A DNA stretch of 47,834 nucleotides, taken from Rhodocyclaceae bacterium (lineage in GTDB: Bacteria; Pseudomonadota; Gammaproteobacteria; Burkholderiales; Rhodocyclaceae). Positions 1 through 47,834 of the stretch are shown here, in pieces (positions within the stretch are counted from its first letter, which is position 1; each line of letters opens with the position of its first letter). The translations under genes were made by a program, and so were the position numbers. A model generated the notes under the pieces. It did no database searches and was not told where the DNA came from. It was given only the letters and a program-made list of their open reading frames with translations. The stretch lies in NCBI GenBank assembly GCA_020445805.1, contig JAGRFX010000008.1, forward strand, positions 1 to 47,834. The letters run 5' to 3'.

Positions 1-150
1 GCTTGCCCCGTCGCCCGTTCGCCTGTCGTGCCAATCCCTCCGGACAGGGTCGCGCCATACGCCGCCGGGACGCTCGCCGAGCGCCCGGAGCCCACAATGG
101 ACCCGCAAGCCGACAGCGACGACGAGGTCCATGCCCATCAGGAGACACCC
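1..150. other. Leader region before the first gene
   Basis: No gene can be supported here. An open frame continues upstream from the first gene (in-frame ATG at 28), but the stretch lacks a ribosome binding site at 28 and the encoded residues look unlike a signal peptide or a domain. It probably holds the promoter and leader of the gene starting at 151. Confidence 0.4.
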
Positions 151-1425
151 ATGCGCCTTGCCCTTCGTCCGCGTCCCGGCACCCTCGCCACGGCCCTCGT
201 GGCCCTGGCCTTCGCAGCGCCGGCCGCCGCCCAGCAGAACATCGAGAAGCTCAAGCAGTTCAAGGTCGCCACCACCGACCTGAACATTCCCACGGTGGCG
301 CAGACCGGCCGCAACGCCGACGCGATCCGCGCCAACCTGTCGCGCATCAAGCTGCCCGAGGGCTTCAAGATCGAACTCTTCGCGGTGGTACCGGACGCGC
401 GCCACATGGCCGTGGCCCCGAGCACCAACATGCTCTTCGTGGGCACCCGCAAGACCACGGTGTGGGCCGTCACCGATCGCAACAGCGACGGCATGGCCGA
501 CGAGGTCAAGTCCTTCGCGCCCTCGCTCCAGTTCAAGGTGCCCAACGGGGTGTGCTGGACCAGGGACGGCTTCCTGATCGTGGCCGAGCACAACCGGGTG
601 CTGAACTTCCCGGCCGCCGAGTTCTTCTATGAAGGCCCGGACGTGGCGGTGATCGAGGTGCTGGGGCAGGGCAAGCTGATTCCGCCCGAGGAGGAGTCCT
701 TCAACCACGGCGCCCGCACCTGCCGGATCGGTCCGGACGGCCTGCTCTACATCACCCTGGGGCAGCCCTTCAACGTGCCGCCACGCGAGAAGCTCGATCT
801 CTACAACAAGGTCGGCATCGGCGGCATCGTGCGCATGAATGCCTTCGACGGCAGCCAGCGCGAGGTCTTCGCCACCGGCATCCGCAACTCGGTCGGCCAG
901 GACTTCAACCCCAAGGACGGATCCCTGTGGTTCACCGACAACCAGACCGATGGCATGGGCGATGACATCCCGAACGGGGAGATCAACCGCGCCACGGGTC
1001 CGGGGCAGTTCTTCGGCTATCCGTGGAAGCAGGGCGAGACGCGGATCACCGAGCAAGGCTATGACAAGGATCCGCTGCCCGAGAACATCACCAACGCGCA
1101 GGTGCTGACCGTGGCCCACGCCGCCGACCTGGGCCTGGTGTTCTACACCGGCAAGATGTTCCCGCAGGCCTACCGGGGCGGCCTGTTCTCGGCCCAGCAC
1201 GGCTCCTGGAACCGCAAGGAACCGGTCGGCGCGCGGGTGCTGTTCACGGCCATCAACGAGGACGGCACGGCCGGCAAGACCGAGGTGTTCGCCGAGGGCT
1301 GGCTCGACGAGAACGGCCTCTATCGCGGGCGGCCGGTGGACGTGGCGGTGATGAAGGACGGCTCGCTGCTGATCAGCGACGATTTCGCAGGGGCGATCTA
1401 TCGGGTGACCTACCAGTCGCCCTAG
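151..1425 (+). CDS. PQQ-dependent sugar/sorbosone dehydrogenase-family protein
   Basis: A 424-residue exported beta-propeller protein of the PQQ-dependent soluble glucose/sorbosone dehydrogenase family. I chose the ATG at 151 because AGGAGA lies 6-11 bases upstream and the protein then opens with a signal peptide ending in AAPAAAQ; the frame is open to an ATG at 28. Family hallmarks are the stretch NHGARTCRIGPDGLLY near the middle, the ATGIRNSVGQDFNP segment, FTDNQTDGMGDDIPNGEIN, and SAQHGSWNRKEPVGARV in the last third. Members oxidise sugars or alcohols in the periplasm and pass electrons to cytochromes, which fits the cytochrome c gene 58 bp downstream on the opposite strand. The true substrate cannot be read from sequence, and many relatives are uncharacterised. 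A link to the ketone carboxylase operon is only positional. Confidence 0.8.
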   Translation: MRLALRPRPGTLATALVALAFAAPAAAQQNIEKLKQFKVATTDLNIPTVAQTGRNADAIRANLSRIKLPEGFKIELFAVVPDARHMAVAPSTNMLFVGTRKTTVWAVTDRNSDGMADEVKSFAPSLQFKVPNGVCWTRDGFLIVAEHNRVLNFPAAEFFYEGPDVAVIEVLGQGKLIPPEEESFNHGARTCRIGPDGLLYITLGQPFNVPPREKLDLYNKVGIGGIVRMNAFDGSQREVFATGIRNSVGQDFNPKDGSLWFTDNQTDGMGDDIPNGEINRATGPGQFFGYPWKQGETRITEQGYDKDPLPENITNAQVLTVAHAADLGLVFYTGKMFPQAYRGGLFSAQHGSWNRKEPVGARVLFTAINEDGTAGKTEVFAEGWLDENGLYRGRPVDVAVMKDGSLLISDDFAGAIYRVTYQSP

Positions 1426-1482
1426 ACAGGCCCATCGCGTCACGGCTGGACGGCGTTGTCCCGGGGCGGCGCCGTCCGCCGC

Positions 1483-2112
1483 TCAGTGCGTGTTCAGGCT
1501 CGACAGGTACTGGACCACGGCCTCCATGTTGTCCTGCCCGAGCTGGCTCATGGCCGCCGTCATCGGTGCGTAGAAGCGGACCTTGGTGGGGCGGTAGTAG
1601 CGCTGCATGTTGATCCGCAGGTATTCCGCCTGCTGGCCCGCCAGGCGCGGGTGTTCGTCGTCGCCGAGGGCATCGTCGCCGTGGCAGCGGGCGCAGATCT
1701 TCGCGAACGCCCGTGCACCTTCGGCGACGCCGGGGCCCGGGTGGGTGTTGGTGGGCACCACATTGAGGGTCGCGTAATAGGCGGCCAGGCCCTGCCGTTC
1801 CGCGCTCGACAGCACCTTCATCAGGCCATTCATGAATTCGCTCTGGCGCTTGCCACTGGCGAAGGCGTCCACCTGGCGCAGCAGGTAGGCCGGGTTCTGG
1901 CCCGCCAGGTTCGGCACATCGGGGTACTTGCTGATGCCCGCGGCACCGTGGCAGTTGGCGCAGAAGCTGGCCACGCTGCGACCCAGGGCGACCGGGTCAG
2001 GTACCGCATCCGCGGCGCTTGGGTTGCCAGGTGCCGAAGCGGCGTGGGCCGTCAGGAAGGCGGTGGCCAGGGCCGCCAGGAGGTGCCGGCAGGGAGCGTT
2101 CGATCTTGACAT
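1483..2112 (-). CDS. Di-haem class I cytochrome c (c4-like)
   Basis: A 209-residue periplasmic cytochrome with two covalent haem sites: CANCH at residues 51-55 and CARCH at 140-144, each in its own cytochrome c fold of about 85 residues. That is the layout of cytochrome c4-type proteins. Methionines near residues 94-97 and 184-188 are candidate axial ligands. The start at 2112 is preferred over in-frame ATGs further upstream because GGAGGA sits 6 bases before it and a signal peptide follows (LLAALATAFLTAHAASA). It converges with the PQQ-type dehydrogenase gene, so it may accept that enzyme's electrons and hand them to a terminal oxidase; this is inference from proximity. Confidence 0.85.
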   Translation of the reverse strand: MSRSNAPCRHLLAALATAFLTAHAASAPGNPSAADAVPDPVALGRSVASFCANCHGAAGISKYPDVPNLAGQNPAYLLRQVDAFASGKRQSEFMNGLMKVLSSAERQGLAAYYATLNVVPTNTHPGPGVAEGARAFAKICARCHGDDALGDDEHPRLAGQQAEYLRINMQRYYRPTKVRFYAPMTAAMSQLGQDNMEAVVQYLSSLNTH

Positions 2113-2392
2113 GACGTCCTCCATCGAAAGGGCCCGCGCCGACCCGAGCCGGGCGGGCATGCAACGCTGTTTAACAAACTTGACGAACGCATTTCGCGGC
2201 ACTTGAGACCGCTCATCCGAACGGTCGGTGTCCGTCGGACGGACGGCGGTTCCTGTGCCCGCCTTCGGTCGCCCCCCCTAGAAACGCCTGCGCCGGCCCC
2301 GGTGATGGACACAGATTTGCAGCCGCCGTGCATCCAGTCTTCGTGTGGCTGCGTAGAGGGCTTGCAGCACCCCTAACCACGAGGAGCACACG
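2113..2392. promoter_or_regulatory. Divergent promoter region between cytochrome c and P460 genes
   Basis: This 280-bp gap separates divergently read haem-protein genes and must contain both promoters. A 13-bp palindrome TCCGTC-G-GACGGA lies at 2231-2243 and could be an operator. I see no convincing -35/-10 pair. The P460 gene has a good ribosome binding site (GAGGAG) just before its ATG. Confidence 0.35.
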
Positions 2393-2959
2393 ATGCGGTT
2401 TCAGCAGATGTCGAGCGGTATGGGCCTGGCGGCCCTGGCAGCAGGGCTGGTCATTTCCGGTTGCAATGGGACCCCCATGAAGGGCGAATCGATGGCGGCC
2501 AAGCCGCTCGATGGGGAGGTCCGGGTCCCGCCGGGCTACCGCGACTGGCCCCGTTTCGTCGGAACTGTGGACAAGGCGCCGGCCGGCCAGGTGCGCGAGA
2601 TCTACATCAACACCGAGGGCATGCGGGCACGCAAGGGCGAGGCCTTTCCCGCGGGGACCATCGCCGTGATGGAAATCTATGGGGCCAGGAAGGGACCGGG
2701 CGATACGCTGATGACCGACGCCTCGGGCCGCCTGCTGAAGGGGCCCCTGTCGAAGGTCTTCGTGATGGAAAAGGGGACCGGCTGGGGCGCCGCACAGCCG
2801 CCCGGTACGCTTGACAACGGGGACTGGGTCTATGGCGCCTGGGAGGCCGATGGCCGCACGGCGGCCAAGGTGGACTTCAAGGCCTGTCGGGCCTGCCATG
2901 CGCCGCTGGCGACGAGCGACTACATCGCCCGCTACGACGAGCACTTCGACCAGCGCTGA
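2393..2959 (+). CDS. Cytochrome P460-family haem lipoprotein
   Basis: A 188-residue protein with an N-terminal hydrophobic stretch ending in a lipobox (VISG followed by Cys24), so probably a lipoprotein. The body has the P460 pattern: YRDWPRFVGTVDKAPAG near residues 49-65, EIYGARKG near 94-101, GDWVYGAWEADG near 143-154, and the haem site CRACH at 165-169 close to the C terminus. Characterised P460 proteins oxidise hydroxylamine or bind NO, the former needing a lysine cross-linked to the haem; which lysine here could do so cannot be judged without alignment. The gene lies between a cytochrome c gene and the LuxR/MalT-type regulator and converges with the latter. Confidence 0.78.
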   Translation: MRFQQMSSGMGLAALAAGLVISGCNGTPMKGESMAAKPLDGEVRVPPGYRDWPRFVGTVDKAPAGQVREIYINTEGMRARKGEAFPAGTIAVMEIYGARKGPGDTLMTDASGRLLKGPLSKVFVMEKGTGWGAAQPPGTLDNGDWVYGAWEADGRTAAKVDFKACRACHAPLATSDYIARYDEHFDQR

Positions 2960-3019
2960 ACGTCGGACCGCGATGCATGCCCGCGCGCGCGCGAATCGCG
3001 CGCGCCCGCTGCCTCGACT

Positions 3020-5692
3020 CTAGAGAATCCGCTTCGCCCGGCCCAGCGCCACCGCCTGGGTCCGGCTGTGGGCGCCGAGCTTGCCGTTGATGCTGCGCAG
3101 GTGGGTCTTCACGGTGGCCTCGGAGACGAACAGGGTCTCGGCCATGGCCCGGTTCGAGAGGCCCTCGGCCACCAGCCGCAGCACCTGCAGCTCCCGCTCG
3201 GTGAGCGCGTCCGGGTCCTCGCTGCGGTTCGGCAGCGGGGGCAGCGGACCGGTGGCCGGCCGCGGGCCGGGGCCCAGCCGTTCGAAGAGGGGCTGGAGCA
3301 GGGCGCGATCGTCCTGCACCAGGCCGGCCAGACCCAGGGCCTGGATTTCCTCCCAGGTGGCGGCGAACTGCTGCTGGGCCTGGGCATGCTGGCCCAGATC
3401 GAGCCAGGCCCGGGCCTCGAGGACCTGCAGCAGCAGGCGACGACGATGGCGGCGGGTACGCGCCACGGCCGAGCGCTGCCCGGCCAGGATCTCGGCCGCG
3501 TCGGCGGGCTGGTGCAGGCGCAGCGCCAGCCGCGCCCGGTGCAGTTCCAGGTCCTCGGTCTCGTTGCCGTGGTAGATACGGTGCCCGAAGCCGGCCCAGT
3601 GGGCCTGCCGCCGCGCCTGGTCGAGCAGGCGCGAGGCCTGCTCCAGGTCGCCGATGGCCATCGCCAGCCAGGCCCGCTCGATGCGCGAGGTGGCGACGAT
3701 GCGGGGCGCCTCCCGCGCGATGCCCAGGTACTCCATGTCGTTGAGGCGCCGCTGGGCGGCCTCCACGTCCTGCCGGCCCAGGGACAGGCGGGCCAGGATG
3801 CGGTTGGCGACGATGATGTGGTCGGGCAGGCCGGTCTGCTCGATGATCGGCAGATAGTCGTGGAGCAGCTCCTCGGCGCCGCTCGGGTCCTCGTTGAGGT
3901 ACAGCAGCTCCGCCAGGTGCACGGCGGCCACCGCGCTGGCGCTGGAGTAGCGGGTGCCGCCTGTGGCGCGCTGGAAGGCGTTGGCGTAGATGGCCTGGGC
4001 GCCGGCCACCCGCCCCTGGGCGAACTCCATCGAGCCCTCGAGGCACTGGGAATAGGTCCAGCCATAGGTGGAGCCGGCCCGCAGGAACAGGCGCTTGGCC
4101 GTGGCCAGCAGCTCGGCGGCCTCGTCGAAGCGCGACTCGGTGCCGAGGCAGAAGGCCGCGATGTTGCACAGGGCGCCGTGGGCGAAGTCGCCCTTGCCCG
4201 ACAGCCGAGGCAGGTTGTGCATGGCGGCGTGCTGGCACTCGTCGATGCGGTCCGAGAAGATCTGGATCGCCGGCCCGAGGGTCAGCACCTCATCCTTTTC
4301 CCGGGCGGTCAGCTGCCGCTCGCCGGCATGGCGGAACTCGTCGAGCACCGAGCGGGCCTCCTGGTAGCGGTGCAGGAAGGTCAGCGCCCAGGTGTAGGAG
4401 AGGCGCAGGTGCGGGAGGTCGTCGAGGGCGTCCGGCGGCAGGGTCTCGACCCAGCGGGCCAGGGTGTCCACGCGCCCCGCGTAGAGCAGGGTCTCGGCGT
4501 GGGCATCGAGCAGCTCGGCCGCCATCCGCATGTCGCCGGCCGCCAGGGTGTGTTCGACCGCCGGCACCACCCGGTTCTGCGCCAGGTAGGCGCGGGCGGC
4601 CCGGCGATGGAGTTCGGCGGAACGGCCCGGCTGGCGACGCTCCAGCTGGGCCCGCAGGAACTCGGCGAAGAGGTTGTGGAAGCGCCAGGTGCTGCGTTCG
4701 GCATCGAGGGGGATCAGGAACAGGTTGGCGCGCTCGATGGCCTCCAGCCGCCCGGCGCAGTCCGGCTGCTCGGTGACGGCCTCGCAGAGCGCGACGGTCA
4801 CGGTGTCGAGTACGCACACCTCGAGCAGGAAGTCCCGCAGTTCCGGCGCCAGGCGCGAGAGCACGTCTTCGGCCAGGTAGTCGGCGATGCCGGCCGTGCT
4901 GCCCGACACCCCGGCGATCAGCTCGCCCGGGTTGCGTGCGCCCGACAGGGACAGGGTGGCCAGCTGCAGGGCCGTGGCCCAGCCCTCGGTGCACTGGTGC
5001 AGGGCCTGGATGTCGCGTTCGGGCACCGGCAGGTCACGCCGGGTGTTGAGGTAGGTGGTCGTCTCCGCCAGGCTGAAGCGCAGCTGGTCCACGCCCAGCT
5101 CGACCAGCTGCTCGCGCACCCGCAGGCGCCCCAGCCCCAGGGGAGGCGTGCTGCGGCTGCCCACCACCAGGCGGCAGCCAGGCGGCTGGTGGTCGATGAG
5201 CTGACGCACGATGGCGTGGATGGCTTCGTTGGTGACGCACTCGTAGTCGTCGAGGAACAGGGCGAAGGGCTGGCCGCAGCCGGACAGCCGCTCCAGCAGG
5301 TCGAGCACCACGCCCGAAGGCACGATCTGCGAGTCGAACAGGGAGGCGGGCAGGGGTGGGACATCGCTGGCGCGCCCGATCTCGCCCAGGGCGGCGGCCA
5401 GATAGGTGAGGAAGCGGGAGAGGTCGTTGTCCTGGGCGTCGAGGGTCAGCCAGGCGGTGGCCCGCCCGGCGCGCTCGAGCTGCGCGACCCACTGCAGCAT
5501 CACGCTGGTCTTGCCGAAGCCCGCCGGTGCATTGCACAGCACCAGCCGGGTGCCCTCGGGCACGCCGTCGGCGAGGCTGGGGGCGGCCCGGTCGATGGCA
5601 TGGGCCACGCGGCTGGGTGGTGTCAGCTTGGCTCGGGTCAGGCGGATGCCTTCGGGGGTGCCGATGGCACCGCCGGTGTCGGGTGATCCCAC
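3020..5692 (-). CDS. MalT-type LuxR-family (LAL) transcriptional regulator
   Basis: An 890-residue ATP-dependent regulator. The N terminus has a STAND/AAA-like NTPase: Walker A NAPAGFGKTS at residues 54-63 and Walker B FALFLDDY at 143-150. The middle is a long helical, TPR-like sensor region with many ARxxL-type repeats. The last ~63 residues are a LuxR helix-turn-helix (LTERELQVLRLVAEGLSNRAM, then VSEATVKTHL). The start is a GTG at 5692 with AGGAGGAG about 10 bases upstream. In MalT-like proteins ATP plus an inducer drives oligomerisation and activation. It is divergent from the carboxylase operon starting at 5978, so it is the obvious candidate activator of that operon (inference). Confidence 0.9.
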   Translation of the reverse strand: MGSPDTGGAIGTPEGIRLTRAKLTPPSRVAHAIDRAAPSLADGVPEGTRLVLCNAPAGFGKTSVMLQWVAQLERAGRATAWLTLDAQDNDLSRFLTYLAAALGEIGRASDVPPLPASLFDSQIVPSGVVLDLLERLSGCGQPFALFLDDYECVTNEAIHAIVRQLIDHQPPGCRLVVGSRSTPPLGLGRLRVREQLVELGVDQLRFSLAETTTYLNTRRDLPVPERDIQALHQCTEGWATALQLATLSLSGARNPGELIAGVSGSTAGIADYLAEDVLSRLAPELRDFLLEVCVLDTVTVALCEAVTEQPDCAGRLEAIERANLFLIPLDAERSTWRFHNLFAEFLRAQLERRQPGRSAELHRRAARAYLAQNRVVPAVEHTLAAGDMRMAAELLDAHAETLLYAGRVDTLARWVETLPPDALDDLPHLRLSYTWALTFLHRYQEARSVLDEFRHAGERQLTAREKDEVLTLGPAIQIFSDRIDECQHAAMHNLPRLSGKGDFAHGALCNIAAFCLGTESRFDEAAELLATAKRLFLRAGSTYGWTYSQCLEGSMEFAQGRVAGAQAIYANAFQRATGGTRYSSASAVAAVHLAELLYLNEDPSGAEELLHDYLPIIEQTGLPDHIIVANRILARLSLGRQDVEAAQRRLNDMEYLGIAREAPRIVATSRIERAWLAMAIGDLEQASRLLDQARRQAHWAGFGHRIYHGNETEDLELHRARLALRLHQPADAAEILAGQRSAVARTRRHRRRLLLQVLEARAWLDLGQHAQAQQQFAATWEEIQALGLAGLVQDDRALLQPLFERLGPGPRPATGPLPPLPNRSEDPDALTERELQVLRLVAEGLSNRAMAETLFVSEATVKTHLRSINGKLGAHSRTQAVALGRAKRIL

Positions 5693-5977
5693 GCTCCTGT
5701 CTCCTCCTGGGGCGGATCCGCCGGTCTCCTGCCGGCTGAAGCCGCCTGTCCGATGGCGCGCCTCCGGACAGGTGCCCGGGACGCGGATTCATGATCGGTC
5801 AGCCTGCACAGTACGCCAAAGGGCTTAGTTCCGCCTCCTCCCAAAGGATGATTCCCGGTCCACCGTCCTCACCGGCGCTGCCCGCCAAAATCAGCCCTTT
5901 TGACGATGTCCGGCGGTGGGGCCGTGGCCAAGATGCAGCCTGTGTTCAACGCAGTTCGAACTGGGCGAGGCCGATCC
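5693..5977. promoter_or_regulatory. Divergent control region between LAL regulator and carboxylase operon
   Basis: 285 bp separate the two start codons. No clear sigma-70 promoter is visible. A GGATGA hexamer at about 5847-5852 resembles the core of MalT-type boxes (GGGGAKGAGG), but a single partial match is weak. In-frame ATGs at 5900 and 5933 could start the first carboxylase subunit earlier, yet neither has a ribosome binding site. Confidence 0.35.
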
Positions 5978-7900
5978 GTGGGCAAACTGATCAACATCGA
6001 CAACGGCGGGACCCTGACCGACATCGTGGTCGTGGACGGGGAGTCGGTCGTCCGCACCAAGACCCTGACCACGCCCTACGACCTCTCGAAGTGCTTCTTC
6101 GAGGGGCTGCGCAAGGCCAGTCGGCAGATCTACGGGCAGGAGGACGTGATCGGCCTGCTGCAGGAGACCGACTACATCCGCTATTCGACGACCCAGGGCA
6201 CCAATGCCCTGGTGGAGCGCAAGGGCCCGCGGATCGGGCTGATCGCCGGGGCAGGCCTGGCGGGTGTCCTGCAGACGGGCGCCGAGGCCCGCGAGATGTT
6301 CTCCGCGCTGGTCGGCGACCGGGTGGCGGAGCTGGATGCCACCGAATCGGGCGACCTGGCGGGGCGTCTCGTGGCCGCGGTGAACGCCCTGACCTCCGCC
6401 GGTGCCAACCGCATCGTGGTCGGCCTGGGCGGCGCCTCGGCGGCGGCGGACGAGGAGCGCCTGCGACGCATCGTGCTGGCCAAGTTTCCGCCCCACCTGC
6501 TGGGCGCCGTGCCGGTCCTCTTCTCGCACCAGATCTCGGGCGACCCCGAGGACCCGCGGCGGATCTGGTCGGCGCTGCTGAATGCCTTCCTGCATCCGGC
6601 GATGGAGACCTTCCTCTACCACGCCGAGCACAAGCTGCGCGATGCCCGCTTCCGCTCGCCGCTGCTGATCTTCCGCAATGACGGCGACTCGGCGCGGGTG
6701 GCCAAGACCATTGCCCTCAAGACCTACAGCTCCGGGCCCCGCGGGGGCATGGAGGGCGCGCGCGCATTGGCCGATCACTATGGGGTGTCGCACCTGGTGT
6801 CGGTGGACGTGGGCGGCACCACCACCGACATCGGCGTGACCCTGGGCGGCCGCATCGAGAGCGAGCGGCGCGGCAACGTGGAGGGGGTGCGGGTGTCGTT
6901 TCCGCTGGTGGACATCCACAGCGTCGGGGTCGGCGGCGGATCGGTGATCCGCGCGGCGGGCGGCGAGATCCGCGTCGGACCGGAGAGCGTCGGGGCCCAG
7001 CCGGGGCCGGCCTGCTTCGGGCTGGGCGGCAAGCACGCCACGATCACCGATGTCTTCCTGCTGATGGGGGTGCTGGACCCGGAAGCCTTCTTCGGGGGCG
7101 ACCTGGTCCTGGACCTGGAGCGGGCCAAGGCGGCGGTGCTCGACAACGTCGCCCGCCCGCTCGACCTCAGCCTCGGGCGGGCCCTGGCGGCCATGGAGGC
7201 AGCCTGGGTCGAGCGCATCGCAGCCGGCATCCGCGAGCACTGCGAGATCGGGCCGGACACGGTGCTGGCCGCCTTCGGCGGCGGCGGGCCCCTGGACATC
7301 TGCGTGGTGGCCGAGGCCCTGGGCGTCGGCCGCGTGCTGGTGCCGCGCCTGGCGGCGGTGTTTTCGGCCTATGGCCTGTCCTTCTCGGACATCGCCCATC
7401 ACTACGAATCGCCACTCCCGGAGGCCAACCAGGCGGCCCTCGAGGCGGCGGTGGCCGGGCTCACCGAACAGGCCCGTCGGGACATGTTCGCCGAAGGTTT
7501 CGCGCTGGAGGATTGCACGCTGCAGGTGGGCCTGGTGCTCAGCCGGGAGGGTCGCGAGACGGAGACCCCGCTGCCCGAGGGTCGCCTGCCGGAGCCGCTC
7601 CAGGGCGCAGCGGGCTGCAGCGTGACCCTCAGCGCCACCCGGCCGATCCGCCATGCCCGCTTCGGCGTGGCCCGCACGGTCACCACGTCGGCCCCGATCA
7701 CGGCCGGAACGCGCATGCTGCGGGATGCGGCAGGCGAGAGCCTGCCGGTCCCCCTGGTGCGCCTGGCCGACAACCCGCCGGGCGCCACCGGCCTCGGACC
7801 GGTGGTGCTCGAGGAGGACTTCTTCACCTGCCGTGTCCCGGCCGGGTGGCGATTCGCCTTCACGGCCGGCGGCGATATCGAACTGACCCGGGAGCCCTGA
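5978..7900 (+). CDS. Hydantoinase/oxoprolinase A-family carboxylase subunit (ApcA-like)
   Basis: A 640-residue HyuA-type protein. I placed the start at GTG 5978 because the conserved family N terminus (GKLINIDNGGTLTD) follows at once and a GCGAGG motif precedes it; the extra upstream residues look unstructured. Two phosphate-binding signatures of the actin/HSP70-like ATPase fold are seen: DNGGTLTD at residues 8-15 and DVGGTTTDIGV near 277. Other family blocks are YSTTQGTNALVERKGPRIGL, TYSSGPRGGMEGA, GPESVGAQPGPACFG and FGGGGPLDI. In acetophenone and acetone carboxylases such subunits use ATP to activate substrate and bicarbonate without biotin. Its size and first position match ApcA of Aromatoleum. 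The next gene starts one base after its stop. Confidence 0.85.
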   Translation: MGKLINIDNGGTLTDIVVVDGESVVRTKTLTTPYDLSKCFFEGLRKASRQIYGQEDVIGLLQETDYIRYSTTQGTNALVERKGPRIGLIAGAGLAGVLQTGAEAREMFSALVGDRVAELDATESGDLAGRLVAAVNALTSAGANRIVVGLGGASAAADEERLRRIVLAKFPPHLLGAVPVLFSHQISGDPEDPRRIWSALLNAFLHPAMETFLYHAEHKLRDARFRSPLLIFRNDGDSARVAKTIALKTYSSGPRGGMEGARALADHYGVSHLVSVDVGGTTTDIGVTLGGRIESERRGNVEGVRVSFPLVDIHSVGVGGGSVIRAAGGEIRVGPESVGAQPGPACFGLGGKHATITDVFLLMGVLDPEAFFGGDLVLDLERAKAAVLDNVARPLDLSLGRALAAMEAAWVERIAAGIREHCEIGPDTVLAAFGGGGPLDICVVAEALGVGRVLVPRLAAVFSAYGLSFSDIAHHYESPLPEANQAALEAAVAGLTEQARRDMFAEGFALEDCTLQVGLVLSREGRETETPLPEGRLPEPLQGAAGCSVTLSATRPIRHARFGVARTVTTSAPITAGTRMLRDAAGESLPVPLVRLADNPPGATGLGPVVLEEDFFTCRVPAGWRFAFTAGGDIELTREP

Positions 7901-7901
7901 C

Positions 7902-8903
7902 ATGAGCACCAGCGACAACCTGATCCTGCGCGCCTTCCCGCGCGGACGGATCGACGACACTACCTTCGAAACGGTCTCCGAGGCCGTGCCGGCGCCGGCG
8001 GCCGGGGAGGTCACCGTGGCCAACCGGCTGGTCTCCATCGACCCGACCATGCGGGTGTGGCTGGACGACGAGCGCACCTACATGGAACGGCTCACGCCGG
8101 GCCAAGTCATGCGCGCCATCGCCATCGGCGAGGTGGAGGCCTCGTGCGCCCCCGAGCTGCCGGTCGGCACCCGGGTGCTGGGCCTGACCGGCTGCCGCAC
8201 CCGGGCGACGGTGGCGGCGAGCAGCCTGCAGGCGCTGCCCGACATCGGGCCGCTGCCCCTCGAGGCCCACTTCGGCCTGCTCGGCCACATCGGCATGACC
8301 GCCTGGTGCGGCCTCACCGAGATCGGTCAGCTCAAGGCCGGGGAGACCCTGGTAGTCTCGGCCGCGGCCGGGGCGGTCGGTTCGCTGGCGGTGCAGGTCG
8401 GCAAGCTGCTGGGCTGCCGGGTCATCGGCATCGCCGGTGGCCGCGACAACGTCCGCTACCTGCGCGACACCCTGGGCATCGACGACGCCATCGACTACCG
8501 CTCGGAGGATGTCTCGGCGCGGCTCGGCGCGCTCTGCCCGAGTGGCATCGACGTCTATTTCGACAACGTGGGCGGTGCCATCCTCGAGGCGGCCCTCGAG
8601 CACATGGCCCTCTTCGGCCGCATCGTCGCCTGCGGGATGATCAGCGCCTACAACCGGGAAGCGGTCGCGGCCCCGCGCAACCTGCTGAACATCGTGACCC
8701 GGCGGCTGCGGATGGAGGGCTTCGTGATCCTCGATCCGCGCCACGACGGCGCGGCCGCCTACCGCGCCCTGCTCGAGTGGGCCGCGGCGGGCCGCATCCA
8801 GTATCGGGTCCATGCCTTCGACGGGCTCGAGCACATTCCCGAAGCCATCAACACCCTGTTCGACGGCAGTCACCACGGCAAGGTGGTGGTGCGCGTCGGC
8901 TGA
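7902..8903 (+). CDS. NADP-dependent MDR oxidoreductase, enone-reductase (CurA/PTGR) type
   Basis: A 333-residue zinc-free medium-chain reductase. The family's N-terminal pattern (NRLVSIDPTMRVWL) is present and the nucleotide-binding loop AAAGAVGSLAVQVGKLLG lies near residues 149-166, followed by VIGIAGGRDNVRYL. FDNVGGAILEAAL and GRIVACGMISAYN are typical of the prostaglandin reductase / CurA / YncB branch, which reduces the C=C bond of alpha,beta-unsaturated ketones or aldehydes with NADPH. No catalytic or structural zinc cysteines are present. The gene is embedded one base after the ApcA-like gene and 19 bases before the small zinc-ribbon subunit, so it is co-translated with the carboxylase. 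This suggests that an enone, or its saturated ketone, is an intermediate (inference). Confidence 0.88.
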   Translation: MSTSDNLILRAFPRGRIDDTTFETVSEAVPAPAAGEVTVANRLVSIDPTMRVWLDDERTYMERLTPGQVMRAIAIGEVEASCAPELPVGTRVLGLTGCRTRATVAASSLQALPDIGPLPLEAHFGLLGHIGMTAWCGLTEIGQLKAGETLVVSAAAGAVGSLAVQVGKLLGCRVIGIAGGRDNVRYLRDTLGIDDAIDYRSEDVSARLGALCPSGIDVYFDNVGGAILEAALEHMALFGRIVACGMISAYNREAVAAPRNLLNIVTRRLRMEGFVILDPRHDGAAAYRALLEWAAAGRIQYRVHAFDGLEHIPEAINTLFDGSHHGKVVVRVG

Positions 8904-8922
8904 CCCCTGCGCGGAGATCGCG

Positions 8923-9336
8923 ATGAAAGTCTTCATGACCGAATACCTGGCCATCGACCTGGAGCGCGAGCTCTGGCAGTGCCGCCGCTGCGACCACGAG
9001 ATCGGGCCGGCGCGCGGCAACTACAAGGAAGGCCTGCTGGTGTATGACCGGGATCCGCGCGAGATCCATCGCCCCCTGCTCGACCCGGCCAAGTACCAGC
9101 TGACCTTTTCGCCCCATCCGCGCTGGTGCCGGATCCTCGAGTTCTACTGCCCCGGCTGCGGCACCCTGGTCGAAACCGAATACACCGTGCCGGGCCACCC
9201 GCCGCTGTTCGACATGGAGTTCGACATCGACGCCCTGAAGGCCCAGTGGGCCGGGCGGGCGCCGATGCACGAGCCCGCCCCGGCCCCGGCCGACGAGGCG
9301 CCGCTGAAGCGCCACTGCCACGGCCATTCCCACTGA
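8923..9336 (+). CDS. Small zinc-ribbon carboxylase subunit (ApcB/AcxC-like)
   Basis: A 137-residue protein related to the small subunits of acetone and acetophenone carboxylases. Two cysteine pairs, C20-x2-C23 (CRRC) and C76-x2-C79 (CPGC), form a likely zinc ribbon. The segments ELWQCRRCDHEIG, YKEGLLVYDRDP and LEFYCPGCGTLVETE fit that family. The ATG at 8923 has GGAG seven bases upstream. The C terminus is unusual: a Pro/Ala-rich linker ends in HCHGHSH, a possible extra metal-binding tail. It lies between the MDR reductase and the second HyuA-like subunit, as ApcB lies between ApcA and ApcC in Aromatoleum. Confidence 0.75.
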   Translation: MKVFMTEYLAIDLERELWQCRRCDHEIGPARGNYKEGLLVYDRDPREIHRPLLDPAKYQLTFSPHPRWCRILEFYCPGCGTLVETEYTVPGHPPLFDMEFDIDALKAQWAGRAPMHEPAPAPADEAPLKRHCHGHSH

Positions 9337-9355
9337 CCGACCGGAGCCGAACCGC

Positions 9356-11503
9356 ATGAAACGGGTTGCCGTAGATATCGGCGGGACCTTCACCGACTGC
9401 TTCGTCGTGTGGGGCGACCGCAGCGTGCAGCGCAAGGCGCTGACCACGCACCACAACCTGGCCCTGGGCTTCAACGAGGCCCTCGACTATGCCTGCCAGG
9501 ACCTCTGCGTGGAGCGCGAGGCGCTGCTCTCCGAGGTGGACTCGGTGCGCTATGCGACCACCCTGGGCACCAACGCGCTGATCGAGCGCAAGGGCCCCAA
9601 GGTGGGCCTGCTGGTCACGGCCGGCTTCAAGAGCACGGTGCCGATCGCCCGCGGCCGCGGCTACGGCGAGGGCCTGGACCCGGTGGCCCAGATGGACATC
9701 CCCAACGCCACGCGGCCCGACCCGCTGGTGCCGATCCCGATGATCCGCCAGGTGCGGGAACGCATCGACTACAAGGGCGCGGTGGTGATGGGCCTCGACG
9801 AGGACGACCTGCGCCACCAGCTGCGGGCGCTGGTGGACGCCGGCGCCGAGGCGCTGGTGGTCATGCTGACCAACAGCGTGGTCAATCCGGACCACGAGCT
9901 GCGGGTGCGCGAGGTCTTCCTGGAGGACTACCCGGCCCACATGCTGGGCGCCATCCCGATGGTGCTCTCCCACCAGGTGGTGGGGCGCAAGGGCGAGTAC
10001 GTGCGCGGCATGTCGGCGATCATCGACGCCTTCCTGCACAAGGTCATGTACCACGGCCTCGGCAGCCTGGAGCTGAATCTGCGCAACGCAGGCTATCGGC
10101 GCCCGATGCTGGTGGTGCACAACTCCGGCGGCATGGCTCAGCTCAATTCCACCGACGCGCTGCAGACCGTGCATTCGGGCCCGGTGTCGGGCATCGCCGC
10201 CTCGGAGCACCTGGCGGCCCAGGGGCTGCTCGGCAACGTGGTGGCCACCGACATGGGCGGCACCAGCTTCGACATCGGCATCGTGGTCGAGGGCGGCGTG
10301 AAGCACTACGACTTCAACCCGGTCATCGAGCGCTGGATGGTCAGCGTACCGATGGTGCACCTGGTGACCCTGGGCGCCGGCGGCGGCTCGATCGCCAGCT
10401 TCGACCGCATGTACGAGACCGTGCAGGTGGGCCCCGAGAGCGCCGGCTCCGACCCCGGCCCGGCCTGCTACGACCGGGGCGGACTTAACCCGACCGTCAC
10501 CGACGCCGACCTGATGCTCGGCTACCTGGACCCGGACAACTACGCCGACGGCCACATCCGCCTGAATGGACGACGGGCGACGATGGCCTTCGAGGATGGC
10601 CTGTGCGACGCGCTGGACGTGTCGCCGGTGGAAGCGGCGCGGCTCGTCAAGCAGACCGTGGACGCCAACATGGCCAACGGCATCGCCGCCGAGCTGCGGG
10701 CCCGCGGCTACGACCCGCGCGACTTCACCATGCTGGCCTATGGCGGCAACGGCCCCCTGCATGCCTGCGGCGTGGCGCGCCACCTGGACATCGACGCGAT
10801 CCTGGCGCCGCCGTTCTCGTCGGTGTTCTCGGCCTGCGGGGCCGGGAACATGCACCAGATGCACATCCACGAGATGTCCACTTACCTGGTGCTGTTCGAT
10901 TCGGTGGCCAAGACCGTGTTCTCGGATTTCACGCGCTTCAACGAGATCGTCGCCACCCTCGAGGCCCGCGGCCGCGAAGACCTGCTGCGCCAGGGCATGC
11001 CCGAGACGGCCATCGCCTACCAACTCGAGCTCGACATGCGCTACGGCAACCAGCGGGTGGAGACGGCGGTGTCCACCGAGCGCTCGAGGCTCGAGTCGGT
11101 GTCCGACGTGCTGCGCCTGATGGAGCAGTTCCACAGCAGCTACGGCAAGCGCTTCGGCGAGGGCAGCCAGGCGCCCGAGGCCGGGGTGCGGATCAACACC
11201 ATCCGGGTGCGGGCCTCGGTGTCGCTGGATACCGTCGACTTCAGCGACATCCTGCCCGGCGACGCGCGCCATCCGCCGCCCGAGCCGGTGGGCGAGCGGC
11301 CCTGCCACTTCGTCGGGGTCGAGGGGGCGCTGCCCACGCCCATCTACGACGAGGCCGCCCTGCGGTCGGGCACCACGATCGAGGGGCCCGCGGTGGTCAC
11401 CACCCGCTTCACCACCTACCTGGTGGAGCCGGGCTGGCAGTACCGGGCGGCGGGGCAGGGCGCGGTGTGGTTCATGCGCGGCGAACGGGCTGCGCGCGGA
11501 TAG
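9356..11503 (+). CDS. Hydantoinase/oxoprolinase A-family carboxylase subunit (ApcC-like)
   Basis: A 715-residue second HyuA-type subunit, longer than the first and with its own ATPase signatures: DIGGTFTDC at residues 7-15 and DMGGTSFDIGIVVEGG near 298. Further family blocks are YATTLGTNALIERKGPKVGL, LSHQVVGRKGEYVRG, HSGPVSGIAASEH, GPESAGSDPGPACYDRGG and YGGNGPLHACG. A C-terminal domain of roughly 180 residues (from about 530) ends in TIEGPAVVTTRFTTYLVEPGW, the usual HyuA C-terminal beta module. Two different HyuA-like subunits in one operon are the hallmark of the acetophenone-carboxylase type rather than acetone carboxylase, which has one. GGAG precedes the ATG. Confidence 0.85.
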   Translation: MKRVAVDIGGTFTDCFVVWGDRSVQRKALTTHHNLALGFNEALDYACQDLCVEREALLSEVDSVRYATTLGTNALIERKGPKVGLLVTAGFKSTVPIARGRGYGEGLDPVAQMDIPNATRPDPLVPIPMIRQVRERIDYKGAVVMGLDEDDLRHQLRALVDAGAEALVVMLTNSVVNPDHELRVREVFLEDYPAHMLGAIPMVLSHQVVGRKGEYVRGMSAIIDAFLHKVMYHGLGSLELNLRNAGYRRPMLVVHNSGGMAQLNSTDALQTVHSGPVSGIAASEHLAAQGLLGNVVATDMGGTSFDIGIVVEGGVKHYDFNPVIERWMVSVPMVHLVTLGAGGGSIASFDRMYETVQVGPESAGSDPGPACYDRGGLNPTVTDADLMLGYLDPDNYADGHIRLNGRRATMAFEDGLCDALDVSPVEAARLVKQTVDANMANGIAAELRARGYDPRDFTMLAYGGNGPLHACGVARHLDIDAILAPPFSSVFSACGAGNMHQMHIHEMSTYLVLFDSVAKTVFSDFTRFNEIVATLEARGREDLLRQGMPETAIAYQLELDMRYGNQRVETAVSTERSRLESVSDVLRLMEQFHSSYGKRFGEGSQAPEAGVRINTIRVRASVSLDTVDFSDILPGDARHPPPEPVGERPCHFVGVEGALPTPIYDEAALRSGTTIEGPAVVTTRFTTYLVEPGWQYRAAGQGAVWFMRGERAARG

Positions 11504-11527
11504 GCAACGAGGAACCAGGGGACATTC

Positions 11528-13804
11528 ATGACTCAACAGACGATCGACATCGCGGCCGAATCCCTGAGCGAGGATGAGCGCGCGCTGGTGGACGACTTCC
11601 TGCGCGACAACACGCTGTTCCTCGCACCCGACCGGGAGATCATGCGCAACCACGCCCACGGGCCACGCAGCCGCGACGAGGAGCGGGTCCTGTCGGGCAA
11701 CCCCGACCCCCACGCCCTCAACCTGGTGCGCGGGCGGCTCTATGCGGCGCTCGACGAGACCTACGACATGGTCGAGCAGATGGGCACCGCGCCGGGCGCC
11801 AAGTGGGGCGACCTGGTCACCGGCATCTACACCGCCCGCGGCGACCTCTCGGCGATCAGCCCCAAGGGCGTGGTGGTGTTCTCCGGCATCTGCCACTACC
11901 CGATCAAGTTCATCGCCAAGTACTGGGCCAAGGACCCCACCGTGGGCCTGTCGGAGGGCGACGGCTTCATCCACAACGACTCGCGCTACGGCAACATCCA
12001 CAACACCGACCAGAGCATGATCATGCCTGTGTTCCACGAGGGCGAGCTGATCTGCTGGGTGTCGTCCACGATCCACGAGGGCGAGAACGGTGCCTGCGAG
12101 CCCGGCGGCATGCCGGCGGCGGCCGAGAGCAAGTGGGACGAGGGGCTGAAGATGAGCCCCTTCCGGATCGTCGAGGATTTCCAGATCCGCCGCGACCTGC
12201 TGACCTACCTGCAGAACTCGGTGCGCGACCCCAAGCTCCAGTACGAGGACATCAAGGTCAAGCTGCATGCCTGCGTGCGCCTGATCGAGCGCATCCGCGC
12301 GGTGATCGCCGAGTACGGCAAGGACGCCTTCGTCGGCTGCCTGCGCAAGAACATCGAGGACGTGGACGCCGAGGTGCGCCGTCGCATCCGCGAGATGCCC
12401 GACGGCACGGTGCGGGTGCAGGCCTTCATCGACGGCACCCTGCGCGAGAACTGCCTGATGAAGTGGAACTTCTCGGTCACCGTCAAGGGCGAGAAGATGA
12501 CCCTCGACTGCCGCGGCTCCTGCCCCGAGTTCACCAACCGCTCCATCAACACCACGCTGGCCTCCCTGAAGACCTGCCTGGCCACCAGCTACCTGATCTA
12601 CATCTGGCCGGACCTGCCCCACAACATGGCGGTGTTCTCGCCGATCGAGGTGCTGACCGACGAGAACTCGCTGCTGGACGCCTCCTTCGACGCGCCCAAC
12701 GCCATGAGCCTGACCCCGCTCTTCAAGTCCTTCAGCATGCCCATCTACGCGATGGCCAAGTTCCTCTACAGCGCGCCCAAGCGCTACACCTCGGTCTATG
12801 CCTCGCACTTCAACCAGCCCTTCACCTTCGTCTATGGCGGCATCACCCAGCACTCGGAGGTGACCGGCAACTTCTGCGCCGACATCAACGGCAACGGGGG
12901 CGGTGCCCGCTTCGACCGGGACGGCGAGCACGCGGTGTCGCCGATCTTCGGCTACATGTGCGACACCGGCGAGCAGGAATTCAACGAGGAGGAACTGCCG
13001 GTGCTGCGGCTGGTGTCCCAGCACCTCTCCAAGGACCGGATGGGCTTCGGCAAGTACCGGGGCGGCCTCGGCTACGAGCAGATGATCACGGCCCGCGACA
13101 GCGACGTGTGGGGCTTCATGACCGGCGGCACCGGCTCCTTCCACCCCAGCGCCTACGGGCTCTTCGGCGGCTATGGCTCGCCGGCCTATCCGCTCGCCAA
13201 GGTCAAGGACGTGAATGTCTTCGATGTTCTTAGGAACAATCCGCGCCAGTTCCGCTTCGACATGGTCGAGCTGATGAACGAGCAGGCCCTGGAGGGCGCC
13301 AGCTATGGCACCTACCACATGGGGATGACCTTCGAGCCGGCCGCCCAGGGCGAGGTCTACATGATCTGCCAGGGCTCCGGCGGCGGCTACGGCGACGTGC
13401 TCGAGCGCGACCCGCAGCTGGTCATGAAGGACGTGGAGGAGGACCTGCTCTCACCGGTGCTGGCGCGGGAGCTCTACTTCGTGGTCTTCGACGAGGCCAC
13501 GCTGATTGTCGATGCCGCGGCCACGGCGGCGGCCCGCGACGCCGAACGGGCCGCCCGACTGGCCCGCGGCAAGCCCTACGCGGACTTCGTTGCGGCGTGG
13601 TGCACGGGCGAGCCCCCGGCCGATCTGCCGTACTACGGCAGCTGGGACGATCCGGCCGTGATCTGGGCGGGGCAGGGCGAGGGACGGCGGCAGCTCGATG
13701 CCGACCAGCTCGCGGGCATCCTGATGCCCAACCCCAAGGACCTGCGGATCGCCGCGCTCGAGGCCGAAGTGGCGGCCCTCAGACGCGCCCGGGCGGGCGA
13801 CTGA
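11528..13804 (+). CDS. Hydantoinase B-family carboxylase subunit (ApcD-like)
   Basis: A 758-residue HyuB-type protein, the expected partner of the HyuA subunits. Conserved blocks include GDGFIHNDSRYGNIHNTDQ around residues 144-162, where acetone carboxylases place metal ligands, ENGACEPGGMPAAAESKWDEG just after, and a C-terminal glycine-rich GSGGGYGDVLERDPQLVMKDVEEDLLS. The last 30 residues form a short helix resembling a coiled coil (LRIAALEAEVAALRRAR). No biotin-attachment motif (AMKM) is seen in this or any other protein of the operon, consistent with a biotin-independent enzyme. The gene is 24 bases after the ApcC-like gene and one base before the next one. Confidence 0.85.
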   Translation: MTQQTIDIAAESLSEDERALVDDFLRDNTLFLAPDREIMRNHAHGPRSRDEERVLSGNPDPHALNLVRGRLYAALDETYDMVEQMGTAPGAKWGDLVTGIYTARGDLSAISPKGVVVFSGICHYPIKFIAKYWAKDPTVGLSEGDGFIHNDSRYGNIHNTDQSMIMPVFHEGELICWVSSTIHEGENGACEPGGMPAAAESKWDEGLKMSPFRIVEDFQIRRDLLTYLQNSVRDPKLQYEDIKVKLHACVRLIERIRAVIAEYGKDAFVGCLRKNIEDVDAEVRRRIREMPDGTVRVQAFIDGTLRENCLMKWNFSVTVKGEKMTLDCRGSCPEFTNRSINTTLASLKTCLATSYLIYIWPDLPHNMAVFSPIEVLTDENSLLDASFDAPNAMSLTPLFKSFSMPIYAMAKFLYSAPKRYTSVYASHFNQPFTFVYGGITQHSEVTGNFCADINGNGGGARFDRDGEHAVSPIFGYMCDTGEQEFNEEELPVLRLVSQHLSKDRMGFGKYRGGLGYEQMITARDSDVWGFMTGGTGSFHPSAYGLFGGYGSPAYPLAKVKDVNVFDVLRNNPRQFRFDMVELMNEQALEGASYGTYHMGMTFEPAAQGEVYMICQGSGGGYGDVLERDPQLVMKDVEEDLLSPVLARELYFVVFDEATLIVDAAATAAARDAERAARLARGKPYADFVAAWCTGEPPADLPYYGSWDDPAVIWAGQGEGRRQLDADQLAGILMPNPKDLRIAALEAEVAALRRARAGD

Positions 13805-13805
13805 G

Positions 13806-14600
13806 ATGGGCGCACTGATCGACCGGGTCGACGGCGCGCGCGAGACCGGCGGACGCGGGGTCTGGGTGGACGGGCTCGGCTACGCCCGAACCCGCCTGCT
13901 CGGCGCTGCGGCCATCCCCTGGCAGGACACCGCCGCCTGCGTGGCCTTCTTCGGCCAGGTGGACCGGCTGCTGCGCAGTGACGTGCAGTGGCTGCCGGTG
14001 GGCGATTTCTACCACCAGCGGGTCGCCGACGACGGGGACCTGCGCGCGGCGATGGCCGCCCGCAGCCGCAGTGGCTTTGCCCTGCGCACGATGCTCGCCG
14101 ACGAGGCTGCCCGCTCGGCCCTGTCGGAGCTGGTCGCTGCGCTGTCGCGGCAGTCACGGGCCCCGGTGCTGCTGGTGTTGCCGGCCATGGCCGCCTGGTC
14201 GGTCGAGGCCCATGCCCTGGCCCACGGTGAAGCGATCGATGCGCAAGCCGATGAGGGCGAACGCGCTGCCATGTACGTGGCGGATGCCCTGCGCGCGCTG
14301 TCCCAGGCTGGGGTTGGGGGACTGCTGCTGAGCCCCGAGGGGCGCGCCGACCCCCATGGTCCCGTGCTGAACCAGGCGCGCCACTACCGCTGGGACTGCG
14401 TCCTCGCCGACCCGCCCGAGGGCTGGGACGCACACGCCTACGACCTGTCCGTCGGACCGGACCGGGGGCAGGGACGTCGTCTCGAAAACCTCGATACACC
14501 GCCGCCGGAAGCCGCCTTCTACCTTCAGCACCTGCCGCCGACCGCAGAGCCCGAGCCGGTGCTCGCGCGGCTCGCGAGCCTGCGCAGTGGCGGCCGCTAG
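13806..14600 (+). CDS. Unknown protein, possible ApcE-like fifth carboxylase component
   Basis: A 264-residue protein (about 28 kDa) beginning one base after the stop of the HyuB-like gene. I recognise no named domain. The middle has an alternating hydrophobic pattern (APVLLVLPAMAAWSVEA, then GVGGLLLSPEG) that suggests an alpha/beta barrel or Rossmann-like fold. No signal peptide or membrane segment is seen. In Aromatoleum the acetophenone carboxylase operon ends with a fifth component (epsilon, about 34 kDa) needed for activity, and this gene occupies that position; homology is not demonstrated here. It is followed closely by the Ycf48-like gene. Confidence 0.5.
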   Translation: MGALIDRVDGARETGGRGVWVDGLGYARTRLLGAAAIPWQDTAACVAFFGQVDRLLRSDVQWLPVGDFYHQRVADDGDLRAAMAARSRSGFALRTMLADEAARSALSELVAALSRQSRAPVLLVLPAMAAWSVEAHALAHGEAIDAQADEGERAAMYVADALRALSQAGVGGLLLSPEGRADPHGPVLNQARHYRWDCVLADPPEGWDAHAYDLSVGPDRGQGRRLENLDTPPPEAAFYLQHLPPTAEPEPVLARLASLRSGGR

Positions 14601-14619
14601 CGTGGAGGGCGTCGGGACC

Positions 14620-15594
14620 ATGACCCAGGACACCCCCACCGGCGGCCAACTGGCCGCGTGGCTGGCCCGCCTCGCGCCGCTCGCCATCATCGGCGGGCTG
14701 CTCTATGCCGCCTTCTTCGTCCAGGTGGTGCCGGACCTGCCCGAGGTGGTCCAGCCCGCCGTCGGTGCACGGGACCGCTTCTACGGCATCACCTCGACGG
14801 ACGGACAGCTGTGGGCGGTGGGGGCGCTGGGCAAGGTCGTGACCAGCCGCGATGGCCGCCAGTGGTCGCGCCAGACAACGCCGATCACGGCCCACCTGCA
14901 AAGCATTGCGGCCTGGGACGCGCGGCGGCTGGTGGCGGTGGGCAACGGCGGCAGCGTGATCGTCACCGAAGACGGAGGCGGACACTGGGCGAGCGTGGAC
15001 ACCCCGGCCGCCGACGGCCGCAAGTTCCTGCGGGTTCGGACCTTCGCCGGCGGCGTGGCCTGGGCCACGGGCGAGTTCGGCATGGTCCTGCGCAGCGAGG
15101 ATTTCGGCGCCAGCTGGCGCGAGGCCATGCCGGCCGAGGACATCGGCTGGAACGACGTGGCCGTGCGGGGTGAACAGGTGCTGGTGGTCGGCGAGTTCGG
15201 GCGCATCGCCCGATCGGTGGACGGCGGTCGCAGCTGGGGCGAGGTGGAGGCCGGCGTGGAATCGAGCCTCACCTCGGTCTGGATGGGCGAAGGCCTGGCG
15301 CTGGCCGTCGGCCTCGACGGCCACATCCTGCGCTCGACCGACCAGGGGCAAGGCTGGCAGCGCGTCCGATCCGGCACCCGCGAGCACCTGTTTTCGGTGG
15401 CGCCGGCGCCGGAGGGCTTCGTCGCGGTCGGCAACCGCGGGGTCGTGCTGACGGGTGACCGCAGCGGCGGGTTGTGGCATGCGGGCCGGGCCGGCGCGAG
15501 CGACTTTGCCTGGCGCACCGCGCTGACCGAATTCGATGACCGGTGGATGGCTGCGGGCCAGCGGCTCGGGCCCATCGAGCTGCCCGGAACCTGA
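14620..15594 (+). CDS. Ycf48-like beta-propeller protein with N-terminal anchor
   Basis: A 324-residue protein with one membrane segment (about residues 12-33, LAPLAIIGGLLYAAFFVQVV) followed by at least five BNR/Ycf48-type repeats. Recurrent SxDGGxxW-like strands are seen: TSRDGRQWSR, TEDGGGHWASV, RSEDFGASWRE, RSVDGGRSWGE, RSTDQGQGWQR. The ATG at 14620 is chosen over the upstream GTG because GGAGG lies about 10 bases before it. Ycf48-like proteins assist assembly of membrane complexes in phototrophs. In heterotrophic bacteria such genes often precede an RND/MMPL transporter in catabolic clusters, as here (12-bp gap), so it may be a periplasmic partner of that transporter (inference). Confidence 0.8.
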   Translation: MTQDTPTGGQLAAWLARLAPLAIIGGLLYAAFFVQVVPDLPEVVQPAVGARDRFYGITSTDGQLWAVGALGKVVTSRDGRQWSRQTTPITAHLQSIAAWDARRLVAVGNGGSVIVTEDGGGHWASVDTPAADGRKFLRVRTFAGGVAWATGEFGMVLRSEDFGASWREAMPAEDIGWNDVAVRGEQVLVVGEFGRIARSVDGGRSWGEVEAGVESSLTSVWMGEGLALAVGLDGHILRSTDQGQGWQRVRSGTREHLFSVAPAPEGFVAVGNRGVVLTGDRSGGLWHAGRAGASDFAWRTALTEFDDRWMAAGQRLGPIELPGT

Positions 15595-15606
15595 GCGGAG
15601 ACCGAC

Positions 15607-18500
<2,894 letters not shown>

Positions 18501-18502
18501 CC

Positions 18503-18979
18503 ATGCGCCTGCGTGTGGACCTGGCGGGTCAGTGGCTCGACCTCTACGACGATACCGGCGTGCTTCAGCGTCGCTACGCCGTGTCCACCGCCCTGAACGG
18601 GCCGGGCGAGCAGCAGGATTCGGGCTGCACGCCCCGCGGCAGCCATGTGGTCCGGGCCCGGATCGGGGCCGGCTGCGATCCCTACACGGTGTTCCGCGGT
18701 CGGCGCCCCACGGGTGAGACCTGGCGCCCGGAACAGGCCGCCGCCGAGCCCGGACGGGACTGGATCCTGGGGCGCATCCTGTGGCTGTCGGGCTGCGAGC
18801 CGGGCCGCAACCGGCTGGGATCGGTGGACTCCATGCGACGCTATATCTACATCCATGGCACCGGGGACGACCAGCCGATGGGCGTGCCGCGCTCCCATGG
18901 CTGCATTCGCATGCGGGTCGCCGACGTGGTCGAACTGTTCGAACTGGTCCCGGCCGGGACGCCTGTGGAGCTCAGCTGA
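18503..18979 (+). CDS. L,D-transpeptidase catalytic-domain (YkuD) protein without signal peptide
   Basis: A 158-residue protein that is almost only a YkuD/ErfK domain. The catalytic motif is intact: H118 (YIYIHGTGDD) and S131-H132-G133-C134-I-R at the end. YkuD enzymes form 3-3 cross-links or attach lipoprotein to peptidoglycan in the periplasm, yet no signal peptide or membrane segment is visible and the ATG follows the tadA stop by two bases. Either export uses another route or the domain works in the cytoplasm on soluble muropeptides. The next gene begins on the base after its stop codon, so translation of tadA, this gene and the GNAT gene is probably coupled. Confidence 0.83.
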   Translation: MRLRVDLAGQWLDLYDDTGVLQRRYAVSTALNGPGEQQDSGCTPRGSHVVRARIGAGCDPYTVFRGRRPTGETWRPEQAAAEPGRDWILGRILWLSGCEPGRNRLGSVDSMRRYIYIHGTGDDQPMGVPRSHGCIRMRVADVVELFELVPAGTPVELS

Positions 18980-19432
18980 ATGTCGCTCGACGAGGTGCGC
19001 TGCGAACTGGGCAGCTGGGCCGAGCTGGGCACCGAGGCGCATACCATCCGCACGGTGGTGTTCGTCGGCGAGCAGGGTGTCGCGGCGGAACTGGAAGTGG
19101 ATGGCCGTGACGGACCCAGCCTGCACGTGCTGGTCCGCGACCCGAGCGGCCGGGCCATTGCGACCGGACGCCTGCTGCCCGACGGCCACGTGGGTCGCAT
19201 GGCGGTGCTGGCCGAGGCCCGCGGGCAGGGCGTCGGCGCCATGGCGCTCAAGGCCCTGGTGGATGCGGCGCGCCGGCGGGGCGACCCGGTGCTTCGGCTC
19301 AACGCCCAGAAGGACGCCGTCCGGTTCTATGAGCGTCACGGCTTTCGTCCGGCCGGCGAACCCTTCATGGAGGCCGGCATTCGCCACCATCCCATGTCAC
19401 TGGATCTGGAAGGTCTCCAGGACCTGGCCTGA
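18980..19432 (+). CDS. GNAT-family N-acetyltransferase (ElaA/YjcF-like)
   Basis: A 150-residue acetyltransferase. The acetyl-CoA loop is MAVLAEARGQGVGAMALKALVDAARRRG (about residues 74-101), followed by LNAQKDAVRFYERHGFRPAGEPFMEAGIRHHPMSLDL, a pattern of the YjcF/ElaA branch. The substrate is unknown. Its ATG directly abuts the stop of the transpeptidase-fold gene. Its 3' end overlaps the convergent NRDE gene by 36 bases. Confidence 0.88.
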   Translation: MSLDEVRCELGSWAELGTEAHTIRTVVFVGEQGVAAELEVDGRDGPSLHVLVRDPSGRAIATGRLLPDGHVGRMAVLAEARGQGVGAMALKALVDAARRRGDPVLRLNAQKDAVRFYERHGFRPAGEPFMEAGIRHHPMSLDLEGLQDLA

Positions 19433-20161
19433 GGGCCGGCCGACGGCGTCCCAGCTGCGCTCCTCGAAGCGCACCCGTCCGTCCGCGCCGAACAGCACGA
19501 CCGTCGAACAGCGGGTGCCATAGCCCGGCGCGCGGATGAAGGCGCTGGACAGCATGCGTTCCCACTGGAGGCCGACACCGGTGACGGGCAGTTGCGCGTC
19601 GCCGGCCGGCCTGTCGGAGCGCAGCATCGTAAAGAGCGCCTCCACGTCGGGCTCGCCGGCCAGGGCTGTGGCCATCGCGGCCCGCGCGCGCTGCTGCTTG
19701 GGCCAGGGTGCATCCAGGCTGGCGTTCGAGAGCGCGTAGGCGCCGGGCTCGATGACTTGGCGCCGCGCTTCGCGGCTCTCGAGCATGCCCAGGGTGTCGC
19801 CGTCGAAGGCCAGCAGATTGAAGCCGTTGAAGTGGCGGGCGTTGGCCTGCAATTCTTCAAAGGAGGCCGTGGTGGATTTGCCGGCGCCGAGAAAGTGGGG
19901 CACCAGGGCGCCCCGCGAGGGGGCATTGGACCTGACGGCGGCCGGGTCCCGGTGGTTGGTCAGCGCGGCGAAGCGGCCCCCGGGGGTCACGCCCATCCAG
20001 GTGCCGCCGGCCTGCTCGTCCTGGCCCGAGAGCAGGGCCTGACCGCCGTGCTCCCACCAGCGTGCGGGACGCGCCGGGCGAACGAAGAACTCGTCGCGGT
20101 TGGCCGCGACCACCAGCGGAAAATCGGGGTGAATTCGCCAGGCGAAGGCGATCAGGCACAT
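19397..20161 (-). CDS. NRDE (TANGO2-like) family protein
   Basis: A 254-residue cytosolic protein with the family N terminus MCLIAFAWRIHP and the naming motif AANRDEF at residues 19-25, then RPARWW, GTWMGVTPGGRFAALTNHR and, near the C terminus, YGTRCSTVVLFGADGRVRFEERSW. Cys2 after removal of Met resembles N-terminal nucleophile enzymes, and relatives have been linked to haem handling and lipid metabolism; the bacterial activity is not settled. Its 3' end overlaps the GNAT gene tail to tail. It begins 10 bases upstream of the stop of the DUF4936 gene, so it lies at the end of the ygfZ-DUF4936 transcript. Confidence 0.88.
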   Translation of the reverse strand: MCLIAFAWRIHPDFPLVVAANRDEFFVRPARPARWWEHGGQALLSGQDEQAGGTWMGVTPGGRFAALTNHRDPAAVRSNAPSRGALVPHFLGAGKSTTASFEELQANARHFNGFNLLAFDGDTLGMLESREARRQVIEPGAYALSNASLDAPWPKQQRARAAMATALAGEPDVEALFTMLRSDRPAGDAQLPVTGVGLQWERMLSSAFIRAPGYGTRCSTVVLFGADGRVRFEERSWDAVGRPSGQVLETFQIQ

Positions 20162-20439
20162 ACGAAATACTCCACATGGCGCCGGGAGCCGGACGCCAGA
20201 TGATCGTCGAAGGCCATTGCGCGCAGATGTCGCACCAGACCGTCAAGCACGGCCTGGCGGTCGGCAACGCCGCGGTAGACCTCCATGCGCGTTCCGTCGT
20301 CCGGCTTCTGCATCAGGGTGGCGGTGCATCCGCACTCGTCGGCGACGGCGCGCTGCATGGCTTGCAGTCGAGGCCGAAGGTGTTCGAATGCACCGTCCGC
20401 GAGGCGGTAATAGATGTACAGCTCGCCGCTGGACGTCAC
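20152..20439 (-). CDS. DUF4936 family protein
   Basis: A 95-residue protein of a small, mainly betaproteobacterial family of unknown function. It begins with ELYIYYRLADGAFEHLRPRLQAMQ and ends with FDDHLASGSRRHVEYFVCA. The pattern suggests a dimeric alpha/beta (ferredoxin-like) fold. The start is a GTG at 20439-20437 that overlaps the ygfZ stop codon as GTGA, a strong sign of translational coupling. It also overlaps the start of the NRDE gene by 10 bases. The constant link with ygfZ suggests a role near iron-sulfur repair or folate chemistry, but this is only context. Confidence 0.82.
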   Translation of the reverse strand: MTSSGELYIYYRLADGAFEHLRPRLQAMQRAVADECGCTATLMQKPDDGTRMEVYRGVADRQAVLDGLVRHLRAMAFDDHLASGSRRHVEYFVCA

Positions 20440-21464
20440 GCAGCCGCCAGTGGATACGGCAGTTCCAGCAGCGTGAGCGCGGCGCCGGTGGCGTTGCCCA
20501 GGCGGAGCGGACCGGCCTCGACGGCGGCGGTCTGGGCCACCGCGAGACACTCCCAGCCGCCCTCCGGCGTGGGTGCGGACAGCACCACCTTGCCGATGGC
20601 CTGATCGCCGAAGCCTTCGCCGAAGAGGTCTTCGCCGACCTGGGGCTGGGTCGCCGAACCGAGGTGGTACATGCGCTTCTTGAGCTTGCCCAGGTACTGG
20701 GTGCGGGCCACGATCTCCTGGCCCGGGTAGCAGCCCTTGGTAAAGCTCACGCCGCCGATCAGTTCGAAGTTGAGCATCTGGGCGACGAATTCTTCCTGGA
20801 CCGGCGCCGTGACCTGGGGCAGGCCGGCGCGGATCTGGTGGAGGTTCCAGGCTGCACTGCCCGCCGCCACCGCCCCCGCTGCCAGCAGGGCCTGCCAGAC
20901 CTCGCCGTCCCGCCCGGCTTCCGCCAGGACCACGAAGCGGCTGGGGTCGAGCTGCAGGGTGCGCGGATTCGCCAGCGGGGCACCCGTCATGGGTGCGGCC
21001 GGCAGGTCGCACCCGACCTGGGCGAGGATCTCTTCCGCCTTCGGGCCGGCCACGGCGATCAGCGCGCAGCTTTCGGTGGCGTCCTCGACGCGGGTCTTGC
21101 TCCGCAGGACGTACATCGAGAGCTTCTTCAGCACCTGGGCGTGGAGGTCCGCGGCCAGGGCCAGCATCAGGCAGTCCTCTTCCTTCCACAGCAGGAAACT
21201 CGCGATCATGCGGCCCTTGGCGCTGTTGAGGCTGTTCCACTGCAGGGCGCCCGAGGCCAGTTTCTGGACGTCGTTGGACACCAGATTGTGAAGGAAGGTG
21301 ACGCGGTCGTCCCCGCTGATGCGGATCAGCCGCCACTGAACGAGCGGCACCGCGACGGTACTGCCAGCCGCAATGCGAACCGAGGATTCTGCGGATTCGA
21401 ACTCGAAGCCGGCGGGCTGCCCGGCGTCATGCCAGGCGGTGAGAAAGCTGTAGGGGCGGGTCAT
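20436..21464 (-). CDS. ygfZ: Folate-binding iron-sulfur repair protein YgfZ
   Basis: A 342-residue member of the GcvT-like YgfZ/CAF17 family, which helps maintain some [4Fe-4S] enzymes and binds tetrahydrofolate. The signature K-G-C-Y-x-G-Q-E is present as TKGCYPGQEIVART (around residues 240-253). LIRISGDDRVTFLHNLVSNDV in the N-terminal third is the usual first fold block. The start at ATG 21464 gives the expected N terminus (MTRPYSFLTAWH) just before the mltG divergent promoter region; the longer open frame upstream crosses that promoter and is rejected. Confidence 0.92.
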   Translation of the reverse strand: MTRPYSFLTAWHDAGQPAGFEFESAESSVRIAAGSTVAVPLVQWRLIRISGDDRVTFLHNLVSNDVQKLASGALQWNSLNSAKGRMIASFLLWKEEDCLMLALAADLHAQVLKKLSMYVLRSKTRVEDATESCALIAVAGPKAEEILAQVGCDLPAAPMTGAPLANPRTLQLDPSRFVVLAEAGRDGEVWQALLAAGAVAAGSAAWNLHQIRAGLPQVTAPVQEEFVAQMLNFELIGGVSFTKGCYPGQEIVARTQYLGKLKKRMYHLGSATQPQVGEDLFGEGFGDQAIGKVVLSAPTPEGGWECLAVAQTAAVEAGPLRLGNATGAALTLLELPYPLAAA

Positions 21465-21606
21465 TTCTTGTCGATTTCCGGATTGGGGTGGGGGTTCTTG
21501 CCTTGCAGTATTATAGGGCGCCTCCCCGGGGCCCCGGCACACGCAGGGCCTGTCCGCGCGGGGCTTTTTTTGACCAGGCGCGCTGCGCGCCCATGCCTCG
21601 CCCGAC
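21465..21606. promoter_or_regulatory. Divergent ygfZ/mltG promoter region with a T-tailed hairpin
   Basis: On the minus strand a perfect TATAAT lies at 21515-21510, about 46 bases before the ygfZ start, with no good -35 at the right distance. On the plus strand GCCCCG (21531-21536) can pair with CGGGGC (21559-21564), followed directly by seven T (21565-21571). This looks like an intrinsic terminator or attenuator with a large 22-base loop, placed 36 bases before mltG. Confidence 0.35.
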
Positions 21607-24270
<2,664 letters not shown>

Positions 24271-24274
<4 letters not shown>

Positions 24275-24621
24275 GCAAACCCTCCAGACCGGCCGTCGTC
24301 TCGCTCAACATCAACTCCAAGTCGGCGCTCTATGCGTCCTACATGCCCTTCCTCAAGAACGGGGGGATCTTCGTGCCGACCTCCAAGGCCTACCAGCTGG
24401 GGGATGAAATCTTCATGCTCCTTCAGCTGATGGACGACCCCGCCAAGCATCCGGTGGCCGGTCAGGTGGTCTGGATCACGCCGCAGGGCGCCCAGGGGAA
24501 CCGGACCGTGGGTGTCGGCGTCCACTTCAATGAAGACGATACGGCCAAGGTCGTCCGGGGCACCATCGAGAAGATTCTCGCCGGGCACCTGGGCTCGAGC
24601 CGGCCCACCCACACGCTCTGA
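24271..24621 (+). CDS. pilZ: PilZ-domain protein (type IV pilus PilZ type)
   Basis: A 116-residue single-domain protein matching the PilZ of type IV pilus biogenesis, in its usual place between holB and tatD. The body runs from NINSKSALYASYMPFLKNGGIFVPT to GQVVWITPQGAQGNRTVGVGVHF. As in that subgroup, the RxxxR c-di-GMP-binding arginines are not seen, so it probably does not bind the nucleotide but acts through PilB/FimX-like partners. It overlaps holB (ATGA) and tatD (TGATG). Confidence 0.9.
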
Positions 24622-25388
24622 TGTATATCGATTCCCACTGTCACCTCGATTTCCCCGACCTGCTGGCGAATGAAGCCGACGTTCTGGCCGCGATGGCCGA
24701 TGCCGGCGTCGGCCGGGCCCTGTGCATCGGCGTCAAGCTCGAAAACATCGACAGGGTGATCGGGCTGGCCGAGCGCCACGACCACCTGTACGCAACCGTC
24801 GGGGTGCATCCCGATGGCGCCGATGTGGAAGAGCCCGACGAGGCTCGCCTGCTCGCCCTGGCCGATCATCCCAAGGTGCTCGGCATTGGCGAGACCGGCC
24901 TCGACTATTACTGGCACAAGGATCGGCCCGAGTGGCAGCGGGAGCGCTTCCGGGTCCATATCCGCGCCGCCCGCCGCTGCGGCAAACCGCTCGTGATCCA
25001 TACGCGGGATTCGGCGGAAGACACCCTGCGACTGATGCGCGAGGAGCGGGCGGACGAAGTCGGGGGCGTCATGCACTGCTTCACCGAAAGCCAGGCCGTG
25101 GCCGACGCAGCGCTGGCCCTCGGGTTCCACATCTCCTTCTCGGGCATCGTGACCTTTCGCAGTGCGAAGGATCTCAAGGAGGTCGCCCGCAGCGTGCCGC
25201 TCGATCGCATGCTGATCGAGACCGATTCGCCCTACCTGGCGCCCACGCCTTACCGCGGCAAGACCAACCAGCCGGCCTATGTCGTGCACGTGGCCGAGGA
25301 GATCGCCCGTCTGCGCGAGCTCCCGGTCGAGGTCGTGGCCGAGGCCACCACCCGCAACTTCAATCGTCTGTTTCTCAAGGAACACTGA
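24621..25388 (+). CDS. tatD: TatD-family metal-dependent deoxyribonuclease
   Basis: A 255-residue amidohydrolase-fold nuclease. Metal ligands are visible in order: DSHCHLDF at residues 4-11, GETGLDYYW near 91, HTRDS near 130, MHCFTE near 152 and ETDSPYLAP near 202. The closest subgroup is YcfH/TatD, involved in DNA repair and degradation and in D-aminoacyl-tRNA quality control in some reports. The start overlaps the pilZ stop. An ankyrin-repeat gene begins two bases after its stop. Confidence 0.93.
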   Translation: MYIDSHCHLDFPDLLANEADVLAAMADAGVGRALCIGVKLENIDRVIGLAERHDHLYATVGVHPDGADVEEPDEARLLALADHPKVLGIGETGLDYYWHKDRPEWQRERFRVHIRAARRCGKPLVIHTRDSAEDTLRLMREERADEVGGVMHCFTESQAVADAALALGFHISFSGIVTFRSAKDLKEVARSVPLDRMLIETDSPYLAPTPYRGKTNQPAYVVHVAEEIARLRELPVEVVAEATTRNFNRLFLKEH

Positions 25389-25389
25389 C

Positions 25390-26010
25390 TTGCGATCGCT
25401 GATCACCGTGGGTTTGGCCCTGGCCCTGATGAGCGGAGGCGCCGCCCGGGCCGGCAGCTATGAAGATGCGCTGGATGCCGCCACCAGCGGCCAGGCAGGC
25501 GCGCTTTCCCAGCTGCTGGTGCGGGGGATCGACCCGGACACCACCGACCAGAACGGCAATACCCTGCTGATCCTCGCCGCCCGCGACGGTCACGCCGATG
25601 CGGTGGCGCTGCTGCTCAAATACCACGCCAGCCCGACGCGCAAGAACCAGATGGGCGACTCCGCCCCGATGCTGGCCGCGCTGCGGGGCCATCGGGCGGT
25701 CATCCAGCAGTTCGTCGCCTCGGGCATGCCGCTCGAGTCCGAGGGGTGGACACCGCTGATGTACGCGGCCTTCGAAGGCCACACCGACATCGCCAGGGAC
25801 CTGATTGCGGGTGGAGCGCAGCTCGACGCCCGGGCGCCGAACAAGGCCACCCCCCTGATGCTGGCCTCCCGCAATGGGCACATCGAGGTCGTGCGGGCCC
25901 TGCTGGCCGCCGGCGCCGACAAGACCCTGCGCAACGACCGCGGTCAGTCGGCCGCCGACTGGGCGCGCGAGAACGGCAACACCGACATCGCCCGCCTGCT
26001 GGGGGGCTAG
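25390..26010 (+). CDS. Exported ankyrin-repeat protein
   Basis: A 206-residue protein with a signal peptide (LITVGLALALMSGGAARA) and five ankyrin repeats, for example NGNTLLILAARDGHADAVALLLKY, EGWTPLMYAAFEGHTDIARDLI and ATPLMLASRNGHIEVVRALL. No ATG fits; the TTG at 25390, two bases after the tatD stop, has AAGGAA seven bases upstream and gives a proper signal peptide, so I take it as the start. The protein probably works in the periplasm as a binding scaffold; relatives next to tatD are common in betaproteobacteria and uncharacterised. Confidence 0.85.
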   Translation: MRSLITVGLALALMSGGAARAGSYEDALDAATSGQAGALSQLLVRGIDPDTTDQNGNTLLILAARDGHADAVALLLKYHASPTRKNQMGDSAPMLAALRGHRAVIQQFVASGMPLESEGWTPLMYAAFEGHTDIARDLIAGGAQLDARAPNKATPLMLASRNGHIEVVRALLAAGADKTLRNDRGQSAADWARENGNTDIARLLGG

Positions 26011-26060
26011 GGTCTGTGGACATTCGTATGGCGGATCGCCAGTCAAATGTCCACAGACCC
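26010..26060. repeat. Long perfect inverted repeat between convergent genes
   Basis: A 15-bp arm GGGTCTGTGGACATT (26010-26024) is repeated exactly in inverted form at 26046-26060. Inside the loop a second stem TGGCG-GAT-CGCCA (26029-26041) can form. The element begins at the last base of the ankyrin gene's stop codon and sits in front of the 3' end of DUF1513. It has no T-tract, so it is either a bidirectional terminator/mRNA stabiliser or a member of a dispersed palindromic repeat family. Confidence 0.8.
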
Positions 26061-26076
26061 GAGGGCCACACCGCGT

Positions 26077-27162
26077 TCAGGCGGGCACTGCGTGGTTGTC
26101 GAGGGCCACGCCTTCGCGCCAGTGCGTCGGCACCTCGCGCGGCCCGGCTGAGCGGCTGCGCCACACGTCGCCCTCGTCGCCGGTCGCGATCCATGAGGTG
26201 CCCGCACGCGCCAGAGCACACACCCGCGGGGTGGCATGGCTGCCCTGGAATCGGCCTTCCCAGTCCCACAAGGCCGTTCGGCCGGCGGTCGTGCAGCTGA
26301 CCGCGAGACCCTGGGGCAGCGCCAGGACGTCTCCCGCGTAGCCGCCGCAGGCTTCCATGACCGGGGCGCTGGCCTCGGCGTAGCGCAGCGCGCCCGCGTC
26401 GGCCAACGCCAGCAGGGGCCTGGGCGGCCCCCCCTCATTCTGCAGCGCGACGGCCACCTGGCCGCTGCGGCCCTGGGCGATGTGGCGGACGCTCATCCAT
26501 GGGTCGGGCAGTCGCAGTTGGGCGAGCAACTGGCCGGTGCCCACGTCCAGCGTCGCCAGCGACGGGTCCATACGCTCCCGATTGCGCTTCAGTCGCCCGG
26601 TTTCAGGCAGGGTCAGGATGCCGCCATTGGCCACCGCAAGCTGCCCATCGGCGAGCAGGCGGATCGAATGGGGTCCGATGCCGCCACTCGACCAGCCGCC
26701 CAGCCGTTGCAGCGTGAGGGCGTCATAGACCCCGACCTGTCCGCGCCCGTCGATCGACTCGCTCTCGGTGGCATAGAGCTGGCGTCCGTCGTGGCTGAAG
26801 CAGAAGTGTCCCTCCAGGCGGATCGCCTGGTCGGCATCGTCGGCGTCGAAGCGGGCCAGGATACGTCCGGTGGCGACCTGCCAGCGGATCAGGAAACGGC
26901 CCGGCCGGCGCGCCACCACCACGGCGCTGCCGTCGCCCGATGGGTGCCAGAAGACATCGTGGCCGCGGGCAGGGAGAGCGATGGCCAGGGCGGGCTGGTC
27001 GAGCCGACCGGCGTGAAAGGCACGGGGCCGCCGGAGGTCATCCGCCCAGCAGGTCAGTAGCCGGGGCGCCGCCGGATGCGCCGGCACGGCCTGGGCGAGG
27101 CGGGCCAGCGGGGCGAGCGACAGGCCCAGCAGCCATTGGCGCCGCCGTGGGTCAATCGCCAT
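26077..27162 (-). CDS. DUF1513 family periplasmic protein
   Basis: A 361-residue protein. The N terminus (DPRRRQWLLGLSLAPLARLAQA) looks like a twin-arginine signal peptide. The body is a beta-propeller-like repeat region (CWADDLRRPRAFHAGRLDQPALAIALPARGHDVF, FCFSHDGRQLYATE, GPHSIRLLADGQLAVANGGI). DUF1513 has no known activity but is regularly encoded with imelysins and a di-haem oxidoreductase, as here. The start at 27162 is chosen for GGGAAGG upstream and the signal peptide; it overlaps the end of the second imelysin gene by 11 bases. Confidence 0.87.
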   Translation of the reverse strand: MAIDPRRRQWLLGLSLAPLARLAQAVPAHPAAPRLLTCWADDLRRPRAFHAGRLDQPALAIALPARGHDVFWHPSGDGSAVVVARRPGRFLIRWQVATGRILARFDADDADQAIRLEGHFCFSHDGRQLYATESESIDGRGQVGVYDALTLQRLGGWSSGGIGPHSIRLLADGQLAVANGGILTLPETGRLKRNRERMDPSLATLDVGTGQLLAQLRLPDPWMSVRHIAQGRSGQVAVALQNEGGPPRPLLALADAGALRYAEASAPVMEACGGYAGDVLALPQGLAVSCTTAGRTALWDWEGRFQGSHATPRVCALARAGTSWIATGDEGDVWRSRSAGPREVPTHWREGVALDNHAVPA

Positions 27163-28177
27163 CGCCTTCCCCGAACCCGACCGCCACCTGAAGGGCATCG
27201 GCCGCATCTTCCGTCAGCATGCGCTGGAGGCCCGCCAACGTCTTGCCCAGCGCGTCCAGTGATTCCCGTCCCTGCCGGCTGTCGAGCGGGTCGGGCAGGC
27301 TGCCCAGGGCCGAACGGACCTGCGTGATCTGGTCGCCCAGCGCATCGGCGAGGGACAGGTGTCCCCGCCCGCGCAGGAACCCGATCAGTCCGGGCACGCC
27401 CTCGGTCCCCTGCAGCGCCGTCGCCAGGCCCTCGAAGTAGGCGTTGAGATGGGGCAGGGTGCTGCCGCTGCGGCCGCCATCGGAGGCGTCGATGCCGCGT
27501 GTGCGGAGCTTCTCCACATATTTCTCGCGAAAGGCCTCGGTGCTGCCGATCAGGACATTCAGGCTCTCGTCGAGCAAGGCGCGCTCGCCATCGAATTCGG
27601 AATCCCTCATGGACTCGGCCCAGTGGCGGAGCGCCTCGGGCAGCGGGGACAGCTGCTCCGCCACGTCGCGACCCAGCCACGTCAGGTAGGCACAGCGGGA
27701 CTTGGCGGCCGGTGCCAGGGGCGGGTCGGACACGAACAGCAGGTATTCGATGGCGGGCAGGCCCCGGGCGGGCAGCCCGATGCGGGCGGTATCCCCGGGG
27801 TCGGCCGCGAGGCGTTCGATGCCCTGCTCGACCAGGGACGGCCGGGTCGGCCAGTAGTCGATCCGGCGCAGGATCCGGGACTCGAGGGCCGGACCGAAGG
27901 ACAGGGCGCTGATCCGACGCAGGGACAGGGCCGCATGGCGCCAGGCCGAGCGCACCTCGTCGAGGCTCGTTCCGCTGCCGCCGCAGAAGCCATCGGTGGC
28001 CTTTGCCAGGGCGTCGACGTCGCGCTGAAGCGCCGCATACCCGGGCACCAGCACTTTTTCAGCCAGCGCCGACGCCATGGCCGAGGGTTCGAGCATGGGA
28101 GCCGGCGCCTCGGCGCGCCCGGGCAGGGCCAGCAGGACCAGCGCGAGGCCGAACAGACTACGCAGCAAGACACTCAT
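27152..28177 (-). CDS. Imelysin-family periplasmic protein (second copy)
   Basis: A 341-residue protein with a signal peptide (LLRSLFGLALVLLALPGRAEA) and an imelysin/ICMP/EfeO-like helical fold. The GxHxxE-type motif is degenerate: GLPAIEYLLF replaces the usual GWHAIEF. Imelysin proteins have been linked to iron uptake or sensing in the periplasm; the peptidase activity once assigned is doubtful. Its ATG overlaps the stop of the di-haem gene (ATGA). Confidence 0.87.
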   Translation of the reverse strand: MSVLLRSLFGLALVLLALPGRAEAPAPMLEPSAMASALAEKVLVPGYAALQRDVDALAKATDGFCGGSGTSLDEVRSAWRHAALSLRRISALSFGPALESRILRRIDYWPTRPSLVEQGIERLAADPGDTARIGLPARGLPAIEYLLFVSDPPLAPAAKSRCAYLTWLGRDVAEQLSPLPEALRHWAESMRDSEFDGERALLDESLNVLIGSTEAFREKYVEKLRTRGIDASDGGRSGSTLPHLNAYFEGLATALQGTEGVPGLIGFLRGRGHLSLADALGDQITQVRSALGSLPDPLDSRQGRESLDALGKTLAGLQRMLTEDAADALQVAVGFGEGDGD

Positions 28178-29631
28178 AGGGACTCCACGAAACGGATCAG
28201 TGCGGCCCGCGCGGGGGCATCGAGGCGGCGAAAGTGCTCACGGGCCGTCATCGCTTCGCCGCCATGCCAGAGTATGGCCTCTGCCACGCCCCGCGCGCGC
28301 CCATCGTGCAGGAGAAAGTGGTGGCCGTTGACGGCCGGAATCAGGCCGATGCCCCACAGGGGTGGCGTTCGCCACTCCTGGCCGGAGGCCTCGAAGTCGG
28401 GGCGACCGTCCGCGAGATCATCGCCCATGTCGTGGAGCAGCAGGTCGGTATAGGGGTAGATGATCTGGCCCGACAGCTCCGGAAAGCCGGCCAGCGGGCC
28501 GGTGACGTGACGCGGCTGGTGGCAGCTCGCACAGCCGGCCTCCCTGAACAGCATTCGGCCGGCCAGGACCTCGGCGTTTTCAGGATCGCGGCGGCTGGGC
28601 ACGGCCAGGGTGGTGGTGTAGTAGATTGTCCGCTCGAGGGCGCGGTCGTCCAGGTCGTAGGCAGGTTCGCCGCGAGCCCTGCGCCACTCGGACTCCTTCG
28701 CCTGTCGGGCCCGGCAGTCGGCCTGGGCCGCCGTGCACTCCTCGCGGGGAAAGAGGCGGGAGGTGATCCCCATGTCGCCGTTGAAGGCACCGGCCGTCTG
28801 GTGGGCAATGCTGCCCACGTTGGCCTTCCAGCCGAATCGCCCGATGACCCAGGATTGACTGGCTTCGTCCCAGACCCGGTTGGGGCGCCCGCTGATGCCA
28901 GTGGCGCTCGCGCCCTGGCGGTTGGCGATGGCCCTCAGGTCCGCCTCCGGAATGGCCTGCAGGAGGCCCAGCCCGATCACCTGCGGGGCCACCCGGGGCG
29001 ACACCAGCAGGTCGTCGCCCAGGGGGCCGTAGGCCGGCGCTTCGATGCGGTAGCGTGGGCGCCGGAGCGAATAGGCGGTGCCATCGGCGAATTGCCCCGG
29101 CTCCTCCGTGTAGCCGATCTGCACCGTGGCTTCCGGCGTGATGCCCTCCAGGGCCAGGGTGTTGAGTTGCCCGCCATAGACGGGATGGGGACGCACGCCC
29201 GCCTTGCCGCCGTCGCCCGGAACCGAGATCCGCAGCAGCAGGCCCACCGGGACTTCGGTCGACACGCCGGCGGCCGCCGGTGGGGGCGCACCCCGCCCGT
29301 CGAGCACATGACAGCCGGCGCAGGCGCGGGCGATGAAGTGGGGGCCAAGGCCGTCGCGTCCCGTGGTCGACGCGGGTGCCGCGACCCAGTTCTTCTTGAA
29401 GAAGGAGTTTCCGATGAAGAAGGGCGTCTGGCGGTCCGGGTCCAGGTTGGCCGCCGGACTGGAAAAGGCATTCCGTCCGTGGTCGGTCGTGGAGGTGTCG
29501 CCGCCCGGCCAGGCTTCGCCGGGTTCGATGGAATCATCCTGGCCTGCGGATGCCTGCAGGGTGGCCACGCTCAGCAGGCCGCAGGCCGCCAGGCGGAGGA
29601 GGGGGCTGAATGTCATCGCCGCCAGCCTCAT
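28174..29631 (-). CDS. Di-haem (thiol) oxidoreductase-family cytochrome
   Basis: A 485-residue periplasmic protein with two CxxCH haem sites, CAGCH near residue 104 and CASCH near 365, in the DUF1111 / di-haem oxidoreductase layout. TPFFIGNSFFKKNW, GRFGWKANVGSIAHQTAGAFNGDMGITS and HDMGDDLADG, RTPPLWGIG, FLLHDGRARGVAEAILWHGGEA are family hallmarks. The last block resembles di-haem peroxidases, but the catalytic role is unproven. The start at 29631 overlaps the first imelysin stop (ATGA). The operon position between two imelysins implies a redox role in periplasmic iron handling. Confidence 0.9.
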   Translation of the reverse strand: MRLAAMTFSPLLRLAACGLLSVATLQASAGQDDSIEPGEAWPGGDTSTTDHGRNAFSSPAANLDPDRQTPFFIGNSFFKKNWVAAPASTTGRDGLGPHFIARACAGCHVLDGRGAPPPAAAGVSTEVPVGLLLRISVPGDGGKAGVRPHPVYGGQLNTLALEGITPEATVQIGYTEEPGQFADGTAYSLRRPRYRIEAPAYGPLGDDLLVSPRVAPQVIGLGLLQAIPEADLRAIANRQGASATGISGRPNRVWDEASQSWVIGRFGWKANVGSIAHQTAGAFNGDMGITSRLFPREECTAAQADCRARQAKESEWRRARGEPAYDLDDRALERTIYYTTTLAVPSRRDPENAEVLAGRMLFREAGCASCHQPRHVTGPLAGFPELSGQIIYPYTDLLLHDMGDDLADGRPDFEASGQEWRTPPLWGIGLIPAVNGHHFLLHDGRARGVAEAILWHGGEAMTAREHFRRLDAPARAALIRFVESL

Positions 29632-30782
29632 TCGGGCATCGCGGTGTTCAGGCGGCGAATGCCCAGCACCGACGCTGCGGCCACCAGGCCGGTGGTCTGG
29701 GTCTTGAGGCGGGCGACCGTCTCGACCACCCGGGGTCGCCCCTGGCTGTCGCCCAGGATGGCCTGGTCGAAGGGCGCGGGAATGGCTTCGGCGGCGGACA
29801 GCGAAGCATCGATGTCCCGATCGACCCGCTCGGCGATGGCGGGATCCCTGGTGCGCACCAGGTCGTGCAGCGAGGGGCCTTCGAGCACGCTGCCGTCACG
29901 TCGCTGGAAGTGCCCCAGCCACACGTTGCGGATGCCGCGAATGTTGGCGATCACGTCGCGGTGGGTGTTGTCCGAAAAGCAGGAGTGCTCATCCTCCTGG
30001 CTTTGCGAGTCGAGGGCCACCTCGATCCGTTCGCCGGCCAGCTCGCCCCGGCTGAGGATGCCCAGGGCCGAGATCATTCGGGCGATATTGGCCGGGTCGG
30101 CCTCGAAGGCCTGCCGGTAGTTGTCTGCGCCCGGCGCCCAGGCATCGCGCACCGTCGACAGGTCGGCCACCAGCATGTCGGTGACCAGACGCAAATAGGC
30201 GCGACGTCGGTCGGCGTGGGGTGCGCGACCATCCACGAAGTCCGCGTAGGACCGATGCCCGGGGCCCGCCACATCGAGGTCCTGGCCCCAGAGCATGAAC
30301 TCGATGGCGTGCCAGCCGGTCGCGATGTTCTCCTCGCCATCCTTCTCGTTCAGGCTGGCAAGGGACTCCGCCGTCAGCGGGACCTCGCTGCGGTTGATGA
30401 AGCCGGATGCGGGGGCGCCCGCAACGCTGTCCACATAGGCCTCATCCATGGGCCAGGCATTGATCCTGCCCTCGGGCCCGTCTTCACCGTCGATGGGCCC
30501 CCCGTAGAAGCGAAAGGCCTCCGTCTGGCCATACCAGTCGCGGGCTTCGAGCCAGGCCCGCCGGGCCTCGCCGAGGCGGGCGTCGTCGGGGCGCTCGACG
30601 AAGCGGCCGACGGCGCGTTGGAGGTCGGTGGCTGCCGCTGCCGCGTCGCTGTAGCCTGCGTGAACGAGGCGCGAATAGTGCGTCAGCACCGCATGGGCAT
30701 CGACCGGCGCGTCTGCCGCCGTGGCGCCACAGGACAGGCTCAGGAGGGCGCAGGCGCTCAACAGGACGCGATGGAGTTTCAT
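29628..30782 (-). CDS. Imelysin-family periplasmic protein (IrpA/ICMP-like)
   Basis: A 384-residue protein, first in the four-gene operon. The N terminus is a signal peptide (LLSACALLSLSCGATAA), possibly a lipoprotein signal with Cys18 although the lipobox is imperfect. The imelysin motif GWHAIE is intact at residues 156-161. DGEDGPEGRINAWPMDEAYVDSV and IATGWHAIEFMLWGQDLD are strongly conserved in the long imelysin class. The start at ATG 30782 has GGAG upstream. Proteins of this type are Fur-controlled in several proteobacteria, and a possible Fur site lies 44-68 bases upstream. Confidence 0.9.
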   Translation of the reverse strand: MKLHRVLLSACALLSLSCGATAADAPVDAHAVLTHYSRLVHAGYSDAAAAATDLQRAVGRFVERPDDARLGEARRAWLEARDWYGQTEAFRFYGGPIDGEDGPEGRINAWPMDEAYVDSVAGAPASGFINRSEVPLTAESLASLNEKDGEENIATGWHAIEFMLWGQDLDVAGPGHRSYADFVDGRAPHADRRRAYLRLVTDMLVADLSTVRDAWAPGADNYRQAFEADPANIARMISALGILSRGELAGERIEVALDSQSQEDEHSCFSDNTHRDVIANIRGIRNVWLGHFQRRDGSVLEGPSLHDLVRTRDPAIAERVDRDIDASLSAAEAIPAPFDQAILGDSQGRPRVVETVARLKTQTTGLVAAASVLGIRRLNTAMPE

Positions 30783-30825
30783 GGCGGGCTCCGCAATTCG
30801 AGGGATCAAAAGGATTCTCATGGAT

Positions 30826-30850
30826 GCGAATGCTAATGCGAAACATTCTC
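30826..30850 (-). promoter_or_regulatory. Possible Fur box upstream of the imelysin operon
   Basis: The AT-richer stretch reading GAGAATGTTTCGCATTAGC (minus strand, within 30850-30832) followed by ATTCGC has repeated NAT(A/T)AT-like hexamers resembling the Fur consensus GATAATGATAATCATTATC. It stands out from the GC-rich surroundings and lies just before the operon. Matches are partial; footprinting or a weight-matrix score would decide. Confidence 0.45.
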
Positions 30851-32466
30851 ACTCGCAAGAAAGTTGTGCGTCGCAACGCCACCCCATGGCCCTTTGCCCA
30901 TGGGGTTTGAGTTCTGCACCGGTCGATTGCACACACACCTGCGGGTAGGCCGATGCCTGCACCCAAGGCTTGATCGTGTTCATGGCCGATGGATGAATCT
31001 GTCGGTGAGGACGGGGTGCTGGGGACCGTCGACTGGCGATCGCCTTTATTGGCCTGAAGGACACGCGGACAAAGCGTTTCTGCACGCTTGGGGTACCCAG
31101 AAATTGCGCCGCGACGAAGTTATCTGGCGTGCCAAAACACCAAGCCGCCCATGGATACCTGAACACGCGCCGTGCCACGTCCTGGCGCACGCCGCCAGGC
31201 CCGCAGCCGGGCATTCGCGACGCACCGTCGGAGGGCGGCGCAAAGCCTGCCGCGGGGGCCCACTCATGGCGTGTTCGCACGCCAAGAGGAAGCAAGGCAC
31301 TGTCACGACGCAATACGCCACGCCGCTGAGGGGACGCACAGACCGCTGGAGACACGACGGGTGCGGGCAACTTGCGAAGACGGCTTTCGGTGGTCGGGCA
31401 ACAGCCCATGAAGTGCAGTCAGCGCATGTTGTCGGGACGCAGAGTGGTCGGGTTTTCATGGGCAGGATGCGCGCCTTGGCCGGCGGCGAGCGGGCAAGGA
31501 CTGCCAGGTGTCGGCCAGCCCAACGCCGAACAGACGCTGGCGCACCAAGGAACGGCTGTGCGATCAGCTGCGTGAGCACCCGAGTACAGGTCGGCTCAGG
31601 CAGGTACAGGTGGGCCCGTGCGCGCGATCGTGCCGGATGGCGGCCATGCGACAGGGATGACCCACGCGCATCGGAAGCCCTGGGTGTCTGTGCATTGGTG
31701 CGATGAACTGAGCGGCTGACGCGCTGTGTGCCGATTTGGCGTGCGCGTTTGAGTGTGGGAGACCATCGTGCAGGCTCTGCTTCCGGCGCCATCTCGCGTA
31801 CTGCGTATAATGTGTATTAAGTAAACCACAGTGTTGCATTACTCGGTTCTCAGCCGTAAGCCACTCGAGAGACGATGGGTGAAGTAATCGTGTGCGAATC
31901 GTGACAAGTGGAATTGTGTGCCCCCTTGGCGTTCGAGGTGCCCTGAGGAAGGAAAAACGCAGTTGGAAAGTTCTATCCTCTGTCGATTGACAGTGCACAG
32001 GCCTTGCAGAAATATCGGCGCGCCACTGCCCTTGCCGTGGCTTGTGCAATGAGGAGGTGCGTACGCATGCTTTCAATGTCGAATTCCAGGATTTTTGGAA
32101 GCGTTTCCGGCAGTCTGGTTTCGGCGATTTTTTGCATCGTTCCGAAGGACGTCGTCGTTCGGCCGGGCACGTATTCCTTGCGTCTTGCGGGCACGAACAC
32201 AATCTTTGGCGAAGTGCTGCTACTCATCCCCGATGGCGGTGCTGGGGTGTCTTCGGGGCGGTTGGGCGCCACCCCGTTCCGTGGGGACTCGCGGAGCTTT
32301 ATGGACATCACCTGGGCATGGGGCACACAGGCCAGTGGCGTCTGGACAGTGACTGGCAGGCGCATGGCCAACTCGCCGGGATTGGTCATCGACTGGGGCT
32401 TTCCGACACTCGTCGCCGCGGTGCGCAGAGCCGGCGCCGTTCGAGTGGTGGTGCCCTCGGCCCGGT
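30851..32466. other. 1.6-kb region without a supportable gene
   Basis: Several open frames of 60-280 codons cross this stretch on both strands, but their products are rich in Arg/Cys/His/Trp without any domain, signal peptide or consistent ribosome binding site. Base composition is lower in GC than the flanks, especially from about 31,790 to 32,130. A TATAAT lies at 31806-31811. I see no transposase, tRNA, group II intron signature or known large RNA. Confidence 0.6.
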
Positions 32467-34152
32467 CTAAAGGCTAGAACGAGTGCCGGGGTTGTCCGTG
32501 CGTTGTTCTGGCTTCGCATCCTCCGAGCGTGCGTCACTCAGGGACGCCAGCCAGTCACCCAGCTGGCGGAAGCGGTAACCGCGGACGAAGGGCTGAACGT
32601 GGGCTACGAAGCTCGCCCACTGCGGGTCGTTCTCGATGTCGGCGAGCAGCTTGCGGACGGCGAGCACGTTGTGCCGCTGCGCCTGCTCGGCAAGCGCGTC
32701 GCGCCATGCCTGGGGCGGGAGCGCCATGTCCGCTTCGGACTGCGGTAGCGCAGGCGCTTCAGCAGAGGTCGTCTCGATTGGCGACGCGTCGAGGGCGGGC
32801 AGCGATACGTCGAACCAGAAATGGCTCCCGACGCCCGGCTGGCTCTCCACCTTCAGCTCGGAACCCATCAGGCGAACCAGCTGCTGGCTGATCGTCAGCC
32901 CGAGGCCCGAACCTTCGGCCCGGGTGATCGCGTTGTCCAGCTGCTGGAACGGAATGAAGATGTTTTCAAGTTCGGCGCGTCCGATTCCGATGCCGCTGTC
33001 CCGTACGCTGAAGCGCAGCCGGACGCGCTCGCTGTCGCGGGTCTCGAGACGTCCGACTTCAAAAAGCACCTTGCCCTGCTCGGTGAATTTGACGGCGTTG
33101 CCGAGCAGATTCAGGAGCACCTGGCGCAGGCGCTTGTCGTCGACGACGAGCGCGGCCGGCAGCTCCGGCTGGAATCGACGCTCCACCTGGATGCCCTTGA
33201 GTCGCGCCCGGACCTCGGTCATTTCCACGAGGGTGGAGAGAAAACCCGCCAGCGGGACTTCGCGTGGATGCAGGGCCAGGCGCGTCTCGCCCATGCGCGA
33301 GAAGTCCAGGATGTCGTTGATCATGAGCAGCAGGTGCTCGGCGCTGCGATCGATGGTGTCGATGCCCTGCCCGTGTCGCGCCATGAGCGCGGTGTCCTGC
33401 CGGTAGAGCTGGGTGTAGCCCAGGATGGCGTTGAGCGGCGTGCGCAGTTCGTGGGTGACATTGGCCATGAAGCGGGTCTTGGCCCGGTCCGAGGCTTCGA
33501 TGGCGAGCTTTGCCCGGTGCAGGCGGTGAAACATGGCCAGCATCGTGATCCAGACGACGAACATCAGGATCATGGCGAGGCTCGATTCGGCCATCAGCTT
33601 CGAACGCATGTCCTTCGCGAGGGTGTCGAAGTAGCTGGGGCTGAGAACGAAATCGGCAACGCCCAGCAGCAGGCCCCCCTGCCCGATCAGCGGGATCGCG
33701 GCGTGAAAGCAGCGCTCGCAGACGCGCATGCCGTCCTTGAGATCGAGGGTTCCCGGGGCTGCACGGACCGCGTCATAGTCGATCTGTAGCGACAGCCCGA
33801 GAACGATCCGCCCCCCGGTTGCTGGGTCCTTGACGATCAGGGCTTCCTGCAGCAGATCGAATAGGCGCTGGCGCATGCGCTCGGGATCACCGTGCTCGAT
33901 GGCTTCCACCAGGCCGGTGGCCTGGGACTGGGCCAGGATGCTGGCCTGGGTCTCGGCCGTCGAGTAGAGCCTTGGCTCCAGGGTGTTCGTCCAGTAGCGG
34001 GTCAGGGACAGTACGAAAGAGGCGATCAGCATCGCGAACACGATGTTGATGACCGTGTGCGGGCGGATGCGGAGCTGCTGAAGCCAGCCCTGCGCGGCTG
34101 CCCGAACGGTGACCGGGGGCTTGGCTGGCCGTTCGCTGGCGATGGGCATCAT
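32467..34152 (-). CDS. Membrane sensor histidine kinase
   Basis: A 561-residue kinase with two membrane helices (about 32-52 and 190-209) around a periplasmic sensor domain. The H-box is THELRTPLNAILGY with His234, the N-box LLNLLGNAVKFTEQG, G1 DSGIGIG and G2 GSGLGLTIS, so it should be active. There is no receiver domain; a helical tail of ~100 residues follows the ATPase. The sensor domain contains an unusual C145-E-R-C148-F-H150 motif just before the second membrane helix. It is the last gene of an operon with a YfiR-like protein, a TonB receptor and a REC-GGDEF protein, the last being its likely phosphorylation target. Confidence 0.9.
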   Translation of the reverse strand: MMPIASERPAKPPVTVRAAAQGWLQQLRIRPHTVINIVFAMLIASFVLSLTRYWTNTLEPRLYSTAETQASILAQSQATGLVEAIEHGDPERMRQRLFDLLQEALIVKDPATGGRIVLGLSLQIDYDAVRAAPGTLDLKDGMRVCERCFHAAIPLIGQGGLLLGVADFVLSPSYFDTLAKDMRSKLMAESSLAMILMFVVWITMLAMFHRLHRAKLAIEASDRAKTRFMANVTHELRTPLNAILGYTQLYRQDTALMARHGQGIDTIDRSAEHLLLMINDILDFSRMGETRLALHPREVPLAGFLSTLVEMTEVRARLKGIQVERRFQPELPAALVVDDKRLRQVLLNLLGNAVKFTEQGKVLFEVGRLETRDSERVRLRFSVRDSGIGIGRAELENIFIPFQQLDNAITRAEGSGLGLTISQQLVRLMGSELKVESQPGVGSHFWFDVSLPALDASPIETTSAEAPALPQSEADMALPPQAWRDALAEQAQRHNVLAVRKLLADIENDPQWASFVAHVQPFVRGYRFRQLGDWLASLSDARSEDAKPEQRTDNPGTRSSL

Positions 34153-34248
34153 CGTTTCGACGGGAGGGACACGCGGCGGCGTCGCCAGCCGGCCCGGCCG
34201 GCGAGCGAAATCGCTGTCGTGCCTGTCGGGTGTCGCCCCGTGGCCCCG

Positions 34249-34848
34249 CTAGTCGCTTCCATCGCCATAGTGCTTGGCCACCTTGAGGTAGAAGTCCTTG
34301 ATCGCCAGACCGCTGGCCGCGAGCGTCTTCATGTTGATCAGGGGCCGAACCGTGGCTTCGACCGAGATGCCGCCAAGGATACCGCGCTCCACGTCGCCCT
34401 CGAAGGGCGAGAACACGACGATCCGGTGGTCGATGCCATAGCTCACGAGCCGTCGCACCTCCGACTCCTCCAGGCGCTGGGACAGAAAGATGGCGGCGGG
34501 TCGGTAGCCATTCTTGCCGAGGATCTGCTCGGTGGTCGCCACGTCGGTGCGCACGGGATGTCCGCGGATGCCGGCGAAGTCGACGGCCAGGTCGCTGGCA
34601 TGCTTGCTCGCGTCCCGCGCATCGTCGGCATGGGCAAAGACGATCAGCAGCTGCCCGTCCCTGTCAATGCGCTCATGGATGCCCATGTCGGCCGTGAGCA
34701 GGGTACGGAACAGCTTCAGGCCCACGTGGGCCCGCCGATCTCCGAAGGTCTGCGCGACGAGGCTGGCGCTCGGCATCGACAGCATCAGGGCGAACGCCGT
34801 CAACTGGGCGGCCAGCATGCGGCGCAGCGAGGGGGTCCGCCAGGTCAT
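34249..34848 (-). CDS. YfiR-like (DUF4154) periplasmic protein
   Basis: A 199-residue exported protein. The signal peptide is about residues 12-33 (LAAQLTAFALMLSMPSASLVAQ). The body fits the YfiR/DUF4154 pattern: an initial helix, a beta strand DGQLLIVFAHADD, the strand AAIFLSQRLEESEVRRLVSYG, IVVFSPFEGDVERGILGGISVE, and the terminal NMKTLAASGLAIKDFYLKVAKHYG. YfiR represses the diguanylate cyclase YfiN in Pseudomonas. Here it is encoded between a TonB receptor and a histidine kinase, so it may relay receptor state to the kinase. The start at 34848 is preferred for the signal peptide and GGGGGT ribosome binding site. Family assignment is by overall pattern. Confidence 0.65.
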   Translation of the reverse strand: MTWRTPSLRRMLAAQLTAFALMLSMPSASLVAQTFGDRRAHVGLKLFRTLLTADMGIHERIDRDGQLLIVFAHADDARDASKHASDLAVDFAGIRGHPVRTDVATTEQILGKNGYRPAAIFLSQRLEESEVRRLVSYGIDHRIVVFSPFEGDVERGILGGISVEATVRPLINMKTLAASGLAIKDFYLKVAKHYGDGSD

Positions 34849-34897
34849 GGCGGACCCCCCTGCCCTGCGCGGCACGCACGCGACCCGGTCGACCGCA

Positions 34898-36961
34898 TCA
34901 GAAGGCGTACTCCGCGGCAAGCCAGAACTCGCGCCCCCCGTGGGGAAGGCCTTCCGGAAACTGGGCGGGCGTGGCGACGCTGGCGAAGTATTGGTCGGTC
35001 AGATTGCGAATCCCGCCCGACAGGCTCAATCCCGCCAGACCCGCGGGTTCCTGCACGCTGACTGCGTAGTCGAGGGTGAGATAGCCGTCGAAGCGGGCCC
35101 GGGTCGGCACCCGCGACTGGAGCTCCCAGCCCTCCTGGTCACCCACGTAGCGCATGCCCAGCACGTGGCCCAGGCGGCTGTGCGGGCGCCAGCTCACCCC
35201 CATCGTCGCCAGCCAGTCCACGGCACCCAGCAGGCGGCCATCGGCATCGAGGTGATCTTCGGCGTCGGCATAGGCCAGGTTCGCCCACCATTGCCACTGG
35301 GGGCCGGCACGCTGGACCCACTCGAGTTCGAACCCCCGAACCTCGACCTGGCCGCGGTTGCGCCACATGGGTGGCGAGCCGGGATTGATGAAGAACTCGA
35401 TCAGGTCGCTTACCTGGGTGCGGTACGCGGTGAGCCGCATGCGCAGGTCGGCCCGCCGGTAGATGTAGGCCGCTTCGAGGGCGCGTATGCGCTCTTCCTT
35501 GAGGTCGCCCGTCAGCACGATGTTGGGAAAGGTGTCGGGTCCCGGATAGAACTCTTCCAGGGAGGGGGGACGGAACGCTTCCGCGTACTGCAGCTTGACG
35601 ATGTGGTGGTCATCGGCCCGCCACACGGCAGCCACTCGGGGCGATGTGTGGCCGCCCCAGTCGTCGTAGTGATCGTGCCGGAGCCCCGCGGTGAGCTCCA
35701 CATCGTGGCGAAGCTGGACCTGATCCTGCAGGGTCAGGCTCGTCAGCGCGCGACTGGACCCGTTGACGACCGGCGCGCGATTGGCCGGCAGCTGCTCCAC
35801 GCGGCCACTGGGGAAACTCAGCGTCGCGAAAGAGCCGGTGACCCGGCTGTTCACATGGCTGGCACCGAGAAAGAGCTGGTGATCCTCGCGCACGTGCCAC
35901 CGGGCCGTCAGTTCGCCCTCGGTGCTCTGGTCACTGCTGCCGGTTCTTCGCGCCGTCTCGATGCCCCGGGCGGTCGGCGACCCCGGCGGACCTGCACCGG
36001 CCGGGATGGGAATGTAGGCGGCCTGCTCCACGTCGGTATCCTGGAAACCCAGACTGGCACCGATTTCCAGGGCGTCGCCAGGCTGCCAGGCTTTCGAGAG
36101 GTGAAGGCCGGACACCCGTTCGAGGCGCGGCTCGAGCCCCGCCGGCAAGGCCGCGGTGCGGCCATAGCCGCCGCCGCGAACGAGGTTGGCGTGCCGCAAC
36201 TGCATGCGGTAGCCACCCGCCTCGAGGCTTGCCAGGGCATAGCGGCCGTGCTCGCCGTCGAAGACCGGCGCAGGCGAATGGCCGTTGCCGTTGGCCGCGA
36301 AGTTGTCGGGATTCGTCATCAGGCCACTGTCGGCACTGCGCCAGCCACCCGCTCGCAGCATCAGGCGCGGCTGTGCGTCGCCGCCCCGGTCGATCCGCAG
36401 GTCGGCGCGGCGGTCCGAGTGACCGCCACCGCCCAGCGTCACGGCGTTGCCGTCGCGGGTCAGCACATTGACCACGCCGGAGAAGGCAAATCCGCCGTAG
36501 AGGGCCGACCCCGGCCCTCGGATCACCTCGATCCGTTCCACCTGGGACATGGGCATCCGCATCAGCCAGTCTGCCGAGCCGTCGGTCGGACGATTGACGG
36601 CCACGCCGTCGATCATCATTTTCAGGTTGGTGGCGGCCAGGGTCGCACCGACGCCCCGGACGATCGCGCGGGTGTCGCCCGTGTTGTTGACCGTCACGTG
36701 GAAGCCGGCGACCTCGGAGAGCGCATCGGCGACCGTCAGACGGCCCCGCGCGCGCATGTCGGCGCCCTGCAGGACAGTGACCATGCCGGGCACGAAGTCC
36801 GCGTTCATGCGGGTCTGGGTGGCAATCGTGGTCTGCTCCTGAAGCAGGCTGAGCAAGGCGATCAGCTCCGGGTCGCCGCTGTCGCCGGCCCAGGCCGAGC
36901 CAAACGCCACGAGGCAGACAAGGGCCCTGGCCCGGGCCATCCATCGCAGGCAGGCGTTCAT
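34898..36961 (-). CDS. TonB-dependent outer-membrane receptor
   Basis: A 687-residue receptor. A signal peptide (ARALVCLVAFGSAWA) is followed by a plug domain (TVLQGADMRARGRLTVADALSEVAGF, then VRGVG, IDGVAVNR, ERIEVIRGPGSALYGG) and a 22-strand-type barrel ending in the terminal aromatic FWLAAEYAF. VAAVWRADDHHIVKLQYAEAFRPPSLEEFY is the typical barrel block of siderophore/cobalamin-type receptors. The start at 36961 overlaps the stop of the REC-GGDEF gene (ATGA). Its operon with YfiR-like and kinase genes suggests a sensing role rather than plain uptake. The ligand is unknown. Confidence 0.92.
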   Translation of the reverse strand: MNACLRWMARARALVCLVAFGSAWAGDSGDPELIALLSLLQEQTTIATQTRMNADFVPGMVTVLQGADMRARGRLTVADALSEVAGFHVTVNNTGDTRAIVRGVGATLAATNLKMMIDGVAVNRPTDGSADWLMRMPMSQVERIEVIRGPGSALYGGFAFSGVVNVLTRDGNAVTLGGGGHSDRRADLRIDRGGDAQPRLMLRAGGWRSADSGLMTNPDNFAANGNGHSPAPVFDGEHGRYALASLEAGGYRMQLRHANLVRGGGYGRTAALPAGLEPRLERVSGLHLSKAWQPGDALEIGASLGFQDTDVEQAAYIPIPAGAGPPGSPTARGIETARRTGSSDQSTEGELTARWHVREDHQLFLGASHVNSRVTGSFATLSFPSGRVEQLPANRAPVVNGSSRALTSLTLQDQVQLRHDVELTAGLRHDHYDDWGGHTSPRVAAVWRADDHHIVKLQYAEAFRPPSLEEFYPGPDTFPNIVLTGDLKEERIRALEAAYIYRRADLRMRLTAYRTQVSDLIEFFINPGSPPMWRNRGQVEVRGFELEWVQRAGPQWQWWANLAYADAEDHLDADGRLLGAVDWLATMGVSWRPHSRLGHVLGMRYVGDQEGWELQSRVPTRARFDGYLTLDYAVSVQEPAGLAGLSLSGGIRNLTDQYFASVATPAQFPEGLPHGGREFWLAAEYAF

Positions 36962-37902
36962 CGACAGTTCTCCTCGTCCTGCCCCGCGACCACGCGATTC
37001 CGGCCACCCCGCTTGGCGCCATAGAGGCATTGGTCGGCAGCGGCCACCAGGTCGATGGCTCTGGCATCCGTCAAAGGCACGTGGGTGGCAATGCCGATAC
37101 TGATCGTCACGTGCCGGCAGGCGCTGCTGTCCGCGTGATCGATCTGGAGCTGGCAAACCGCGTCGCGCATGTGCTCGGCGATCGCCACGGCCGCCTCCTC
37201 GGGGGTGTCCGGCAACAGGGCCACGAACTCTTCACCTCCGAACCGGGCCAGTACGTCGCCCGGGCGGCGAATGCAGGTGTCGAGCGCGCCCGCCACGCGC
37301 TTGAGGCAAACGTCGCCTTCCGCGTGTCCATAGTGGTCGTTGTAGCGCTTGAAATGATCGACATCGACCAGGATCAGGGACAGCGGGCGCGCATGCCGTC
37401 GGGCCCGCAGCCATTCGCTGTCGAGGGCTTCGTCGAAATGGCGGCGGTTCGCGACACCGGTCAGGCCGTCGGTCCGCGCCAGCCGGGCCAGCTGGTCGCT
37501 CTTGCGCTTGAGCGCCAGGTGATTGTTCATCCGCGCCTTCAGGATCGGGATCGAGAAGGGCTTGTGCACGAAGTCCACCGCGCCGAGTGCGAAACCCCGC
37601 TCGATTTCGATCTCCTCGTTCACGGCCGTGAGGAAGAGAACCGGAATGTCAGCCAGCTCAGGGTTGGCCTTGAGCCGACGGCAGACCTCGAAGCCGTCCA
37701 TGCCGGGCATCATCACGTCGAGCAGGATCAGGTCGGGCCGCAGGGCGTCGGCCAGTTCGAGGCCCTCCTCGCCGGACAAGGCCACGGTCAGCTCGATCGC
37801 TTCGCGGTGGAGGTGCTCGACCAGCACGTCCAGATTGGCCGGCACATCATCGATGGCCAGCACGATCGGCGGATTGAAATGCGCGTCTTGGGAACCCTGC
37901 AT
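36958..37902 (-). CDS. Response regulator diguanylate cyclase (REC-GGDEF)
   Basis: A 314-residue PleD-like protein. The receiver domain (residues ~13-130) has acidic D18/D19, phospho-acceptor Asp62 in LLDVMMPGMDG and Lys in HKPFS. The GGDEF domain (~150-310) has an active GGEEF at 221-225 and an RPGD inhibitory site (RxxD) five residues before it, so it should make c-di-GMP with product feedback. First gene of the operon that continues with the TonB receptor, YfiR-like protein and histidine kinase. Its receiver is closely similar to that of the divergent sigma54 activator. Confidence 0.93.
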   Translation of the reverse strand: MQGSQDAHFNPPIVLAIDDVPANLDVLVEHLHREAIELTVALSGEEGLELADALRPDLILLDVMMPGMDGFEVCRRLKANPELADIPVLFLTAVNEEIEIERGFALGAVDFVHKPFSIPILKARMNNHLALKRKSDQLARLARTDGLTGVANRRHFDEALDSEWLRARRHARPLSLILVDVDHFKRYNDHYGHAEGDVCLKRVAGALDTCIRRPGDVLARFGGEEFVALLPDTPEEAAVAIAEHMRDAVCQLQIDHADSSACRHVTISIGIATHVPLTDARAIDLVAAADQCLYGAKRGGRNRVVAGQDEENCR

Positions 37903-38078
37903 GATCGGGGCCTGGGGATGACGGATCTGACTCCCTTCGCACGAATCGCACCAGCCCTGATCGCCACCATTGGCGCGGATTTCACGAGGCTATGAGTGGA
38001 AATGTGCCTATAGTGCTTATGCACTCCTGATTTTGCTGATAGTCTCCTATAGACAAACCGGCTTCCGAGGAGACGCCC
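37903..38078. promoter_or_regulatory. Divergent control region between REC-GGDEF and sigma54-activator genes
   Basis: The 176-bp gap is AT-richer than its flanks and holds two inverted repeats: AGTGC-TTAT-GCACT at 38012-38025 and GTCT-CCTAT-AGAC at 38042-38054. Either could be an operator. No TGGCAC-N5-TTGC sigma54 promoter is seen on either strand. Confidence 0.4.
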
Positions 38079-39623
<1,545 letters not shown>

Positions 39624-39754
39624 ATCGGCGCACACGCGGAGATGGACAGGCGCCTGGCGACCTTTCAGAGGACTTTAATAAAGAATCGCAAGTTATTCAA
39701 CTTAAATGCTTTTTATTCCATTGATGTCATCGCTATCAAGCGCTCGGGCTGGCA
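39624..39754. terminator. AT-rich gap between convergent genes, possible bidirectional terminator
   Basis: From about 39670 to 39720 the sequence is strikingly AT-rich with two small hairpins: CTTTAATAAAG (39673-39683) and AAGTT-ATTC-AACTT (39690-39703), then a run of five T at 39710-39714. The position between two convergent 3' ends fits a terminator, though the stems are short and weak. Confidence 0.35.
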
Positions 39755-42700
39755 TCACAACCACTTCAGGAGCGTCGCGTACAGCCGCTCCTCGTCAATG
39801 GGCTTGCTGATGAAATCGTTCATGCCCGCCTGAATGCAGCGCTCGCGATCGTCGTCGAAGGCATTGGCCGTCATGGCCACGATCGGCACCGAGGTGCCGG
39901 CGGTCAGGCGGCGGATCAGTCTTGTGGCCTCGATTCCGTCCAGCTTCGGCATCTGCATGTCCATCAGCAGGAGATCCACTGCGCCACGGCGGCTGTCGCG
40001 AACCCGGTCCAGGGCCTCCTCGCCGTTGCGGGCGATCTCGCACGACAGGCCCACGTCGCCCAGCAGTTCGGCTGCAACCATGCGGTTCACAGGGTCGTCC
40101 TCGACCAGCAGGATGCGCTTGTCCGCATGCTGTCTTCGCAATTGACCGGCCACGTCGGCTTGCGGGACCTCCTCTGGCCCTTCGCTGTTGGCGGACTTCT
40201 TCTTCAGGCGCGCGGAGAACCAGAAGGTACTGCCCTCACCGGGCGTACTGTCTGCGCCGGCATCCCCGCCCATCAGCCTGGCCAGGCGCCGCGTGATCGC
40301 GAGGCCCAGGCCGGTGCCGCCGAAATTTCTGACCGTCGAGGCATCGGCCTGCTCGAAAGGCGAGAACAGCCGGGCGAGGGTCTCGGGCGGGATGCCCGCG
40401 CCGGTATCCGTCACCTCGAACCGGACCAGCACGCTGTCGCGGTCGTCCGCAGCGGCACTGACCCGGATGTGGACAGACCCGGTCTGGGTGAACTTGACGG
40501 CATTTCCGACCAGATTGAGCAGAGACTGGCTCAGTCGCGTCGAGTCGCCAAAGAGCGCCCGGGGCAAATCGTCCAGGTCACTGGAAAGCCGGATGCCCTT
40601 GGCGCTCGCCGCCTCGCTTTGCATGGCGCAGACGCTCTCGACGAGGCCGGGCAAGCTCACCGGCGCGCTGGCGAGGGTCAGCTTGCCGGCTTCGATCTTC
40701 GAAAAGTCGAGCACGTCATTGATGATGCCCAACAGGTGCTTGCCGGCGATCTCGATGCGCGAGAGCTTCTCGGCGGTGTCGCGCTCCTTGGTCTTTCGGC
40801 GGATCAACCCTGAAAAGCCGATGATCGCGTTCATCGGCGTTCGGATCTCGTGGCTCATGTTGGCCAGAAAACTCGATTTCGCCTCATTGGCTGCGACCGC
40901 CAGTTCCTTCGCGCTGCGAATCTCCTGCGTCTGTGCAACCACCTGCTGTTCGAGCCGCGCGTTGAATTCCCGCAACACCTTCTCGTTGTCGCGGAGCTCG
41001 AGTTCAAGGAGCTTCTGATAGGTGGTGTCGATATTGACCCCGACCACATGCACGCTCCCGTCCTCGGCCCGGAAGGCCTGGAAGCGGGCCGCGACCCAGC
41101 GGACTTCGCCGCTGGGCCGCACGATCCGGCAGGAGTGCTCGATCGTCTTGTCCGACGCCAGGGTCAAATCCAGTCTGGCCCTGGTTTCCGCCACGTCATC
41201 CGGGTGGAGCTGCTTCACCCAGTCTTCGAAGGAACCGGGCTGTGGACAACCCGAGTCCTCACGCCCGTAGATGCATTCCAGCTCGGGCGTCCACATCAGC
41301 TGCCCCTGTGCCACGTCCCAATCGAAGATGCCGATCTGCGCCACTTCTGCCGCCAGCCGGAGCCGCCGCTCGGTCATGGTGCGGGCGGTCTCGGCATCGA
41401 CGCGGGAGGTGATGTCCTCCGCAAAGACCGCGATGCCGCCAATGGACCGGTCGGGCGTGAGCCAGGGGCGAAGCTCCCAGCGCAGCCACTGGGTCGAGCC
41501 GTCCTTTCTGGTAAATCGTTCGCCGGATGAGGTCAGTACCTCGCCACGCAGGCCCCGCTGGTGGAGCTCGCGCCAGCGATCGGCCATTTCCGGCGATACG
41601 TCATAGCAGAGGCGACCGGTCAATTCCTCCGCCGCGATGCCAAAGGTGTCGAGCCAACGGTGGCTGGCCGTGACGTAGCGCATCTGCTTGTCGAAGACGG
41701 CCAGCGGTACGGGGGCATGCTCCACAAAGAGCTGGTTCTGGTTGGCGTGACTGCGCAATTTTTCGACCAGGCCGGACATGGCACGAGCCAGCACCCCCAC
41801 CTCGTCCTGGCGCGCACTGGCCGCCGGGCTGAACGGTACGCCCGCTTCCGGGCTGAACCGGCTGGCCTGGGCGACGAAGGTCGTCACCGGTCCCACGACG
41901 CGTTTCGAGATGATCCAGGTCAGCCAGACGAAGGCCGCCGCGATGGCCACCGCGAGCATCAACATGAAGGCGCGCACCCGTTCGACCGGCGCCATGATGT
42001 CCGCCAGGGGCTGGCGGGCCACCAGGATCCAGCCCAGGTTGGTCCCGTCGGTGGCCTCGCTGGCACTGGCTCGCGCGGTCAGAAATTCAGCACCATGGGA
42101 GGGCATCGCGTCGAGCTCGTCCAGGCTTCGGGCCGCGATCCCGTCCGGTGCGAGCAGGAATGCGCCCTCGCGGTCGGCGACGAAGAATTCGATGGCGGAC
42201 GGTGACTCGAGTTCGGCGACCACATTGGAGATGACCTTCGTGACCCAGGACCAATGCAGATGCGCGCACAGCACGCCGAGGAACTGCCCGTCGGAATCCC
42301 GCATCGCGACCGCCACGTCGACAAAGCGGACAGGCGTGGAATCCGGTTCTGCCGGCATGTAGCGGGCGAGCAGCTTGGCCTCGTGCGGATCACCCAGATA
42401 GACACCCTGCTGGGCGCCGGCGAACCAGGGGCGCGCCGAGGTGTCCTGACCCTCCAGCAATCCGTCCGTTGCGCCCAGGACGATGCCTCGTGGGTCGGTC
42501 AGTCCGATCCACGCGTAGCTCGACTGCTCCCGCCGCAAGGATTCGAGCAGATCGCGTACGCTGGATTCAGAGCGGTGCTGGGACTGTTCGAGCAGACGCG
42601 CCGCGAGGACAATTTCGCGGCGTCGGGCTCGCAGGTCCTTGGCCAGCTGCAGGCTGATTTCATTGGCGGCGAGCTTCAGGGCACGATGCTGCGCATCGAA

Positions 42701-42829
42701 GGTAAACGACTCGAGCCGCCACTCGAGAACTCCGGTGATGATGACGCCGAACAGCAGGCCAGCCAGCCCCATCAATACGGCAAAGCGTGCTCGCAGGCTG
42801 CGCGTCGGTGACAGCGACCTCTGGCTCAT
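39755..42829 (-). CDS. Hybrid sensor histidine kinase (Cache-HAMP-PAS-PAS-HK-REC)
   Basis: A 1024-residue membrane kinase. Order: membrane helix ~14-37, periplasmic double-Cache-like sensor ~40-280 (YAWIGLTDPRGIVLGAT, FVDVAVAMRDSDGQFLGVL), membrane helix ~285-307, HAMP, PAS ~380-490, PAS ~505-625, HisKA with MSHEIRTPMNAIIGF (His ~660), HATPase with NLVGNAVKFTQTG and FGGTGLGLAITRRLARLMGG, and a C-terminal receiver with LLLMDMQMPKLDG (Asp ~957). All catalytic motifs are intact. The start at ATG 42829 has AGGGGT upstream; the in-frame extension to 42901 would run into the tandem repeats. It may feed the convergent sigma54-activator response regulator, but it also carries its own receiver. Confidence 0.92.
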   Translation of the reverse strand: MSQRSLSPTRSLRARFAVLMGLAGLLFGVIITGVLEWRLESFTFDAQHRALKLAANEISLQLAKDLRARRREIVLAARLLEQSQHRSESSVRDLLESLRREQSSYAWIGLTDPRGIVLGATDGLLEGQDTSARPWFAGAQQGVYLGDPHEAKLLARYMPAEPDSTPVRFVDVAVAMRDSDGQFLGVLCAHLHWSWVTKVISNVVAELESPSAIEFFVADREGAFLLAPDGIAARSLDELDAMPSHGAEFLTARASASEATDGTNLGWILVARQPLADIMAPVERVRAFMLMLAVAIAAAFVWLTWIISKRVVGPVTTFVAQASRFSPEAGVPFSPAASARQDEVGVLARAMSGLVEKLRSHANQNQLFVEHAPVPLAVFDKQMRYVTASHRWLDTFGIAAEELTGRLCYDVSPEMADRWRELHQRGLRGEVLTSSGERFTRKDGSTQWLRWELRPWLTPDRSIGGIAVFAEDITSRVDAETARTMTERRLRLAAEVAQIGIFDWDVAQGQLMWTPELECIYGREDSGCPQPGSFEDWVKQLHPDDVAETRARLDLTLASDKTIEHSCRIVRPSGEVRWVAARFQAFRAEDGSVHVVGVNIDTTYQKLLELELRDNEKVLREFNARLEQQVVAQTQEIRSAKELAVAANEAKSSFLANMSHEIRTPMNAIIGFSGLIRRKTKERDTAEKLSRIEIAGKHLLGIINDVLDFSKIEAGKLTLASAPVSLPGLVESVCAMQSEAASAKGIRLSSDLDDLPRALFGDSTRLSQSLLNLVGNAVKFTQTGSVHIRVSAAADDRDSVLVRFEVTDTGAGIPPETLARLFSPFEQADASTVRNFGGTGLGLAITRRLARLMGGDAGADSTPGEGSTFWFSARLKKKSANSEGPEEVPQADVAGQLRRQHADKRILLVEDDPVNRMVAAELLGDVGLSCEIARNGEEALDRVRDSRRGAVDLLLMDMQMPKLDGIEATRLIRRLTAGTSVPIVAMTANAFDDDRERCIQAGMNDFISKPIDEERLYATLLKWL

Positions 42830-42912
42830 GGCACCCCTGTCTCGGCCCCGCGCCCAAGCCCAAGCCCGGATCGGCCCTGGGTTCGAAAGTGGGCGCGGCA
42901 TACTTGCATCAC

Positions 42913-42960
42913 GGCATGCGTGTATCCGACTTAAGGCATGCGTGTATCCGACTTAGGCAT
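42913..42960. repeat. Tandem 22-bp direct repeat upstream of the hybrid kinase
   Basis: A 21-bp unit starting GGCATGCGTGTATCCGACTT occurs exactly at 42913-42933 and again at 42935-42955, one spacer base apart (period 22), with a further partial GGCAT at 42956-42960. It lies 84 bases before the start of the hybrid kinase gene and just after the 3' end of the GGDEF-EAL gene. The period of two helical turns suits a regulator binding cooperatively on one face of the DNA. Confidence 0.85.
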
Positions 42961-42999
42961 TGGCGGCGGCGGGTCGATCAGTGGCGGGCCCGCACGCTG

Positions 43000-45900
43000 T
43001 CAGGCGAGGTAACGCGCTTCGAACTCGGCTGCCGGCATCGGCCGGCCGAGCAGGAATCCCTGGCAGTAATCGCAGCCCGCGTCCTTCAGGACCTGTGCCT
43101 GCGCTTCCTCTTCGACACCTTCACCGATGACCTCGATGCCGAGCTTGTGGGCCATCACGATGATGGCCTCGGAAATGGCGCGGTCCTTCGATGAGGTCGC
43201 GAGATTCCGGACGAAGGAGCGATCGATCTTGATGAAGTCGATTTCGTAGCGCTGCAGGTAGGACATGGCCGAATAGCCGGTCCCGAAGTCGTCGAGGGCG
43301 AGCCGGACGCCTTCGGCGCGCATCCTTGCGATGCGCTCGGTGACTGCGGGCCGGTCGTCGAGCAGGACGCCCTCGGTGATCTCGACGATGATCAGTGACG
43401 GGTCTAGTCCCTGCTCCCGCAGGCGCGCCATCCATTCGACCTGGCCGTGGTCGGACTGGAACTGTCGAGGCGACTTGTTGACCGAGATCGCGATCGGCTC
43501 GCGGCCCCTGCCCTTCTGCATGCCCGCCCAGCGCGCCACGCAGCTGGCCGCCTCATTGAAGACCCATTCGCCCAGTTCGCTGATGACACCGGCCTCCTCG
43601 GCGATGGGAATGAAGATGGCCGGCGAGACCTGCCCGCGCTCCGGATGGTTCCAGCGCAGCAGGGCCTCGGCCTTGACCACCTCGCCGCTCACCGCATCGA
43701 CGATGGGCTGGTAGTGCAGGACCATCTGGCCCTCCTGCAATGCGATGCGCAGATCGTTGGCGATGCTGCGACGCAATTGGGCACCGTGCTGCATCTCCGG
43801 CGTGAACCAGCAGTAGTGGTTGCGCCCGGAGCTCTTGGCCGCATACATGGCCTGGTCGGCCTGCTTGAACAGCGTTTCGATATTGCGACCATCGGCGGGG
43901 AACAGGGTGATGCCGATGCTGCAGGTGACGTAGGCCTTCTCGCCGTCCAGGAGGAAGGGTTCGGCCATCTGCCGGACGATGGTCTCGGCGATGCGTTCGG
44001 CGGGCGCCGGGCTGCCGATCCCGTACAGCAATACCGTGAATTCGTCGCCGCCGAGCCGCGCCACCGAGTCGGTCCCCCGCACGCTGGCCACGATACGCTC
44101 GGACGCCTGCCGCAGCAGGCTGTCACCCGCCTCGTGACCCAGGGTGTCATTGACGTCCTTGAAGTGATCGAGGTCGATGAACAGCAGTGCGACGGACACG
44201 GCTTCACGCACCGCATTGTCCAGGGCCTGCTGCATCCGGTCGGAGAACAGCTGGCGATTCGGCAGCCCGGTCAGGGGGTCGAAGTTGGCCTGCCGCCAGA
44301 TCAGCGCCTCGGCGGCCTTGCGCTCGGATACGTCGCTGAACACGGCCACCCGACGCAGCACCTTGCCCGCCTCGTCGAGCACCGTATTGATGCTCAGCCA
44401 CTCGATGTATTCCTCGCCGTTCCTGCGCCGATTCCAGATCTCGCCCTGCCAGCTCCCGGTGGCGGTGACCGCGGCCCACATGCCCCGGTAGAAGGCGGCG
44501 TCGTGGCGGCCCGAAGACAGGATGCTGGGATCCTTGCCGAGCACCTCATCCTTCCCGTAGCCGGTCGTGTCGGTAAACGCGGGATTGATCGCGACGATCC
44601 GGTTGCGGGCATCGACCACCATCACGGCTTCGCTGCTGGCCTCGTAGACCGAGGCGGCCAGGCGCAGCGCCTCGTCCGCCTCGCGCTTCTGGATGGCGAT
44701 GCCCAGCAGGGCGGCGCTCTGCTGCAGCTCCAGCAGATCGGGCGGGGCGAAATCCTCCTTCTCGTCGCACAGGGCCACCAGTGCGCCGAGCCGCCGGTGT
44801 CCGATCACGAGCGGCTCGGACCAGCACACGGTGAGTCCGACGGCTGCACAGAACGCCACCAGCTTGCACCAGTAATCCGAGTTCTCCGCCTCGCAATCGA
44901 CGGGCTCGCCCATGCAGATGCTGCTGCCCGCCGCAACGATCGGACCGTCGAAGTCGATGTCCGCGGCGAGCAGGCGGCGGCTGGCCGATTGCGAGATGGC
45001 CAGGGCCCGCAGGGATCCGCTGACACGGGCGCTGAGCAGCAGGAAGCTGAGACCCAGGTTGTTGCGCTCGAGTCCGTTCAGCGTCATGTCGAGGACGCTC
45101 TCCAGCCCCTTGCCCTGGGTCAGCGCCTCCATCACGCTCGCCCTCAGCTGAGCCTGGTCCGCCTCGCGCTTGGCGGTGTCCACATCCTGGAAGGTCCCCA
45201 CCAGCCGCAGCGGTGCACCGTCGCGCGCCCGGCGGATCAGGGCACCACGCGATTCGACCCACTTCCAGATGCGGCCGCGCACCCGGTAGCGATATTCGCA
45301 GCGGTAACTGTCCGCGAGCCCGCCGAGGCAGGCCTCGAGCGCGGCCATGCGCTGCTCGGCGTCCATGGGATGGATGCGGACCTCCCAGTCGGCGATGCAT
45401 CGGATCGGCGCCCCCGGGTCGAGCTCCAGGATCGTGAGCGCGGAGTCGGAGAAGCTCAGGGCCCCGGTCGTGAGGTTCCAGTCATAGACGCCGGCACCTG
45501 AACCATCGAGCGCAAACTTCCAGCGCTGCTCACTCTCGGCGAGCGCATCGATCAGCTGGCGGCGCTCCGTGACGTCCCGGAAGGACAGGAAGATCAGGCT
45601 CTCCTCGCCGAGCAGGGCCACGCTGGCGTGGACCTCCACATCCACGCCGACCCCGTGCTTGCTGCGAAATCGTGTTTCGTAGACCACGCTCTCGCCCGGC
45701 TGGGATTGGACACGCCGCAACTGGGCCTCGACTTCGCCGGGGTCCGCCCGTTCGTCGAGTTCGGCAAGCCGCATGCAGAGCAGTTCATCCCGCGCATACC
45801 CGAGCAGCGCAGCGCAGGCGTTGCTCGCCTCGACGATGCGACTGGACATATCCACGATCACGATGCCGTCGCCCGCCATCCGCAGCAACAGCTGGCTGCG

Positions 45901-47343
45901 CTGGCTCTCGCGCGCGAAGGCCCGTTCCGCCGCCTTGCGGGCAGTGATGTCCTGCTTGATGCCGACGTAGTGTGTCGTGAACCCCTGGTCGTCCTGCACC
46001 GGCGCGATGATCAGTTCCTCGGCGTAGGTGCTGCCATCCTTTCGCCGGTTGATCAGTTCGCCGCGCCAGGCATTGCCGGCGACCAGCTCGCGCCACATGC
46101 CCCCGTAGAACTCCGGCGACTGCTTTCCGGATTTCAGGAGGGTCGCTGGACTCTGCCCGAGGATTTCTCCCAGGGCATAGCCGGTCAGATCGCAAAAGGC
46201 CTTGTTCGCCCACCCGATGCGCGCCTGCGCGTCGGTGACGACCACGCCACTGGGTGCGGCTTCGAGTGCCGCAATGAGCACGCGGTCCCGCTCGCGGGCG
46301 TGCGCGATGCGCGCCGCGGCCTCGCTGCGAGCCGCCAGATTGCGGAGCACCGTGAGGGCGAACGCAGCGATCACCAGGCTGGCGAGGCTCCCCGCCACGA
46401 CCAGCGACCACAGGCGCCGGCTGTCGCCCGCCCGGACGGTCTCGACGGACATGCCCACCGCCACGGAAAGCCCCAGCTCAGGCAGCTCCCGGACACCGTA
46501 GATCCGGTCCACGGCATCGATGGCCGATCGCGCCTCGAAAACCGCGGCCTCTTGACCGTTGCCGGCCGTCGGCAGGAACGCGTGGGCGTCGGCGCCAATG
46601 GCCATGTCGACGGCGGGCGAGCGCGCCAGGATTTCGCCATTGGCGCGATAGACGTCGATGGCGGCGTCCTTGCCCAGGTCAACGCGGGTATAGAAGGCGG
46701 AGAAATAGTCCGGATCGACCGATATCACCAGGACACCGCCAAAGCTGCCGTCCGGCGCCAGGATGGGGCGGGTGAACTGAATGCTCCATTTGCCGGAAAC
46801 GCGTCCCAGCACCGGCTTGCTGATGAACAGGGCGTCGCGCCCGCTGTCACGGTGAATGCGAAAATGTTCGCGGTCTTCGAGGGAGATGGGCTGGGCGTCG
46901 GGATTGAGGCTGCTGTAGGCCAGTCGACCCACCCGGTCGATGACGGCGATCTGCAGCTTGTAGGCACGTGCGGCCGTGGTTTCCTGGTGCACGACCGCCA
47001 GGTGGAAGCGCTCCCTGCCCTCGCCCCAGTAGTCCCGCAACACCAGCAGCGACCGGTCCAGGTCGTTGGCAAGGGCTCGGATGTGCTCGGCAAAGGCCAG
47101 GGACAGATTGGCGACGTCGCGCCGCGCGCCAGTTTCCGCTTCCTCGACCAGATGCGCGTACTGATGCCAGAGGGCGATCCACACGGCCGCGATCAGCGCG
47201 GTGAAGAAGACCAGCAGGGTACGGCCGATGGACGGCACAGTGCGTGCCTGCGGGTTCGCCAGATCCGGTTCGCGGGCCGTCAGCAGCGCGAGACGCGCGT
47301 CTGCCGCATCATCGGGCCTGGGCAGGGCGGCACGAGCGTCCAT
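43000..47343 (-). CDS. Membrane Cache-PAS-GAF-GGDEF-EAL c-di-GMP protein
   Basis: A 1447-residue protein. Order: membrane helix 41-60, periplasmic double-Cache sensor ~65-305, membrane helix ~310-333, three PAS modules (~350-470, ~475-595, ~600-715), a GAF-like domain (~735-880), a fourth PAS (~890-1005), GGDEF (~1020-1180) and EAL (~1190-1440). The cyclase motif is GGDEF near residue 1097 with an RGTD inhibitory site five residues before it. The phosphodiesterase motifs are intact (KAEALLRW, IVEITEGVLLDD, LDDFGTGYS, IKIDRSFV). Both activities are therefore possible. It likely senses a small periplasmic ligand. The start at 47343 is the first ATG; no strong ribosome binding site is visible. 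Confidence 0.92.
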   Translation of the reverse strand: MDARAALPRPDDAADARLALLTAREPDLANPQARTVPSIGRTLLVFFTALIAAVWIALWHQYAHLVEEAETGARRDVANLSLAFAEHIRALANDLDRSLLVLRDYWGEGRERFHLAVVHQETTAARAYKLQIAVIDRVGRLAYSSLNPDAQPISLEDREHFRIHRDSGRDALFISKPVLGRVSGKWSIQFTRPILAPDGSFGGVLVISVDPDYFSAFYTRVDLGKDAAIDVYRANGEILARSPAVDMAIGADAHAFLPTAGNGQEAAVFEARSAIDAVDRIYGVRELPELGLSVAVGMSVETVRAGDSRRLWSLVVAGSLASLVIAAFALTVLRNLAARSEAAARIAHARERDRVLIAALEAAPSGVVVTDAQARIGWANKAFCDLTGYALGEILGQSPATLLKSGKQSPEFYGGMWRELVAGNAWRGELINRRKDGSTYAEELIIAPVQDDQGFTTHYVGIKQDITARKAAERAFARESQRSQLLLRMAGDGIVIVDMSSRIVEASNACAALLGYARDELLCMRLAELDERADPGEVEAQLRRVQSQPGESVVYETRFRSKHGVGVDVEVHASVALLGEESLIFLSFRDVTERRQLIDALAESEQRWKFALDGSGAGVYDWNLTTGALSFSDSALTILELDPGAPIRCIADWEVRIHPMDAEQRMAALEACLGGLADSYRCEYRYRVRGRIWKWVESRGALIRRARDGAPLRLVGTFQDVDTAKREADQAQLRASVMEALTQGKGLESVLDMTLNGLERNNLGLSFLLLSARVSGSLRALAISQSASRRLLAADIDFDGPIVAAGSSICMGEPVDCEAENSDYWCKLVAFCAAVGLTVCWSEPLVIGHRRLGALVALCDEKEDFAPPDLLELQQSAALLGIAIQKREADEALRLAASVYEASSEAVMVVDARNRIVAINPAFTDTTGYGKDEVLGKDPSILSSGRHDAAFYRGMWAAVTATGSWQGEIWNRRRNGEEYIEWLSINTVLDEAGKVLRRVAVFSDVSERKAAEALIWRQANFDPLTGLPNRQLFSDRMQQALDNAVREAVSVALLFIDLDHFKDVNDTLGHEAGDSLLRQASERIVASVRGTDSVARLGGDEFTVLLYGIGSPAPAERIAETIVRQMAEPFLLDGEKAYVTCSIGITLFPADGRNIETLFKQADQAMYAAKSSGRNHYCWFTPEMQHGAQLRRSIANDLRIALQEGQMVLHYQPIVDAVSGEVVKAEALLRWNHPERGQVSPAIFIPIAEEAGVISELGEWVFNEAASCVARWAGMQKGRGREPIAISVNKSPRQFQSDHGQVEWMARLREQGLDPSLIIVEITEGVLLDDRPAVTERIARMRAEGVRLALDDFGTGYSAMSYLQRYEIDFIKIDRSFVRNLATSSKDRAISEAIIVMAHKLGIEVIGEGVEEEAQAQVLKDAGCDYCQGFLLGRPMPAAEFEARYLA

Positions 47344-47511
47344 TGCGTTCGGGCAGGCGCGCGAGCATCGCTACGGGCCGCGCGCCCCTGTGCTCCATAT
47401 CAAGTGAAACCTTAGTTTACTTGACAGCAGCGTATGCGTGCTCTGAATTCAGCGCCCGGCAGGCCACCCCGCCGGGCATTGTCCGGGGGTGAGCCCCGGC
47501 GGCCGGTCGGC
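47344..47511. promoter_or_regulatory. Region upstream of the GGDEF-EAL gene with a palindrome and a GC hairpin
   Basis: A near-perfect palindrome CAAGTGAAAC-CTTA-GTTTACTTG (47401-47423, one unpaired base) lies about 60 bases upstream of the GGDEF-EAL start and may be an operator. Nearer the other gene, CCGGGG-GTGAG-CCCCGG (47483-47499) forms a strong hairpin 13 bases past the stop of the cysteine-rich gene; it lacks a T-tract but could end that transcript. Confidence 0.4.
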
Positions 47512-47834
47512 TCAGGGCAGCTGGATTCGGCCGTCCTTGCTGAACTGGTAGTCCTTGAAGATGTGCTCGGCAGTCAGCAACTCGTAGTTGCCATCGTCGA
47601 ACTTATGGCTGGTGTCCTTCAGGCGGTAGGTGTAGTGGCCACAGGTCCAGCAGTCGAAATTCCGCATGTGCGTGCACAGGCAGGTCTTTTCCTTGACCGA
47701 CACCCGCCGGGCGTCCGGATGTTCGGCGACGGTCTTGTTGTAGGCATCGATGTACTGGCAACTGCCCTTGCTGTCGAGCAGATAGCCGTAGGCCTCGCAG
47801 TTGGGGCGAATACCGGAACCGATGGCCGGGCTGC
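47512..47834 (-). CDS. Cysteine-rich protein of unknown function (partial, 3' end only)
   Basis: The last 106 codons of a gene that enters from beyond the right edge of the window. The frame stays open to the edge, so the GTG at 47703 is not a convincing start. Cysteines occur at visible residues 12, 25, 51, 53, 61 and 64, including a CLC-x7-CWTC cluster that could bind zinc or an iron-sulfur centre. The tail reads HIFKDYQFSKDGRIQLP. I do not recognise the family. Confidence 0.7.
   Translation of the reverse strand, partial: SPAIGSGIRPNCEAYGYLLDSKGSCQYIDAYNKTVAEHPDARRVSVKEKTCLCTHMRNFDCWTCGHYTYRLKDTSHKFDDGNYELLTAEHIFKDYQFSKDGRIQLP

Follow-up and report, generated by a model that had tools for sequence, protein, structure and literature searches.

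The closest described counterpart of the locus studied here is the acetophenone carboxylase ApcABCDE of Aromatoleum aromaticum, for which structures of the core (5L9W) and of ApcE (9FOU) exist. The sections of the 2017 Apc structure paper (PMC5214803) on which we draw present the Apc branch as highly diverse with a single characterised enzyme, note that epsilon does not occur in every Apc-type operon, and describe acetone carboxylases (AcxABC) without alpha' and epsilon and with another gene order. Since this diversity was already described, Apc-like operons as such are not new; what is new is a branch that can be delimited, occurs widely and has recurrent pocket residues and partner genes of its own. 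It leads to named hosts and to a limited set of substrates that can be tested, and no characterised member of it was recognised in the open-access literature. For hydrophobic compounds, the part of PMC6394551 used here reports that Castellaniella tolerates monoterpenes less well once ameABCD is deleted. We analysed a stretch of 47,834 nucleotides from a Rhodocyclaceae bacterium (contig JAGRFX010000008.1), hereafter the window, together with related loci.

Organization of the operon

Eight closely packed genes occupy positions 5978-17949 (Table 1), with gaps that are all 24 bases or less, and run divergently from a MalT-type gene, the product of which is the probable regulator of the operon. 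A sequence-only reading of this DNA had listed a pair of HyuA-type subunits, a single HyuB-type subunit and a small zinc-ribbon subunit in the ApcA-B-C-D order. Indeed, all four occur in the succession A, B, C, D, with gamma as the zinc-ribbon subunit, and are followed by a protein of 264 aa; however, a complete 333-aa reductase gene is inserted between A and B, 1 base behind alpha' and about 20 bases ahead of gamma, so the order reads A-MDR-B-C-D-E and only the succession of the subunits is kept. The end of the operon, formerly placed at 14600, has to be moved, as the packed run goes on through the YCF48-like gene and the MMPL pump. Pfam found neither a biotin-carrier domain, in line with the earlier claim, nor a CoA-ligase domain among the 30 window proteins scanned (E limits 0.01, 1e-5 and 1e-4, 10 proteins each). 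Note that the start codon of alpha' is uncertain (GTG at 5978, the frame being open from TTG 5900). The beta gene is 97% identical to that of another MAG, with 118 silent and 26 replacing codon differences over 757 codons, and since these are mostly silent, the frame is truly coding; alpha and alpha' rows mixed cross-hits between both genes in this codon comparison and were set aside. Viral contigs scanned with gamma yielded no relative.

Table 1. Features of the operon and of the divergent regulator gene in the window (NCBIfam scores are given with the cut-off of the model)
Feature	Position	Strand	Evidence and remarks
MalT-type LuxR family regulator	3020..5692	-	Pfam GerE + TPR_MalT; NCBIfam MalT 398.2 bits (cut-off 537)
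alpha' (ApcA-like), proposed bicarbonate kinase	5978..7900	+	NCBIfam ApcA 338.9 bits (cut-off 1250)
CurA/LTB4DH-type double-bond (enone) reductase, MDR superfamily, 333 aa	7902..8903	+	Pfam ADH_N_2; NCBIfam CurA 296.7 bits (cut-off 440)
gamma (ApcB-like), zinc ribbon, two CxxC	8923..9336	+	Pfam Acetone_carb_G; NCBIfam ApcB 127.3 bits (cut-off 250)
alpha (ApcC-like), proposed ketone kinase	9356..11503	+	NCBIfam ApcC 562.8 bits (cut-off 1500)
beta (ApcD-like), metal-site residues D95, H158, D161, H183	11528..13804	+	NCBIfam ApcD 307.2 bits (cut-off 1500)
epsilon (ApcE) by predicted fold, 264 aa	13806..14600	+	AlphaFold2 model vs PDB
YCF48-like (AmeC-like)	14587..15594	+	Pfam PSII_BNR; 14-base overlap with the epsilon gene
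MMPL/HAE3-type RND pump (AmeD-like), last of the packed run	15607..17949	+	Pfam MMPL; NCBIfam HAE3 subfamily 115.9 bits (cut-off 351.9)

Subunits of the proposed carboxylase

All four core subunits have chains of 5L9W as their best PDB matches, namely 5L9W_B for alpha (E 1.3e-156, with caprolactamase and N-methylhydantoinase also among its matches), 5L9W_C for gamma (E 6.6e-31) and 5L9W_A for beta (E 1e-75). In a tree of 81 rows (quick method, SH-aLRT support only and midpoint drawing; 33 of 79 alpha and 34 of 74 alpha' rows taken; all five reference rows partial stretches, three with long branches), the window alpha' fell on the 5L9W alpha' side of a branch with support 100, the window alpha grouped with Apc alpha (support 88), and the acetone carboxylase, caprolactamase and hydantoinase rows formed a separate group (support 96). 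For both kinases, 5L9W pairs at support 100 with an Apc-type row (L065), and the window family forms its own branch outside this pair. The phylogenetic check suggested with the sequence-only reading thus revealed no clustering with hydantoinases or oxoprolinases; on tree and subunit content together, a hydantoinase/oxoprolinase or an acetone carboxylase identity was rejected.

The ASKHA phosphate 1, phosphate 2 and adenosine motifs were found in both window kinases, and the phosphate motifs recur in 76-77 of 77 alpha rows and in 73/73 alpha' rows. The R/KERiDsxG fingerprint reads RERIDYKG in the window alpha and its pattern occurs in 57 of the 77 alpha rows, while it is absent from the window alpha' and from all 73 alpha' rows (motif and pocket counts retain near-copies and omit the non-family rows, i.e., L034 and L065 for alpha and L065 for alpha'). 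Both CxxC motifs of gamma are kept in 55/56 family rows retained by the ORF picker, and its length of 137 aa is Apc-like (129 aa in 5L9W_C, 168 aa in acetone carboxylase gamma). In beta, the four metal-site residues are invariant in 15/15 aligned sequences; with 758 aa, it departs from the Apc-like length (684 aa in 5L9W_A) and comes nearer to acetone carboxylase (776 aa), by a measure given as approximate in the cited sections of PMC5214803.

The ~28-kDa protein had been called unknown, and it does lack any Pfam or NCBIfam match at E<=0.01, but the three best PDB matches of its AlphaFold2 model (pLDDT 89.8, pTM 0.89) are chains D, A and B of ApcE 9FOU (E 6.4e-5 to 3.7e-4), with a TM-score of 0.56 and an rmsd over 7. 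With an alignment of 39 of the 59 cluster members (scan loci plus window; near-copies, doubtful starts and loci of other origin left out), hhalign gave 49.9% for the epsilon family against three Apc-type epsilons and a probability of 1.3% against one, and a search for 9FOU with the epsilon sequence profile returned no match to it at E<=10. The protein is therefore an ApcE by its modelled fold, weakly by profile and not by sequence search, which extends the ApcE fold to proteins without a link to ApcE by sequence search. Epsilon was found in 62 of 85 family loci.

Neighbor genes in the family and the host genome

These 85 loci comprise 75 of 78 from one scan (three being duplicate contigs), 9 further loci and the window, the five plasmid loci L066-L070 standing outside the neighbor count; hosts of the family include Denitromonas, Azoarcus, Solimonas, Sinimarinibacterium, Xanthobacter and Azotobacter. 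Compared to 12 hydantoinase-type control loci from one order, and bearing in mind that the family loci are interrelated with some near-copies and that cluster gene names rest on one or few annotated representatives each, acetoacetate-CoA ligase was present in 33/85 vs 0/12 loci, SDR in 31/85 vs 1/12, CurA reductase in 19/85 vs 0/12 and thiolase in 17/85 vs 0/12. The MalT-type gene occurs in 30 of the 85, and 3-oxoacid CoA-transferase genes are also found in relatives. A role of CobW in metal delivery was considered and dropped, as 13/85 vs 1/12 loci show no enrichment. The representative of the operon-linked ligase scores 925.5 bits (cut-off 639).

No ligase, dehydrogenase or thiolase lies in the window operon. 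The earlier statement that no beta-ketoacyl-CoA ligase is adjacent thus holds for the window locus only, since the family loci just counted and another contig of the host genome carry an acetoacetate-CoA ligase. The host gene was rejected as the missing operon gene, being 44% identical to the operon-linked type and located at a contig end. On contig C144, the window genome also has an acetone-carboxylase-like pair (HyuB-type of 774 aa, gamma-like of 167 aa) with a ligase-like gene, a call resting on lengths and weak similarity, NCBIfam having given the pair no name. At one locus titled Haliea (L120), an acyl-CoA dehydrogenase, an acyl-CoA carboxylase pair and a hydratase lie downstream; the best model for the latter is gamma-carboxygeranoyl-CoA hydratase (326.7 bits, cut-off 426), so that the neighbors of this single locus hint at isoprenoids.

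Substrate pocket and alternative explanations

Five of the seven published acetophenone-pocket positions of alpha differ from Apc: in 77 family rows, L81, F281, N282, Q344 and T345 become T (77), V or I (45 and 29), H (76), H (70) and L (75), i.e., four of the new residues are nearly fixed and the fifth is V or I, whereas the Apc-type row L065 (M, Y, N, Q, T) shares three of these five residues with Apc. In addition, the ApcA-ApcD scores are far under the equivalog cut-offs (Table 1), and four genomes (G390, G418, G511, G611) hold the family together with an ApcE-family match on other contigs, these matches all being below the cut-off of the model. An acetophenone carboxylase, or a close aryl-ketone variant with a drifted sequence, would fit the common plan, the 5L9W matches of the four core subunits and the ApcE fold; however, the pocket residues, the position of the window alpha outside the 5L9W and L065 pair and this coexistence in the same genomes make acetophenone an unlikely substrate, and we give such an identity little chance. 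The operon product thus appears distinct from acetophenone carboxylase sensu stricto, which supports the sequence-only reading in its proposal of a substrate other than acetophenone. It is highly improbable that the operon encodes an ATP-dependent amidohydrolase (hydantoinase, oxoprolinase or lactamase) with acquired extra subunits, for the HyuA/HyuB Pfam families and the caprolactamase and N-methylhydantoinase matches agree with it, but the hydantoinase and caprolactamase rows group apart in the tree, genes activating beta-keto acids adjoin the relatives and none of the 12 hydantoinase-type loci, and the window adds gamma, alpha' and epsilon to what the cited sections of PMC5214803 describe as enzymes of two subunits only. 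A carboxylase for acetone or short-chain ketones such as butanone also seems unlikely. The acetoacetate-CoA ligase and 3-oxoacid CoA-transferase genes of relatives would suit short beta-keto acids, and some of the hosts, such as Xanthobacter and Rhodococcus, are known users of small ketones; against this stand the separate pair with its ligase-like gene on C144, the enone reductase and the hydrophobe pump, which have no obvious role for acetone, and the alpha' and epsilon subunits that acetone carboxylases do not have in the sections cited above.

Another explanation, which we find doubtful but worth more weight, is that the reductase and the pump are unrelated hitch-hikers and only A-B-C-D-E form one functional unit. 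In its favor, the reductase occurs in just the minority of family loci counted above, its position varies between loci, and beyond the sister genome it is 35-49% identical to that of the window, so that there is no single conserved ortholog; furthermore, a search of the window genome (81% complete) for a DUF1329 partner of the pump found none, and the single DUF1302 match (38.7 bits) lies on another contig. On the other hand, the short gaps place the reductase inside the operon, the sister genome keeps it at 85-86% identity, and 15 loci (window included) carry a like reductase vs about 0.6 expected from the genome-wide density, an expectation derived from 18 matches in about 49.7 Mb of ten analyst-chosen host genomes, those inside loci included, vs 1.64 Mb of mutually dependent loci. 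This reductase, for which double-bond, pulegone and 2-alkenal reductases are among the PDB matches, is the sole match in the window genome at E<=1e-50. Among six members of the genus, the close form of beta and this reductase are both confined to the window genome and one genus-mate. As for the pump, a YCF48-like gene and an RND pump likewise lie 3' of epsilon in one further locus (L033).

Proposed function

Altogether, we consider it likely that the operon is laterally mobile and serves the catabolism of a hydrophobic ketone, combining Apc-type carboxylation with a reductase, a ligase encoded elsewhere, a pump and a regulator. Tree, epsilon fold, and metal and gamma residues support the earlier view of an Apc-type ketone carboxylase that is driven by ATP and does without biotin, and we infer the carboxylation by the A-E complex from these likenesses. 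The CurA-type reductase would saturate the C=C bond of the incoming compound if this is an alpha,beta-unsaturated ketone. Following, on grounds of homology, the scheme put forward for Apc, alpha would then phosphorylate the ketone to a phosphoenol and alpha' bicarbonate to carboxyphosphate, and epsilon would help to unite both activated substrates on the beta/gamma core, with a beta-keto acid, 2 ADP and 2 Pi as products. A CoA ligase, encoded elsewhere in the window genome and beside the carboxylase genes in many relatives, may activate this acid, and a thiolase may cleave the product to acetyl-CoA and a shortened acyl-CoA. Since an acetoacetate-CoA ligase or a dehydrogenase is found in a third of the loci of relatives and a thiolase in some, carboxylation, CoA activation and thiolysis are the likely route. 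The YCF48/HAE3 pair could export the apolar compound or make the cell tolerant to it, and expression could be under the control of the MalT-type protein.

The ketone is probably neither acetophenone nor acetone. Most likely it belongs to the medium-sized methyl or cyclic ketones of aliphatic or terpenoid type, our best guess being a hydrophobic, perhaps terpenoid, enone-derived ketone. Phytone was considered as a candidate, but none of the ten papers listed by an open-access literature search named the compound. More tentatively, the family may be a second large branch of ketone carboxylases that work with five subunits, two ATP and no biotin, and through which Proteobacteria, Actinomycetota and haloarchaea break down terpenoid or other hydrophobic ketones, with carboxylation taking the place of Baeyer-Villiger oxidation; here, an enone reductase would first saturate an alpha,beta-unsaturated ketone. 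If true, bacteria would use carboxylation more generally to attack inert ketones, and the enzyme would be a candidate for making beta-keto acids with fixation of CO2.

Comparison with known systems

The window shares with ApcABCDE the subunit set and its A-B-C-D-E order, the ASKHA motifs in both kinases, RERIDxxG in alpha only, the gamma cysteines, the beta metal-site residues and the epsilon fold, and differs from it by its own tree branch, other pocket residues, low NCBIfam scores, a longer beta, a reductase in the operon and the lack of an adjacent ligase. With AcxABC (5SVB, 5M45), it has in common the gamma zinc ribbon and the aligned metal-site histidines and aspartate of the HyuB-type subunit, but it has two kinases and an epsilon, and the Acx row falls outside the cluster that Apc alpha forms with the window family. 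N-methylhydantoinase and caprolactamase (7HK5, 6YRA) show HyuA-/HyuB-type homology, yet with two subunit types and a separate tree group, in contrast to the five subunits of the window. CurA curcumin reductase, leukotriene B4 dehydrogenase and pulegone reductase have the domain architecture of the window reductase and are its best named matches, its score falling short of the CurA cut-off. Finally, as described in the part of PMC6394551 used here, the apolar monoterpene efflux system AmeABCD of Castellaniella defragrans also has a COG4447/photosystem-assembly-type periplasmic protein followed by an HAE3-type pump of ~780 aa, and, unlike the window operon, it includes DUF1302 and DUF1329 partners.

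Operon layout and coding evidence

The intergenic gaps between consecutive genes of the operon, from gene 1 to gene 8, are 1, 22, 19, 24, 1, −14 and 12 bases (gamma being counted from 8926, its ATG lying at 8923). The sequence-only reading had correctly seen the carboxylase genes, but it overlooked the reductase and left off the last two genes.

Features of the operon and its divergent regulator
Feature	Position	Strand	Basis or remark
Eight-gene operon	5978-17949	+	Gene calls, Pfam, NCBIfam
alpha' (ApcA-like)	gene 1	+	Pfam/NCBIfam
CurA-type MDR double-bond reductase	gene 2, 7902-8903	+	Pfam/NCBIfam
gamma (Acetone_carb_G)	gene 3, ATG at 8923	+	Pfam/NCBIfam
alpha (ApcC-like)	gene 4	+	Pfam/NCBIfam
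beta (ApcD-like), 758 aa	gene 5	+	Pfam/NCBIfam
Epsilon candidate, 264 aa	gene 6	+	Fold-level match to 9FOU
YCF48-like protein	gene 7	+	Pfam
MMPL pump	gene 8, last	+	Pfam
MalT-type LuxR regulator	3020-5692	-	Divergent from operon

The operon is real coding DNA, since the contig of another MAG (Rhodocyclaceae bacterium HKST-UBA167, locus L071) repeats the gene set in unchanged order, with mostly silent codon differences in beta (118 silent, 26 replacing; 757 codons), pump (170 and 60; 777 codons) and reductase (73 and 48; 327 codons). Epsilon evolves faster than these three (56 silent, 80 replacing; 253 codons), and its changes number 95 at the third codon position and 54 and 49 at the others. 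Elsewhere in the window, the DNA left of the regulator (1-2959) encodes a GSDH-type dehydrogenase, a cytochrome c matched over two stretches, and a cytochrome P460, and an iron-uptake-like cluster on the reverse strand (26077-30821) consists of consecutive DUF1513, imelysin (M75), di-haem oxidoreductase and second imelysin genes.

Enzyme class and substrate pocket

It is quite likely that the operon encodes a ketone carboxylase. The best PDB match of all four core subunits is 5L9W, the acetophenone carboxylase (Apc) core, and in a tree of 81 rows the alpha' subunits of the window and of 5L9W fall on one side of a branch (support 100), the two alphas group together (support 88), and the acetone carboxylase, caprolactamase and hydantoinase references form a separate group with nine order-level HyuA rows (support 96). 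Among the annotation criteria for Apc-type carboxylases in the available text of PMC5214803, the gene order, ATP motifs, RERIDxxG fingerprint and gamma cysteines were all found in the window operon; the beta length does not conform, with 758 aa versus 684 (5L9W_A) and 776 (acetone carboxylase).

Apc is reported to have a high specificity for acetophenone and to carboxylate few other substrates, propiophenone and fluoroacetophenones being among them (PMC4729919, in part). The residues given for the acetophenone pocket of its alpha subunit are L81, F281, N282, P285, I333, Q344 and T345. At these seven positions an Apc-type locus (L065) has M, Y, N, P, I, Q and T, and the 77 family alphas, window included, have T (77), V/I (45/29), H (76), P (77), I (76), H (70) and L (75). 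In addition, four genomes (G390, G418, G511 and G611) each hold both a family member and an ApcE-family match, these matches scoring below the model's cut-off. The pocket residues, the tree branch and this co-occurrence make acetophenone an unlikely substrate, and branch, pocket and curated cut-offs speak against an acetophenone carboxylase identity.

As for the metal, window beta residues D95, H158, D161 and H183, counted by hand along the PDB-match alignments, match the Apc mercury site (Asp65, His123, Asp126, His148; partial text of PMC5214803, whose authors prefer to place zinc at the gamma cysteines), and the manganese ligands of acetone carboxylase (Glu89, His150, Asp153, His175; PMC5543143, in part) occupy the same columns. 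None of the four window residues varies among the 15 aligned sequences. A link of CobW-type GTPases (13 of 85 family loci) to the carboxylase is not established, because 1 of 12 hydantoinase-type control loci also carries one. Note that a CobW-like P-loop was read by eye in ORFs adjoining the epsilon genes of two Apc-type loci (L158, L159).

Epsilon subunit

The epsilon candidate had no Pfam or NCBIfam match at E<=0.01. For a confident structure model built from 39 family sequences (pLDDT 89.8, pTM 0.89), the three best PDB matches were all chains of 9FOU, an entry named acetophenone carboxylase subunit epsilon (chain D, E 6.4e-5; chain A, 9.4e-5; chain B, 3.7e-4; probability 1.00, identity 15-16%, TM 0.56), the next-best match having E 0.055; this modelled likeness is at fold level only, because the rmsd is large (7.4-7.8). 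Profile comparison gave 1.3% against one Apc-type epsilon and 49.9% against three (E 1.6e-4 over 92 columns, the last of which cover a common N-x-A...R stretch), and 9FOU was absent from the hits when PDB sequences were searched with a profile. Old yellow enzymes, UroD and methionine synthase are among the weaker structure matches, which hints at a TIM-barrel-like fold. The gene was found in 62 of 85 family loci, in line with the remark in the accessible part of PMC5214803 that some Apc-type operons have none.

Distribution and genomic location

Beta relatives in named genomes numbered 405 among 476 pattern matches; the 80 best, from 78 loci, were retained. Hosts among these 80 include Rhodocyclaceae, Zoogloeaceae, Solimonas, Sinimarinibacterium, Nevskia, Burkholderia, Xanthobacter, Azotobacter, Zavarzinia and Gordonia; plasmid-borne relatives occur in Cupriavidus, Neorhizobium, Rhodococcus and the haloarchaeon Halorientalis. 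Of six genomes in the window's genus, two have the close form, two have a form at 54-55% whose neighbours differ, and two have distant matches alone. The operon appears to occupy a variable genomic spot, because its right-hand flank (TANGO2, GCV_T, YceG, DnaX, TatD), the side compared across the genus, is found in the regions read from all four genus genomes that lack the close form, and no carboxylase gene adjoins it there; in one of them (G667), MalT-like matches adjoin TANGO2. The 54-55% members (L178 and L179, in G665 and G669) lie at another location, with CobW and sigma-54 activator matches close by.

Partner genes, pathway and substrate

Several partners distinguish the family from the hydantoinase-type loci, with most weight on the commonest because the control is small: acetoacetate-CoA ligase (33/85 versus 0/12), SDR dehydrogenase (31/85 versus 1/12) and, each versus 0/12, MalT (30/85), YCF48 (20/85), sigma-54 activator (20/85), CurA reductase (19/85), RND (18/85), thiolase (17/85) and CoA transferase A (6/85). 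The Denitromonas locus L072, among the nearest named relatives, has the order A-B-C-D-E-SDR-ligase-reductase, as does L124. These partners and this order make it probable that the usual route would lead from alcohol to ketone, beta-keto acid, beta-ketoacyl-CoA and thiolysis. The window operon lacks the CoA ligase; its genome encodes one on contig C760 that scores 894.5 bits against a cut-off of 520.9 and is 44% identical to the operon-linked kind. The CurA-type reductase is the only one in this genome at E<=1e-50. Near the end of another of its contigs (C144, locus L047) lie an acetone-carboxylase-like HyuB gene (774 aa), one for a gamma-like protein (167 aa) and a ligase-like gene; NCBIfam does not name the HyuB/gamma-like pair acetone carboxylase. 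A tryptophan-halogenase-family gene (Pfam) adjoins the carboxylase genes of L062 (2544-4076), and its close match does so in L061 (14955-16493).

Our guess for the substrate is an apolar unsaturated ketone, because of the double-bond reductase (double-bond, 2-alkenal and pulegone reductases are among its hits in PDB), the AmeC/AmeD-like pair, and relatives' hosts with hydrocarbons in their names or source lines (Hydrocarboniphaga, Neorhizobium petrolearium, Ciceribacter naphthalenivorans, Rhodococcus DK17). DUF5938/saccharopine-dehydrogenase-like proteins (14/85 family loci) might, we guess, be C=C reductases, as might an old yellow enzyme in L141. Against such a substrate, the CurA-type reductase is missing from most family loci, the other Ame partners were not found beside the window pump, and the acetoacetate-CoA ligases suggest short beta-keto acids. 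The bolder version of the ketone carboxylase reading, in which the substrate is a terpenoid or hydrophobic enone-derived ketone, is tentative, and we consider it somewhat less likely than not. Downstream in L120 (16445-22232), genes for an acyl-CoA dehydrogenase and a pair of acyl-CoA carboxylase subunits are accompanied by a hydratase gene whose nearest model, with a score below cut-off, is gamma-carboxygeranoyl-CoA hydratase; the set looks like an acyclic terpene or leucine module.

We found no characterised member of this branch in the open-access literature, and the operon is of interest as one member of a large branch with testable substrates. Compared with known systems, its YCF48/HAE3 pair resembles AmeC/AmeD of the Ame monoterpene efflux system (PMC6394551, in part), and its complex is predicted to be built like and to work like acetophenone carboxylase, yet would not be one by branch, pocket or curated cut-offs.
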